DNA of 64,000 bases from assembly GCA_914767715.1 (NCBI GenBank), contig OU612069.1, positions 1,364,001-1,428,000 of the forward strand. The letters are read 5' to 3'. Numbering within the stretch: position 1 is the first letter of the stretch; each line of letters starts with the position of its first letter. The stretch is from Membranipora membranacea (taxonomy: Eukaryota > Bryozoa > Gymnolaemata > Cheilostomatida > Membraniporidae). The position numbers and the translations under genes are program-made. Below, piece by piece: positions 1 to 64,000 of this stretch. The notes under the pieces were generated by a model. It made no database searches. It was not told the DNA's origin and saw nothing but the letters and a program-made list of their open reading frames with translations.

Positions 1-3000
1 AAGTAACTTTGTTCTCTGATAAGTCCAGGATTTCTAGCTCTTGTAACCGGAGTGACCAGCATTTCCTACGAAATATCACATCATTATCTCACTATTGAGG
101 ATATAACAAAAAAATACAGTCGCATCAACTAAAAATTATTGGCCTGACATGTGTATGGGCACCACACAAGTATCATCAACAGTTAACCAATCCTAGCAGA
201 CATGGTGTAACAATATTTTCAACGCATCTCTGGTTTTTTTTCCAGCAAGTGTATGTTTATTTCAGTTACTATGATAAAGAGTTGCCCTTTCTTTCTCATT
301 ACCAAGTGAACCAACTTTATAGTGTTACACTAGGGCAAATTTATCCTTACCAAGGGAGTTTATCCAGCTGTAACCCACAGGCTCTGATATAGAGGTTCTT
401 GAGTTTTCTAGGAAAGGTCCAAGGAGACTTTACATCAGTAACTTTGTTCTCTGATATGTCCAGGATTTCCAGCTTATCTAACTCGTATAACCTACGAAAT
501 ATCACATCATTATCTCACTATTGAGGATTTAACAAAAGAATACAGTTGCATCAATTAAAAATTATTGGCCTGACATGTGTATGGGCACCACACAAGTATC
601 ATCTACAGTTAACCAATCCTAGCAAACATGGTGTAACAATATTTTTAACGCATTGCTGGTTTTTTTGCAGCATGTGTATGTTTATTTCAGTTACTATGAT
701 AAAGAGTTGCCCTTTCTTTCTCATTACCAAGTGAACCAACTTTATAGTGTTACACTAGGGCGAATTTATCCTTACCAAGAGAGGTCATCCAGCTGTAACC
801 CACAGGCTTTGATAGAGAGGCTCTTGAGTTTTCTAGGAAGGTACGGAAGAGACTTTACATCAGTAACTTTGTTCTCTGATAAGTCCAGGATTTCCAGCTT
901 ATCTAACTTGTGTAACCTACGAAATATCGTATCATTATCTCACTATTGAGGATTTAACAAAAGAACACAGTTGCATCAACTAAAAATAATTGGCCTGACA
1001 TGAGTACGGGCACCACACAAGCATCATCCACAGTTAACCAATCCTAGCAAACATGGTGTAACAATATTTTCCATGCATCGCTGGTTTTGTATTCAGCGAG
1101 TGTACGTTTATTTCAGTTACTATGATAAAGAGTTGCCCTTTCTTTCTCATTACCAAGTAAACCAACTTTATAGTGTTACACTAGGGCGAATTCATCCTTA
1201 CCAAGAGAGGACTTCCAGCTGTAACCCACAGTCTCTGATAGAGAGGCTCTTGAGTTTTCTAGGAAGGAGCTGAAGAGACTTTACATCAGTAACATTGTTA
1301 TCTGATAAGTCCAGGAATTCCAGTTTATCTAACTCGTGTAACCTACGAAATATCACATCATTATCTCACTATTGGAGATTTAACTAAAGAATACAGTTGC
1401 ATCAACTAAAAATTATTGGCCTGACATGAGTATGGGCACCACACAAGTATCATCTACAGTCAACCAATCCTAGCAAACATGGTGTAACAATATTTTCAAC
1501 GCATCGCTGTTTTTTTTTCAGCAAGTGTATGTTTATTTCAGTTACTATGATAAAGAGTTGCCCTTTCTTTCTCATTACCAAGTGAACCAACTTGATAGTG
1601 TTACACTAGGGCGAATTTATCCTTACCAAGAGAGGTCATCCAGCTGTAACCCACAGGCTCTGATAGAGAGGCTCTTGAGTTTTCTAGGAAGGTCCGGAAG
1701 AGACATTACATCAGTAACTTTGTTCTCTGATAAGTCCAGGATTTCCAGCTTATCTAACTCGTATAACCTACGAAATATCACATCCTTATCTCACTATTGA
1801 GGATTTAACAAAATAATACAGTTGCATCAACTAAAAATTATTGGCCTGACATGAGTATGGGCACCACACAAATATCATCTACAGTTAACCGATCCTAGCA
1901 AACATGGTGTAACAATATTTTCAACGCATTGCTGGTTTTTTTTTCAGCAAGTGTATGTTTATTTCAGTTACTATGATAAAGAGTTGCCCTTTCTTTCTCA
2001 TTACCAAGTGAACCAACTTTATAGTGTTACACTAGGGCGAATTCATCCTTACCAAGAGAGGACTTCCAGCTGTAACCCACAGTCTCTGATAGAGAGGCTC
2101 TTGAGTTTTCTAGGAAGGAGCTGAAGAGACTTTACATCAGTAACTTTGTTCTGTGATATGTCTAGGATTTCTAGTTTATCTAACTTGTGTAACCTACGAA
2201 ATATCACATCATTATCTCACTATTGAGGATTTAACAAAAGAATACAGTTGCATCAACTAAAAATTATTGGCCTGACATGAGTATGGGCACCACACAAGTA
2301 TCATCTACAGTAAACCAATCCTAGCAAACATGGTGTAACAATATTTTCAACGCATCGCTGGTTTTTTTTTTCAGCAAGTGTATGTTTATTTCAGTTACTA
2401 TGATAAAGAGTTGCCCTTTCCTTCTCATTACCAAGTGAACCAACTTTATAGTGTAACACTAGGGCGAATTCATCCTTACCAAGAGAGGTCATCCAGCTGT
2501 AACCCACAGGCTCTGATAGAGAGGCTCTTCAGTTTTCTAGGAAGGAGCTGAAGAGACTTTACATCAGTAACTTTGTTCTCTGATATGTCTAGGATTTCTA
2601 GTTTATCTAACTCGTGTAACCTACGAAATATCACATCATTATCTCACTATTGAGGATTTAACAAAAGAATACAGTTGCATCAACTAAAAATTATTGGCCT
2701 GACATGAGTATGGGCACCCCACAAGTATCATCTACAGTTAACCAATCCTAGCAAACATGGTGTGACAATATTTTCAACGCATCGCTGGTTTTTTTTTTCA
2801 GCAAGTGTATGTTTATTTCAGTTACTATGATAAAGAGTTGCCCTTTCTTTCTCATTACCAAGTGAACCAACTTTATAGTGTTACACTAGGGCGAATTTAT
2901 CCTTACCAAGAGAGGTCATCCAGCTGTAACCCACAGGCTCTGATAGACAGGCTCTTGAGTTTTCTAGGAAGGTCCAAAAGAGACATTATATCAGTAACTT

Positions 3001-5434
3001 TGTTCTCTGATAAGTCCAGGATTTCTAGCTCATCTAACTCGTGTAACCTACGAAATATCACATCATTTTCTCACTATTGAGGATTTAACTAAAGAATACA
3101 GTTGCATCAACTAAAAATTATTGGCCTGACATGAGTATGGGCACCACACAAGTATCATCTACAGTTAACCAATCCTAGCAAACATGGTGTAACAATATTT
3201 TCAACGCATAGCTGGTTTTTTTTAAGCAAGTGTATGTTTATTTCAGTTACTATGATAAAGAGTTGCCCTCTCTTTCTCATTACCAAGTGAACCAACTTTA
3301 TAGTGTTACACTAGGGCGAATTTATCCTTACCAAGAGAGGTCATCCAGCTGTAACCCACAAGCTCTGATAGAGAGGTTCTTGAGTTTTCTAGGAAGGTCC
3401 GGAAGAGACATTACATCAGTAACTTTGTTCTCTGATAAGTCCAGGATTTCCAGCTTATCTAACTCGTGTAACCTACGAAATATCACATCATTATCTCACT
3501 ATTCAGGATTTAACAACAGAATACAGTTGCATCAACAAAAAATTATTGGCCTGATATGAGTATGGGCACCACACAAGTATCATCTACAGTTAACCAATCC
3601 TAGCAAACATGTTGTAACAATATTTTCAAAGCATCGCTGGTTTTTTTTCAGCAAGTGTATGTTTATTTCAGTTACTATGATAAAGATTTGCCCTTCCTTT
3701 CTCATTACCAAGTGAACCAACTTTATAGTGTTACACTAGGGCGAATTTATCCTTACCAAGAGAGGTCATCCAGCTGTAACCCACAGGCTCTGATAGAGAG
3801 GCTCTTGAGTTTTCTAGGAAGGTCCAGATGAGACATTACGTCAGTAACTTTGTTCTCTGATAAGTCCAGGATTTCCAGCTTATGTAACTCGTGTAACCTA
3901 CGAAATATCACATCATTATCTCATTATTGAGGATTTAACAAAAGAATACAGTTGCATCAACTAAAAATTATTGGCCTGACATGAGTATGGGCACCACACA
4001 AGTATCATCTACAGTTAACCAATCCTAGCAAACATGGTGTAACAATATTTTCAACGCATCGCTGGTTTTTTTTTCACCAAGTGTATGTTTATTTCAGTTA
4101 CTATGATAAAGAGTTGCCCTTTCTTTTTCATTACCAAGTGAACCAACTTTATAGCATAAGGCCACGTGACATTGATATAGCCTGTGATTTTTGTCAGTGA
4201 GTGGGGGTGGGAGAGAAGAGAAGAATGAGTATAGGGGGGAACCATCAATGTAATCTCATGATACTTGGTTCCCCCCTATCTCTTTCACTCATCTCCAACC
4301 CCCACCCACTGACAAAAATCACAGGCTATATCAAATTCACGTGGCCTTATGGTTTATAGTGGTACACTAGGGCGAATTTATCCCTACCAAGAGAGGTCAC
4401 CCAGCTGTAACCCACAGGCTCTGACAGAGAGGCTCTTGAGTTTTCTAGGAAGGAGACGAAGAGACTTTACATCAGTAACTTTGTCCTCTGATAAGTCCAG
4501 GATTTCCAGCTTATCTAACTTGTGTAACCTACGAAATATCACATCATTATCTCACTATTGAGGATTTAACAAAGGAATACAGTTGCATCAAATAAAAATT
4601 ATTGGCCTGACATGAGTATGGGCACCACACAAGTATCATCTACAGTTAACCAATCCTAGCAAACATGGTGTAACAATATTTTCAACGCATTGCTGGTTTT
4701 TTTTTCAGCAAGAGTATGATTATTTCAGTTACTATGATAAAGAGTTGCCCTTTCTTTCTCATTACCAAGTGAACCAACTTTATAGTGTTACACTAGGGCG
4801 AATTTATCCTTACCAAGAGAGGTCATCCAGCTGTAACCCACAGGCTCTGATAGAGAGGCTCTTGAGTTTTCTAGGAAGGTCCGGAAGAGACATTACATCA
4901 GTAACTTTGTTCTCCGATAACTCCAGGATTTCCAGCTTATCTGACTCGTGTAACCTACGAAATATCACACCATTATCTCACTATTGAGGATTTAACAAAA
5001 GAATACGGTTGCATCAACTAAAAATTATTGGCCTGACATGAGTATTGGCACCACACAAGTATCATCTACAGTTAACCAATCCTAGCAAACATGGTGTAAC
5101 AATATTTTCAACGCATCGCAGGTTTTTTTTTCAGCAAGTGAATGTTTATTTCAGTTACTATGATAAAGAGTTGCCCTTTCTTTCTCATTACCAAGTGAAC
5201 CAACCTTATAGTGTTACACCAGGGCGAATTTATCCTTACCAAGGGAGGTCATCCAGCTGTAACCCACAGGCTCTGATAGAGAGGCTCTTGAGTTTTCTAG
5301 GAAGGTCCGGAAGAGACATTACATCAGTATCTTTGTTCTCTGATAACTCCAGGATTTCTAGCTCATGAAACCAGCGTAACCTACGAAATATCACATCATT
5401 ATCTCACTATTGAGGATTTAACAAAAGAATAAAG
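1..5434 (-). repeat. tandem array of about 425-bp units, each carrying one LRR exon
   Basis: About 12.8 head-to-tail copies spaced 425-427 bp, apart from one enlarged by an insertion. On the minus strand each unit has acceptor TTTCGTAG, a 141-nt exon and donor GTAAGG (GTAGGG in one copy). Exons: 5240-5380, 4814-4954, 4388-4528, 3757-3897, 3332-3472, 2907-3047, 2480-2620, 2053-2193, 1627-1767, 1202-1342, 776-916, 351-491 and partial 1-65. Each encodes two LRRs, with cores LEILDLSENKVTDV and LKSLSIRACGLQL, and joins the next through a split Trp codon. No stop or frameshift occurs in any copy. One copy carries a compensating +1/-1 pair near 409-417. Introns are about as conserved as exons, so the duplication is recent or homogenised. 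The partial copy has three extra codons near its start. Confidence 0.9.
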
Positions 5435-8400
5435 TTATATAAACAAAACAAAAATTTCCCCATGCTGAAACATTGATCATAAAAATAACCCATTGACTGG
5501 TTGGCGAACTCATATTGAACCAGACTATAGGGCGCTCACGGTTTTGCCCTATGGATTGAACATTTTTTAACTTACTGATTACTTAGAGCAGACTGCGGAT
5601 CATTCCTCAGGTCCAACATCTCCAGATCTGGTACAAGGTCTCTAAGATTATGTGGAACTTCTCCCCATATTCTCATGTGTGTGACAGTTATATCTGCTGT
5701 CTCTTTTTGAAACTGCGATGCTGTCCGCAGCTTCCCTTCGAAATCATCAGGCAGCTCCATTCTATCATCACTGCCATCCGAATACCAGATACAGTACTCT
5801 GATGAATGCAGATAAGATTATATTAATATATTATATCGGTTATTTGAAAAATATAATTTTGATATTATTCATTATATTATGGACATTTTATCGGTAGATA
5901 TGGCTTCTTGTATATCATATAAAATATAATGAGAGAGGTCATATAGATGCAAGGTCTGAAGGGAGTCAGTAGTAGTAAGGTGTTATTTCATAGTGACATT
6001 TACATCACCCACATCATTGGCCGATCCAACTATCACATCAATTTGTGACAATTACAGCTTTCTACGGTACAACAATTTGGATGCCAGTAATCATACGGAG
6101 TCAAATGTTCTTAGTTGAGCAGACTGTAGGGAAAACTGTAGACAAAAATTTACTATTTGTAAGGGATAGTTAATGTGAGTTGAGCTTCACCAATTAATCC
6201 TAGTTTGATTTATTGCTTGAGAAGGTCAAAGGTGAGTACAGAAGTAAGGAAGAAGAAGAATAGAAGGTTTACTTCGCATATGTCGACATACCTCCATAAT
6301 TGCTGACTTCATCCAGATCCAGATCAACCTTGTAAAATAAAATAACAGTAAACAGCAGTGATATTTATCATTTACGTCATAGTAGCTAGCGCCTCCTCAC
6401 ATTTGGTAACATATTGAAGGTCTCAGGTCAAATTAAGAGAACTCTGGTAACATTTCAAATAGCATCTGGACACAGTTGAATGCTTTAATGCCAGATCATG
6501 GGCACCTGAAGTTGGTGGAAATCTTTGAAAATATGATTATTGGCATGTCATTTGCCATAGTATTTTTTACTCAGTCATAATAGTGGTAAGATCTCTCTTA
6601 CCTCAAGGCCGGTGAGATAGCCGGGAAAAGTCCACACATGTGTTGATAAATTGACTTCGATTTTCACTCGACTTGTATCCTTGTGGAGACTGAATCCTTC
6701 TCCGGTGATTCTCAATGTCCAAGAGTGTGGCTGCACAAGACCCTTATTTATATCACATAATACAAACGGAGGGATGCTTTCTGAAAGTATCTCCTTCTGC
6801 ATCAAGACTTCGAGAAACTTTTCTTTGTAATCTCTACCAATCCAGTCATACAATGAGTCATTCCCTAAGTAGTATATGAGAGGGGAAAACTGATCTGACT
6901 CGCTGACGGCATGGCCTTGTATAAAGAGGACTAATAGCGGTTCGTGAAGGATAAGCACTGCAGTCACATTCTTCTGTTGGCAACTCTTATGAAGGGAAGC
7001 GGCATTAAAGAGGGGTCTGAGAACACTTCGTTCTTTGTAATCAGGAGGAAGATGTCTTCTGTACTCAGGATGCATCTGAAATCAAAGAATATACTGACTC
7101 TAATTTTATTCTCAGACTAGTGTAACAACACGGTGAGCATGACCTAATACTGAATAATATTGCAGTAGTAAGAGTTACTTTGAAGGTTTTAAGACACATC
7201 AGTCGCATTCTCTTGCTTGATATCATAAATGCATCCATGAAATTAAGATTGGAATCAGCTAAAGTTGTTTCTCTAGCTAGTCAGCTTTGAAACAAGCCCA
7301 AAACTGACCCTGTGGGACCACCAGAAGCTGAGTAATGAGGGCCATTCCAGCATTATTGTATAAGGAACCGTTAATCGGCTTCAATTTTTTGTCCTGGAAT
7401 AATCTCTTTAATGACATGAGCTTCATTTCATGGATGTTTTAATGGAGTCCTTAGTTGAGTATGTTATTGGAGGGCTAAGTATGTGTCCGCCATATATACA
7501 TAATGTGATGAGCATTAATATTTTTAGGATAATGGAAACCGACATTTACATAAAAGACATACCAGTAAGAAGATGTCCCCTTCTATTGATTGCCTTGAAA
7601 AATTGTTGACTTGATCTTAGACTGATTCAATTTCACCTAAACTCAGGTTGGGTAATTTGAATTGAACAACATTAATAAAAAAAACATTATATGGGGATGT
7701 AGCGATCAATATGAAGAGCTGATCAAAACGTACCAGATAAGTAAGAGGATCAAGTTTGAGCTGCTTAAGCTGAGGAGGTCTTCTTTTCCCCAATGGAAAA
7801 CCTTCATCAATCATCAATGGATTATCACGTATGTCCAGAACCTCTAGATCTTTCAGGTTGCTCAGGCTGTGGAAGCAAACACAATTATGAGCTAGGATTA
7901 ATAACCCGCAATATTGGCGCCCCAACATATCGCTGAGACATTGCTAGAGTATGCTTGATAATCCACAGAAAATGATGTCTAGCAAATACTTTTTACTAGC
8001 ACTGAAGATGGGAGATATCTGTCAGTTTCCCATCATGTTTACAGATTGACGCTATATTTAATTTTAAATCACAAAAGATTACATATGAACACACTCACCA
8101 ACCAGGTAAGTGGGTTAGTCCACAGTTTGCGATATTTAGTCTCTTCAATCCTTTACTACACTCGCTAACATGTTTCAAGAATGTTTCTTCCACCAGATGT
8201 CCAGACACGGACAGGGAAGTCAAATTTTCTACACCGCCAAGCCTACAAAAGGATAAATATGGACTACCAGGATATTTACTTTCAAGAACGGGATACCGTT
8301 GACCCCAGCCAACTTCTTGTAGACTAGCAATAATCTTTTGGAAAACCGGTAAAGGGCAAGATTTGGGTTGAAGGTTTCGTTGAAGGTTTCAAAGGCGTGC

Positions 8401-10517
8401 CAAAATTTGATTGTAACAAAGAATGAATACCTGGTTTTAATAACACATAGCATCAGGTTCTTCTCAAATTTATGTCACATCATGTATAACATCTTTTCAA
8501 GATGATGTTGATGACAATAAAGTGATACAAAAAAATGTTACCCACCCAAAGCCAATTCAAAATTAGAAAACAAAGAACATTAATAGCTTACCTGAGCTTG
8601 TTGAGATCAAGCGAACACTGATTGAGATACAATCTCTTTAGAGTGACTGGTAGCGACTGCGACAGTTCTTCCACATCCAACTTCTGGTTGAAGGAAAGAT
8701 CGAGAATTTCTAGTGCTTTCAGTGCTTTTAAACCTGAACTGTCAAGTAAAATAGATGCAATACGAATATCTATCCAGGTAAAATTCTTATTTTATTCAGT
8801 ATTTAGACATTAGAGAATTTTTTACGTTTTCTGACTCTTTTGCAGAGTTGTCTGCTCATGTCATGTATTTTGACCAATATTGGATCAAATTCGACCCATA
8901 GTGTCTTTAACTCCTTGATTGGATATAAAGAAGGACTTTCATATGGCTGATCTCAACTGGCATAAGCAAGCACTATATTTTGGGGTGATGCTATTTGATT
9001 TCTCTGTCAATGCCAAGATGTAATAAAAAAGTACCATTTCCATAACTATTTTCAAGCAGGAATTCAATGAAGCTAAAAAGCATTTAATTCTGATGAGGCT
9101 TTTTAAGGATAGCGGGGAGAGTTACCATCACTGATGTGTATGGTTGAAGCAACACATCAGTCATCTTTGATTGGGCCATAGGTACAGAAAAGCTCCAGAC
9201 AACCAGTTTTAAACCTTTTATAAAGGAGCTTGCCGGAGTTTTAGAAAGTTGTTACTAAAATGTCCAAAACATCTTAGTATGAACCTGAATTTGGCTAGTG
9301 GCCCCATCTTTCCAACCTTTTACGCTATCAACATGAATATCTTATACAAAAAAACTTAAACCTAACCTAATATTTGAAAACATCAGTGAGCGAGTTGAAA
9401 TGCAATAGAGAATAATTTACTAATGCTTACAGTGCCAGAGACACCCTTCTCCCTAGCCCCCGGCGGGGGGCCGTCCGCCGGGTGGGAGAAGTCTTGGGGG
9501 CCCAGACTACCTATCACCCTACTCCACACCTTTTAATGCGCACTATTCTTCGCATCTCATGGGCAGCACTCAAACAATGATTAACACTGACTCAGAGACA
9601 GAAAATATATCCCTGGAAATAATAAGATTATCCTCACTCTGTATGTGATATATCTCTAAGATCCAGTCTTCCGAGACTTGGTGCCACAAGCTTCAGTTCT
9701 GACGGCTTTGGTACATCTCCCCATATCTTAACATGTGTGACCTCTTCTGTCTTCTGTCCTTCTGTCTCTTTTATCTCTTTTATCTCTTTTATCTCATTAC
9801 AAAGCTGGTGAATTGTCTTCTCTTTGCCATTGAAGTTTTCCGGTGGCGTAGCGTTTCCTATTTTGTACCAAATGCGGTATTCTACGAATAGTAAAAGTAT
9901 TTTCCGGAAAGTACCCGTAAATAAAAGTGAGTTTCGCATTTACTACTATATCACTAAATGTACTTTAGGAAAGTACCATACATTACATGTTAATGCATTT
10001 TGTTACCATTGCTCAACTTCTTCCAAGATTGTTTTTATGGAAACATAAAACCCTCACCTCAAACATAGAAGTAAAATTAATGTATACTCAATCAAATCTT
10101 AACTTGAGTTTCTATGTACCAACATTGCGTTATTTAGCTAGCGCCCTCACAAACAGAACAGAAGCAAGGGCGTCGTGGTGAGGCTAATCTAAGAGGTATA
10201 TTACTGCTTACTTTTAGCTACAGAATGTTTCTCATCGCCACTCTAAAAAAAAAGATGTACTGAAGATAAGAGTAAGGTGACAAGGAGGTCACAATTGCAA
10301 ACGGAACAATTTTAACATTTTTGTGTCGGATAGACAAATTTTACAATATTACCAACTAAAATTTAGGCAGGTAAAGTACTCCAGGGTAAATAGCAGTGAT
10401 ACTAAATATTACACCTCCAATTAAGAAAATGAGTTGGAAAAGTACCTCACTCTCTGTCACAGATAGGTTCTCAAACTCCTGCACCAGTCCCTCTGTGTCG
10501 GATCTTGCTTGTGTCAT
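1..10517 (-). CDS. multi-exon leucine-rich-repeat protein gene, 3' end outside window
   Basis: Assembled by hand from GT-AG exons in compatible phases. In transcript order: 10446-10517 (start ATG), 10212-10242, 9638-9881, 8592-8738, 8099-8242, 7734-7866, 6602-7075, 6292-6328, 5576-5798, then 13 array exons from 5380 down to 1. The N-terminus MTQARSDTEGLVQEFENLSV is hydrophilic with no signal peptide, so a cytosolic protein is likely (inference). LRR cores are plain, for example LEILDLSFNQKLDV, LTSLSVSGHL, LEVLDIRDNPLMID and LEILDLSENKVTDV. A 158-residue non-LRR exon separates two modules that each begin with an entry exon. LRR proteins usually bind other proteins; the ligand here is unknown. 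I saw no NACHT, TIR, kinase or membrane segment, but the end of the gene is missing. A further exon between 8243 and 8591 cannot be excluded. Exon boundaries are predictions. Confidence 0.8.
4148..4359. mobile_element. palindromic MITE inserted in one array intron
   Basis: A 198-bp insertion (4155-4352) interrupts one unit of the array. Its two halves are near-complete reverse complements (CATAAGGCCACGTG at one end, CACGTGGCCTTATG at the other). TTTATAG occurs on both sides (4148-4154 and 4353-4359) but only once in the other units, so it is the target-site duplication. A G directly before the right copy leaves an 8-bp duplication with one mismatch possible. No coding capacity. Confidence 0.85.
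5576..5798 (-). CDS. LRR gene, entry exon of module 2
   Basis: 223 nt, phase 1 in and phase 2 out, acceptor TTCATCAG and donor GTAAGT. It begins YCIWYSDGSDDRMELPDDFE, later VTHMRIWGEVP, and ends LEMLDLRNDPQSALSN. It is clearly related to 9638-9881. Its phase-2 end joins in frame to the first array exon (5240-5380), giving …SNQ then LRWFHELEILELSEN. Confidence 0.7.
6292..6328 (-). CDS. LRR gene, second micro-exon (phase 0 to 1)
   Basis: A 37-nt exon, VDLDLDEVSNYG plus one base, acceptor TTTTACAAG and donor GTATGT. Its phases match both the exon ending at 6602 and the entry exon starting at 5798. It is the positional counterpart of 10212-10242. Confidence 0.55.
6602..7075 (-). CDS. LRR gene, large non-LRR domain exon
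   Basis: 474 nt (158 codons), phase 0 on both sides, acceptor TTTCAG and donor GTAAGA. It begins MHPEYRRHLPPDYKERSVL. The middle has a hydrophobic strand-like stretch (TAVLILHEPLLVLFIQGH). The end is beta-rich: PHSWTLRITGEGFSLHKD, then VKIEVNLSTHVWTFPGYL. I do not recognise the family. The internal ATG is a codon after the splice site, not evidence for a separate gene, although an alternative start there cannot be excluded. Confidence 0.65.
7734..7866 (-). CDS. LRR gene, last LRR exon of module 1
   Basis: 133 nt, phase 2 in and phase 0 out, acceptor TTCCACAG and donor GTACGT. It encodes LSNLKDLEVLDIRDNPLMID and then PQLKQLKLDPLTYL. The phase change ends the chain of phase-2 LRR exons and links to the phase-0 exon at 7075. 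Confidence 0.7.
8099..8242 (-). CDS. LRR gene, two-repeat LRR exon
   Basis: 144 nt (48 codons), phase 2 on both sides, acceptor CTTTTGTAG and donor GTGAGT. It encodes LGGVENLTSLSVSGHLVEET and later GLKRLNIANCGLTHLPG, two LRRs with the consensus Asn-Cys-Gly-Leu in the second. It joins in frame to the next exon. Confidence 0.75.
8243..8591 (-). other. LRR gene intron with possible decayed exon
   Basis: Between two good LRR exons, the minus strand is open over 8229-8453 but gives no clean LRR. A stretch reading LALYRFSKRLLLVYKKLAGV has leucine spacing faintly like the second half of an LRR exon. No acceptor/donor pair keeps phase 2. I treat it as intron that may hold an eroded exon. Confidence 0.3.
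8592..8738 (-). CDS. LRR gene, divergent two-repeat LRR exon
   Basis: 147 nt, phase 2 on both sides, acceptor TTGACAG and donor GTAAGC. It encodes two LRRs: LKALEILDLSFNQKLDVEEL and LPVTLKRLYLNQCSLDL. The layout matches the array exons (first repeat with an Asn, second with a Cys in that position), with two extra codons, so it is a diverged relative of the array unit. Confidence 0.75.
9446..9491. repeat. GC-rich hairpin
   Basis: A 46-bp inverted repeat in an AT-rich intron: the arms pair CTTCTCCC and CCGGCGG with CCGCCGG and GGGAGAAG, with a few unpaired bases and a GGGGCCGT loop. It is the most GC-rich patch in the region. No coding potential was seen. Confidence 0.6.
9638..9881 (-). CDS. 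LRR gene, entry exon of module 1
   Basis: 244 nt, phase 1 in and phase 2 out. It encodes YRIWYKIGNATPPENFNGKE, a Lys/Glu-rich stretch with a short repeat (IKEIKEIKE), then VTHVKIWGDVP and a final LRR-like GRLDLRD. The exon at 5576-5798 has the same phases and the same landmarks (IWY near the start, IWG about 50 residues later, then LDLR), so the two are duplicates. I do not recognise a named domain; it looks like an N-terminal cap of an LRR solenoid (inference). Confidence 0.65.
10212..10242 (-). CDS. LRR gene, micro-exon (phase 0 to 1)
   Basis: A 31-nt exon, SGDEKHSVAK plus one base, between a T-rich acceptor (TTTTTAG) and donor GTAAGC. The one leftover base completes a Lys codon with the next exon. 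It has a phase-matched counterpart before the second entry exon (6292-6328). Confidence 0.55.
10446..10517 (-). CDS. LRR gene, first coding exon
   Basis: 24 codons from the ATG at 10515-10517 to a donor GTACTT, leaving phase 0. The peptide is acidic (…EFENLSVTESE). A polypyrimidine tract ending in AATAG lies about 20 nt upstream, so a 5' untranslated exon further right is possible. This ATG is chosen because the frame continues cleanly into the next phase-0 exon. Confidence 0.6.
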
Positions 10518-12500
10518 CTTTGAGCAACATAGACTAGCTATTTGAGAAAAAGAAATAACATAAATAGGGATCAATTATGGAAAGTACTAAGCCTTATTTT
10601 TTAGCCTGCAAGCCAGTAGGTTGCACTGGATTGCTACTAACAAAATCTGCATGAGGGTTAAGTCCTGCACATCATGACAGTACAATGTATTTGCACACTT
10701 TACTAGCTGCCAAGGACACTGATATGCTTTGCAGACCTCTTTTCAATGCAAGCAAGTCCGGCTGCTGTGAAAAGTTGCTATAAATACAATCAGAAAATTC
10801 TTTGTCATCTCTTATCATCAAAGTAGTTATAACAATGGAAAACCCCATATCTGCATGTCATTGGGGTTGTGTCAGGAGTTGTCCCTTATTATAGGGAGCG
10901 CTGAACAGATGAGACTATAAGTTTGCGCTTTTTTATATAAGCTATAATTGGAGCAGATCATACTTTTTTGTCTTAAGATTGAAACAACATGAGCTGAATT
11001 AAATAGGCGGATTATGCTGACCCGCTTTATGGGACAAAAGTTGACTGCGAATATAATTTGATATTCATTATATTATATAATATGTTAAACATATCAATAA
11101 AACAAAGAGAAATAATAATATTCCAGCTTTTATTTTCATATATTATATGAATCGGGCCTAAAAAATTTTTGACGCAGAAAAATTTTTCAGAATTATATAT
11201 ATGTTTAATGTTATCGTGATACAAAATACAATAGCTTAATATATATGGAATTTTTTGCATAAATAATTTAGCTGCATATTTCAAGTCACCTCCCTTCCCA
11301 ACACTGAATTTTGCTGTGATTGAACAGATTTTTATATTTTAATGTATTATTATTTATTTTTAATTGTATTGAAAATTAAGATTTTCCGACCCTTATTTAT
11401 TTCAGCATATAGATCAAATTTTTGGATTACCGAATAATTAGATTAGATGTGGTTAGCTTCCTTTATGGCTTATATCAAACTTTGCAAAAGTATGGTCTCA
11501 TCTGCAAATAATCAAGGGAGATTACTCCGAAAATGAGGTCTTGCTCTTATTCCTGCTCCTAAGCTAAGGCTCTAAATAAACCCACCTCATTGTCGATACT
11601 TTATTGATTGAAGCGATTGTGTCTCAAATCTATGTCTAAGGTTTCCCAAGCGTCAGAAATGTTTTCTTGCAAGTGCGAATTCTCATAAAAATTATAAAAA
11701 GCAATATTATATTTTCCAGACTTTTCATCTAGCTTGGACTCTATGGTAGACACTTCTAAGCAGCTTCATATCATCAAATCACCTCCACATGATGACAACC
11801 AATCACTTAGGACAACAGGGTAAGCATATCAGCTTTGTCTTTAAAAAATGCCAATTTCAATATCATTGAATAGGTCTTTAAAAACCTCAAAGGGAATATT
11901 GAGACATATATAATAGGCATAAATGGTTAATTTCCATCCAAAATGTCAGAATGTGGAAGCTGCCATTTTTGTTATGGTGTGGAGGAAGTGTGCTTTGTAC
12001 ATGCGCAGTAGCCTGGTGTCAAATAAATCCCAGGCTATTGCGCCTGCTTAAAGCACTACTTCAGATCAGATCACATCAATACTACAGCCCTATTTGACCA
12101 ATGAACTACAACTCAAGAATCATAATTTTGATCAAGGATGGAAAAGCCACGGCTTCATTTTGGGTGGTTGGTCAACGGGAGTTCTAGGATTTGAAGCAGG
12201 CTTTTGGAGGATGCATGATAGAATGGCTCATATATAACATAATGGGAAAATAAATAGAGGTGTTGTACCATCGCTTTATGAAAATGGCACATGAAGGAAT
12301 CACTGGAATCACAGGACAACTACACGCAACTACTGTCTCAACTGCCAATCTTCAGACCAATATCTTATAGCTGATCTATGTATATTAGATTCTGTTGAGA
12401 GTGAGTGATCACAAAGTGACAGCGTGATAGCAGAATGTTGAGACTAGCTCCAAGTCACTTGCCTATTAAAACCTAGAACAAGTTTAATCCAATTGCCTGG

Positions 12501-12614
12501 ATTCCTGTTGCTCCATACAACTGGTCACGCCGCAGCGGCGGCGGGACCAGTTGAATGGAGCAACATTCCTGTTGCTCCGTTCAACTGGTCATACTGCAGC
12601 GGCGGCGGGACCAG
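12501..12614. repeat. duplicated GC-rich hairpin motif
   Basis: Two direct copies of about 50 bp (12501-12550 and 12565-12614), each starting ATTCCTGTTGCTCC and ending in a CAGCGGCGGCGGGACCAG core. In the first copy the flanks form an inverted repeat (GTTGCTCCATACAACTGGTC against GACCAGTTGAATGGAGCAAC, 12507-12564). A short GACCAGT tandem repeat follows. Confidence 0.7.
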
Positions 12615-12629
12615 TGACCAGTGACCAGT

Positions 12630-12775
12630 GCAGACTTGCCAACCTAATTTTTCCAAAATGAGTACAAAAATTTGCAAAATGCTTAAAAATGAGTACAAAA
12701 CTCCAGGGTGCCTCAAATGACCAGAAAACGCCCCAAAAAACTTTTCGCGCTACGCGCGAAAATGCTATTATCACA
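12630..12775 (-). repeat. dispersed repeat shared with the 17.3-kb hAT-like element
   Basis: About 145 bp matching, in reverse complement, 17285-17440. Shared landmarks are CAGACTTGCCAACCTAA, a duplicated AAAATGAGTACAAAA stretch, CTCCAGGG and a palindromic CGCGCTACGCGCG. This is a fragment of the same repeat family without visible ends. Confidence 0.7.
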
Positions 12776-14100
12776 GTAAGTAGTCCTTAGTAGCGTAGGA
12801 GTGCAGATCACTCAACATTAGTCTTTTTCCCTTTGCGTTGTAAGGTGCAATCTGCTAATAATAAATGAGTAATCGTTTGTAACCTAGCCTGTCTGGACAA
12901 GACAGGCTATTTGAAACCCTGTTTGCCCATCCTCCCTGGTTTGCCCTTGAAACACTGGGTCAGGAGATCTGAGTTATCTCACCCCAACAAGGAGGTAGAC
13001 AACTTTGTTACTCTGATTAAAGAAAAGTTGAAGTTGGCAGAACCACCATATTCTACAATGGATTACTAGTTATGTTGTGTCTCATTGAAGAAAAGTTGCA
13101 ATTTGGCTCATGCAAAACTTGGACAGGTAAAAAGTCAACTGTAAATCAACATCATGGTTTTCTGCAGCCAATACCAGATTTTTAGTCTATTATTATTTAA
13201 CCATGACAACCAAGTAGACACTAAAGATAAAAGACGCGTTTTTGATTGCCTAATTAGATGAACAGGCGTTTGGAAAACCATAAATGAGTACAACTAGCGT
13301 TTTGCGTTTAAAACTCAATTAGTGTCAAATAAGCGTTTACAAGCGCTTTATGCGTACAGGTTGGCAAGTATGCCAGTGGATCAGGAGCGACTTGGAACCA
13401 AATGGACCAAACTTGGTCTAATCAAAACCTCATTAACTTGTTATACCTCACTTAGAGGACACGTAACTCTGCTTCAAAGGTTGCCTTTGGTTTTAAAGCA
13501 CTGAACGCTGCACACCCTTTTTGAAATTGATATGGCTAGCTGATAGCCACTTCTCCAGGTATAGCCACTTTGACACTTTTTTCTTATTCCGCTTGTGTTA
13601 AACAGTACCCAAATAAAGAGAGGAAAATCCGAAAGACAACCCAAGATTCATGCTCAGAAATACTGTCTATATGTTTATAAGATTCACTCACTTTACTTCT
13701 CAACTTAGAAATCTGCCTCTTGAGGTAAATCTTACATCATCAAGCTTGTCTATCCATCCTCTGGTCTGGGCTCTTATGTTTTGTACAGATAAGCAGCCTT
13801 TCGCTCTAGTCTCTGATCCTAGAATGTTATTATATGTGAGAACCAGTCACTACAGGGCCAATGAACCCATAGTTGTTAGCAACCTTTGTTAGCAATGTCA
13901 ATAGTAACCATGGACTGTTAATGTGAATAAATAATAATCAATACAAAAAAGAGTTACCGGTTGTTAAATTTATAATAAAACCTCATGCCGGAAGTAATCA
14001 AAACAACGCTATCAATCTACCTCAGCATCAGTTAACTAATATGAGGTGCAGTTCCCTGCTATCAAAGCATGAGCAAAACTATCTCACTTTTATTACTGCC

Positions 14101-15381
14101 AGGGGGATCTCTAGCTTTTAATTGTGACCCTGCCAACTTTTACTATCCTGTGCAGCACAGCTGCACTCCGAGGGCGCTTGCGCCCGAGCAAACCCAGCTG
14201 CCCCATCCATGTACCTGGTCGAGTCAATGGTTTAACGACAGTGGAGAATAGTGCTGAGGTCAAGGAATGGGGTGCCTTTTTTTAACTCATACAGGCTTAT
14301 AGATGAGGCACACTCAAGAATGGAATTCGTGGATCGGAGGAGGTGTTGGGCGTATTGAAGAATAGAGAAGGGAAGATGTAGTGTAGTGTATTTTTGATGT
14401 ATGATGTAAAATCAATAATCTACATCATTCCATTTCATTCCAGTGTTGTGATCTACTTTAAATGATGTAGATTATTGATTTTACATCATACATCATTTAA
14501 AAAACACCTAGTTAAATTGATTTTGAAATAGTAAGACTAATTTTCTATGATTGCGCAAACTTTGCTCAATAAGGAACAAGATTTGTACCCAATGCAGGCA
14601 CCTAAACTAGTGACACAACACAACTTCGACTCAAACACTAGATTACATACCATGCATGCAAACAGCTCACTAATATGTCTGCGATAAACTAATATGTCCT
14701 TTGACAGAGTTTTTTTTATCTCATATACCTAAATTTAAAATAGACATCAATTGGCACAAGATATTCAATAATGATAAAAGACCAGTAAGTGACTCGAACG
14801 AACCGGAATTGACATTCATCTTGAAATAGTTGTGCTCAGAATATGATCTATTCCTGTATCAGGTTGCTATGATTGTTAATGTTCAATATGCATGAATAAA
14901 ATACATCCACCCATGAGATTTCAATAATTGTGATCGTGATAGTTGTTTTGTGTGAGTTCTCTCAAGCCAAACCCTCACTGCCTTTCTTTGTTAGAGTTGG
15001 ATCTGAAATGTGAATAAGGTCTAGTGTTTTAACCTCACACCTCACATTATCTGAAACTGAGTAGACAGAAAGATTGCAAATGGTATTTACGATGATACAT
15101 ACACGATTCAATTTGAAGCACACTACAAATCAAAAATACACTACACTACATCTTCCCTTCTCTATTCTTCAATACTCCCAACACCTCCTCCGATCCCCGA
15201 ACTCCATTCTTGAGTGTGCCTCATCTATAAGCCTGTATGAGTTAAAAAAAGGCACCCCATTCCTTGACCTCAGCACTATTCTCCACTGTTGTTAAACCAT
15301 TGACTTGACCAGGTACATGGGGCAGCTGCACAGGATAGTAAAAGTTGGCAGGGTCACAATTAAAAGCTAGAAATCCCCCCT
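14101..15381. repeat. large inverted repeat (foldback-like element)
   Basis: The left arm (about 14101-14397) is the reverse complement of the right arm (about 15129-15381), with a spacer of about 730 bp. Shared landmarks include GTGACCCTGCCAACTTTTAC, CAAGGAATGGGGTGCC and GAGGCACACTCAAGAATGG. The left arm has about 40 extra bp (near 14158-14200) including GGGCGCTTGCGCCC. No transposase frame was seen. Confidence 0.75.
14396..14494. repeat. 34-bp-arm perfect hairpin
   Basis: 14396-14429 and 14461-14494 are exact reverse complements (core ATGATGTAAAATCAATAATC) separated by a 31-nt loop. It lies directly inside the left arm of the 14.1-15.4 kb inverted repeat. Confidence 0.8.
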
Positions 15382-15627
15382 GACCCTATATACTTGTCAT
15401 GCATGAGCATTCCTGATTTTTTCCCAGAGGAGCTTTGAAATATTAATTTTTTGAAATAGTGCGTAACTACAGCAGTGCTAGGTTCCTTACTGCAAAAATA
15501 ATTGCTCTGTTGGTTCTATTCCAAGGAACATTTTGAGCTTTATTGTTGCTAGTTTGCTTTCAAATATAATTATTAAAATCCTATCCAATATGTTATCACA
15601 TCTATAAGATCATGTCGCCACACTAAC

Positions 15628-16638
15628 TTGGAGGTTAAGCTGTTCAGCTTGTTGTTGTATAAGACTGAGTCCTCCTGAGAGCAGCTTAGAAGAGCGGTCA
15701 TGGCTCATCCTGGCCTAGATTAATCTGTGAGATCAGCTCCTCACCAACCTGCAATATAAGTCAGTAAATAATTAATCCATCTATCAGCAAACAAGACTCA
15801 CATTACAATCTCTTAGCAGTCACAGAACTGTATACCAGACACTGTGACGCTGTGTATCAGACACTGTGACACTGTGTATCAGGCACTGTGAAGCTGTGTA
15901 TCAGACACTGTGACACTGTGTATCAGACACTTTGACGGTGTGTATCAGACACTGTGTATCAGACAATGTGACGCTGTGTATCAGTGCCAAAGTTCTTTGT
16001 TGGCAAGAATCTGAGATGCTTGCAACATGGCTGAGACGAAATTTTATGACATTAACTGCGATCTGATTCTGACAGCTAAATTTTAACCTTTGTATAAAAG
16101 ACTCATCACTGACCTTTCAACCCTCAGTTCAGTTATCTTCTCATCCGCATTATTCATAACTCTCTTGTGATTGGCTCTCTTACCCTCAAATGCTTGATCT
16201 GATACACTGCGTGATGAAGCCTTAAATAGAAAATCTGGCATCTTAGAACATTTTAATTTATGGGTGTTATGATAGTGGAATCTGTATAAGTCAATACAAC
16301 TAAGATATAACTTCTGTGTCATACAGCATTGTCTGTGTTTTACTTCAAGATTCAAAACCTCATGCATTCTCTTTAATTATGTTTTTTTCCGTGATTCATT
16401 GATGGGATTAGGAAGGGTGTTTTATATTTATGGGGATTTAGGTCTGCACATGAATTAGGTGGATTATTAACCTTCTGAGAGAGTACATCTTCGACGGTCT
16501 GACCTCAGCGATATAATCCTGTACTTGATCTGATAGTTGTGTTCGCTCATCTATTAACTCTTTGATATCATAACTAAGTCTCTGTGTCTCAGCAGTCATG
16601 TTGGTCAGATCATCCTCTAGTAATCTGTTCTCTCTGTA
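15628..16638 (-). pseudogene. decayed fragment of a CEP135/TSGA10-like coiled-coil gene
   Basis: Three exon-like blocks with GT-AG borders. 16472-16638 gives YRENRLLEDDLTNMTAETQR and then QVQDYIAEVR; a -1 shift is then needed to continue as TVEDVLSQK up to donor GTTAAT. 16114-16220 gives SVSDQAFEGKRANHKRVM and ITELRVER. 15628-15748 gives VGEELISQI and, only after another shift, SHDRSSKLLSGGLSLIQQQA. Heptad-like, Glu/Lys/Gln-rich sequence indicates coiled coil. The style (RENRLLxDDLTxMTxE…VQDYIxEV) is what I remember of centrosomal CEP135/TSGA10 proteins; that name rests on recollection and needs a search. Two frameshifts argue for a pseudogene. It is not simply continuous with the gene at 61-63.7 kb, which ends in its own stop. 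Confidence 0.5.
15830..15984. repeat. 22-bp tandem repeat
   Basis: About seven copies of a 22-bp unit (GTGTATCAGACACTGTGACA and variants), one copy shortened. It lies beside the coiled-coil pseudogene. Confidence 0.8.
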
Positions 16639-17136
16639 CTGAGATAAAACATGTGTATGATCAGTCAGGTGGTAGACACATAACACAATTAGCACTGATA
16701 GTTGTGAAGGGAGGGAGAGGGAATAATAATGTCAAATAATGATTTCTCCCAGTATGAAGAGCCAGAATTATGTTCGGACAAATTTGCAAATACCCGGGTT
16801 TATAGAAAAATCAGGGTATCAAGTGATGACAACATATTAGCTGCTAAGGAAACTATAGGTATACACACATGGTCTGTCTGCATAGAACTTAGGATTGAGA
16901 TAATTTGTTTACAAGAGTTGTGTGTCCTGTGTGTATCGTTTGTGCAAAATCTTGGGTCTCCCAAGTGGGTTGGGCCACTGGAAAAAAATCAACAAATGAC
17001 GTCATAGTGAGTTAATCTGGGAAAAGACAAGAGATGAATCTGCAAGCAATAATGACAACAAATTTATGGCCGATCCAGATAGTGTCTTGCTAATTGCCCT
17101 ATCAATCACAATTTGTCAAACATCGATCATCTAAAC

Positions 17137-17652
17137 CAGGGGTGCCCAACCTTTTCTCTCACATGAGCCATTTCAAAAATCAATTAAACCAAATGAGCTG
17201 ACCACGTCGCGTGTAGACAACATGGAAACAGTCAGTGATATATATGTATCATATTCATCCATGTATAAGTGTTGGCAAAAATTCCAAAGCAAAGTCATTG
17301 TGTGAGATTATGCGCATAGCGCGAAAAACTTTTTGAGGCAATTTCTGGTCATATAAGGCGCCCTGGAGTTTTGTAAGCATTTTAAGCATTTTGCAAATTT
17401 TTGTAAGCATTTTGGAAAATTTAGGTTGCCAAGTCTGCAAGAAGACAACTCTACACACATAATACAATGCAGGCACCCAGTTCAATGAAATTGTATACAC
17501 TATACATACATTTAATGTACATTGTACATGCTTGAATTGAACGCATGAAATTCGCGCCAAAAAGCGCGTGAAATTTGCAAATATTAAAATGAGCCACCCA
17601 AAAAGCCAAAATGAGCCGAGGTGGCTCATGAGCCATAGGTTGGGCACCCCTG
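17137..17652. mobile_element. non-autonomous hAT-like DNA transposon with 8-bp TSD
   Basis: A 516-bp element with terminal inverted repeats CAGGGGTGCCCAACC and GGTTGGGCACCCCTG, flanked by the perfect 8-bp duplication ATCTAAAC (17129-17136 and 17653-17660). A CAGGGGTG-type end with an 8-bp duplication is typical of hAT elements. The subterminal regions contain inverted motifs (ATGAGCCA and TGGCTCAT). The minus ORF inside is short and unlike a transposase. Confidence 0.85.
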
Positions 17653-17965
17653 ATCTAAACCAACAAATTATGCAATGTCAGACACTAATGATAGTGTTAA
17701 TATTATCTAGGGGCCACTGGTGAATTACATAATCTAACTAAACTGAATAATACCGGAGAGAGGGCATATGGGTCTTATAATAGTGGGTATAACTGTAGAA
17801 CGGTATTATCAGTCATTATTTCAGATAAAATGTATGATTTGTTTCACAGGCATTTCACATAACTATGACAATAGTACTCGGTGACGCCAACTTGTTTAGA
17901 TATAGTGTAATTTGATGTAAAAATGGGAGTCACCCACTCCTTGACATTAATAGGACAACTCTAAA

Positions 17966-18973
17966 TTTGGGTTAGCGTGTTTGAGCAACTCTATCTGCCG
18001 ATTGATTCTGGTTAGCTGAGGTGGGAATTTATACAAAATTTAGAGAGTGCGTATTTTCAAGCTAGCTTCAATTTCTTATCTGCACAAATTGCAAAAATGT
18101 CAATACTTCACTTCTCCAATGTGTTTATAAAAAGTAATAAAATTTGCCAAAAAGGAATCCCAAGGAGTCTCAACCAAATGTTATTTTATCTTATCTACAC
18201 CAGATTTTTGTTGAGCATAAAGAGAATCTTTGAGATGACAATGAAACCCAAGGACACCAAGTACACTCACACTCAAAGACATCATGAAATAAGTATCTCT
18301 CTGTGTTACCCAAATGGTACTGATCACACGTCATAAACGAATGAACATGTCCATACAATAAGCGATAACATAAGCTCGTTGGACCAAACATTTGAACCTG
18401 TCCAGTGACAAACATTGAATGAATGCAAATAGACTGTGGTATGATATTGAATTTTCTATAAGGAATAGAAAGATGATAATCACATTGATGATTCGATCTA
18501 CACTACCTTGTCAGCACTGTGTCTGTATATCATGGATTGTCACAAACTCCTCCCAATCTATGTATAGCTGATATATAATATGTGGCAGCTTAAACTCAGT
18601 GTTGTGGGCGTTGTAATCCCACATGAGTGTGTCTTACTGCCGCTCTGCACCATTGCTGTCTGTGCTGTGGGAGACCTCGGGATGATGAATGAGCGCTGCA
18701 TTTGCTGCGTGCCCTGTACCAAAAAACCATTCAGAATGAGTTTTTATACATGCGGCTACTGCCCTTGCCTTACAGAACTGGACATTTTTCCGTTATACCT
18801 ATTTGAATGCATTGGCAGTTAAGCTAAGCCCAAGTATGCTAAGATTTAGAAATAAGGTAGTAAGGTAAAAACAATCAACGGAGTTGAGAGTGATCTAAAT
18901 TTTATATAGACTCCCACCTCAGCTAGCCAGAATCAATCGCCAGATATAGTTGCTCAAACAAGCTAACCCAAAC
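17966..18973. repeat. inverted repeat with about 82-bp arms
   Basis: 17966-18047 and 18892-18973 are imperfect reverse complements (TTTGGGTTAGC…GATTGATTCTGG against CCAGAATCAATCG…GCTAACCCAAA). The spacer of about 840 bp has no supported gene. Possibly a foldback element; no target duplication was identified. Confidence 0.7.
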
Positions 18974-20786
18974 TTTTTAACTCACCTGCATTGTTATGGA
19001 ATTGATACGGTCTGTATGAGCTAAATAACAGAGAACTAATGGATTCTCAAAGTCAGGGTTTTATGCAATAACCCAGATTCAGAATCAGTTCACAGTGCTA
19101 TGTATATCAATGTTTGCAAGCCACGTTCTCATAGTTCAAGCTGGTGTTGTGTGCTGATGTTCAAGCTAGAGGTAGTTAAGCCCCTCCGGCCTAGCCGAGA
19201 ATTACTGAAATAAAATGAAGCAGTAAACAATATCAAGCAATTATGTAGATGTGACTGAGCTCTTTGCTAAGGTAGAAAGCCTTACTTGCTCTATCAGCAT
19301 ATTAAAGGCTACAAGATGTGAGGAAAAGTTTCTTATCTCAGATATAATAATGTAACTGCAAACCTTCCAAATATTTGTGGCAATTGATCAAAGTCACTTT
19401 GTCAATGAACCAAGTCACCTCTTCATCTACAGCTTATCACTTGCTTGGAAAGAAACTCCTGACAGGTGGTGTCTATTCCATCACCTCACTAGTCACTTGA
19501 GGTCATCTGATGGTATCGATCCCATTAATACAAATCAGCTTTCATTCTAAACTGACCTAAATCAAGCTCACCTAGGCTACTTAGCTACTTCGGTATAGTA
19601 GAGCTCATGTAACAACAGAATTCATTCTACAAACCAGCTCACTCTAACCTGGCCTGTCGTAACAAGGTTTGTAGTGGGTAGGGGGAACAAAGCTTGTTTA
19701 CTGTTGCCGCTGTTGAGCTGTCAGGAAGAGAGTTTTACTCTTGTTAGAAGAATGATTGAGTTGAATTGAGTTTTCTCCCCAATTTTAAGAGGAGACGACT
19801 CATATTTTCTACAGTCTATTTGAAAGAGTTTGACAGGCTTTGCCCCCCCCCCCCCATATAACCAAGCTTGTCAAGACAGGCTAACTCTAGCCTAACCCTT
19901 TCTGCTGCACATAAACATGAAAATCGATCCTTTCACATTTTAATGGTATCAATCATCATTACAAATTAAAGTACAGTAATCCGGTGGCATGTCAGGCCGT
20001 TGTATGCAATCATGCCCTCACAGCATGCTGACAGACATTACAAAACTAACAAAATTCTGCATATTGAAAGGTATATAACAATAAAATTAGTTCTATATCA
20101 ATGTAAGGTTTGGGTGTATCCTCATCCACCTAGTCGTTTCTTCGTAGTGTGAGATGGTTTGAGTCTATGCACTAGGCCTCAATATTAGATTTCCCTATTA
20201 CAACATCTCAAGACTGCCTGCCCATAACGTCCCAAGACCATTCTACGACCTCTCAAGACTGCCTCACAACGTTTCAAGACTGTCATACATCTCAAGGCCG
20301 CCCTACAACAGGACTCATGGGCCTTCACTCACTCGTCACTAGCGACTGGTCACATGGTGTCCTTTCGGAAATCAGAACTGATAAAAATAATTTTTTAACA
20401 TGTGATATATTCATTATTATTGTATGGTCTACACTAAGAAGACAAAGCAAGTGATAATAAATTGTTCATGATAGTAGCCTTTCACATCAGTTTGCTTGCA
20501 TTTAATACAGGCCTGCATTGATGGCTAGAAAAGTGAGCCGCGTCAGTGGGTTGACTACAGTCACAGTGCATGGCAAGCCTCTCATTAGAGAAAAAGTGCC
20601 AGTTCTGTATGGACAGTAGCCTTTTTCATGCAAAAATCATAGTATAGGGTCTGTTGGTGCAGCCCATGTTGCTTGCTAAGACATGTTTTGGGTACTTAGA
20701 GTCCACTCCAACACCCATTTCCTAGTACTAAAGGTGGCATGGGGGTTAGAGCAAGGAGTTCAAGACTCCTTTATTAGTCTTTAACT
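18974..20786. other. non-coding stretch
   Basis: No supported gene. It contains a C13 run (19843-19855) and a degenerate repeat of a CTCAAGACTGCC-type motif over about 20198-20305. Confidence 0.4.
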
Positions 20787-20882
20787 CACAGGTCTACTCC
20801 AAAACCTGGGATTTTGGCAATGTTTGACTCAAGGGGGGCAGTCAAACATTGCCAAAATCCCAGGTTTTGGAGTAGACCTGTG
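20787..20882. repeat. perfect 42-bp-arm hairpin
   Basis: 20787-20828 and 20841-20882 are exact reverse complements, with a 12-nt loop (TCAAGGGGGGCA). The arm contains CCAAAACCTGGGATT, which recurs singly near 25888, so the arm belongs to a dispersed repeat. The plus ORF starting at 20824 begins inside the loop and is not a gene. Confidence 0.9.
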
Positions 20883-21454
20883 CTGTAACTCCTTGGTTAG
20901 AGGGACTAACTCCTTGGTTTTGTTTTCCCTCAACAACAGCTACTCAAGCTATAACATTATCAATATTGTCTTTTTTGTCAGGTGTAATCTGATTGGTTGT
21001 CTTTGTGAGAGAAATCAGAGGGTATATATAGTTGCCTTCTCATGTTTTTAAAGAAGACAACACTATTGACAGAATAAATATCCTACTCAGGATTGTCATA
21101 TCTACACTTATCAAACACGACAATGTGATACTGATGTAAACATTCATAAATACATAGGTCCCAGTATCTTAATCAGGACTGCCATATCTCCACTTATCAA
21201 ACGCAACAATGTGATACGTGTTCTGACTTTGCGTCACCATTCATGTTTATTATGATGTGTTTAAAATAGTCTACTGTGGAACTAAAGCACAACTGTGAGA
21301 TAAATTACTAAACCTAAAATTAATATTGATCAAATTTAATTTGTCAAGTTTAGCATAATCAAAAATGAAACAGAACAGAGAGAATTTATTTATCCATTGC
21401 TTCAAGCATTGAGTAAAAATCACTAAATACTGAATGTAGCTTTTACAAACAAAC

Positions 21455-22193
21455 CTGCTATGCACCTTGGTATATCCTATGGAGATGATAACCTCTTTAT
21501 CTCTCCCTCTGAGCATACCAAGTTTTTAGGGGTATTCATAGACAACACACTAACTTTCAGCAATCATGTTGACTATATTATATCTAAATGCTCTCGACGA
21601 TTATACTTGATGAGACTGCTAAAACGCATGGGCATGGATAGTGATGGCCTCAGAACCTTCTATATAGCTAACATTAAGTCTATAATCTCCTACGCCTGCC
21701 CTGCATGGTATAATCTACTATCAGACACCGATAAAACACGACTCGAGAGGATCCAGCGCTCTGCTACTCGGATTGTGCTGCCATTCTCTGACAACTACGA
21801 GCAGAGGCTGGACCATCTAGCACTGCCACCCATCACAACATTCCTGCACACCACTTGCAGTGAACATTTCACTAGAATAGCTGACAACGATAATCACCCC
21901 TTGAACTCTCGTATTAAAATAAACACAAACAGAACGTCTGCTCGTAGAGCAAAAATAGATAAATATAGGCCATCCAAGTGTAGAACAACCAAAAGACAAA
22001 ATACCTTTTTTGAATTTTATATGCGATTTTTTAACTAATGCAGCTCAGACTCCTTTTATTTTTATTTTTCCATGTATGTGCTGTACATTCGATGCTATCA
22101 ACCTATCACAGGATGGATATTAGAATTTAGGCAATAAACAAACTTCAAACTTCAACTTCAAACTTCAAACTTCAAACTTCAAACTACAGATAA
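21455..22193 (+). mobile_element. 5'-truncated non-LTR retrotransposon (LINE), 3' end
   Basis: An open frame of 192 codons (21460-22038) encodes the C-terminal end of a reverse transcriptase: KFLGVFIDNTLTFSNHVDYI, then SYACPAWYNLLSDTDKTRLE and RIQRSATRIVLP. This matches the thumb and end of Jockey/CR1-type LINE ORF2. The stop is followed by a short 3' UTR and a tail of AAACTTC repeats (about 22140-22190), a CR1-like ending. The catalytic core (FADD) and endonuclease are absent, so it is dead on arrival. Confidence 0.85.
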
Positions 22194-22858
22194 TAATCAA
22201 ATGTGTTTAAATAATTACTACAGTTAATACTTGATGATATATTGTAATAACGAAACTTTAATTTGACTTCAATCGCTGCCGATAAAATTAACCTGACAGA
22301 AAAAATTGATCATATCATTCAGCTGGCCTCTCAGAAAACATACAAAACCATGATGTTGCTGGTGGTGGCCTGAGGCAGAGTTCATAATGTTATAGTTGGT
22401 TATGAAGCTTGTAGGGTTTTGTATTCTGAAAAGAGTGTCTCCTTTAGCGTTTCATCTATGGAACTTTTGCCCTCTCCTCTGATGGATGGCAAAGCATATG
22501 GGCACAGTCGAGGTCTCAAGTACTAAGTCCCCATCAGACCCTATGCTGAAAGGTGGAGTTAAGGTTCTCACAGCAAGTTGGCAAGAAGAATGCCTACACG
22601 AGCGAAGAAAAATGTGGATTTTCCTAAATTCATCCAGGATATCAGCTCTTGTGCAACTCTCTCTCATTTTTACATTCTTCCTGGCATTTTATCAGGTCAC
22701 GGGCTATCACATCAGAGTTATGCATTGCATAATTTTTCAGACAGTTTGATGACACACAAAAAGAGCAAGATTTTGTTTGAGTGCACATGTGTACGCGCTG
22801 CTATCATTTAAAAGGTCATTTTCCTCTTTTTCCTTCACCTCATTTTTAAGGCGTGTGA

Positions 22859-22897
22859 TATTATATTATATTATATTATATTATATTATATTATATT
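22859..22897. repeat. TTATA microsatellite
   Basis: About eight copies of the pentamer TTATA. Confidence 0.9.
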
Positions 22898-23044
22898 CAT
22901 ACGATGAATACTTATGATTGTAAATGGATCAGAGTGGTAAACCTTACTTAGGAGCTCAACTATCGTGTCAGTACCCAGTAGAATCAGCAGTCGATCAAGA
23001 TGGCCTAACCTGAGACTCTTTTCCCAAAATCTCAATCTCTCTGA

Positions 23045-23592
23045 AGTTCAAGTTTAAAGTTTGTTTATTGCCCAAATTCTCATATCCATCCTGTGATGGG
23101 TTGACAGTATAGAATGTACGGCACATAAATGGAAAAATAAAAATAAAAAGAGTCTGAGCTGCTTTAGTTGAAAAATCGCAAATAAAATTCAAAAAAGGTA
23201 TCATGTCTTTTGGTTGTTCTACACTTGGATAGCCTATATATTATATCTATTTTTGCTCTACGAGCGGATTTCCTGTTTGTATTTATTTTAATACAAGAGT
23301 TAAAGGGGCGATTATCGTCAGCTTTTTTATTGAAATGTTCATTGTAAGTGGTGTGCAGGAATGTTGTGATGGGTGGCAGTGCTAGATGGTCCAGTCTCTG
23401 CTCGTAGTTGTCAGAGAATGGCAGCACTATCCGAGTAGCAGAGCGCTGGGTCCTCTCTAGTCGTGTTTTATCGGTGTCTGATAGTACATTATACCATGCA
23501 AGGCAGGCGTAGGAGATTATTGACTTTTTGTTAGCTATAAAGAAGGCCATTCGTATCCATGCCCATGCGTTTCAGCAGTCTCATCAAGTATA
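23045..23592 (-). mobile_element. second 5'-truncated LINE copy, opposite orientation
   Basis: The minus strand encodes SIISYACLAWYNVLSDTDKT, RTQRSATRIVLPFSDNYEQR and a C-terminal FFEFYLRFFN, closely matching the copy at 21.5 kb. Its 3' end (GGGCAATAAACAAACTT) also matches. The copy is shorter at the 5' end and has small internal deletions. The two copies point towards each other. Confidence 0.85.
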
Positions 23593-26500
23593 ATTGTTGG
23601 GAGCTTCAAGCTTCCAGTCTTGACTTCTTGGTGATTCTACAGAACATAACCATAAATACAGGAGGTCTACTGTGTGCCTGCATGCAGTATAAAGATCCCC
23701 CTCTGCCTCTTTGGAAAAAGAGTAGCCCACACAAGCCACCCGAGCTTAAGGGGGCCCGTTAAATAGGGCGATCAAATAAGACCCAGTGCATAGAGAAAAA
23801 TAACGTCATACTTATCCCCATATTGACATGTGATACCCAGATACATATCTGGATCCAGACCCAAATCCGGATCCAGATTCAGATGGTTGTGTAAAGCTTG
23901 TAACATATCAGAATCAGACCTAGCTAGGGGGGAGGATAATTGTCACCATTAGTCAGCTAAAATATAGAACGGTATCAAATTTATCTTTGAGCTTATGCTT
24001 ATCAAATCACGATGTTGCCTACATTGAAACAAAGTAATTTTATAATTGATTTGACTTTGGTTTGCTTGGCATGTACATTAAAGAACCTTCAGAGTTGTGT
24101 TTGTGTGGATGTCTGCACCAATAAATTTACCTGAGCCAAGGACCAGAGCAACATTTAGTCTGGCAACTAGTTCTGCAGTAGTTTTGCAATATTTTGACAC
24201 TGAAACATTCATAGCACTTAAGGGTAAAAATTATGTGTAGTGTGAGAAATTTCTTTCTCTTTGATTTCCTACATTTCCACTTGTAAGGTTTCAAAGCGTA
24301 CCAGAGCAATATTTATATAACGGCTATCTATTTTAGAGAACTGTAAAGACTAATGAATTAAGTTATCTTCAACTTTGACAATGACATAATATCATTATTT
24401 TAATTTCAACTTATGTGAAAAAAATTAGTAGTTACAAAAATTTGGAAGTGGTAGCTTACTGGGCTGATACAAAATATTGCATAACTACTGCAGAACCAGC
24501 TGCCAGACTATATATTGCATTGGTCCTTCTGTATTCGTGATCATGATGGAAGATTCATACTAAAGGACAGGCCACACCTGGTTGATTTGACACGTTTCGT
24601 ATAAATTATTCATGATTAATTTCGTACGAATTGGGATTTCCACTATTTCGTGAAGCGTTGGATCTTCACGATGCACGAATCCGAATCGTGTAAATTTTCA
24701 CGAAATGTTATCTGATTGGCTGTCAGATTTGTTTGATTTCCTGTCTCGTTTTGATTGATAAGTCAAGGCCATATCTATGTAAACAACTTTGGTTAAAAAG
24801 ATGGAATGGTTGATCAATATGTGGAGCTACTCATTGATTTTGACCTGGGGCAAGAGGGAGAAGGGATACAATGACTAATGGGGTATCAAATTGAATAAAT
24901 ATGATTAGATAGTTGAGCCTAAGCATATCCAGAAGCTGAATCACTGGACCGGTTGTTATAATGAACAAGAAGAAACAGCTTCTCCTTGGTTTAATTTTTT
25001 ATTTATCACTGTAGGCCTATGGTTTAGATTGGCTGAGGAGGATTACACCCATAAATAATGAGTACGAATTTGGGAAATGACAATCATGTGTGGCAGCATT
25101 CTGCGCATGCTCAGCTCTGGGCATGAGCTTATCTCTGCAAAGTTGAGTCTTGGAATTCCGAAGCCATCTGATTGGCTACCTGCTCTGGTGACATTCTCCC
25201 CATAGCGTGCGTATTTGTTATTAATAGTTATCCTCTCTTGTCATTATTAGCTGATTTTGATTGACAGTTTATGCAGGGGATATCCCATTTTCCCTTTCCA
25301 AAGTTGCAATCAGAACCCAAACTAAACTCATTGTTCTTGCACATGCGCAAATTCAAGTCACGCATGATGCATACTTAGCCTTACGACACCTGCTTTGTGG
25401 TAATGATAGCCTAGTTTATCAGTGATCTACATGCCCAGTCAGATCATGAGAGTCAGTATGGTGTGGCAGGCTAATATTCGTACGAAATTTAATTTGCAAG
25501 AATTAGTGGAAATTTGCACGATCATGTGGCCTCTGCTTAACAGTTTCCTGGTATTGATATATTGATAGATAAATATTCTATAAGAAGTATATCTCTCCAG
25601 TTATTGTAGAGTTATTATGAGTAATTTCCACATTCATTTTATCATGATCACTCAAAAAATCCATTGTGTAGTGATTGGCATTGTTAAATTTTCAAACTCC
25701 CAAATAATATGCTTATGGTCGAACTCATAAACTATTCATGTTTTTATTGTATGGTTAAGGTAATGTCAATGCCCCAGAAAGAATAATTAGATATGTTCAT
25801 CTTTACAGATCAGAGAGACTGCACAAAAAGAATAGAATTCTGAAATTTTATAACTTGGTAGTTACAAGGTAGACAATATTTGGGTCCAAAACCTGGGATT
25901 TCCAGTGTCTGGTTTTTCCCTTCCTGCACAGTGGTTCTTGCTATGAGTTTGGTAAGACGATGAGTAGACGCAAAGATCTGACACACAGCAACGAAATAAC
26001 ATTCTCACTTCTCAATGCTCAGCAGTGTTATAACAAATAGATTTATATCGTTTTGTTGAATAGTACTGCCATAGTTATGTGATGCATTGAAAAAATAAAG
26101 GTTCTTCTCGGTGAAAATACTGGATAGTATTAGAAAAACAAAGTATGCAGAAGGGGTTATTCTTTTGACTTTAACAGTACCTTCTACTCCATACCACTCC
26201 ATCATGCTAGGGCAAGAGATGCCAATGTTTTTTACCCAGAGGAACTTTGAATTTTTCAACGCTGTAAATATTGACTTGCTCAACAGCGTAAACTCGCACC
26301 GTAAACACAAACCGTAAACACACCTATTTTGCCGAAAACCGAGACTGACAATATGCAAACTGAGGGCGAGTAGCCATGGAATGATATGCACAGAGGGGTG
26401 GTTTCATGCTGCTGGGGCCGGTCATGAGGAGGTTATACCACAGAAGGGCTTGAAACAGCCCTTGACTCATGGTTTCTAGCTGAAGACCTGTGTGTTGTGC

Positions 26501-27690
26501 AGTCGACCGCGCATTACTGTATGTTGTATCAATTATACAAAGTGCTGTCATTGATGCTTTACCACTTAGAGTCTATCGTTGGCATAATCAAATTGAAGAA
26601 CAATGAAACACAAAACACATCAATACAAATTGAATCAATTAAAAGGCAAACCAGTGACAGGATATAACAAAAACCTTAATGCTGACTTTCAATCATCCTT
26701 GAGTGGTGTAAAGAAAACCAATGACCTATGAAAATTTAATTCATAGCCCTAACACAGTGGAATGTGTCCTATGATTATTGATTCGATTATCCCAAATATC
26801 AAAGACTATAAGACTTGCAGAATCTTTTTTGGTATGTGGTGATGCTTTGTAAACTTTTTTTGCCAGTTAATAAGTCTCTCAATAATTTTGACTTCATGTG
26901 TCATAAAAGTTATTGTATACTAACAAATCAATTAACACCATTTAGCAAGTTTTCTATTTTTGTAGAAATGAAATAAATATGATTATCCATAGAGCAAAGT
27001 TGAGAGGCTATAATAATGCATGAATATTCTAGAAAACTAAACAAGTCAGTTATTCAGATAGATAAAATGTCATCTCTCAAAAGTCTTAAACAAGCAGCGC
27101 AATTAGTAAGTAAAGTAAGAAGTAAAGTGTTATTACTCGATGTAATGTAGCAGTCATCTCAGTATTTGAAAAATGATAGAATTAGCAATAGGCCGAAAAA
27201 ATGATGAGGCAACAAACCATAATATCCTACATGAACAACCAAAATTGAATTATCAACAGTAACAAGTGTGAGTTTGTAAATTTTATCTAAGACATAAGCC
27301 CCAAGACACACTTATTCTAATACAACCACAGATGCAACTACAGAGACAACCATGTAGGTATATGATACGTGAAGTAGACCTCAGCGTAAGGTTTTAAGTT
27401 ATCGATATTTTGTTCTTAACTGCCAAATTATGTACGATATCATATCATTATTCAAAAACTAGGTAACTATTGGTTTGATCAAATTTATGTATAAGAATAA
27501 TATGGTGCGATCTGTGTTAAAAAGCAGTCAAAAACTGAAAATCAAAATCATATGCTGACACAATGTCATTCACTCCCCCACTATTCAGGATACCGCTTTA
27601 TCAATGATGCACTACATAACACCAAAAGAAGCGGTTGTCCGAAATGAGTGATACTAGATGAAAAGGAAGATATTTTGTGAAAAAAATATG
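23593..27690. other. intergenic, no gene seen
   Basis: No exon chain found. It holds a possible transposon at 24569-25532 (AGGCCACA and TGTGGCCT ends) and a 45-bp dispersed repeat at 24480-24524 shared with 42199-42242. Confidence 0.4.
24480..24524 (+). repeat. short dispersed repeat, copy 1
   Basis: About 45 bp nearly identical to 42199-42242, ending in the shared block GCCAGACTATATATTGCATT. Nature unknown. Confidence 0.6.
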
Positions 27691-27695
27691 AAGTC

Positions 27696-27938
27696 TCAAT
27701 CAAATGAGATTGTGGTCGGCAAACATATAAGGCCTAATAGTAGGAATAAAAGTGCAAATAAACTGAAAGCTTTGTTTGATCCCATGGCGTCCCATATCAT
27801 CCAACCGTCAAAACCATTCATATCGGTTTGAAGTTCAGAATCTGCACACTGTTTGACCTGTTTGCTTTCATGACCTGTACTGTCCTCAATATCTTCAACA
27901 CCAGATATCTCTGATTCCCTGATATCGTTTTCGATTGA
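27696..27938 (-). CDS. tail-anchored-protein gene, terminal exon with membrane helix
   Basis: 80 codons plus TGA, acceptor ATTACTTTAG, phase 0. An acidic start (SIENDIRESEISGVEDIEDS) is followed by a hydrophobic run AFSLFALLFLLLGLICLP and the short tail TTISFD. Confidence 0.7.
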   Translation of the reverse strand, partial: SIENDIRESEISGVEDIEDSTGHESKQVKQCADSELQTDMNGFDGWMIWDAMGSNKAFSLFALLFLLLGLICLPTTISFD

Positions 27939-30900
27939 CTAAAGTAATATCAACAAAATGTGTCAGTGCCTTAGAGATGACCAGATCAAATACATATTAT
28001 GTGTTCCTACGATGGAGCTTATTAAAAAAATAAGGTATGTATGTAATCACTCCTGAGTGCCAATTTTTTTTTAAATAACAAGGTGTGTCTCAGTCAGATG
28101 GCTGCGAAATGAAAGTTTCTAAAAGGGCACAGCCACCTTATCCAGTGCCAAATAAGTTGATCACATTCCCCAGCAGGTCAGAGCTTACATGGGTCATCAA
28201 GTCAAGAGTCCAGAAATAAGAAGACTGTTGCTGATTTTGAACCCAGGATTTGAAGAGCAGGAACCTTTACCAACTGAGCTACCTTCTGTTACTTCTTCAA
28301 CAATCGATGTCTCAAAACAGTGTACTGGCACAGCAGTTGTGTGACTAGGTACACATATAAACTGATGGATTATATTAATTGTAAGATGAAAAATGCTTTT
28401 TTATGAACTCTTTGAGAATAATTTTGGGAGAAGGATTCTAACATATTCAATGAGGAGTAAAATTAACACTCTGTTAATGCAAGCTCAGGTTCAATTCTCA
28501 CAACTATGCAGATAAATCCCTATTAGTCCTATTATTTCAATCATATACCGTGCTTCTATGCTACAAATGACACCAAAACCAACATACAGTAACAGTGCTA
28601 CTACAATTGCGTAGCACATTTTTCGTGAATAAAGCCCCACTTGCTTTGCGGTTTCTTTCATCATCTCATTGAGTGTAAGTAACGTAAGAAAATGCAACCC
28701 TCGGACACAGGGACAATCTAGTGAGCTTGTGGAAAAACATCAGTGTAGAAAAGTATAATTGAGGCAGCTGGAGTTGAAAGGAAATGTTGGGAATCATCAA
28801 TAGGTATGATAGTTTCAAATAGTACACCAACTTTTTCTTGTGTAGTGCCTTGCCTTTCTCCCTTGTGGCTGCTGGAATCATCTGTTTTTCCTTTGGTACC
28901 TGGAGTGACCTCAACTTTCTCTTGTTTTGAACCATAAAGCTCTTAAAGAAAGAAAGTAATCATCATGCGAAGTGGAACTATTTAAGATTGATTTCATGAG
29001 GCGTACTAATCTGCGTCATTGATTGAAATCTGGATGATACAATGTTCTAGTGAGCATCCATTTATCAGCACTCTACTGGGTAGAGGGGGGGGGGGCGGGT
29101 TCAATTAGGATGCTGTTAAATTTCTACTAAATTTTACTCAGCAGACATTAAGCTGAGCTATAGGCAGATATTATTGTTAGGAGTCAGAAGTGATGTGTGA
29201 TCAATACAAAAATCTTGCTATATAAAAGACAATATTTGTTGAGACAATCAATGCATGCAGGCAGTAGGATCAACGTACAAAGTCAGAGATCTTACCCTTT
29301 GTAATGGATTTATCCTCCAAATCAGCAACATTTACTTCTGATTCGCTTGATAGGCTTTCTTGCACAGCCTGATCAAAAGAAATTTTAGTGACAAATTAAT
29401 GAGCAGTTGAACTTCGATTGCCGCCCTCTTTGGCAGTTATTATCTTATTATCTGTCAATAAGCAGATTGATTGTTGGGTGAATCAATCATTATCCAAATC
29501 TTCTTTCCTGATCTCAGACAACATATTCCGAGGTGTGGCCAGCATGACAAAATCACTTTCTGTTGATAGATCGTCATGCCAAGCAATATTATAGTTGGGG
29601 ACATTCTAAGGTTTACCATAAAATTTGCACTGATTCCTAAAGTCAAATTTACAATGAACGTTTTAAGCATCCGTATAGAAGGGAGCAAAGGAAGATGAAT
29701 AATTGTATGAGTCATAGTGGAACGCATTTGCACATTTTGTTCTCAATGATAAATTAATATGACATATACCTCTGTATGTGACTGTCCATTTGTAGTTATC
29801 ATGTTTTTCTGATCTTTCTTAATATTTTCTCCACCTGCTTGAAAATTAAAAGTCCTTGAATATCTGACCATATAAGTGGTTCCTTTAGAAAAAGGCTTCC
29901 AGATTTATTCTCATCAGCGATGTTATATATGAGAAGTTTCAATAAAAATGAATACAAACAAGATAAGAAAGCTATGGAAGAATGTTCTCAAAGTCAGCAA
30001 TTCGCATAAACTACCATAATGAATTTAATTAAATGTTTTATTTACATCGGATAAACCATATTGCTTTGTTTCTTACATACCATTATCTTTGGAAGTACTC
30101 TTGTTAACATCTGTTCCTGTACCCTGAAACATGAAGCGTTTTTCTAAGATTGTAATGGAACACGTGCAAACACCACCGTCAGTATCGGGGCTCCCTGCGT
30201 ATTTGACTGAAGATTGAAGATTGAGTGTTTTAAAGTTGAAGAAAACATTTGGTCAGTTTAAATGAAAAATCAATAAAAGATTCTAGACTGGTATTTGGAG
30301 TTACCAACCCAAGTTAGGTGTTTTGGATAAACAACTCAAAACGATAACAAACTTAAACTCATCAGCCAATCAAAACTCAAGCACATGGGTCATTCTAAGC
30401 AGAAATGAGTAGATAACACCAGAGTCCAGTTGTTTCGAAAAAATTATGCTGAAGATGAGGGTTTTAAAATTGAAGCTTGCTCTGTTTTCTCTGAAGAAAT
30501 TGAAGACAGCTTCGTGTGCAGGGAGCCCCAGTATCAGTATTAATGATCTGATGAAGCACAAAAAAAAAAGAATTGTACTCTCCTTCAAAAAGGTTGTAAA
30601 ACTAAATTCTGTTCCTCTTGTATACTATCTATGATTCTGAATGTGAGAGAATATATATTCATATTCTATTTTTTATACATATGTCATATATATATACATA
30701 TATACATATATACATATCTGGGTCAATAATAGTTTATACTATTATATGGAGCATTTCTGCCAGTGTGAAGGTCAATCATATGTTATCAAACCCCTTTTTA
30801 CTGCTGTATGTAAAGTGTAGGTGCTACAGTTTTAGAGCAAACGAATACATACAAATACAAAGACAGCGCTGTTAAGGCTCAGGTATATGTCTGTAGATCA

Positions 30901-33900
30901 GTTAAAAATAATGAGAAGGTTGTAGATATTGATTGGTATTATAAAAGTGAGGTTTAAGAACAAACATGATTAAATATTGGTCCCCAGGCAGCCCCTGCCT
31001 ATCATGTCACTTCCATTTGCACCTTTGGATGGATAAGGTTTGTCAGTTCTGTTCAGTTTCTGGAACAATTTTTCGCGCTGATCGCAATGGTACCAATGAA
31101 CCTTACACTAAGTTGCGCAATGGGCCGCTAATTGCCAAAAACGCAGCTGGTAAAAAGGAAGTGATCAAAAAATGGTGATATGTTTTCAAAACATCCAGAA
31201 TCTGAAAGGGCATGTCATAATTAGTGGACCTATAATTTTACATGTGTCTGCTATCATAAAAAGCTTAGATGCGGCCAACAACGGTTGCAATACCCATTTT
31301 ATCACCTGTGTATAACCATCATTAATGCTAAACCTATTTTTCAATTATGCTGCCGCCCAAAAACAAGGCTTCGAATGTTCGTATTGATTTGATTTTTTAT
31401 GGTGACTGTGTATTGACCCTCCCATCGCATGACACCAGTTTTTAATGCTCTGAGTATTCTTAGGTTTCCTTTATAGTATCATAAAAATTGTCTTTATAAA
31501 GTAATATAGCGTGAAAAGTGAACTCCTTCAAGCATCATCAGAAAGGTGCGTAGTGCTGAAAAAAATTTTATTGGTCATTGATGGTGTCAATACAGAATCA
31601 CCATAAAAAAATCAGATCGATACGAATATTTGAAGTCAGTTTTTGAGGCGTCTGCAAAATTGAAAAAGTAGTGTCATTTCAATGATAGTTATATACAGGT
31701 GATATAAGGGGGTATTGCAACCGTTGTTGGCCACATCTCGGCTATTTATGATAGCAGACCCATTTTTAATTTGCAGATCCACTAATTATGACATGCTCTT
31801 TCAGATTTTGAACGTTTTAAAACCATATCAACATTTTTTCATCACTTTCCCTTTTGTTGGCAGTGTTTCTCACTTTATCACTTATTATAAGGTTGGTCAT
31901 TTACTAAATATTTGAAATATCATGCTGATATTATACCAAAAACTGACCGAGGTATGTATGAATCTGATTGCAGAGTTTGAGTAGCCCAACTCATAAGGTG
32001 AACACAGGACAGACCTTTGAAATCTAAAAAAACAGCAATTTTGGCCATTTTCGGCAGCATTTCTGGACCTTTGCTGCCTAATGTGCTTTTTTATAAGATA
32101 CATTATCACCATTGCGACCGCCTTAAAAAACTTCCCTGGAATCCACTCTTAGAAATTATCCATCCCATTTTGCAAATGAAGTTGCGTTTCTAGCCACATT
32201 TATTGGTAAGCTGCCACTAAACTATATTGAAAAATAATATTATTAATATCCATTTTATTATAAACTTAGCAAGCTTACAAGGATAGTTTTTGTTTACTGT
32301 TACAGGTTTGTGGTAAGATATATTGCTAAGTTTATTGCATAAATCAATTTCATAAAATTGTCCACAAACCTGAAGTTGAGTGTTGTGTTGATTATTTACT
32401 GAGTTGTCATTTGTCAAATCTTTGTTCCCATTGAAAGATGCAGTGTATTTTCCCGTAATATCCTCTTGTGACGAAATAAAGCAAAGAGAATCAACATGTA
32501 TCTTAAAAAAAGAACTGTAATAAACTAACTCGATAGATAAGAGTACTCACCAATATAAAAAGATTAATTTTATCTCAGTTTATTTAACTATTTTGTATCC
32601 CTGTAGTTGGCATCTTAAATTATACGCAAAAGTGTTATATATCTCTGTGCTCATTGCCCAACTCTCAAGCTCTCATTTTAAAACATAAAACTCAATGTTA
32701 TAGCTATCAATCTGCCTATCCAGCCTGGGTCTGACTCACATTCGCCTATCAACACATATCTCGATATGCTGTAGTCATCTATTATCATTGTCATTATTTA
32801 GTGTGATGTAAAAGATAAGATGCATTCGGTGTGAGAATAAAGAATAGTAAACAGTCTGCTTACCACTCTCAAAATCATTCTCTGGTGTTGTCAAACCTGT
32901 AAGAGTGCCTCCCTGTGCAGCCGTGTTAAAAAGACTAGAACTGACATTAACCTTGATAAAGTATAAAAATAAAGGAATTTGTGTGTCAATCATTAGTTGT
33001 GTCAATGTTAGTTATTATGATTTTTAAACATTTATCAATTACGTAACCTATCCCAAATAAACTGGGCTAGATCCATCACATTTAATTTTGACTCAGAAAA
33101 AATCTGATTACTGGAGAAACATTGATGAGTGAGTACACTTTCATATCCTAATTTTGCCAATAAAGCAGACAAATGAATATGGTACGGCCCAAGACAACTC
33201 CAACCAATGATAGTGTTCATGGGCTGAGCACCAAATGTTCCCATTCTGTACAACACCAAACCCTACAATCAGTTAGACATTCTTTGACCACACACCTCTG
33301 CATGGAAGTTGGGATCATTAGAAATTGAACGTTTTACTCCTACAGGTCTCTCTCCGGGTCCTAAAAAAGCATTAATGGTAGAAACAACTCAAGCCTTGCT
33401 GTAGCTGAACCTGATAATAAGTAATGTCAATTAATCTGTTATCATTTTACGAACTAATTTTCAGTTTTTGCTTTCATCAGTGACTCAAGTTTAATTTAGG
33501 CTGTGCTTGAAAGTTGTTTACTAGGCCCTGAAAGAACTTGGATTTTAATCCTCTTCTCAAGAACCATCTTGTGTTTAAGAGTCCATGTACACTGTTAATA
33601 TAATTTCTTACCACTTTCTCCGGAAAAACTGTTGCATCTTCCTTTTCCAGCATTCTAAATCAGTAAAATCATAAAAATAAAAATTATAGTTTAAAATTTA
33701 GTAATATCATATATATTGGAGCTAGGTAATAATAATGTTTGAGGAAGTAAAAGAATGAGTTGATGGACCTTATCACCATGCCTGCTCTTCACTTCTTTGA
33801 GCCATATGCTCACATCCCAATAAACTGATAAATCTGTTTTCATCTTTCAAGGTCAAAGTAGTGTAAGTAATGTATTGAAAATTGTCAAAGGATATACCTG

Positions 33901-36900
33901 CAGAATGATATTCCTCTACTACTCAAAGAATGAAATTCTGATAGAGAATATTTACAATGAACACAAGGAGGGTCATATCGGAAAATCTTATAGTACCCAG
34001 TATAATATATAATTGTCTATTACGCTAACATACAAGCCTTTGATGCAGCACATTGTGATAAGTTTCAATATGAGAGGTGTACCTCTACATATAACAGCAT
34101 TCAATCAAAAGGCACACCTTGGAAACTGTTGACAAGTTTTTCTTCACTGTTGAATTCTCATCTGGTTTAGCAGCTGTAAACAATTAATTGGAATGTTATT
34201 GTTTATTAGAGGGATCAGTCAGTCATGATCAAAGACTCCAGTGGTCAGCTAAACGCTATCAAAAATGGTAATAAACAAAGAAGTAGGGCAAATTATGTCA
34301 TAAAGCAGATGTACCAGGTCTAATATAAAAAAAAAATGTATACTCTTCCTAGGAAGTCCCATTGAATGGGAAATTATCATACCTTGATAATCATTTTACA
34401 AGAGCTTATTCTTTCTAAAGATAATGCAAAAGACAGACCTATTATCAAAACACTGATCTTCAATTATTTTTACTCTTTTCGAAATAAATGAGTTAAACAT
34501 GTATGAGCTATTTTCCGTGACATTGATTATTTTTTTAAATATATTCACATGATAAGTTATGAAAAGAAACTTTTACCGAACTGATCTTCACTTTTATTTC
34601 CCATTTATGTTTTGAAGTAACATACTTTGAGCTTCTCAATGATATTGGTCAACAAGAATTCATAAGAAGACTGCATACATGTTTTTATCTCACTCTAATT
34701 ATACCATCCATACCAATGCTGCTGCTGATGACCGATTATGATATCGCTTCACTTTTCTTTTGTTTCTGGTCGAAGACAACGTTTGAGTAATCTCATTGGA
34801 TAACAATAATTGAACACTCTGGGTGTTTGTGATGTCACTATCAAGCTCTTCCCAGATCACAGTCAAGCTGATCTGAAACCACAGTCAAATTGATCCAACC
34901 TCGCCATCAATATCGATTTACTCCAATATCCCATTGGATGGTTAATTTTATCTTGAAATTTCTCTTGGATATCATATTTTACATAATATACTGCTTGTGT
35001 TTTTTATTATTCTCTGTTGATATTTGGATTGATCTTTGACCTTACATTGATATAGTTTTCACTGCTCAGTATTTTGGTTATGCAGAGTTGATTATACTAT
35101 GTGTGTATATAAATGAAGAATTTATCTGTGACTGTAGATATTTTGATCCAAATACAGCTTGACTGAGGCTTACCTAGTCACTTAAAAAACCCTCAAAATT
35201 AATTATTGTAGTGGCATGAAAAGAGGAAAAGGTAACAGAAAGCTTACTTGCCACAGAAGCTTCAGTGGATCCAATTAAATTGTGCTGCTCCCTCACTCCT
35301 GCCATCGTGCTGGATGTCTCCGCATTAGTTGGATCCTACATAGAAAAGCGTATAGTAGCTTGAATAATCTTGGGTCCCGTTCATGTTTCTTTGTTATGAT
35401 AAATTGTATAGATCATTCCTTTCATTCAGCCAACTGAACGTTTATTTATAATTGCATTGTGTTTCCCGTGGTTCTATTCATTTTTCAATATGTCAATTAG
35501 GCGGTCAAAAAAAGGAAAACTTCAAAATCTAACTCCTTCAATTTGTGAAATGTTAGCAGGATTGTAAAAAATGATGAATATATAGTGTTCTTAGCATTAA
35601 CATGCCCATTTAATGTTTCATCTAGCAAACCAATCAACCGTTAATAATACCTTTTGTTCGAATTAGAACTGTTGAGATATGGAGAATCGGTTTTTCAGTA
35701 AAGATCTCCTAGCAGGGTTCCATACAAGACAAATCAGCAACACCATGTTGTGCGGGAGAGTCTTTTACATACATGTTCAAATTTTCATTGCATTTGATCA
35801 AATAGGGGCCCCTTGGCAGCTTCTCAAATACACCCATGTCTATCAGTCACCTCGAAAACATGCCTCAGTTGAGGAAGGCTTTTGATGATGCGTGTTGTTT
35901 GCTCATGATTATATCACAGAGTAAGGATATATCCTTACTCTGTGATTATATACACCATTCATACTGGGTTCCTTTTGGCTAATAACTAAGCATAAGTCAT
36001 GTGACCTTTGGGGTATAATGCCTGGTTAAAATCAGATATAATTTGATTATTTCATTATCCAGAATGTGTTGGTGAGTTTGAAATGAGAATACAGACATAA
36101 ATGTTGAGGATTAAATCCACTGATATATTAAAAATACAATAGTTTAGTGAAAAATTCAGTTTTTAATGTGATTTGATAAGCCATAATGTCACATGACTTA
36201 TGCTTAGTTATTAGCCAATAGGAGCTCAGTATTAATGGTATATATAATCAATAGGAAACAACACGCATCTTCAAAAGCCTTCATCAACTGAGGCATGTTT
36301 TTGAGGCGGCTGATAGACATGACTGTGTTTGAGAAGCTGCCAAATACAATGTTTGAACATGTATGTAAAAGACTCTCGCACACAACATGGTGTTGCTGAT
36401 TTGTCTTGTATGGAACCCTGCTAGGAGATCTTTAAACACCCGAGGAGTAAGTAAATAAGCGCGAGTTCAGCTAGTTTGTGTGGGACTTCATAATATTAGT
36501 TAGCACAAATTCCCACTAGCTATGGCGAGGGTGACGTAACTTTATAGTGTCTAGCCATTAATTATGCTATGTCATAGTCAGGCAGTTTCTTAACTTGTGT
36601 AAGATTTGCACGGTGAAAATGTTTAACGCGTTTCTCTTCTTACACAACTTTATAATATGTAACTGCCTGAGTATTATATGCCCTGGTCTTTGTGTAGTCT
36701 TTAAATGACGAATTTCAAGATGATTATGACAAAACTGTTTTTAGTGCCAATGATCAGAAAAAAATTGAAAACGGTATTGATTTAATTCACACACCTTGGA
36801 AATTTCTTGGGTATTGTTTTCTGTTGTCAAATCCAATTCTTGTCCTTTGTTGGTAGCTAAAAAATAAAATCAGAATATTGTTCGTAAGGTTATAAGAAAG

Positions 36901-39900
36901 ACAAGCAACTGTTCAGATTTGATAAAACACTCTAATGATGGACAAAAAGAAAGTTCTTCAAAATTAATGGTAGATGGGATGGACTCTTTCCTCTCTTGAT
37001 GAATGATCACTCTGCTTCTTAAACAATTAAAAATATTACCTCTCTGAGTAATATAAAAAATACCTTGCACTCTTCTCAGGATAACCTCATAATGATAACT
37101 TTCCTACAACAGCCATGTAAACTGTAATGTGCTCATTGCAATACCCTAAAGCAATGCATGGAACAGGTGATCTGTATAAACTTTCTTGAAGATTTGAATT
37201 GAAATCTTATGGTGTGTCCTAGAACCTACAGAATGAAGCGCTGCACTACACTGCACTGTGTCATACTTGGATAAGATAGTGGTGGGGACCAGGCTCCCAT
37301 ATCAAATTTAACTCAAAATTTCATCCTAAATAACTCTACCCATTTATATACTTTCATTATTGGATGCAAATTATCAGGGCATTCTAGAAATTCTTTCAAC
37401 TGTTGTTATTTGATTATTCACTGCCAGTGTCAGAGATGAGAGGGAACTGAGCACTCACAAAAAATATGGAGGGGATCACTTAGAAAGCAGATCCAACTGG
37501 ATTCTGTGCAAAAAACTGTGTGAGCATTTCTCTTCTTGACCGGATACTGATCATTTTATTATCAATTATACCAATGCCAATACCTATACCTATATTTCTG
37601 CAGAAATTTTACGCTCAACATGCATAGATTTGTATAATTTGATGAAGATAATGCTAGAGATTCACCTGTGGACTGCATTGCGGTCAGTTGGAACTTTGTC
37701 CGCCCAGAGAGTAGAGTTCCTACAAAGAAATAAGTCCACTTAGACCACTGTTTACTACTGCATTGGTCATTACAGTTATAAAATTGTGCTGGTGAGAGCG
37801 GTTCATATCACATTTATTGTTGGTTATCACAATAATTCCTCATTGATTGTTGTATAAATCAGTCTCACCTTTTTCTTTATCTTTCTTTCTTGATCTTCGG
37901 AGTGACTAGAACAAAAGCACATCAATAGAGGATGTCAGTTTGAAAGATATTCAGCAAGGCTTTTCTATATATTTCAGGGTTTTACACCCACACTAAGACG
38001 AAAGATTGAGGAAATCTGGTTAAATTTAGATAGGTTTAATTCGGTCCTATTTCTGAACCCCATGATCATACACATCAATCTATCATCACACATACATACA
38101 TACACACGCACAAAAGTGCATACACACACAAACAGGACCTAATATATCAACCAAATTGAGATCTGAAGCAGTTGGAGGCTCAGTAGCCAGAAATTCGATC
38201 AAACCGAGCCGACACACATCTGCATCATGAAAAGTGTGCTGATTGACATGAGCAATGACTCTTTAATAAGAGATCAAAAAGATAATTCATGTCAGCGGAT
38301 GAAAATAACAGGATATCTTTAGAGCGTTCCATGTTCAGTTATGCGTTTATCCTGATCAATCTGTAATACTTCATATCATGAAGTGAATAATTTGTCCAAC
38401 TTATTTATTGAATTTTGGAGTGGAATCTCTGTTTGTGACAGACAGCACAGCCGAAATTTCTGATGAGTGAAAATCACATTGTTATTTTTTTCTCTGTTTA
38501 GAATGATATTTTCAAAGGCTCTATCAAATGCAAAATGAAGAATACATAGCAGGAAAGTGATTATTCTGTAATTTTGCTTAGACAGAGCTCAGCCCCTCTA
38601 ACACCTACCAGCAATCAGCACTCACCTTTCTAATCTGCATCATCAGACTTCTGCCTTTTCTTTGAATTGTAAATGAAGTCGTTTCATCATCGGTTCCATC
38701 ATGTTCATTCCTGTGAGGTCCTTTTGAAAAAAAAGAGATAAATTTTAATGAAAAGCCTCTCTCTGAATCTAGGAATTAGTCAACTTTTGACACACAAGAA
38801 TTGATCGAATTTCATTGGTACAGAAAATCTACAGCATCATATTAATTTGATATTTCCAGCTAATGTGTAAGCAGAGCAGAAATCGTAAGAACACCACACA
38901 AACCTGAGAAGTTGAGCTCTAGTGCCTCCGTGTCATGTAAAAAGTCAACAGACACTGCATACTTATTCTTGCTGATGCTTGTAGATGAAATTCCCCTGTT
39001 TGTCTCTTCCAAGGAATTATTGTTACCGTTATTGGCAGTCAGAGGCATGTTGGAGTTCTGCAAATATACAAATGTTCTCTAATAAGAAAATCACGAAATA
39101 ATTTAAAAGAAAAATAGTAAAAAGACAAAAAAATGTTCTTTTTCTTTGTTCAGTAAAGTGGCATTTGAAATTCATCTGAATTGGTAAACAAGGTATATAG
39201 ATCAGACTGATGAAGTAAATAAAAAAAAACACAAAATTTGCCATAGAGGTTGTGAAAATTCATCATTGTTCTCAAAACTTATTTCAATATACCTCATGGA
39301 ATGCTAAGTCATCTGAAGACTGAGTGATATTTTCATCACCTGCATTAAAAATGAAAAAGAACAAAATATTAGAGTTATGTATGAGTCGAAACACAATATT
39401 AACAAATAGAAATAAGGATTGTACAAAAAAAGAAATAGAGTAAACAATAGCAGTTTTGATGTGGGTAAAACTGTCTTATGGCTAAAATATCAAGGGGTGC
39501 GTCCTTGAGGCAAAACTGGCTGGATAATAAGCATAGCACAAGTCCTAGCTTATCTTTGATCTAAGATTTAGGCTCTAGGATTTTCTAAGCGATGCAATTG
39601 CAGACCCAGAGGTTTCTAGTGTGGCAACTCAACAGAAATATCAAATTTCGTGTTATTTGATGAATTTATGCATTTAGAAATACTGAAACTTACTGCTTTT
39701 TAAAAATCCTACCAGGATGACCTTGAGAAAGCAATTTATGGTACATGGCCTATGATTTCATATTTTGTTCAATTATTAGCTGAGCGCAAACACCCTCAAC
39801 ACAACAAAAAAGTTTTTCTTGGTAACTACAAACCACAAAACCAAACAAGTCAATGTTTAGATTCGAAGAGGATTCAAATTGTCCATCAAATTTGGAAAGG

Positions 39901-42399
39901 TCTTAAATACACACTAGTATGCAGTCATAGTTTGCCAGGTGCCAATGTTACAAGTTCGTGACACGTCACAAGGAAATATGAATATACGAATCCAATCAAT
40001 CGAATCAATCCAAAGCAGTTTTGATTGTTTTAAAAACGCTGACAAGCCAATAATTTTTACTAATGTTCAAAAGAGAATAAAACTAAGTTTTATGTTGTCT
40101 TGGTCAGATTTTCTTTGCTTTTGTCTGTTTTTGATATTAAAAAGTTGTTTAGGGTGTATGTGGGTTATGGTGCATCAGGGGTGTCACAATCGTGGGTTTG
40201 AGGTTGTTATGTACAATACAAGAGTTTATGGAGATTGTGGGATTCAAGTATAATATAAATAACATTGGATTAAATTCGATGAATTGTTAAACTCAATTCA
40301 GGCCTTTTTACATTTAATTCACAGCAGATAGGTTTAATTTTATCCGGCTTTCTGGGCCACGGTATTGGAGTGTTCGGATATATTTATTCATATTATACAT
40401 TGAATCTGGAGTTCTCGAAAAAAAAAACAAATATTTTGTGAAATTATTTTTTAAAAGTTGGCTAAAATTATCCAAAATGCATTTTTTGCATTTGCCAAAC
40501 AACAATTCAAATTTGAGTATCATGTTTCAAATGTAGCCGGAGTTGTGTATGTATAAGCAGGAACTCATGTAATAGTGATATGCAGTGCAATAGGCAAGCA
40601 AAGCTGCACTGATAGAGTTCACTTCATGTACATACCCTCTGTTCTTTTTTTACTAAGTAACTACAACAGAAACAAAAATAGGTATTATAAATCAACGTGT
40701 AGTAAAATTTAATGTCATGAATTTGTAAAAAAGCCTATTCAGACTGATCACGTGTTCACAACATAATATTCATATTATTTGCAAAATCTCAGCGTATATC
40801 TAAGAATTTTGGTAATCCAGTAGAGATCATATCAAGGCAGGTTGAGTTGGTGGACATTGGTTCTCATAGTACCCAATTCATCACAAGAATTGTCAACCAA
40901 TTACTTGTATTTTGTCATACCTTAACATCTGACATGTACAAAGATGGTTACAAGACTGGGGTAGGATAAAACACAATTTGTTGTTGACTAGACATTATAT
41001 GTCATAGGCTTAACACAACCAACAACAGGTCATCATAGGATAGTATTTACAGGTTATTGGTAGCCTTAGTAGTAGCCTGTGTTGACAAACTTGACATTTT
41101 TCATGAAAGTGAGACAGGATATCAGATCGGATCGTGATCTGACTAATGCATGTCTCCAGTCTACCCTAGACCATGCATCCCACCAGGTCTCATATATCCC
41201 TTTAAAAACGTAACTCCGCTCACTGACATGTCATAAAACTATATATTTTCCTGGCCTCATAACGATATATCCATTCTTGTTAATAACATGAGCTGGTGAC
41301 ACTAACATCTGCCACTCAGTTATAACCCATCTTACTGAACATAAAAGTAACACATATTTTCCTTCATCTTCTTTGCTCTTTGGTGACAAACATTCAGAAA
41401 GTTTTCAGATAAACAGATAAACATGAGAGCAAAGTCAAAATAGTTTGGATACGAGCTAAGTACCATCCAACAACTTGTTATGGTAATTGTAGCGTCAATA
41501 CATTGACGGCTGTTTGTTTCAAAGTTTCAGCTCAATATTCAACTATCGAACACAAAAAGGTTTTTTGAGGGCAAACTGAGAGATGACAGCTCAGCTTAAT
41601 CTAGATCGAAATACCCATTGAATCAGTGTGATTATCTTCCACTATCCCCTGAATTGGCTTGTGGTTAACATTTATTTCATAAATCAGATATGTGGTATGT
41701 ATGAGTGTAATTTAAGTAGGTACTCAAACTCCACCCAGGAGGTTTTTTTCTTCTAATTGCTTCTTTTATTATTCCGTACATGCCTTATCCTGCATACTTG
41801 AACTGAACACCCGCCATAGTGACAAAATTTCAGTTGATTGATGGCTTTTTCTAAATAGATATGCCATCGAGCTTTCAATGAATTTTCAAGTACTGAGATT
41901 TCGAGCCATAGCCTCGCTATCACTTCACCTCAATATAGTCTAAGTGTTCAGACGACTGCGAGTGCGTGTTTGTGGCGCTGCATTATCAAAACATTCGTTA
42001 TTTGATGTCACAAACACGTTTTTGTAGCCATCTGGGCAATTTGACTAAGCACGATAATATTGTTCAAGAAAAGTCTCATAAGAAGATATTTCATCACTAG
42101 CAAAAAGTACCTCAGAAGTAGCAGTGGTGACAATTATTCACAATAAACATAATTTTTACCCAGAAGTGCCATGAACTTTCTCGGTGTCAAGATAGTGCCT
42201 AACTACTGCGGAACTAGGTGCCAGACTATATATTGCATTGGTTTTTCGGTAGACACTTTTAGCATTTTCATTGAGATTTCACAAATTGAAGTGAGTCCTA
42301 GCATACCTTGGTAACGTTTGATTTAAATCTTTGGTATATTGTTCTCTTCTTTTCACCCTCTTCCTTTGATGCCGAGTCTGCCCGCCTTGATTTCCCCAT
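27696..42399 (-). CDS. 19-exon gene for a low-complexity, C-terminally membrane-anchored protein
   Basis: Exons in transcript order: 42307-42399 (ATG), 40636-40660, 39293-39339, 38904-39057, 38626-38720, 37869-37905, 37666-37719, 36795-36856, 35248-35335, 34118-34173, 33612-33654, 33296-33360, 32864-32951, 32370-32464, 30081-30123, 29770-29834, 29296-29368, 28832-28941 and 27696-27938 (stop). All have GT-AG borders and the lengths sum to 1536 nt, one open frame of 511 codons plus stop. The N-terminus is basic (MGKSRRADSASKEEGEKKRT). The middle is hydrophilic, rich in Ser, Thr, Asn, Lys and Glu, and likely disordered. The last exon ends WDAMGSNKAFSLFALLFLLL then GLICLPTTISFD, a single hydrophobic helix within about 25 residues of the C-terminus, as in tail-anchored proteins. 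I recognise no family. The weakest junction is the donor GTTGGT after 28832. Exons between 40660 and 42307 could have been missed. Confidence 0.7.
28235..28284 (-). repeat. tRNA-like SINE fragment
   Basis: The minus strand has an A-box-like TAGCTCAGTTGGTAAAGG and a B-box-like GGTTCAAAATC at tRNA-like spacing. Without a proper cloverleaf it reads as a tRNA-derived SINE or tRNA pseudogene. Confidence 0.45.
28491..28717 (-). CDS. possible alternative terminal exon with a different membrane helix
   Basis: Open from an acceptor CTCACTAG (28718-28719) to a stop at 28491, 227 nt, phase 1 in. It encodes TLNEMMKETAKQVGLYSRK followed by a hydrophobic helix MCYAIVVALLLYVGFGVICS. The phase fits an earlier GTACCA donor inside the upstream exon (28832-28941), so an isoform ending here is possible. 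It does not fit in frame between its neighbours as an internal exon. Chance ORF remains possible. Confidence 0.3.
31155..31858. mobile_element. palindromic element, truncated copy
   Basis: About 700 bp, largely self-inverted: GCATGTCATAATTAGTGGA near 31212 and its near reverse complement near 31782, TGCGGCCAACAACGGTTGCA near 31270 and its complement near 31720. It is the same family as 61873-62741. It lies within an intron of the 19-exon gene. No ORF. Confidence 0.75.
35699..36434. mobile_element. foldback element with about 190-310-bp arms
   Basis: The left arm starts AAAGATCTCCTAGCAGGG and the right arm ends CCCTGCTAGGAGATCTTT. Homology continues inward (CATGCCTCAGTTGA…TCAACTGAGGCATG) and on through GGCTAATAACTAAGCATAAG and its complement to about 36010 and 36181. 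It sits in an intron of the 19-exon gene. No transposase seen. Confidence 0.8.
35908..35951. mobile_element. 30-bp palindromic insertion with 7-bp TSD
   Basis: 35915-35944 is a perfect palindrome (half-site CACAGAGTAAGGATA) flanked on both sides by ATTATAT (35908-35914 and 35945-35951). The other arm of the surrounding foldback has the same flanking sequence with a single ATTATAT (reverse strand, 36242-36248) and no palindrome. This is therefore a real insertion with a preserved empty site. The half-site matches the ends of the 704-bp element at 45142-45845. Confidence 0.85.
38904..39057 (-). CDS. tail-anchored-protein gene, Asn/Ser-rich exon
   Basis: 154 nt, phase 0 to 1. It encodes NSNMPLTANNGNNNSLEETN and ends YAVSVDFLHDTEALELNFS. 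It is the largest internal exon and a typical example of the hydrophilic repeated style, with no recognised domain. Confidence 0.65.
42199..42242 (+). repeat. short dispersed repeat, copy 2
   Basis: Matches 24480-24524, sharing GCCAGACTATATATTGCATT. It lies just before the first coding exon of the 19-exon gene in transcript direction reversed, that is, in its first intron. Confidence 0.6.
42307..42399 (-). CDS. tail-anchored-protein gene, first coding exon
   Basis: 31 codons from the ATG (42397-42399) to donor GTATGC, phase 0. It encodes MGKSRRADSASKEEGEKKRT and a basic remainder. A TTTTTTTAG acceptor-like tract ends 6 nt before the ATG, so an upstream untranslated exon is likely. Confidence 0.6.
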
Positions 42400-43086
42400 C
42401 TTTCTCTAAAAAAACCAAATTCCAATATGGATTTTGTATTAGATGACGGAACTTAAGAAGAGATTTCAACTGATATTGTGTAGCATTTCTCTCGTACCAT
42501 TGATCATAGCACCTTTATTCCATGATAATAGGAACGAGATAAGTTGCAAGTAGGAGATTCAGGAGATTAAAGAAGTTTGCATAACTCACAATGAAAAATG
42601 GTGCATTGACTATTGATAATTGAAAGAAGTGTCCGGCTTACATATTTGATTTTTAATTAGGGTTTAAACCACTAGGTGGCTCAATATTACTCATGCATCA
42701 CATTATTCTCTGATTCTTCACCTCCGTGATGATATGCTTCTTTAAAAAATTGGTCCACTGTAAGTGCATTATATATCTATCGCAGTAGAGGCCTTCCTAA
42801 AAACGCTCGCATAAAATTAACCCTGAAAAGGGTGTGATATTTGACGTCACAGAGCTGTTAGTGCGCTGTGTTGATAGAAATTCCTCAACAACTTTAGCTA
42901 AGTAGGTCACGCATCAACATCTTTGTTGACTACACACAGTATCCTAGTGGATGCGGTTATGTCTACATGGCCAATGTTTTATAATCTTTGACAAGGCTCT
43001 CCCCACATAAAATATCACATTGCTGTCAAAACAAACATTATTGCGGCTCATAATAAATTACCTCATAGATGACTGCAAAATATGCT

Positions 43087-43110
43087 CACAGAGTAAGGAT
43101 ATATCCTTAA
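43087..43110. mobile_element. broken copy of the CACAGAG-end palindrome
   Basis: CACAGAGTAAGGATATATCC is present, but the second half is cut off after CCTTAA, exactly where another inverted-repeat element begins (43110). Confidence 0.6.
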
Positions 43111-43485
43111 GGGCCTGCTATACAGGCCGATGTTTGGCATCTATTAGCATCGCAGAGGCTACGATGGGATCAACCTGTGCTCAACGATGTGCATCGTATG
43201 CATCTATAGGCAACACCGGTCTGTTGGCGTTTCAGTCGACTTAGTCGGTCGATCCTCTCTTTTCATTGGCTGATGGGCTTATAGCAGTAACGCCCAAAAA
43301 GTATATGGACTATTATTGTCTGTGATTGGTTAATAATGAGTCATGATTGTTAAATGGCCATATTGGGATATATAATCAGTCGACCACAACGTTGGCTGCA
43401 TCTGTACGTGTAGCACATGTTACGATATTAGCATCGAGCACAGGTTGTTTGTAAGATGCAAAACATCGGCCCATGTAGCATGGCC
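43110..43485. mobile_element. inverted-repeat element, about 376 bp
   Basis: The ends pair: GGGCCTGCTATACAGGCCGA (left) against the complement of TCGGCCCATGTAGCATGGCC (right). A second pair lies inside (AACCTGTGCTC near 43171 and GAGCACAGGTT near 43437). No ORF and no clear target duplication. Confidence 0.65.
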
Positions 43486-44954
43486 ATTTTTGGCAAAATA
43501 TTTCGATGGCAATAATGTCGTCAGATAACTGATGTTATCCAAGTGGCGAATCTGTTGATTCAGAAAATGAAGCTTCTGGGGCCATTATAGGGGAAAAGGG
43601 GAGGCAACTGATGGTGAAGGAATATGTTTCTTCACAAGAACTGACCGTGGAGGATATGCATGCAGAGGTAGGCTTGTTTCTCAAGCGGAATGACAATAAT
43701 ATTTCAATGGACATTACAATAATTGATGACAAATAGATTTTGATTTACATAACCAGCAAAAATTTGTGTCTTGGTTGATGTTTTGTGTTCTGGCCATTTT
43801 TTACAAAAAATCAAGAATCTTTGTCACAGTTAGCCGCAGCACAGTATTTTTCGGATTTACCTCGGCTCGCCATCTACCCAGCACATTATTTAGAATTTTA
43901 TCATCACATAGAATTTTAGTCTGCTGATAAAGTTTTATCAATTAAAAATCTCCAATTATAAATATACAATGGATGGCAAACAGCAGGTCCTCACCGAAAG
44001 TTCACATAATTATACATAAGGCATACTATAAGCTGGTCAGTTTCAAGAATATGAGAACAGTAACACAGTTAATGTCTAAAGCTTTATCTGAAGTCTAAAG
44101 CTATAACATATTGGAATGCTAAAGTCTAAAAATTCTTGATCTCCTTTCCCTTCGCCTTATTTTCACTAACTTTGTGCAGTCGATGACTCAGCTATCGCTG
44201 GGTTATTTTATTATCTGACCTGCGTCTTACCTCAGTTTATAGTATGTGTCATCTATTCTAAATCGAACACACACACACTGCCGTGCTTGTTGTAATATAA
44301 AATCCCAAGTTTGTTTACTTAGCCAGTGGATCTCAGTGGAGTATTGTATTCAATGGGGGCCTTTCATAGAATACCTTACTTCACAATAGCCTTAGTTGGG
44401 TGCTCTGTGTTGACCTACATTTGCAGAAATCACACAAATAAGCTGACTTTTTAGGCCATCATATCTCAAATTTGGGGATGGGGATGCCAGTGCCCTTCCA
44501 TGAGGTTGCATTTGAGATGTGGGTGCATAGGCTCATAGTGGAAAATGAAAATCAGCACCATGGATTTTCTGCTGTATTGAATACAAGATAGCTCTGTTTG
44601 TTTTGATTTTACAATAGGCTGATCACTCAAACAGCTCTCTGACGTCACAAAACGTTAGCCTGGCTTGATGTGAGCGTTTTCGGGAAGGCCTCTACTGCGA
44701 TAGATATAAAATGCACTAAGAGTGGACCAATTTTCTAAAGAAGCACATCATTATGGAGCTGAAGAATCAGAGAATAATTTGATACATGAATAAAATTGAT
44801 CCACCTAGTTGTTTAAATTTTAAAATAGCGGGGGGGGGGCAATCATCATGGTCGATTGAATTCTATGTGTGCATCGAGTGCTAGTTTATGTCTATTTTAC
44901 ATTTAGGTATGTAAGATAAACAATTCTGACTAAGAACATATTAGTTTCTTGCAT

Positions 44955-44955
<1 letters not shown>

Positions 44956-44990
<35 letters not shown>
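44956..44990. repeat. CA microsatellite
   Basis: About 17 CA units after GCATG. A shorter related tract with the same upstream flank (AACATATTAGTTTCTTGCAT) occurs at about 46738-46770, so this is a duplicated segment. Confidence 0.9.
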
Positions 44991-44993
<3 letters not shown>

Positions 44994-45134
44994 TCCAAGT
45001 TAAATTTGTGTCTGTTGTCTGGGTGCCGCATTGAGTAGCAAATATTTTCTTAGCTTTTTCAGTTTGCACAATCATAGAAATTCAGCCAGATTATTTTATA
45101 GTCTATTTGAACTAGTGTGGTTTAAATGTAGTTG

Positions 45135-45852
45135 ATTATGTCACAGAGTAAGGATAAGCAGAGGGGACACTTCAATGATCGTTATAGTGCCTGCGGGTTT
45201 TTGATTCACTGGGGGAAAATTGTGCACAGCTGGATGCCAAAAACTCATTATCTCTATATGTTATAATGGCATTTTTCTTGCAGACATCCCTACCTTTGAT
45301 GGGCCATAATTCATTCTGTATTTATCCTAAAGACTGATTTCCAACTTTGCTGGAATGTCCAAGCTTCAAGCTATACACCATATTATTGTCATTTTTTGCT
45401 AGGATTCATAGGCTAAGAGTAATCCAGGTTTTTAAAATGAGTTTTGTCATATAGATTTACGTGTGACAATTGATAGACGGCTGGTCATCAAAATTAGGAA
45501 ATGTCCGTGCATTGACCTAAGCCCTATATAAATCTATATGATAAAACTCATTTTAAAAACCTGGATTACTCATAGCCTATGTATCCTAGCAAAAAATGAC
45601 AATAATATGGTGTATAGCTTGAAGATTGGACATTTCAGAAAAGTTAGAAATCAGTCTTTAGGATAAATACAGAATGAATTATGACCTATCAAAGGTGGCT
45701 ATGTCTGCATGACAAAACTCCACTGTTACTTATATATATTCTGAAATTGGCAGGTGGCCAGATTGATGAATTTCCCCCAGTGGATAAAAACCGCAGGCAC
45801 TATAACGATCATTGAAGTGTCCCCTCTGCTTATCCTTACTCTGTGATTATGT
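45135..45852. mobile_element. 704-bp inverted-repeat transposon with 7-bp TSD
   Basis: 45142-45845 has about 75-bp terminal inverted repeats (CACAGAGTAAGGATAAGCAG at the left, CTGCTTATCCTTACTCTGTG at the right), flanked by ATTATGT on both sides. The inside is also largely palindromic (AATCCAGGTTTTTAAAATGA and its complement). No transposase, so non-autonomous. Its ends define the family of the 30-bp palindrome at 35.9 kb. Confidence 0.85.
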
Positions 45853-47708
45853 TAACCCGTGTGTCGCCAGTACCGTTTCAACTCAGCCAAGCATTACTAA
45901 TTCCATTGCATCATATGTCATGAAGCAATCTTTGGCAATTCTCCTGTTTCATCTTAGTGATAAATTCATGCACAGTATGTATACCATCCCTCTGCCTGCC
46001 TGCCAATCCCGTCCATGCCTGTTGTCAAATTGTGATTCTCGAAACGTGATTGGCAAGATGAGATTGGCAAGGTTATTAACCACTGTACACTATACTGATG
46101 CCTACTTACCAGTTGTACAAAAAACAAGTTGTGTCTAAATACCAGTGCATTCAACATGTCATTGACATATTCCTAGAAAATATAACCAAAGAAGTTAAAG
46201 CCACAATATATTTTTCACGTGTATATTATCTGACAGTCTTGAGTTGCTCAGTTTGAGTGGCGGTAGGCACAAGACACAAACATGCATGAGAATTAAATTA
46301 TCTTGATTGAAAATTCAACTAGGATAAGGAATAACTGTGGTCAAAACTCCAAATGAATCCCTTACTATCTCGCTTATTAATCCAACTGGCCATTTGTTTC
46401 CAAAAAAAGTATTGTCAAGCTATGAACGATCTGATAGTGGTAATGTGAGCTCTGACGGAGAGCAAGCTCTGACAAATTCACAAACAAATTTAGTATGCAT
46501 TAAATATAAAATCAAAATTTTAAAATGCAATATTGGTTTCAATACAATTTACGCCAAGTCAGTGGAAGAACTTTGTCAATCCGATAACTGGTGAGGTGTT
46601 CAGATCTTATAGCGATACCCATATATGAATCATCATTAGTGAATACCACGCTTGCACCGCGTGCTAGCTGATGTCTATCTTACATTTAGGTATGCAAGAT
46701 AATAAATTCTGACTAAGAACATATTAGTTTCTTGCATGCACACACACACACAAACAGCAAACACACACGTTTGCTAGATAGAATTGTATTTATAATCTAG
46801 TGTTCAAGTCAAATTTGTGTCACCTGTTTGGACAACTGCATAAGGTAGCTAAATACTTTCTTAGCCTTTTTTCGACAAGTTTGCGCAATCATAGACGCTC
46901 AGTCAAATTATCCTGTAGTCAATTTGAACTAGTGTTGTTTGAATATACGCCATAATAATATCAACTCAGCCTAGCATCTTTCATTCAATTGAATTAGATT
47001 CTGGAGCTAGCTTTGCCAGGGACCCGTATATAACAGACTGGTTTTATAAGTCTGAACAACTTGTCAGATGTTTATTCTTCTGAAACAGATCAAAATAGTG
47101 GATAGGATTTGCGCCTCATCCATTTGCAGGTCACAGCATCTGTTTAGTTTTGAAAAATCAAAGTTTTGAGTTTTTCATTTATTCGAGACACATTTTTGGA
47201 TATGGTATGTTGTCCCATATGGAATAATGTCAAATCTGGCATTATATCCACTGGTATTTTGACATATTATCTGGCATTTCATCTTGGAATTGTGTCACTT
47301 GCGTGTTGTGCAGTGGTGCCGGATGGGACACTTTATATTGTATCACTAGTCAAGAGATAGGCCTATTCGACTGGGATAATTCGTATATAATGTAAAAAAT
47401 ATACAAATATTAAAATATACAGCCCTTATGCGAAGATGCCAAACGCTATCAGATCCAGTCTTGACCCCAGGAGGCAATAACTGTCGGTCAGGACCAGATT
47501 CCATTCCTGTTCCCTCAAGCTCTGGCTAAGCACTAACCCTAATTTACTGAATATACTGTGAAGAACTGGCTAATCTTACGTAATTCTGATTGGTGTTGGT
47601 AACAAGGATGTATAGGACTCACTAACTCTGAATATGTCTCCTAGCAAAGTCAAAGTGGTAAGCTTCTGTCACAGTCAGCTTATAATAGATCCAGTTACTA
47701 GTCAAACT

Positions 47709-47774
47709 GGGGAAACCTACCTTGTCACGCTTCAAAATAAACAAATAGCAGCGTGACAAGGATGGGGAATCCCC
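47709..47774. repeat. imperfect hairpin
   Basis: CCTTGTCACGC at 47720-47730 pairs with GCGTGACAAGG at 47751-47761, extended by GGGGAAA and ATCCCC flanks. Confidence 0.55.
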
Positions 47775-50340
47775 TTCAAATCAGTGAATCAACGATCTAA
47801 TATAATTTGCCAATTTGCCTGTAGTGCCAAGTGTATATTTGAAAAAAAACACTGCGTTTCATCACGAGTAAGCGTATCACGTTTCATCATGTTATATGAT
47901 AAACGAAAATTTCCAATGACACTGAAAAATGGCTTGGTCGATGCAGGGTCATAATATGTGAAATTGCGAACATTGTCATAAATGAGCTGATTGTTTGCAA
48001 TCGTAGCAAGATCAAAAATTCAATTTGCTAATCAGTTCAGGATTTCATAGTGCCTGGAAGCAGTTGGTTGAGTTTATAAACCTTATCATACATCATGAGA
48101 TTTGAGAGTTCAACAGATCACTTCTATAGCGAGAGGTCCCTGATTCAATTCTTGCTCTCTTCTTTCGAGGGATTCACCCGGCTTCTCCCTATCATACATG
48201 ACACGACATGACCGGGCTCTGGTGGTGCATCACCTTGCGGTCACTAAGTTCCTGTTGGCACCTAATATATTCGTTTTAGGGTAATCACTGAAATATATTA
48301 TATGAATGTGGGTACATATCTAACCCTGAGCAGGCGTATGGCTATTCATGTATGGTTGCTGGACGGCATTTCTCATTTTTGATTGGTCCACTAGTTCAGA
48401 ATCTGTTATAGCTGACCCTCGTGAACTTTTGTCAAGCAGCGCATGCCTGAGTTTTTGAAGGTCGTTACTGGTAGGTCAATCATGCGTAATATAAACGCTG
48501 CAACATTTATAGCTTTATTTATATCCTGACACAAAGCTTTATACTGATGGCATATCTGCACAAACAGCCACGCTATGTGTTTTACCACTGATCCATAAAT
48601 CCATACCAATGAGAGCAAGCAAATGAAGCAATCAATATACCGAATCTGACAAAATCTAATGGTGTTTAGGAAACCAGTTATTCAGCACAATGCCATCCAT
48701 ACCTGACAAGTCTCCCTTTTTGGTAGGGAGCCTCCCAGTTTTTAGGGGTATTTCCCACCTCCTCCCTATCTCCCTTTTTCCTCCCTTTTTTCAGCTTCCT
48801 TCACCCACAAGACTTTTTAAGCTTCTTGTTGCAAGAAAAACTATGTTTTCCTTTCCCGACAGTACATATACCTAGATATAATTGCCTATTAACATACCAT
48901 CTCTCCTCGTTCGGATAAAGTGCAACAATATAATTTGTAAAATGAGGTAAAATTATGCATTTCATAATATGAACGCTCTAGTTTTGGCTTAAAACAAATG
49001 ACAACACGGCCAAATTACACCTTCACTGCGGGACGCGCAGAGTGGTACTCCGGGTCGGGAGTTCGTCCGCGGAGACCTCCTGATTTCTTGGTCTACCAAC
49101 TTGTCATGTATGATGCCATCCTTTCATCTAGCCAGTCTTGACAAGCTTTGTTTGGGGGAGGGGTTAGTAGTCTGAAAAATTCTGTTCAGTCTGTTCAGCC
49201 TGTTCAGCAATTTACAGTTACCGAAATCTAACTGCCTCAGATAAGAATTGAAACAAACAGTGGGAAGGGGGAAAGATGGAAACACCAATAACTCACAACA
49301 CAGTGTAGTTAAGGTCAGATCTGTGGCTTTTTTTGCATCATATAGACTTCAATGGAGATTAACCCACCTGCGATAATTTGAGCAGTTGTTGTCCGATTTG
49401 GATATTTGAGCTATCATTTGAAAGGTTTTTCAATGGGTCATTGTACAGTTTGTCTTTCATGAGGGTTGACCCAAAATGTTAATCACTTTTGGGGGAAAAA
49501 GGGTATTTTTAGGGTCAAAAAACATGCCTTTAACCCACCTGATTTAATTTCTTTCTTAATGAACTCATTACTATGGATTTTTTCTCAGATGGTAGTATAC
49601 ATATTTATCTTCTGTACATTTTTAATCTTATGTCATTTGGTTCCATAACAGAGGAGTTACAGGCTTTCATGACGCTTCTACAAGCGATTAGGCTGTGTTT
49701 TCTATACTCAATGTTAGCTGTCTTATGAAACTTGTTAAATGAAAATGTGAAAATTTTTTTGCAACTTATTATACTACCGTGACTTCCTTATTTGCAGGTA
49801 CTGTCAGTAATAGAGCTAAATTTTCTCTGAAAGTATATATATATTATATATAAATATATTAATAGTTTTAAGGCCATATTCACTATTCTATTTTCTCCAT
49901 ATTCAACAAATAAATCACGTATACCTATGACTGCCGCTAATTGTTTGCTGCTAGGCTGTGCGTTTTATTTAGCCACATCCTTGGCTGGCATCAAGGCAAC
50001 ACCATCACCGGGTAGGAAGACTGTTTGATTCTTTTTTGTACGATCGAAGATTGGTATCTTAGTTTAATCAAGGAGTCACTCCTTGGTTTAATGATCACTG
50101 CTTGCCCATATAGTATCATACCACAGTTTGCCAGACAAAAGCAAACATTTTTCAATGTCACTGCTCACAAAATATTTCATCGTTATTCATCGCTATTATG
50201 CTCTAACCACAAATACTTGTATGGAGATCATCACTTGAACGTTATGCTGTGTATTTGCTTATTTGTGATAGAATGTTGGAAATATGCCGAAACAAACAAT
50301 TTTCGATAGATTGTGTATATGCACCTGGGAGACATAAATG

Positions 50341-50406
50341 AGGTGTAGCTCAGCTGCATGGCTTTGGCTTACCAAGCTGAAGGTCCCAGGTTCAACACCC
50401 AGGTAG
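50341..50406 (+). repeat. tRNA-like SINE fragment
   Basis: A-box-like TAGCTCAGCTGCATGG and B-box-like GGTTCAACACC at tRNA spacing, with no convincing cloverleaf. Likely the head of a tRNA-derived SINE. Confidence 0.45.
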
Positions 50407-51283
50407 TGAGGGATTTTTGTAATTGAGATTAAAGCTTCAAAATTTCTCATCTTGGACAACAATCTGACCTTGGACTACACTCAAAAAACTCCCATAATCA
50501 CAACAACGCCAACTACTATGGATTGGTTCTTTGCATCATTCACATCAGGACCTGCCTTATTTCGATGACCTGGAGGGGGGGGGGTTCAATTAGAGATTTA
50601 GCTGGCCTTTTAGTAGGCTTTAGCAGCTAAAAACCAGCTTGAGCTCAGTCACTCATTCCGGGAGGGGGGGGTTGTTTGGATCAGTTGCTGTTAAAGCTAG
50701 TTAAATAATACCACCTAATACAAAACAAGACATCCTGAAGCGGTGGCCCCAGATCATTCATCAATCACTTTATCATTTATTACTGATCAGCTCTAAGGTC
50801 TGGCCCACCCATGGCCATCTCTTTTCAAATTCAGGCTAGAAATGGATTGGCTTGTGGACACAACAGGGTATAGTTGGGTGGCCCAATGCCTACTCCTTCT
50901 TACTTTATATACTCAGGTTCTAGCCTGAGAAGGCTGCCGGGGTGGGTGGGTGTCCCCCCATTATCACAGCCTCAATTTTCACTTATGATTCTTTGATACT
51001 GCAATCTTTTGTATCATGACTGCAAACATCTATTCAAATGAATGAGCTGCTGCTCTCTGACTTATGAAACTTATCTAATATTTAAGCTCAGATGATGCAG
51101 AAGCACCAACAAGGCCGTCAACAAGAGAAATCTGGAACTGTATAAATGTGTGCAGTAACTGACAACCTCAACTGAATAGTCAGGTTGTCAACCAGACAAG
51201 CATACAACTAAAGGATTTTTAAAGGTGATATTTAGTGAATTGCCCTGACAGTTAAAATTAAACTGAATGAAAAGAAAATAACT

Positions 51284-51330
51284 CACACGCACGCACGCAA
51301 GCACGCACGCACACACGCACGCACACACGT
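51284..51330. repeat. CACG/CA microsatellite
   Basis: Mixed CACG and CA repeat. Confidence 0.85.
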
Positions 51331-52182
51331 ATAATATATTGATTAAAAATATACTGCAGTTCCTAAAAAATCTGACCTGTATTTTTCCTTATCCTTATGT
51401 CCTTGTAATGTCGCTTCTCGATTGACTTTCTGAATACAAAGTTAGCTTGGATACGAATGATACGAATGATACGATTGTGTACGAATGGTATCTACTCTAT
51501 GTGACGTTCAAACGTCCTGCTTGCTCTGGTGGTTACAAATCAACTGCCTTCAGTAATATACTGCAACCTTTATTTACTGCCAAATTAGCGTTTATCTTGA
51601 TGTTCGTAGGACGAAGCTTCCGCTGGCAGTTTCACTTTGATGATGTATATACCCCTAGTGTTTATAATATGTTAAAATGATCGTATTATCAATTTCACAG
51701 TTGACTTCACATCGCAGCTTATGAGATGACAGTGCAACCAGTGCAACCCTGGTGCAACACAGCTTATCACATCTGAAATCAAATACCCTGCTGACCTTGA
51801 TAATTCGCGGAGGGCACAACTCCAACCTTTTTCACTAGTCTTAATTATTCCCGGACTTCCCACCAGGAGGGTGGGATCCCACCCTCCCTGATTTCAGGCC
51901 CGAATTTCTGGAAAGTTTAGGAGTTGTATCCTCTTTCCCAAGTGAGATCACCATGCTGCATACAAAGCTAAACAATGATATATAAGAACACCAATTAATT
52001 ACCTGCTCACTGTAAGTCCCAAACTACAAAACAACTCCTCTATATAAGTTTGCATTTAGCTAGTTTTAATTATTCAGGTTTCTGTCATCGCTAACCGCGA
52101 ATTATTAAACCACTTGAAAACATAAGGTCAGTAGGGTACCTGATTATTTATTTACAGTAGCACTAATCTATCATACAATCCT

Positions 52183-52382
52183 TGTCATTTTTATTCATCT
52201 CTGCAAGCAAACTTACAAAGCTTCCGAAAGCAGTCAAAAATAACACAGTATGTACACCGTCAACTAAAACAGAGCAGTTAATGAGAGACAAACGTAATAA
52301 CATTTTACATAGGATAAGAAAATCTCCGAAGAGGAACAGCTCACTAACTGATAATATCAGCGATATCTGTGCTGATAATTAA
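52183..52382 (+). CDS. weak candidate terminal exon, unknown protein
   Basis: Open frame with a basic, Ser/Asn-rich, coding-like composition (MRDKRNNILHRIRKSPKRNS then SLTDNISDICADN and stop), preceded by a possible acceptor (CATCTCTGCAAG, about 52206). No upstream partner exon was found and no family recognised. It may be chance. Confidence 0.2.
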
Positions 52383-52853
52383 AATCATAACGGGCCTATT
52401 TCGGTCTAGCCGGCTATTTGGGGCCTTATTTCACTGTGCAACTTAAAAGAGAATGCGCCCACTATCCATGAAGCCAATTTACAGCTTATGTCCCATTTTT
52501 TAGAAAGTTGGCGGTGAGAGAAGCGTTCAGAAACCTGCCAGCAACATGTCAATTTCACAAAAACATTATGTTAAAGATAAATCAAGAGACAGTGGTTAGC
52601 GTTTATGAGGTGACTTCAGTTTTAAAGTCTTGTGCCAGTTATAGAAATATTTAAACCAAACAATAGATAGGTTTTGGCAAGGAACTGTTGGTCTTGAATT
52701 ATTTTGACAAATGAGATGCATTTCTGGGTATCAACAGCACTGCATTACCATTGTCATAAACAGATTACGGCCATTGTCATTTACAACAAAATCAGTGTTC
52801 TATGTAACTGTGAGGTGATGGTACATCTTGCAGATAATGCAGTCACTGTGAGA

Positions 52854-53562
52854 TCAGCTGTGTTTACTGAGTGGAGATCCGGGACTATCAGGATATCCAT
52901 AAAGTCCTCTTAGCTCCATCAGATATTGACCTCTAAAATAAAAGAAAACACGGTGTGAACTTTGGTAACTTGTCATTGTATCTGTATGTCATGATCCCAG
53001 GAGTAAGATGTATATTATAATCAAACTCCTTGAAATAGTAAGAGATCTTTGAAATCATCAGCTGAGTGAGTGATAGTATTTTGGTAGAGTTGAGTATAAG
53101 CAGGGAGGGTATGAGCTGATACAAAATAGGTAATGTTAAGTTATTTTGAAGGTCGGGGATGTGTACCAATTAAGCGCAACAAAAACTCAAAAGAGATGTT
53201 TCCTCATGAGTGCAGTAAACACATTTGCAAAATGTTGCCTCGAAATCAACACATTAGACTGGGGGGGGGGCGTCAGCCATACAAGGTGATGAAAGTCAGT
53301 CAGATACAATACAGACGTCTCACTCCATAATCAATCATATTCTGGATTTTACTCTAAACTATTCTGGAAGGAAAAGACATTCCCAAGGCTCATGTAATAA
53401 TAACATATTTAAAGTGAGCCACATGACAACATAAAACTCACTTTAAACCTATACACACTTCACTTCATCATAAGTATCCGGAACAGTGAGAGTTGAGCTT
53501 GAACTTTCTTCTCTCTGTTACAAGATAAAAGCTTCTCTTAACTCACCAACCCCTGCATGTCA
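52854..53562 (-). pseudogene. decayed copy of the coiled-coil gene 3' end
   Basis: Two blocks match the gene at 60967-63681. About 53455-53562 reads SDMQGLVS, a stop, then EKLLSCNREKKVQAQL, against SDRQELVSLEQLLASNREKE in the intact gene. 52854-52932 contains MELRGLYGYPDSPGSPLSKH and a stop, against MELSRVDDHPNRVGSPLNKH in the intact last exon; it has one extra base between acceptor and ATG. The in-frame stop and the shift indicate a pseudogene. The 53-kb and 16-kb remnants cover different parts of the protein. Confidence 0.65.
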
Positions 53563-54832
53563 CTAAAATAATAACATACACGTATATTTATTATTGATTG
53601 ATTGATTTTTTTTTGATTGATTGATTATATTTCTATCACTGACTGTAAAAGTTGAGAGCAAAAGGTTGCTGGTACACATACTCTGCTAAAAAATATTGAG
53701 GTACCCTTGTTACGGTGGCCTCGTTGCCCGGGTTACGTGTTATTAAAATTATAGGATGAATCATGTTACTGTGATGGGACTGCATAATGATGCAGAGCTG
53801 TCAAGCTAACAGGTTTGCTGTACACCTATGTGGGTGTGCAGCCTTTGTCAAAGGGACATGGACATTCATGATGTCTTAGGACAAGTGGCTACTAACTGAT
53901 TAACTGATAGACTACAAATATTAAGTGGGTAGACATATAATTGACAAAATGGACACGTGGGCCGGTGAAACTGGATGAACCACAATGTGCTATTGTGCTG
54001 CATATGGTAATGGAGAGATATGAACAGCTGGTGAGAGTTAGTTATGCAGACACAACCATACACGGTAAAAGATGGCCATATTTACTCAACATTGTTCTCA
54101 AATGTGTCATGTCCGTTGATTACATAGTATTTGGACAAGGACAGCATAATATGTAAGTTTGATGGCTATAATACAGCCTTTCATATTAGTGCTCTCAGTG
54201 GCTCAGCATATGGTTTTTATATAGGCTATATGTAGGCGTATAACAGAGTAACCTAACTGAGATCGAACCAGGAGCATTGTCTAAGTTTGACTTTAGATCA
54301 GGGATGATATCTTGTTTCATACTTACTCTCACTTCGCTCATGACCATGAATGTGGTGTTTAAAACACTGGCAGTCTTCTCCCATACCTGAATCATCTATA
54401 TGATCGATCCCAATCCAGAATTGTGAGGTGCTTAACTGCTGTTTTTTCTTTGGCCGGTACGCTATCTATAAATTGAAGATTGAAAGACATAATATAGTAA
54501 ACAATGATTACATAAAGGGGAGCACTAAAACTGCAATATCTATTGATTTCTATTCATGCCACCTACTATATTGCTCCAGGTATGAGAGTATTCCATTCAG
54601 ACTCTGGGAAAAGTAGCCTCATGTTTGGGAAATACCCATGAGCAGAGATATTAACTGCCAAGTAGTGAAGAAAATCTCAGCCAGAATTTTTGTCATTTTG
54701 AGTAAGGGCGGTCATTCATGACATTGACGAAAGATCATACAATGTGTATTATTGGACCCTAGGCTATATGAAGTAAGATTAATGTAGAAGTATGTGAGGA
54801 AAAATCCAAGCAAATCCTGCAAAGTGCATAGA

Positions 54833-54885
54833 CCATAGACCTACTAATAATAAACGTATTATTATTATTAGTAGTAGGTCTATGG
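54833..54885. repeat. hairpin
   Basis: CCATAGACCTACTAATAATA pairs with TATTATTAGTAGTAGGTCTATGG-type sequence across a short AT loop; one extra triplet lies in the right arm. Confidence 0.7.
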
Positions 54886-56090
54886 CATAGACTAATGATT
54901 ACCAAAATATCATGGTGGCTGTTTTCGAGTTGTTATTTTCCTGCAAGTTTTAGCTAAACCAACAATGTTTATAGATAAATTAGTTGTTGACATTTGAGGA
55001 TTCTGATTAAAAATAAGTAGTTATGTCATCCCTGCACTTGAAGTTCAAGGCCATGAAATGATAACGGCCACTGTTAGGTCATGTAAGCGTATCTGAGGTC
55101 TAATTCATGTAGCTGAAGTATTCTCACATGGAATTTTGTGTCCCGAGGACATAATCTAAAATTAGGGGTGGTAACATGTTGGGTTCTCAGGTAAATAGAG
55201 TATTAATCAATGAAGCTGAAGCACTTTACTTTGTGATTCTTCATATTATAATATATTTATATTCTACACATAATGTACATTGGTCTGTACATTATATCTC
55301 TCTGGTTCTAATAACCGTGTACACTCTCCATCCTGCGTACGGGGATATAAATAGGGTGTGTTTACAACATTCCCACAATGCATGATTCCAAGAAAAATCG
55401 GGTCCATATCATATACATGACTATTGATAATACACTGGGAATTTCCAGAATTTGCATTGTGGGATACTCCTGTGCATACTCCTGTAAATAGTAGTATGAT
55501 GGGTCATAAAATGAGCTAAAATCTATTCTGTCTTCTACAGTGATATTATTCATGTGCTTGTGAACAGCTTTGACTTGTAATCAGCGATTGTGAGGGGCTT
55601 CCTAGTTCTCATCAATGTCTCGATTGGTTGGCTTGAAATGCAACCAATATGTTCCTTGTGTGAGAACATCTCTATCTCCAAATGATTCCACACATACAAT
55701 AGCTGTTATTGCATTTTTACTATCAAACCCGAGTTAGTCATCAGTTGTATCCCTGAATTTACCGAGGAAACGAACCAGTGAGAATTAAAGCTCAAGATAA
55801 TACTACAGACCTCATGACCGATGACATCTTTTTCCTCCAGTTTAGTCTGCGTTTCGCCCTTTAGTTTCAATATGCTGGTCGTATCTAAATGGTGATATGT
55901 TTACGAGGTGAGCTGCTTGTATTCTCTGAAAGATGGAGAGTAACATCTATCAGATTTTGGTTCAACTACTTTGTGGAAAAGCATATCTTTAATAGGATAT
56001 CAAGAGAAAGAGAACCAGAAAATGATTTCATCGAATCTATCATATCTGTATTGCTGGGAGACTGCAGCGCTTATTTTGGTACTAGTCTTC

Positions 56091-56276
56091 ACTGATACAC
56101 TCATATACTGATACACTCATACACTCACACACTCACACACTCACACACTGATACACTGATACACTGATACACTGATACACTCATACACTCATATACTCAT
56201 ACACTCATATACTCATACACTCATACACTGATACACTCATACACTCATACACTCATATACTCATACACTCATACTG
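56091..56276. repeat. 10-bp tandem repeat
   Basis: About 18 copies of ACACTCATAC and variants (ACACTGATAC, ACACTCACAC). Confidence 0.9.
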
Positions 56277-57195
56277 TTGAGTTAGGTCGTCTGCGCACCA
56301 GTTGTTCGGCTAGGCAGCTTCATAAGATAATGGTAAAACAAAGTAACAGGTTCTCTTCCAACACACCTTTCCAAGCAATGGATCAGGTATAAGACCTTAG
56401 TACAGGATTTCAGATCAACATGTGAGTTCACTCCAAATATAAAACCCCATTATACCATGATAATGTTTATAGGTGACATTTCATTACATAATACTCTGAC
56501 TGACCTTCTTGTAAATGTGACACCAAATCTTCTCTTATCCTGATAAGTTATCGCCCTGTGTGTCTGCCTCATACCATAACAAGTCTGCTGAATAACATAA
56601 AGTGAGAATTTCACTATCAATAACCCAACAGACAAACAGACATTATAAAATATATTAACTAAACATTCATGTAGAAAGGGAAGTTATGTAAACAGGGAGT
56701 GAAGATTTCAATGATATCATTCTAAGATTCTTATTAAATTCATATAACCAGCTGAAGAAAACTCAACTTGGTGAGCTCTGTAGCAAAAGCAGCAAAATCT
56801 ACATTAGCACAATAATTTTAAAGAAAAACTAAAACTGGTGTGGGGTCTTTTAATTAGAAACAGCCAAAATCGCAATCTGATCACTCACTCGGTGAATGAG
56901 TGATACCTGCTAGGCTCTCGCTTTCATACCGCTCAGTCATTGATGGAACTATATGCATTCAGAGTGAGCGATTTGGGATCGAATTTGTCTCTAAATGAAA
57001 GACCAAGTGCGTGATAATTTTGAGCTATTGATAGTGATAACTTGCTTTAGTGTAGCATCGCTCTTTCTAATTGAAATACCCCCCTGGATAATTGGACGTT
57101 ATCATAAATTTGGCTAGTCACAAAGCAGAGTAGAACTTACCCTTTCTCATTTTACTCCGTGGTAGGACATATCAATAGACAACAGGGGACAGGTG

Positions 57196-58172
57196 TTACG
57201 GCATTTCGACAGTCATTGAAAGTTTGCCGTTTTCATAAAAATATCCCTGTGAGTCGAGCTGTTCCACAGGGAGCACAATGTGAGACATATCACATTCATA
57301 ACTCCCCGCATCATCACAGTCTGAGTCACCGTCACTCTCAGAGCAAGACAAAGGAATGAATTTAGGGAGGCTTGTTGTGATGAGAAATGGTGGGTTATTC
57401 TTTAGCAGTGATCTTCTTTTGTCTTTGCTCAGTGGATCGAGAGCTCTCTCACTGTTATCCCGTACAAAGTCATGCAGGAGGTCGTTGAATACATAGTGGG
57501 TGCTCACTGTAGATTCATCGGTGCCACCATTGACTGGTTCACTGATAGACCCGGCTATGAGATGGAAGAGAGACTTGTCACTAGATTTGGATCTCATCCA
57601 AATAATAGTGACCTGAGAATTATCATCATATATACTCAGTTCTCTTATCTCTGCCTTTATATCCGACTCAATCAACTTCTACAATTAATAGAAAAATTTT
57701 TTAACTGACCCTGTACCAAATTTATTCCAAGTTTTTATCATTTTACCTCAATATGCCCACCCTCTTACACAAAAGTAATTGATATAACCACAACAGCTGC
57801 ATTGCATTATTCTTATGTGTGGCTAACTTGACCTCCTACTGCCTCTGAGATAGTTCATATATCCAAAAAATGTAATCTCTGCACTTCAAAGGGCTCCACA
57901 AATTTAAATAAATGTACATAGACACAGCATAAAGTTGTCTCTTCTCAGTATTCCGCTGTCTCAGAGTATGAGACAGCAAAACATGTAGAAGATATCCGCA
58001 GAGGTGAGGTACTCGTGGAGGATACATACTGGACCGTCATACATTATACCACCATGAGGTAGGGACTGTCTGACTTGGGAAAATGTTAGGGGGCTCTAAA
58101 TACCACAAGTCAATTATCACCAAATATAGCTGTGATGAGTTATCTTCTCACATATATTATTACCTCAGGCAT
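57196..58172 (-). CDS. possible two-exon gene, unknown protein
   Basis: The large exon 57196-57678 (acceptor TTAATTGTAG, phase 0) is open for 160 codons to a stop. It encodes KLIESDIKAEIRELSIYDDN, then VTIIWMRSKSSDKSLFHLI, an acidic stretch SCSESDGDSDCDDAGSYECD and the end SQGYFYENGKLSMTVEMP. A 9-nt start exon ATG-CCT-GAG (58164-58172) with donor GTAATA fits the phase. A 162-residue protein would result. I do not recognise it. The start exon is speculative, and the large exon could instead be the last exon of a longer gene. Confidence 0.4.
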
Positions 58173-58179
58173 GGTGATA

Positions 58180-60730
58180 GCGAGGAGAGCTGACACAACC
58201 TTCAGTTGCTAGTGATGCGCAGTTTTATAAGAGGTAATGTTCTGTATGGTTAGTTTCGGTATATCTCAGATATCACCAGGTTGTTCAGCTCATCTGTAAA
58301 TAATCAACGTAGAGCTACTACATGACCAGCATATACAAATGTAATATAGATATGTATATTACTTTGTCTGTAACTGCTGAAATATCACTGTGAGTCTCTT
58401 TGTCACATAAATTTGGTATCAGTGAAATAAAACTACACAAAATCAAGTGAGCTGTTACTTTAAGATATACTGGAACATGCTGGGTTATTATTATGTGGTG
58501 ATTGAGTGAGAGTTTTTTCTAATAATTTTTCTTTTTTTTGTATTTTGTTATAAAGAAACATTGTAAATTAAGAGTAATGAATGTTCAAAGAAAGTATATA
58601 AAAACATGGGTCAGCTAGATCATCTGTGACTAGAGTGACGGCCAACCCTCCAACCAATTACAATAACACCACACTTACATCATGAAAAGCGCAGACAAAA
58701 CATGCCCACCATACCAGCTATCCACCAAACGACCAGACATTATATACCAAACATTATAGGCAAATGACTTTCTTCACCAATTGTTGGGCGTTAGTGTGAA
58801 CAGCTCACTATCTAGCTATGGTTTTTGCTTATCTAACATCATCGAATCAATCTGCAGTGCACTGAACCACCAAGTGGTGCAGAAAGAGACCCGGACAAAC
58901 CCGAGGAAAATATATAGGCCTACAAGGTTTGGTATGGGACATGTCTTACAGCACTCAAAGTCTATAAACCATTGTTGTTGATGCGGTAGTGCTTGAATGA
59001 GTGCTGTAAGTCATGTCCCATCAACACCTACCACACTTCTCGGCACACCAGAGTGTTGGATTGAACTAACTAACTAAATACTACCTAAAATATTAAATAT
59101 GTCTTAGCAAGCACCATATCCATGAGCTGCACCAACAAAGCCTCTACTATGAGTTTTATTCATAAAACTGGCTACTGCCCTTACAGTACTGGCTTTTTCT
59201 GTAATTGACTGGGATGTGAGCAAGGAGTCAGTAGTAGGCCTATTACTACTAACTAAACTTGGTGTAAATCATGTATTCTATTAATCTAACAAAGTAAAAC
59301 TCCCCACCTACTACTAGCTCAGATTAACAACACTCTCACTGGCCGGTCACACAAAGGGGGGGGGGGGATGGAATGTGGCACATTATGGAGCCTTCAAACA
59401 CTCCTCAGTCACACACCAACATAATAGGACTTACACTAAAGGACTAGCAGCAGGCCCTTAAGTAGGCCTACACCCTTAGTTAGTAAGGGATTTGAGATGA
59501 AACTGAAAGATAAGGGTCACCCTAGTTTAAGTGCTCAAACGGTGCAAGATGCTGGTAGAGGCATTTCATTATCAACCACTTTCTCCCCTCCGAGGGTCAG
59601 GTCAGGGATATGGAATTTTCTTTGATTTAATCAACAAGCCTCAAGGCTACCAATCCCTGCAACTGTGATAGGTAAAGAATATTTCCAACTCAAGCCGATC
59701 ATTAAAATTTATATATAGCACGGATTAACTTGTTTATAGTAAGTTACTAACCTTAGTTACTTACATCCCAGATGAGATGGAGATAACATACTTACTAGGA
59801 TTTCTACTGAAATATCAGCAATAGCGACACAAGTTATATCATTTGTCAATATTATGATGTTGGTCAAAGCTTACGCTATGTGCTGTACGCTTACGCTATA
59901 CGCTGTTGGTCAAAGCTTATTGATATTATTAGCTCTGATGTTGGTAGGGGTATTTTGATCAAGGCACTAATACTTACTTATCTGTAGTTGGTAACTATAA
60001 TAGAAAAGTCCAAAACCATGTTTGTTCCCCAACTTGTACAAGAAAGTCTTACTAAAAAAAATAATTCAATGTATGAATATAAATTTAATTTAAGCCCCAA
60101 AAACTCTCATTGAGAACAATATCACCTCCGACTGTATGTCAGTACAATTCTTGTATTCATTTCGCAAACTACCAAACCTATACACGGCACATCGACAATA
60201 AAAATATGTACATTTCAAAATAGCAAGCACATCAAAGAGAAAACATATCTAGCTGATCATCTCAATACAGGATAGATGATGCCAAATATGGCAACAGATG
60301 ATTACAGAAAAGAGGAAGCACACGTGGGTCGGTATTTAACAGAAAAGGGAAGAAAGAAGACTCACTAATTCTCATTCACTGCATAGTCAATATTGAAAAC
60401 ACTCGAGTTTATGGTATTACAAAAGATTTCAGTCGCTGAAAAGCTCAGCTAATATAATGGAAGTAAATAGCAATGGAATAAATAACATCAAAATAGAATA
60501 ATTGAATCTTGGAAGCTTTGAGGATAATGATAAAAAAACAGTTACAGCTCCGGACCATTCCTGAGATCCCTTCTCAGAAGCTTGGCGTACACTGCACCAG
60601 AACTACACATCAATACTTGATACTCATGTCATTTTTAGTAACAAGTAAACTAAGGCACTGTCATAAAGAACGTCGGTGCCTCATGATTGTCACAAGTTTA
60701 TCACACATGTCACAGCTAGCACATTCACAT
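58180..60730. other. intergenic, no gene seen
   Basis: AT-rich with a G13 run near 59357 and a short duplicated motif around 59875-59920 (GGTCAAAGCTTACGCTAT). Near 58928-59018, GGGACATG…TTACAGCACTC is followed by its inverse. Nothing protein-like. Confidence 0.4.
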
Positions 60731-60732
60731 CA

Positions 60733-60966
60733 TACGGTCAGACAGTATACAAGTCAGACAGTATACAAGTCAGACAGTATACAAGTCAGACAGTATACAA
60801 GTCAGACAGTATATAAGTCAGACAGTATTTAAGTCAGACAGTATATAAGTCAGACAGTATACAAGTCAGACAGCATATAAGTCAGACAGTATATAAGTCA
60901 GACAGTATATAAGTCAGACAGTATATAAATCAGACAGTATATAAGTCAGACAGTATATAGGTCAGA
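60733..60966. repeat. 16-bp tandem repeat
   Basis: About 14.5 copies of GTCAGACAGTATACAA, the later ones mostly GTCAGACAGTATATAA. It ends directly at the stop codon of the coiled-coil gene (60967), so it forms the start of that gene's 3' flank or UTR. Confidence 0.9.
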
Positions 60967-63681
60967 CTAGTTGTGTTTGTTGAGCGGGGATCCAACTCTA
61001 TTAGGATGGTCATCTACTCTACTCAGCTCCATCGGAGGCGGACCCTAAAAACAGAGATGAAACAGAGTTAATTATGTCAACTTACCAGCATTCAATACCG
61101 AGCATAGAAGGAAAGCATGCTAGAGTTTTATGACGACTTGATTAAATTCAGATGTCTTATCACTCACCACATCCAAAAGCATGGGTGGCAAAATAGTAGT
61201 TGCCTTATTGGAGCGGCCGCAATATCTGCACTCTGTTTGTAGGTAGGTCGGAGAACACCTTGGGGCCAACCAAACCCCAGTAGTCGATGGACAGCAGTGG
61301 GATTTGAAACCATGCCCTTCAACATTTGCATGCTAAAGAAACGGGGCTTAGACCAACTGAGCCACCTCCTACTCTACTTATGAAGCCCACTGTGAGACAT
61401 TCAGTTTTTTGAGTAAGGGTATTTGGGGACTGTTTTGATGACAAATACTTACTGAGATACTAGCTAGTGATGTGTTAGCTGCAGCTCCAGTGGTACTGTG
61501 TATAGATCTGATGGGGGTAGGTGAACGCCCCCTACTAGCGCTGGCAGCCGGTGAAAATATTCTACAAAATAGAAATTTATTATTACTGTAGGATCTCACA
61601 AATTTTATCAGGTACACTAGGATATCTTTATTTCATATAAATGGCATAGCACGCTTTATACACTGCTCTAGTGAGAAAAGCCCGCTCCACAGTGAATTCG
61701 GGATTAAACCCAGAGTTGACTGATCTAAGGAAATAAGAACAAAACTCTTATTATATCATAATAATAGGCTATGAGCCAAGGCACAAAAATGTTGCTAGTT
61801 TTTAACTGTCTTAGCCATTGCTCGTCTTTTCAATTCTTAGATGGTACTAGACTAGTTCTGACCTGCTGAATTCAAATCTGTTGTATTAGGATGGATTTGC
61901 TTCCCACTTCTATAAGAAATTTAACTTTTAAATTTAAATTAAAAGGGAAAGTGATAAAAAAATGATGCAATGATTTCAAAACATCCAAAATGTGAAAGAG
62001 CATGTCATAATTAGTGGATCTACAAGTTTACATGGGTCTCCTATCATAAATAGCCGAGATGCGGCCAACAACGGTTGAAATACCCCCTTATATCACCTAT
62101 ATATAACTATCGTTGAAAGGACCCTTCTTTTTCAATTTTGAAGTTGTCTTGAAAACTGACTTTGAATGTTCGTATCGATCTGATTTTTTATGGTGGTTTT
62201 GTATTGACTCTATCAATGACCAAAAATTTTTTTTCCACATTACGCACCTTTTTGATGATACTAAAAGGAGTTAATGTTTGCTTTATACGCTATATGAACT
62301 AAGAAAGACAATTTTTATTATACTATAAAGGAAACCTAAAAATACGCACTTTTTGAAAAACAACACACTCAGAGCATTGAGCACTGGTGTTGTGCAATGG
62401 GAGGGTCAATACAAAATCACCATAAAAAAATCAGATCAGTACGAACATTTGAAGCCTGTTTTTATGGCAGAAGCAAAATTGAAAAAGGGGGTTTCACTTT
62501 AGTGATAGTTATACACAAGTGATATGAGGGGTATTGCAATCGTTGTTGGCCGCATCTCGGCTATTTATGATAGGAGACCCATGTAAAGTTGTAGATCCAC
62601 TAATTATGGCATGCTCTTTCAGATTTTGGATGTTTTGAAACCATATCATCATTTTTTGATCACTTTCCCTTTTAATTTAAATTTCAAAGTTAAATTTCTC
62701 ATAGAAGTGGGAAGCGAATCCATCCTAACACAACAGATTTGGATTTTACTGTATCACTTAACCCTAAAGAGCTATTTATTTTGCCAAAGAATGACAATGG
62801 CTACCAAACTGCAAGATAAATTGCCTTGGCTCATAGCCTATAAGCAGAGAAACAAAGTTCACAACCAATCACATTACAGTAGAGTAGACTGATGATGATG
62901 TCTCGGTCACATACTTGCTCGGAGTTTGTTGAGGTATGGGAGTTGCCCTTCCTGAGAACATCTGAGAAGCGGGTGTGGCTTGTCCCGACCTAGATAAATG
63001 TGACCTAGATGAATCATTCGCTCTTCTAAGCTCTTGAGCTGTCTTCTCCCTCTCAAACCTTCAACAATATAATATATAATATAAATTCAACCTGTGATCC
63101 ATCTATCAAGACCCAGGCTACATATCGCTGTCCCTATTGAACAAAATGCTCGTATTCCTTCCAATGCATCATAGACAACATACATAATTTAATACTCTTG
63201 CTAATATATAAATATCACCTCTCATTAGTGATCTGGTGTCTTGATCTCTCCAGATCCTGTTCTAAATCCATAATTCTATTCCTGAGCTGAGTTATCTCCC
63301 TCGTCTGACTGTCTCTGTAATCACAAAGATAATACAAATCTAAGCTCTGAGGGATAGAGGTAAATACATGATTGTAATCATGAACACTGAGAAAATATGG
63401 CAAAGGTTATTAAATACTCTAAAATACACATTAGTCACTTAAAAAAGACAAACTCTACTGATTAGAGATACAAAGTGGATTTGAAACGAGAGTCGGACAC
63501 TTGTGACGAGTGTAGTTTTTTTCCAATGTATATAACTCACATTTTACTATCATTGAGAGTTAGTCTATCCTTCATCAGCTGAACTTCACTAGAAGTTTCC
63601 TGGACTGCCAGTTGAGCCTGAAATTCCTTCTCTCTGTTAGAAGCTAGAAGCTGCTCTAAGCTCACCAACTCCTGTCTGTCA
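60967..63681 (-). CDS. coiled-coil protein gene, 3' part (CEP135/TSGA10-like)
   Basis: Five exons in transcript order: 63541-63681, 63219-63314, 62915-63058, 61453-61561 and 60967-61044 (stop TAG), with phases 2,2,2,0 and one open frame. The first two are strongly coiled-coil: DRQELVSLEQLLASNREKEF, VQLMKDRLTLNDSK, SQTREITQLRNRIMDLEQD. The third starts FEREKTAQELRRANDSSRSH and then becomes Ser/Pro/Thr-rich (ATPIPQQTPS). The fourth has SASRGRSPTPIRSIHSTTG. The end is MELSRVDDHPNRVGSPLNKH plus N. As I recall, the LLASNREKEF style resembles centrosomal CEP135 and testis TSGA10 proteins, which act in centriole and flagellum assembly; this naming is from memory and unchecked. The 5' part lies beyond 64000. 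One donor (GTGATA after 63219) is weak. A large palindromic element sits in the third intron. Confidence 0.7.
61290..61375 (-). repeat. tRNA-like SINE fragment
   Basis: The minus strand carries GGTGGCTCAGTTGGTCTAAG (A-box-like) and GGTTTCAAATCCC (B-box-like), spaced as in a tRNA with a long variable arm. It lies in the last intron of the coiled-coil gene. Confidence 0.45.
61873..62741. mobile_element. near-complete palindromic element, 869 bp
   Basis: The ends are CAAATCTGTTGTATTAGGATG and its near complement CATCCTAACACAACAGATTTG (each of 21 bp or fewer in pairing), and the two halves of about 430 bp pair along almost their whole length. It shares its core (TGCGGCCAACAACGGTTG, TCATAATTAGTGGATC) with 31155-31858. 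No target duplication was recognised. It sits in an intron of the coiled-coil gene, and the ORF starting at 62611 lies inside it. Confidence 0.8.
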
Positions 63682-64000
63682 CTGAAATGATAAAATATAA
63701 TTCAATATGTTATTACACAATTTAATAAAATATGTTACATAAATCTCGTCACTAAACTCTAGAACAATACATTTGAATAGATTGTGACACAGAACAACTT
63801 CAGATCCTGTGTAAAGACCGACTCAAATCTTGGCGGGCAAACATTTTGGAAAGAGATTTTCATATTCCCAACTGATCCTATGCAGTTGACTGTTAACTCA
63901 GACCAACATCATCACATAGAACTGATTACGGCGATATACCAGGCACAACGCTTATCAGTGTACATAAACACCAACCAACTGACCATCGAACACCAAGATA

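Follow-up and report, generated by a model that had tools for sequence, protein, structure and literature searches.

The 425-bp tandem repeat at the beginning of the analyzed window, a 64,000-nt stretch of contig OU612069.1 of the bryozoan Membranipora membranacea, is confirmed to be an array of minus-strand exons in one gene, each encoding two leucine-rich repeats (LRRs), as had been proposed in the sequence-only reading. Judged from the sequence, we consider it probable that a two-LRR exon has been amplified within a single coding gene and that its copies are spliced into a long LRR solenoid of changeable length.

Tandem Repeats Finder reported 9.6 copies with a period of 425 bp (positions 65-4154; 94% matches) and 2.5 copies with a period of 426 bp (4353-5436; 93% matches). 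Twelve complete minus-strand exon copies, spanning positions 5380 down to 351, succeed one another at a spacing of 425 to 427 nt with the single exception of 631 nt. All 12 are 141 nt long with AG/GT borders, enter and leave in phase 2, contain no stop codon in this frame, and are directly preceded by TTTCGTAG and directly followed by GTA(A/G)GGAT; the splice sites of the array are intact at 13/13 acceptors and 12/12 donors. Read on the minus strand, the array starts with unit 1 (5240-5380), whose 5' codons are divergent. Type A exons are present in units 2 (4814-4954), 4 (3757-3897), 5 (3332-3472), 6 (2907-3047), and 9 (1627-1767), and type B exons in units 7 (2480-2620), 8 (2053-2193), and 10 (1202-1342); unit 3 (4388-4528) is partly type B, unit 11 (776-916) intermediate, and unit 12 (351-491) divergent. 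Unit 13 (1-65), also on the minus strand, is truncated by the window edge and in frame, but its first residues are divergent and its 5' end is three codons longer, so that its length differs from that of units 1 to 12. The original description of twelve complete copies of one length and frame holds. The gene has at least 13 near-identical two-LRR exons, and the window contains neither the other end of the array nor the 3' end of the gene.

Eleven of the array introns measure 284 to 286 nt, and one (3898-4387), downstream of unit 3, reaches 490 nt because it harbors a near-palindromic, MITE-like insert at about 4155-4351, whose inverted ends (CATAAGGCCACGTG) and TTTATAG flanks on both sides were identified by eye; the insert region matches its own inverse at 81.5% over 233 columns. 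Since the introns are of near-equal length too, recent amplification alone accounts for the equal unit lengths, and the exact exon length is weaker evidence than it first appears. The symmetric phase 2 of every complete unit means that gain, loss, or skipping of units preserves the reading frame, just as had been predicted, and the upstream exons also join in frame. An assembly error may be present within the array.

According to the LRR register assigned in this analysis, each unit comprises one repeat of 23 and one of 24 residues, and the exon border precedes the first strand motif by six residues. A profile search with joined exons had been suggested as a check, and four joined units indeed exceeded the curated cut-offs of the Pfam families LRR_8 (E value of 1.9e-13) and LRR_4 (1.3e-11). 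Two single units scanned alone stayed below the LRR_4 cut-off (7.9e-4 and 2.7e-5), and one of them cleared those of LRR_1 and LRR_6. Two long plus-strand open reading frames of 115 and 123 amino acids cross the array, neither of which matched a Pfam family. Coding on this strand was rejected, since in its best frame just 6/12 units lack stops over the length of the exon, compared with 12/12 for the minus-strand frame.

The array is part of an open gene model with 22 exons and 1,087 codons, matching phases, and no stop. Nine upstream exons, all on the minus strand, run in frame into the array, and their 501 complete codons contain no stop in the model frame, whereas the alternative frames have 35 and 39. 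The layout consists of two LRR blocks around a 158-residue domain, and each block is opened by a related YxIWY module. The inferred first coding exon (10446-10517), whose start codon is uncertain, and a likewise inferred short N-terminal exon (10212-10242) precede the first YxIWY module (9638-9881). The first LRR block continues with a two-LRR exon of 49 codons (8592-8738; LRR_4 E value of 3.3e-4, below cut-off), a second exon of 48 codons that we read as two LRRs (8099-8242; weak Pfam match with a best E value of 0.025), and a last LRR exon (7734-7866; weak match to LRR_4 with an E value of 0.14). The 158-residue domain exon (6602-7075) and a short linker exon (6292-6328) are followed by the second YxIWY module (5576-5798), which ends in phase 2 into the array. 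The exon at 8592-8738 shares 48% identity with an array unit (E value of 4.5e-5). As both upstream two-LRR exons have the phase 2-2 format, the array probably amplified a pre-existing module by unequal exchange, and since the two YxIWY modules share 42% identity, blocks and not units alone were duplicated.

A search with the 1,087-aa query, whose words were drawn exclusively from residues 1 to 500 and in which scoring covered the 7,989 candidates with the highest word overlap, gave 307 matches; among the 120 matches listed, the Pfam annotation comprised LRR families, and the best identity was 27% over 56%. The first 549 residues matched seven PDB sequences (four "LIC" proteins and three LRRC32), all via the LRR block. 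Residues 1 to 502 retrieved four NCBIfam families far under their cut-offs, the best of which, XopAC, matched over the LRR block (E value of 2.2e-10; 39.9 bits versus a cut-off of 450); these matches are read as general LRR similarity. Relatives of the 158-residue domain were not found in the collections searched. Residues 258 to 480 of a 549-aa version of the protein had none at an E value of ≤1 among 543 candidates, and the exon itself had no match among PDB sequences at the same threshold. Its 8 and 26 pattern matches in viral and prokaryotic contig collections, respectively, yielded no confirmed relative, an absence that says little given the viral or prokaryotic nature of these collections. 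The predicted structure of this exon is poor (mean pLDDT of 57.6), and that of the YxIWY module, based on two sequences, is moderate (pLDDT of 71.4) with a predicted strand-helix-strand-helix-strand order; neither model matched a PDB structure at an E value of ≤0.001. Two Pfam families retrieved with the first YxIWY exon (E values of 0.1 and 0.27, below cut-off) were taken as chance matches. Within the window, no Rfam match and no tRNA was detected.

The variation among the units is mosaic. The four-gamete test is failed by 64 of 190 site pairs, and the distances between exons show no significant correlation with those of the flanking introns (Mantel p values of 0.11 and 0.90, with low power for 12 units), both as expected under exchange between units. 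Variants common to at least two units are concentrated in the exon (19/141 sites versus 7/284 intron sites; Fisher p value of 2e-5), four of the seven intron sites lying within the first 25 intron bases. The shared exon variants, which largely belong to one diverged haplotype, suggest exchange of exon tracts. Such a pattern would favor an array in which distinct exon variants are maintained and shuffled by exon-tract conversion, so that the recognition surface varies between alleles or individuals. However, linked sites of the type B haplotype make up most of the excess, and without the 11 exon sites, which we ourselves assigned to type B, and one intron site, it shrinks to 8/130 versus 6/283 (p value of 0.043).

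The same explanation draws on codons 20 to 26, which exceed all others of the 40 seven-codon windows in variability (dN of 0.29 versus dS of 0.04 over all 66 unit pairs), and on an 18-nt scan across the whole unit (p value of 0.037), but the hot spot at codons 24 and 25, where entropy is highest, was picked after inspection of the data and falls into the convex segment of the register assigned here. Among the units of this one gene, which are not alleles, no concave-face enrichment was found, as 8 of 38 amino acid variants lie at the 10 concave "x" positions compared with 8.3 expected. The variable recognition surface envisaged in the sequence-only reading is thus not supported, and the comparison of dN and dS proposed as a check is neutral-like, with 41/50 distinct exon changes being nonsynonymous versus 74% expected (p value of 0.26). 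We regard an array that generates recognition diversity as unlikely.

The neutral-like spectrum would also agree with satellite-like amplification in a decaying or neutral gene, whose units would be open because they are young and whose expansion would be without function. Purifying selection on the array exon is not detectable by this test, and selection tests consequently do not argue against degeneration. The exon diverges at about the rate of the intron (51 distinct changes in 141 sites versus 79 in 284; p value of 0.12; mean dN of 0.099, dS of 0.078, and intron divergence of 0.052 among units), the near-constant lengths extend to the introns, and about two stops would be expected by chance, which makes their absence weak evidence. 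Decay is countered by the intact frames (12/12) and splice sites of the array, by the fully open flanking exons, and by the LRR scaffold residues, whose entropy is lower than expected (4.5 versus 7.3; p value of 0.034) in the register assigned here, with a p value of 0.12 in the matching count test. A functionless expansion is rather improbable.

For the favored coding array, the following scenario is probable. An exon encoding two LRRs, similar to those retained upstream, would have been amplified at least 13-fold together with its intron, presumably by unequal crossing-over and gene conversion. As each complete unit starts and ends in phase 2, the units would be spliced in vivo into one long solenoid of at least 24 repeats, which would likely serve as a nearly periodic protein-binding or scaffold structure. 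The changeable property would then be the length of the solenoid and not the chemistry of its concave face.

Similar arrays are already known in ciliates, and the nearest described system is that of Tetrahymena, a precedent not mentioned in the sequence-only reading, followed by the two-LRR exons of NLRP genes and KIV-2 of LPA. Tetrahymena decodes TAA and TAG as glutamine, whereas both triplets are absent from the 1,087 codons of the present model, which contain 36 CAA/CAG codons. NLRP proteins carry nucleotide-binding (NACHT) and pyrin domains, neither of which was detected in the exons scanned against Pfam (the two short N-terminal exons and the linker were not among the single-exon queries) or within residues 1 to 502 scanned against NCBIfam, the 3' part of the gene lying beyond the window. 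The excerpt on Tetrahymena describes arrays of 90-bp LRR exons with phase-2 introns, for which ectopic recombination is invoked, T. thermophila genes having between 1 and 51 of these exons and young LRR genes numbering thousands; to the knowledge of its authors, exactly-90-bp phase-2 LRR exon arrays were undescribed in other organisms (PMC6564038). Both systems share tandem LRR exons of one exact length (here 141 nt in 12/12 complete exons in phase 2-2, with three additional codons in the cut thirteenth), phase-2 introns throughout, and inferred exchange between units. In contrast to the Tetrahymena genes, the exons of the present array encode two LRRs in 141 nt instead of 90 bp, are flanked by modules for which relatives were not found, and were seen in one gene.

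In the excerpt on NLRP genes, an exon consists of two alternating LRRs and is frame-preserving and skippable or repeatable, and alternative splicing of such an exon was shown for human NLRP3 (PMC6642158). Two LRRs per frame-preserving exon are common to both, but the NLRP exon has 171 bp with LRRs of 28 and 29 residues (23 and 24 here, in our register) and its border lies inside the beta-sheet instead of six residues before a strand motif; near-identical copies, as in the present array, are not described in that excerpt. According to the corresponding excerpt, LPA KIV-2 units comprise two exons in about 5,550 bp with about 40 known alleles, and their exons are 98 to 100% identical, unit types being defined by three synonymous exon SNPs and >100 intronic differences (PMC7613587). 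The bryozoan array resembles KIV-2 in its near-identical in-frame exon units with unit types within one gene, but in the single assembly its exons diverge at least as strongly as its introns. The analogy to lamprey VLRs drawn earlier extends, like that to amphioxus VLRs and VLR-like proteins, to the construction from LRR modules. The excerpted sources describe VLR modules as inserted stepwise in developing lymphocytes (PMC3900441, PMC4731796) and VLRC as variable mainly on its concave surface (PMC3900441); the array, by contrast, consists of ordinary exons chained by intact splice sites, as would not be expected of an incomplete gene, and its variation is not enriched on the concave face.

A two-LRR version in a second lineage would mean that phase-2 LRR exon arrays have at least two origins, and the array would exemplify a coding module as the direct target of satellite-style amplification. 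The most far-reaching reading, a germline LRR receptor in a non-ciliate in which unit number varies between alleles, exon-sized conversion tracts move variants while introns are homogenized, and a coding satellite is the diversity store of an innate recognition solenoid, appears improbable to us. The array opens a clean test of whether solenoid length is allelic, spliced, or fixed. Literature searches for tandem exon duplication with leucine-rich repeats found nothing (a broader search gave other subjects, judged by title and beginning of the abstract), and those for phase-2 introns in tandem LRR exons gave nothing beyond Tetrahymena. A further search combining exchange and LRR returned the Tetrahymena arrays and the gene duplication of PRAME.

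The tandem array is a genuine in-frame array of LRR exons. Tandem repeat analysis places its units (1 to 13, numbered from 5380 down to 1) 425 to 427 bp apart, with a single exception of 631 bp, and each contains on the minus strand one exon of 141 nt (1 nt, 46 codons, and 2 nt), preceded by TTTCGTAG and followed by GTA(A/G)GGAT. The sequence-only reading of a modular exon with fixed length and open frame stands: all 12 complete copies measure 141 nt without an in-frame stop, splice sites are intact (acceptors, 13/13; donors, 12/12), and the phases match. A typical unit translates as LHELDKLEILDLSENKVTDVMSLPDLPRKLKSLSIRACGLQLDDLSW, in which our reading of the register would place two LRRs, one of 23 and the other of 24 residues; the LRR assignment has support from Pfam, where the match is clear for four joined units and weak for single units. 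Unit 13 is interrupted by the window edge, and its start is longer by three codons.

Nine exons from 10517 to 5576 continue into the array in a single frame with agreeing intron phases, and this upstream frame has no stop in 501 complete codons, compared with 35 and 39 in the alternative two frames. The inferred start codon of the gene model may be misplaced, and no signal-peptide-like hydrophobic stretch was visible by eye at the corresponding N-terminus. The protein comprises, in order, a short N-terminus, a first YxIWY module (9638-9881), three LRR exons, a 158-residue domain, a linker, a second, related YxIWY module (5576-5798), and the array. The first two upstream LRR exons are phase 2-2 with 49 and 48 codons and, as we read them, would encode two LRRs each; Pfam LRR support was weak for the second and third (best E values, 0.025 and 0.14). 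For the non-LRR parts, searches of viral, prokaryotic, or mixed collections yielded no relative. The YxIWY module has a predicted strand-helix-strand-helix-strand fold (mean pLDDT, 71.4), and since the model had no PDB match at E ≤ 0.001, we can only infer that it would suit an LRR solenoid as its irregular first turn. The two modules are 42% identical, and over 46 residues the 49-codon exon shares 48% identity with the array unit (E = 4.5e-5); these identities suggest that duplication affected a block as well as a unit and that the array unit was derived from an exon format existing beforehand. Possible small exons seen by eye on the minus strand at 13770-15760 could belong either to a 5' neighbor or to an upstream part of the array gene.

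Exon arrays have previously been reported, e.g., for Tetrahymena LRR genes, whose tandem exons of exactly 90 bp show an extreme phase-2 bias, are present in 1 to 51 copies in a T. thermophila gene, and are attributed to ectopic recombination, possibly with retrotransposition (PMC6564038). Human NLRP genes contain frame-preserving two-LRR exons, of 171 bp each in NLRP3, whose exon 5 undergoes alternative splicing (PMC6642158), and in LPA the KIV-2 repeat, which is polymorphic, consists of near-identical exon units (PMC7613587). The array logic is common to all three systems, whereas length, LRR size, and modules set the present array apart. Among the titles and abstract starts of open-licence papers that were searched, such an array appeared in no organism other than Tetrahymena. 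Tetrahymena uses TAA and TAG for glutamine; the array gene differs in that TAA, TAG, or TGA occurs at 0 of the 1,087 codons of its model, which is consistent with the standard nuclear code and speaks against a Tetrahymena gene. Its overall appearance suggests an animal gene.

The mean difference per site among copies is 0.0856 in the exon and 0.0502 in the intron, and the numbers of distinct changes (51 in 141 and 79 in 284 sites, respectively) do not differ significantly (p = 0.12). Of 50 classed exon changes, 41 are nonsynonymous, where the intron spectrum would predict 74.1% (p = 0.26); the 51st, a stop if taken alone, reads W owing to a second change in the codon. Mean pairwise dN, dS, and intron divergence are 0.099, 0.078, and 0.052 (66 pairs), and therefore dN/dS and N:S among the array units show neither purifying selection nor positive selection overall. 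Codons 20 to 26 have a dN of 0.288 and a dS of 0.044, compared with 0.074 and 0.086 in the remaining codons, an excess (p = 0.037 in an 18-nt window scan across the whole unit) in a window picked out in the same data. The proposal of a variable recognition surface gained no support from differences between units. The ten concave positions are unenriched, with 8 of 38 amino-acid variants (8.3 expected) and an entropy of 4.0 (4.3 expected), and variability peaks at residues 24 and 25, in a convex segment by LRR register, unlike in lamprey VLRC, where the concave surface carries most variable residues (PMC3900441). Scaffold positions have an entropy of 4.5, below the expected 7.3 (p = 0.034), and 10 variants versus 14.0 expected in the count test (p = 0.12).

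Variants common to at least two units occupy 19 of the 141 sites in the exon and 7 of the 284 in the intron (p = 2e-5, treating sites as independent), four of the latter within the first 25 intron bases, and sites variable in a single unit only are alike in exon (25/141) and intron (65/284). Rotation of the exon label along the unit brings 9 of the 425 windows to 19 shared-variant sites. The excess mostly represents a diverged haplotype, type B, of the units at 2480, 2053, 1202, and partly 4388; removal of type B sites (11 exon sites assigned by eye and one intron site) leaves 8/130 versus 6/283 (p = 0.043). The four-gamete test is failed by 64 of 190 site pairs. Among 12 units, at low power, exon distances did not significantly track those of the downstream intron (r = 0.32, p = 0.11) or those of the upstream one (r = -0.32, p = 0.90). 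The simplest reading of the shared variants would be tract exchange, in which short, about exon-sized tracts may have passed between units or come from a diverged one beyond the window.

Elsewhere in the window, an inverted copy pair (21590-22160 and 23042-23604; 89% over 574 columns) contains a 203-aa plus-strand ORF that had no Pfam match and that we take, by eye, to resemble the end of a non-LTR reverse transcriptase. Palindromes or inverted pairs like fold-back elements, 70 to 90% alike, lie at 35699-36434, 45141-45846, 20787-20882, and 14102-14398 with 15129-15379. One repeat family, which has inverted arms within it, is present at both 31151-31855 and 61869-62745 (about 80 to 87% identity). 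Minisatellites occur at 56090-56274 (8-bp unit, 23 copies) and 60737-60967 (16-bp unit, 14 copies). On the minus strand, 57199-57678 is a 160-aa open frame that matched no Pfam family and may be an exon of a neighboring gene.
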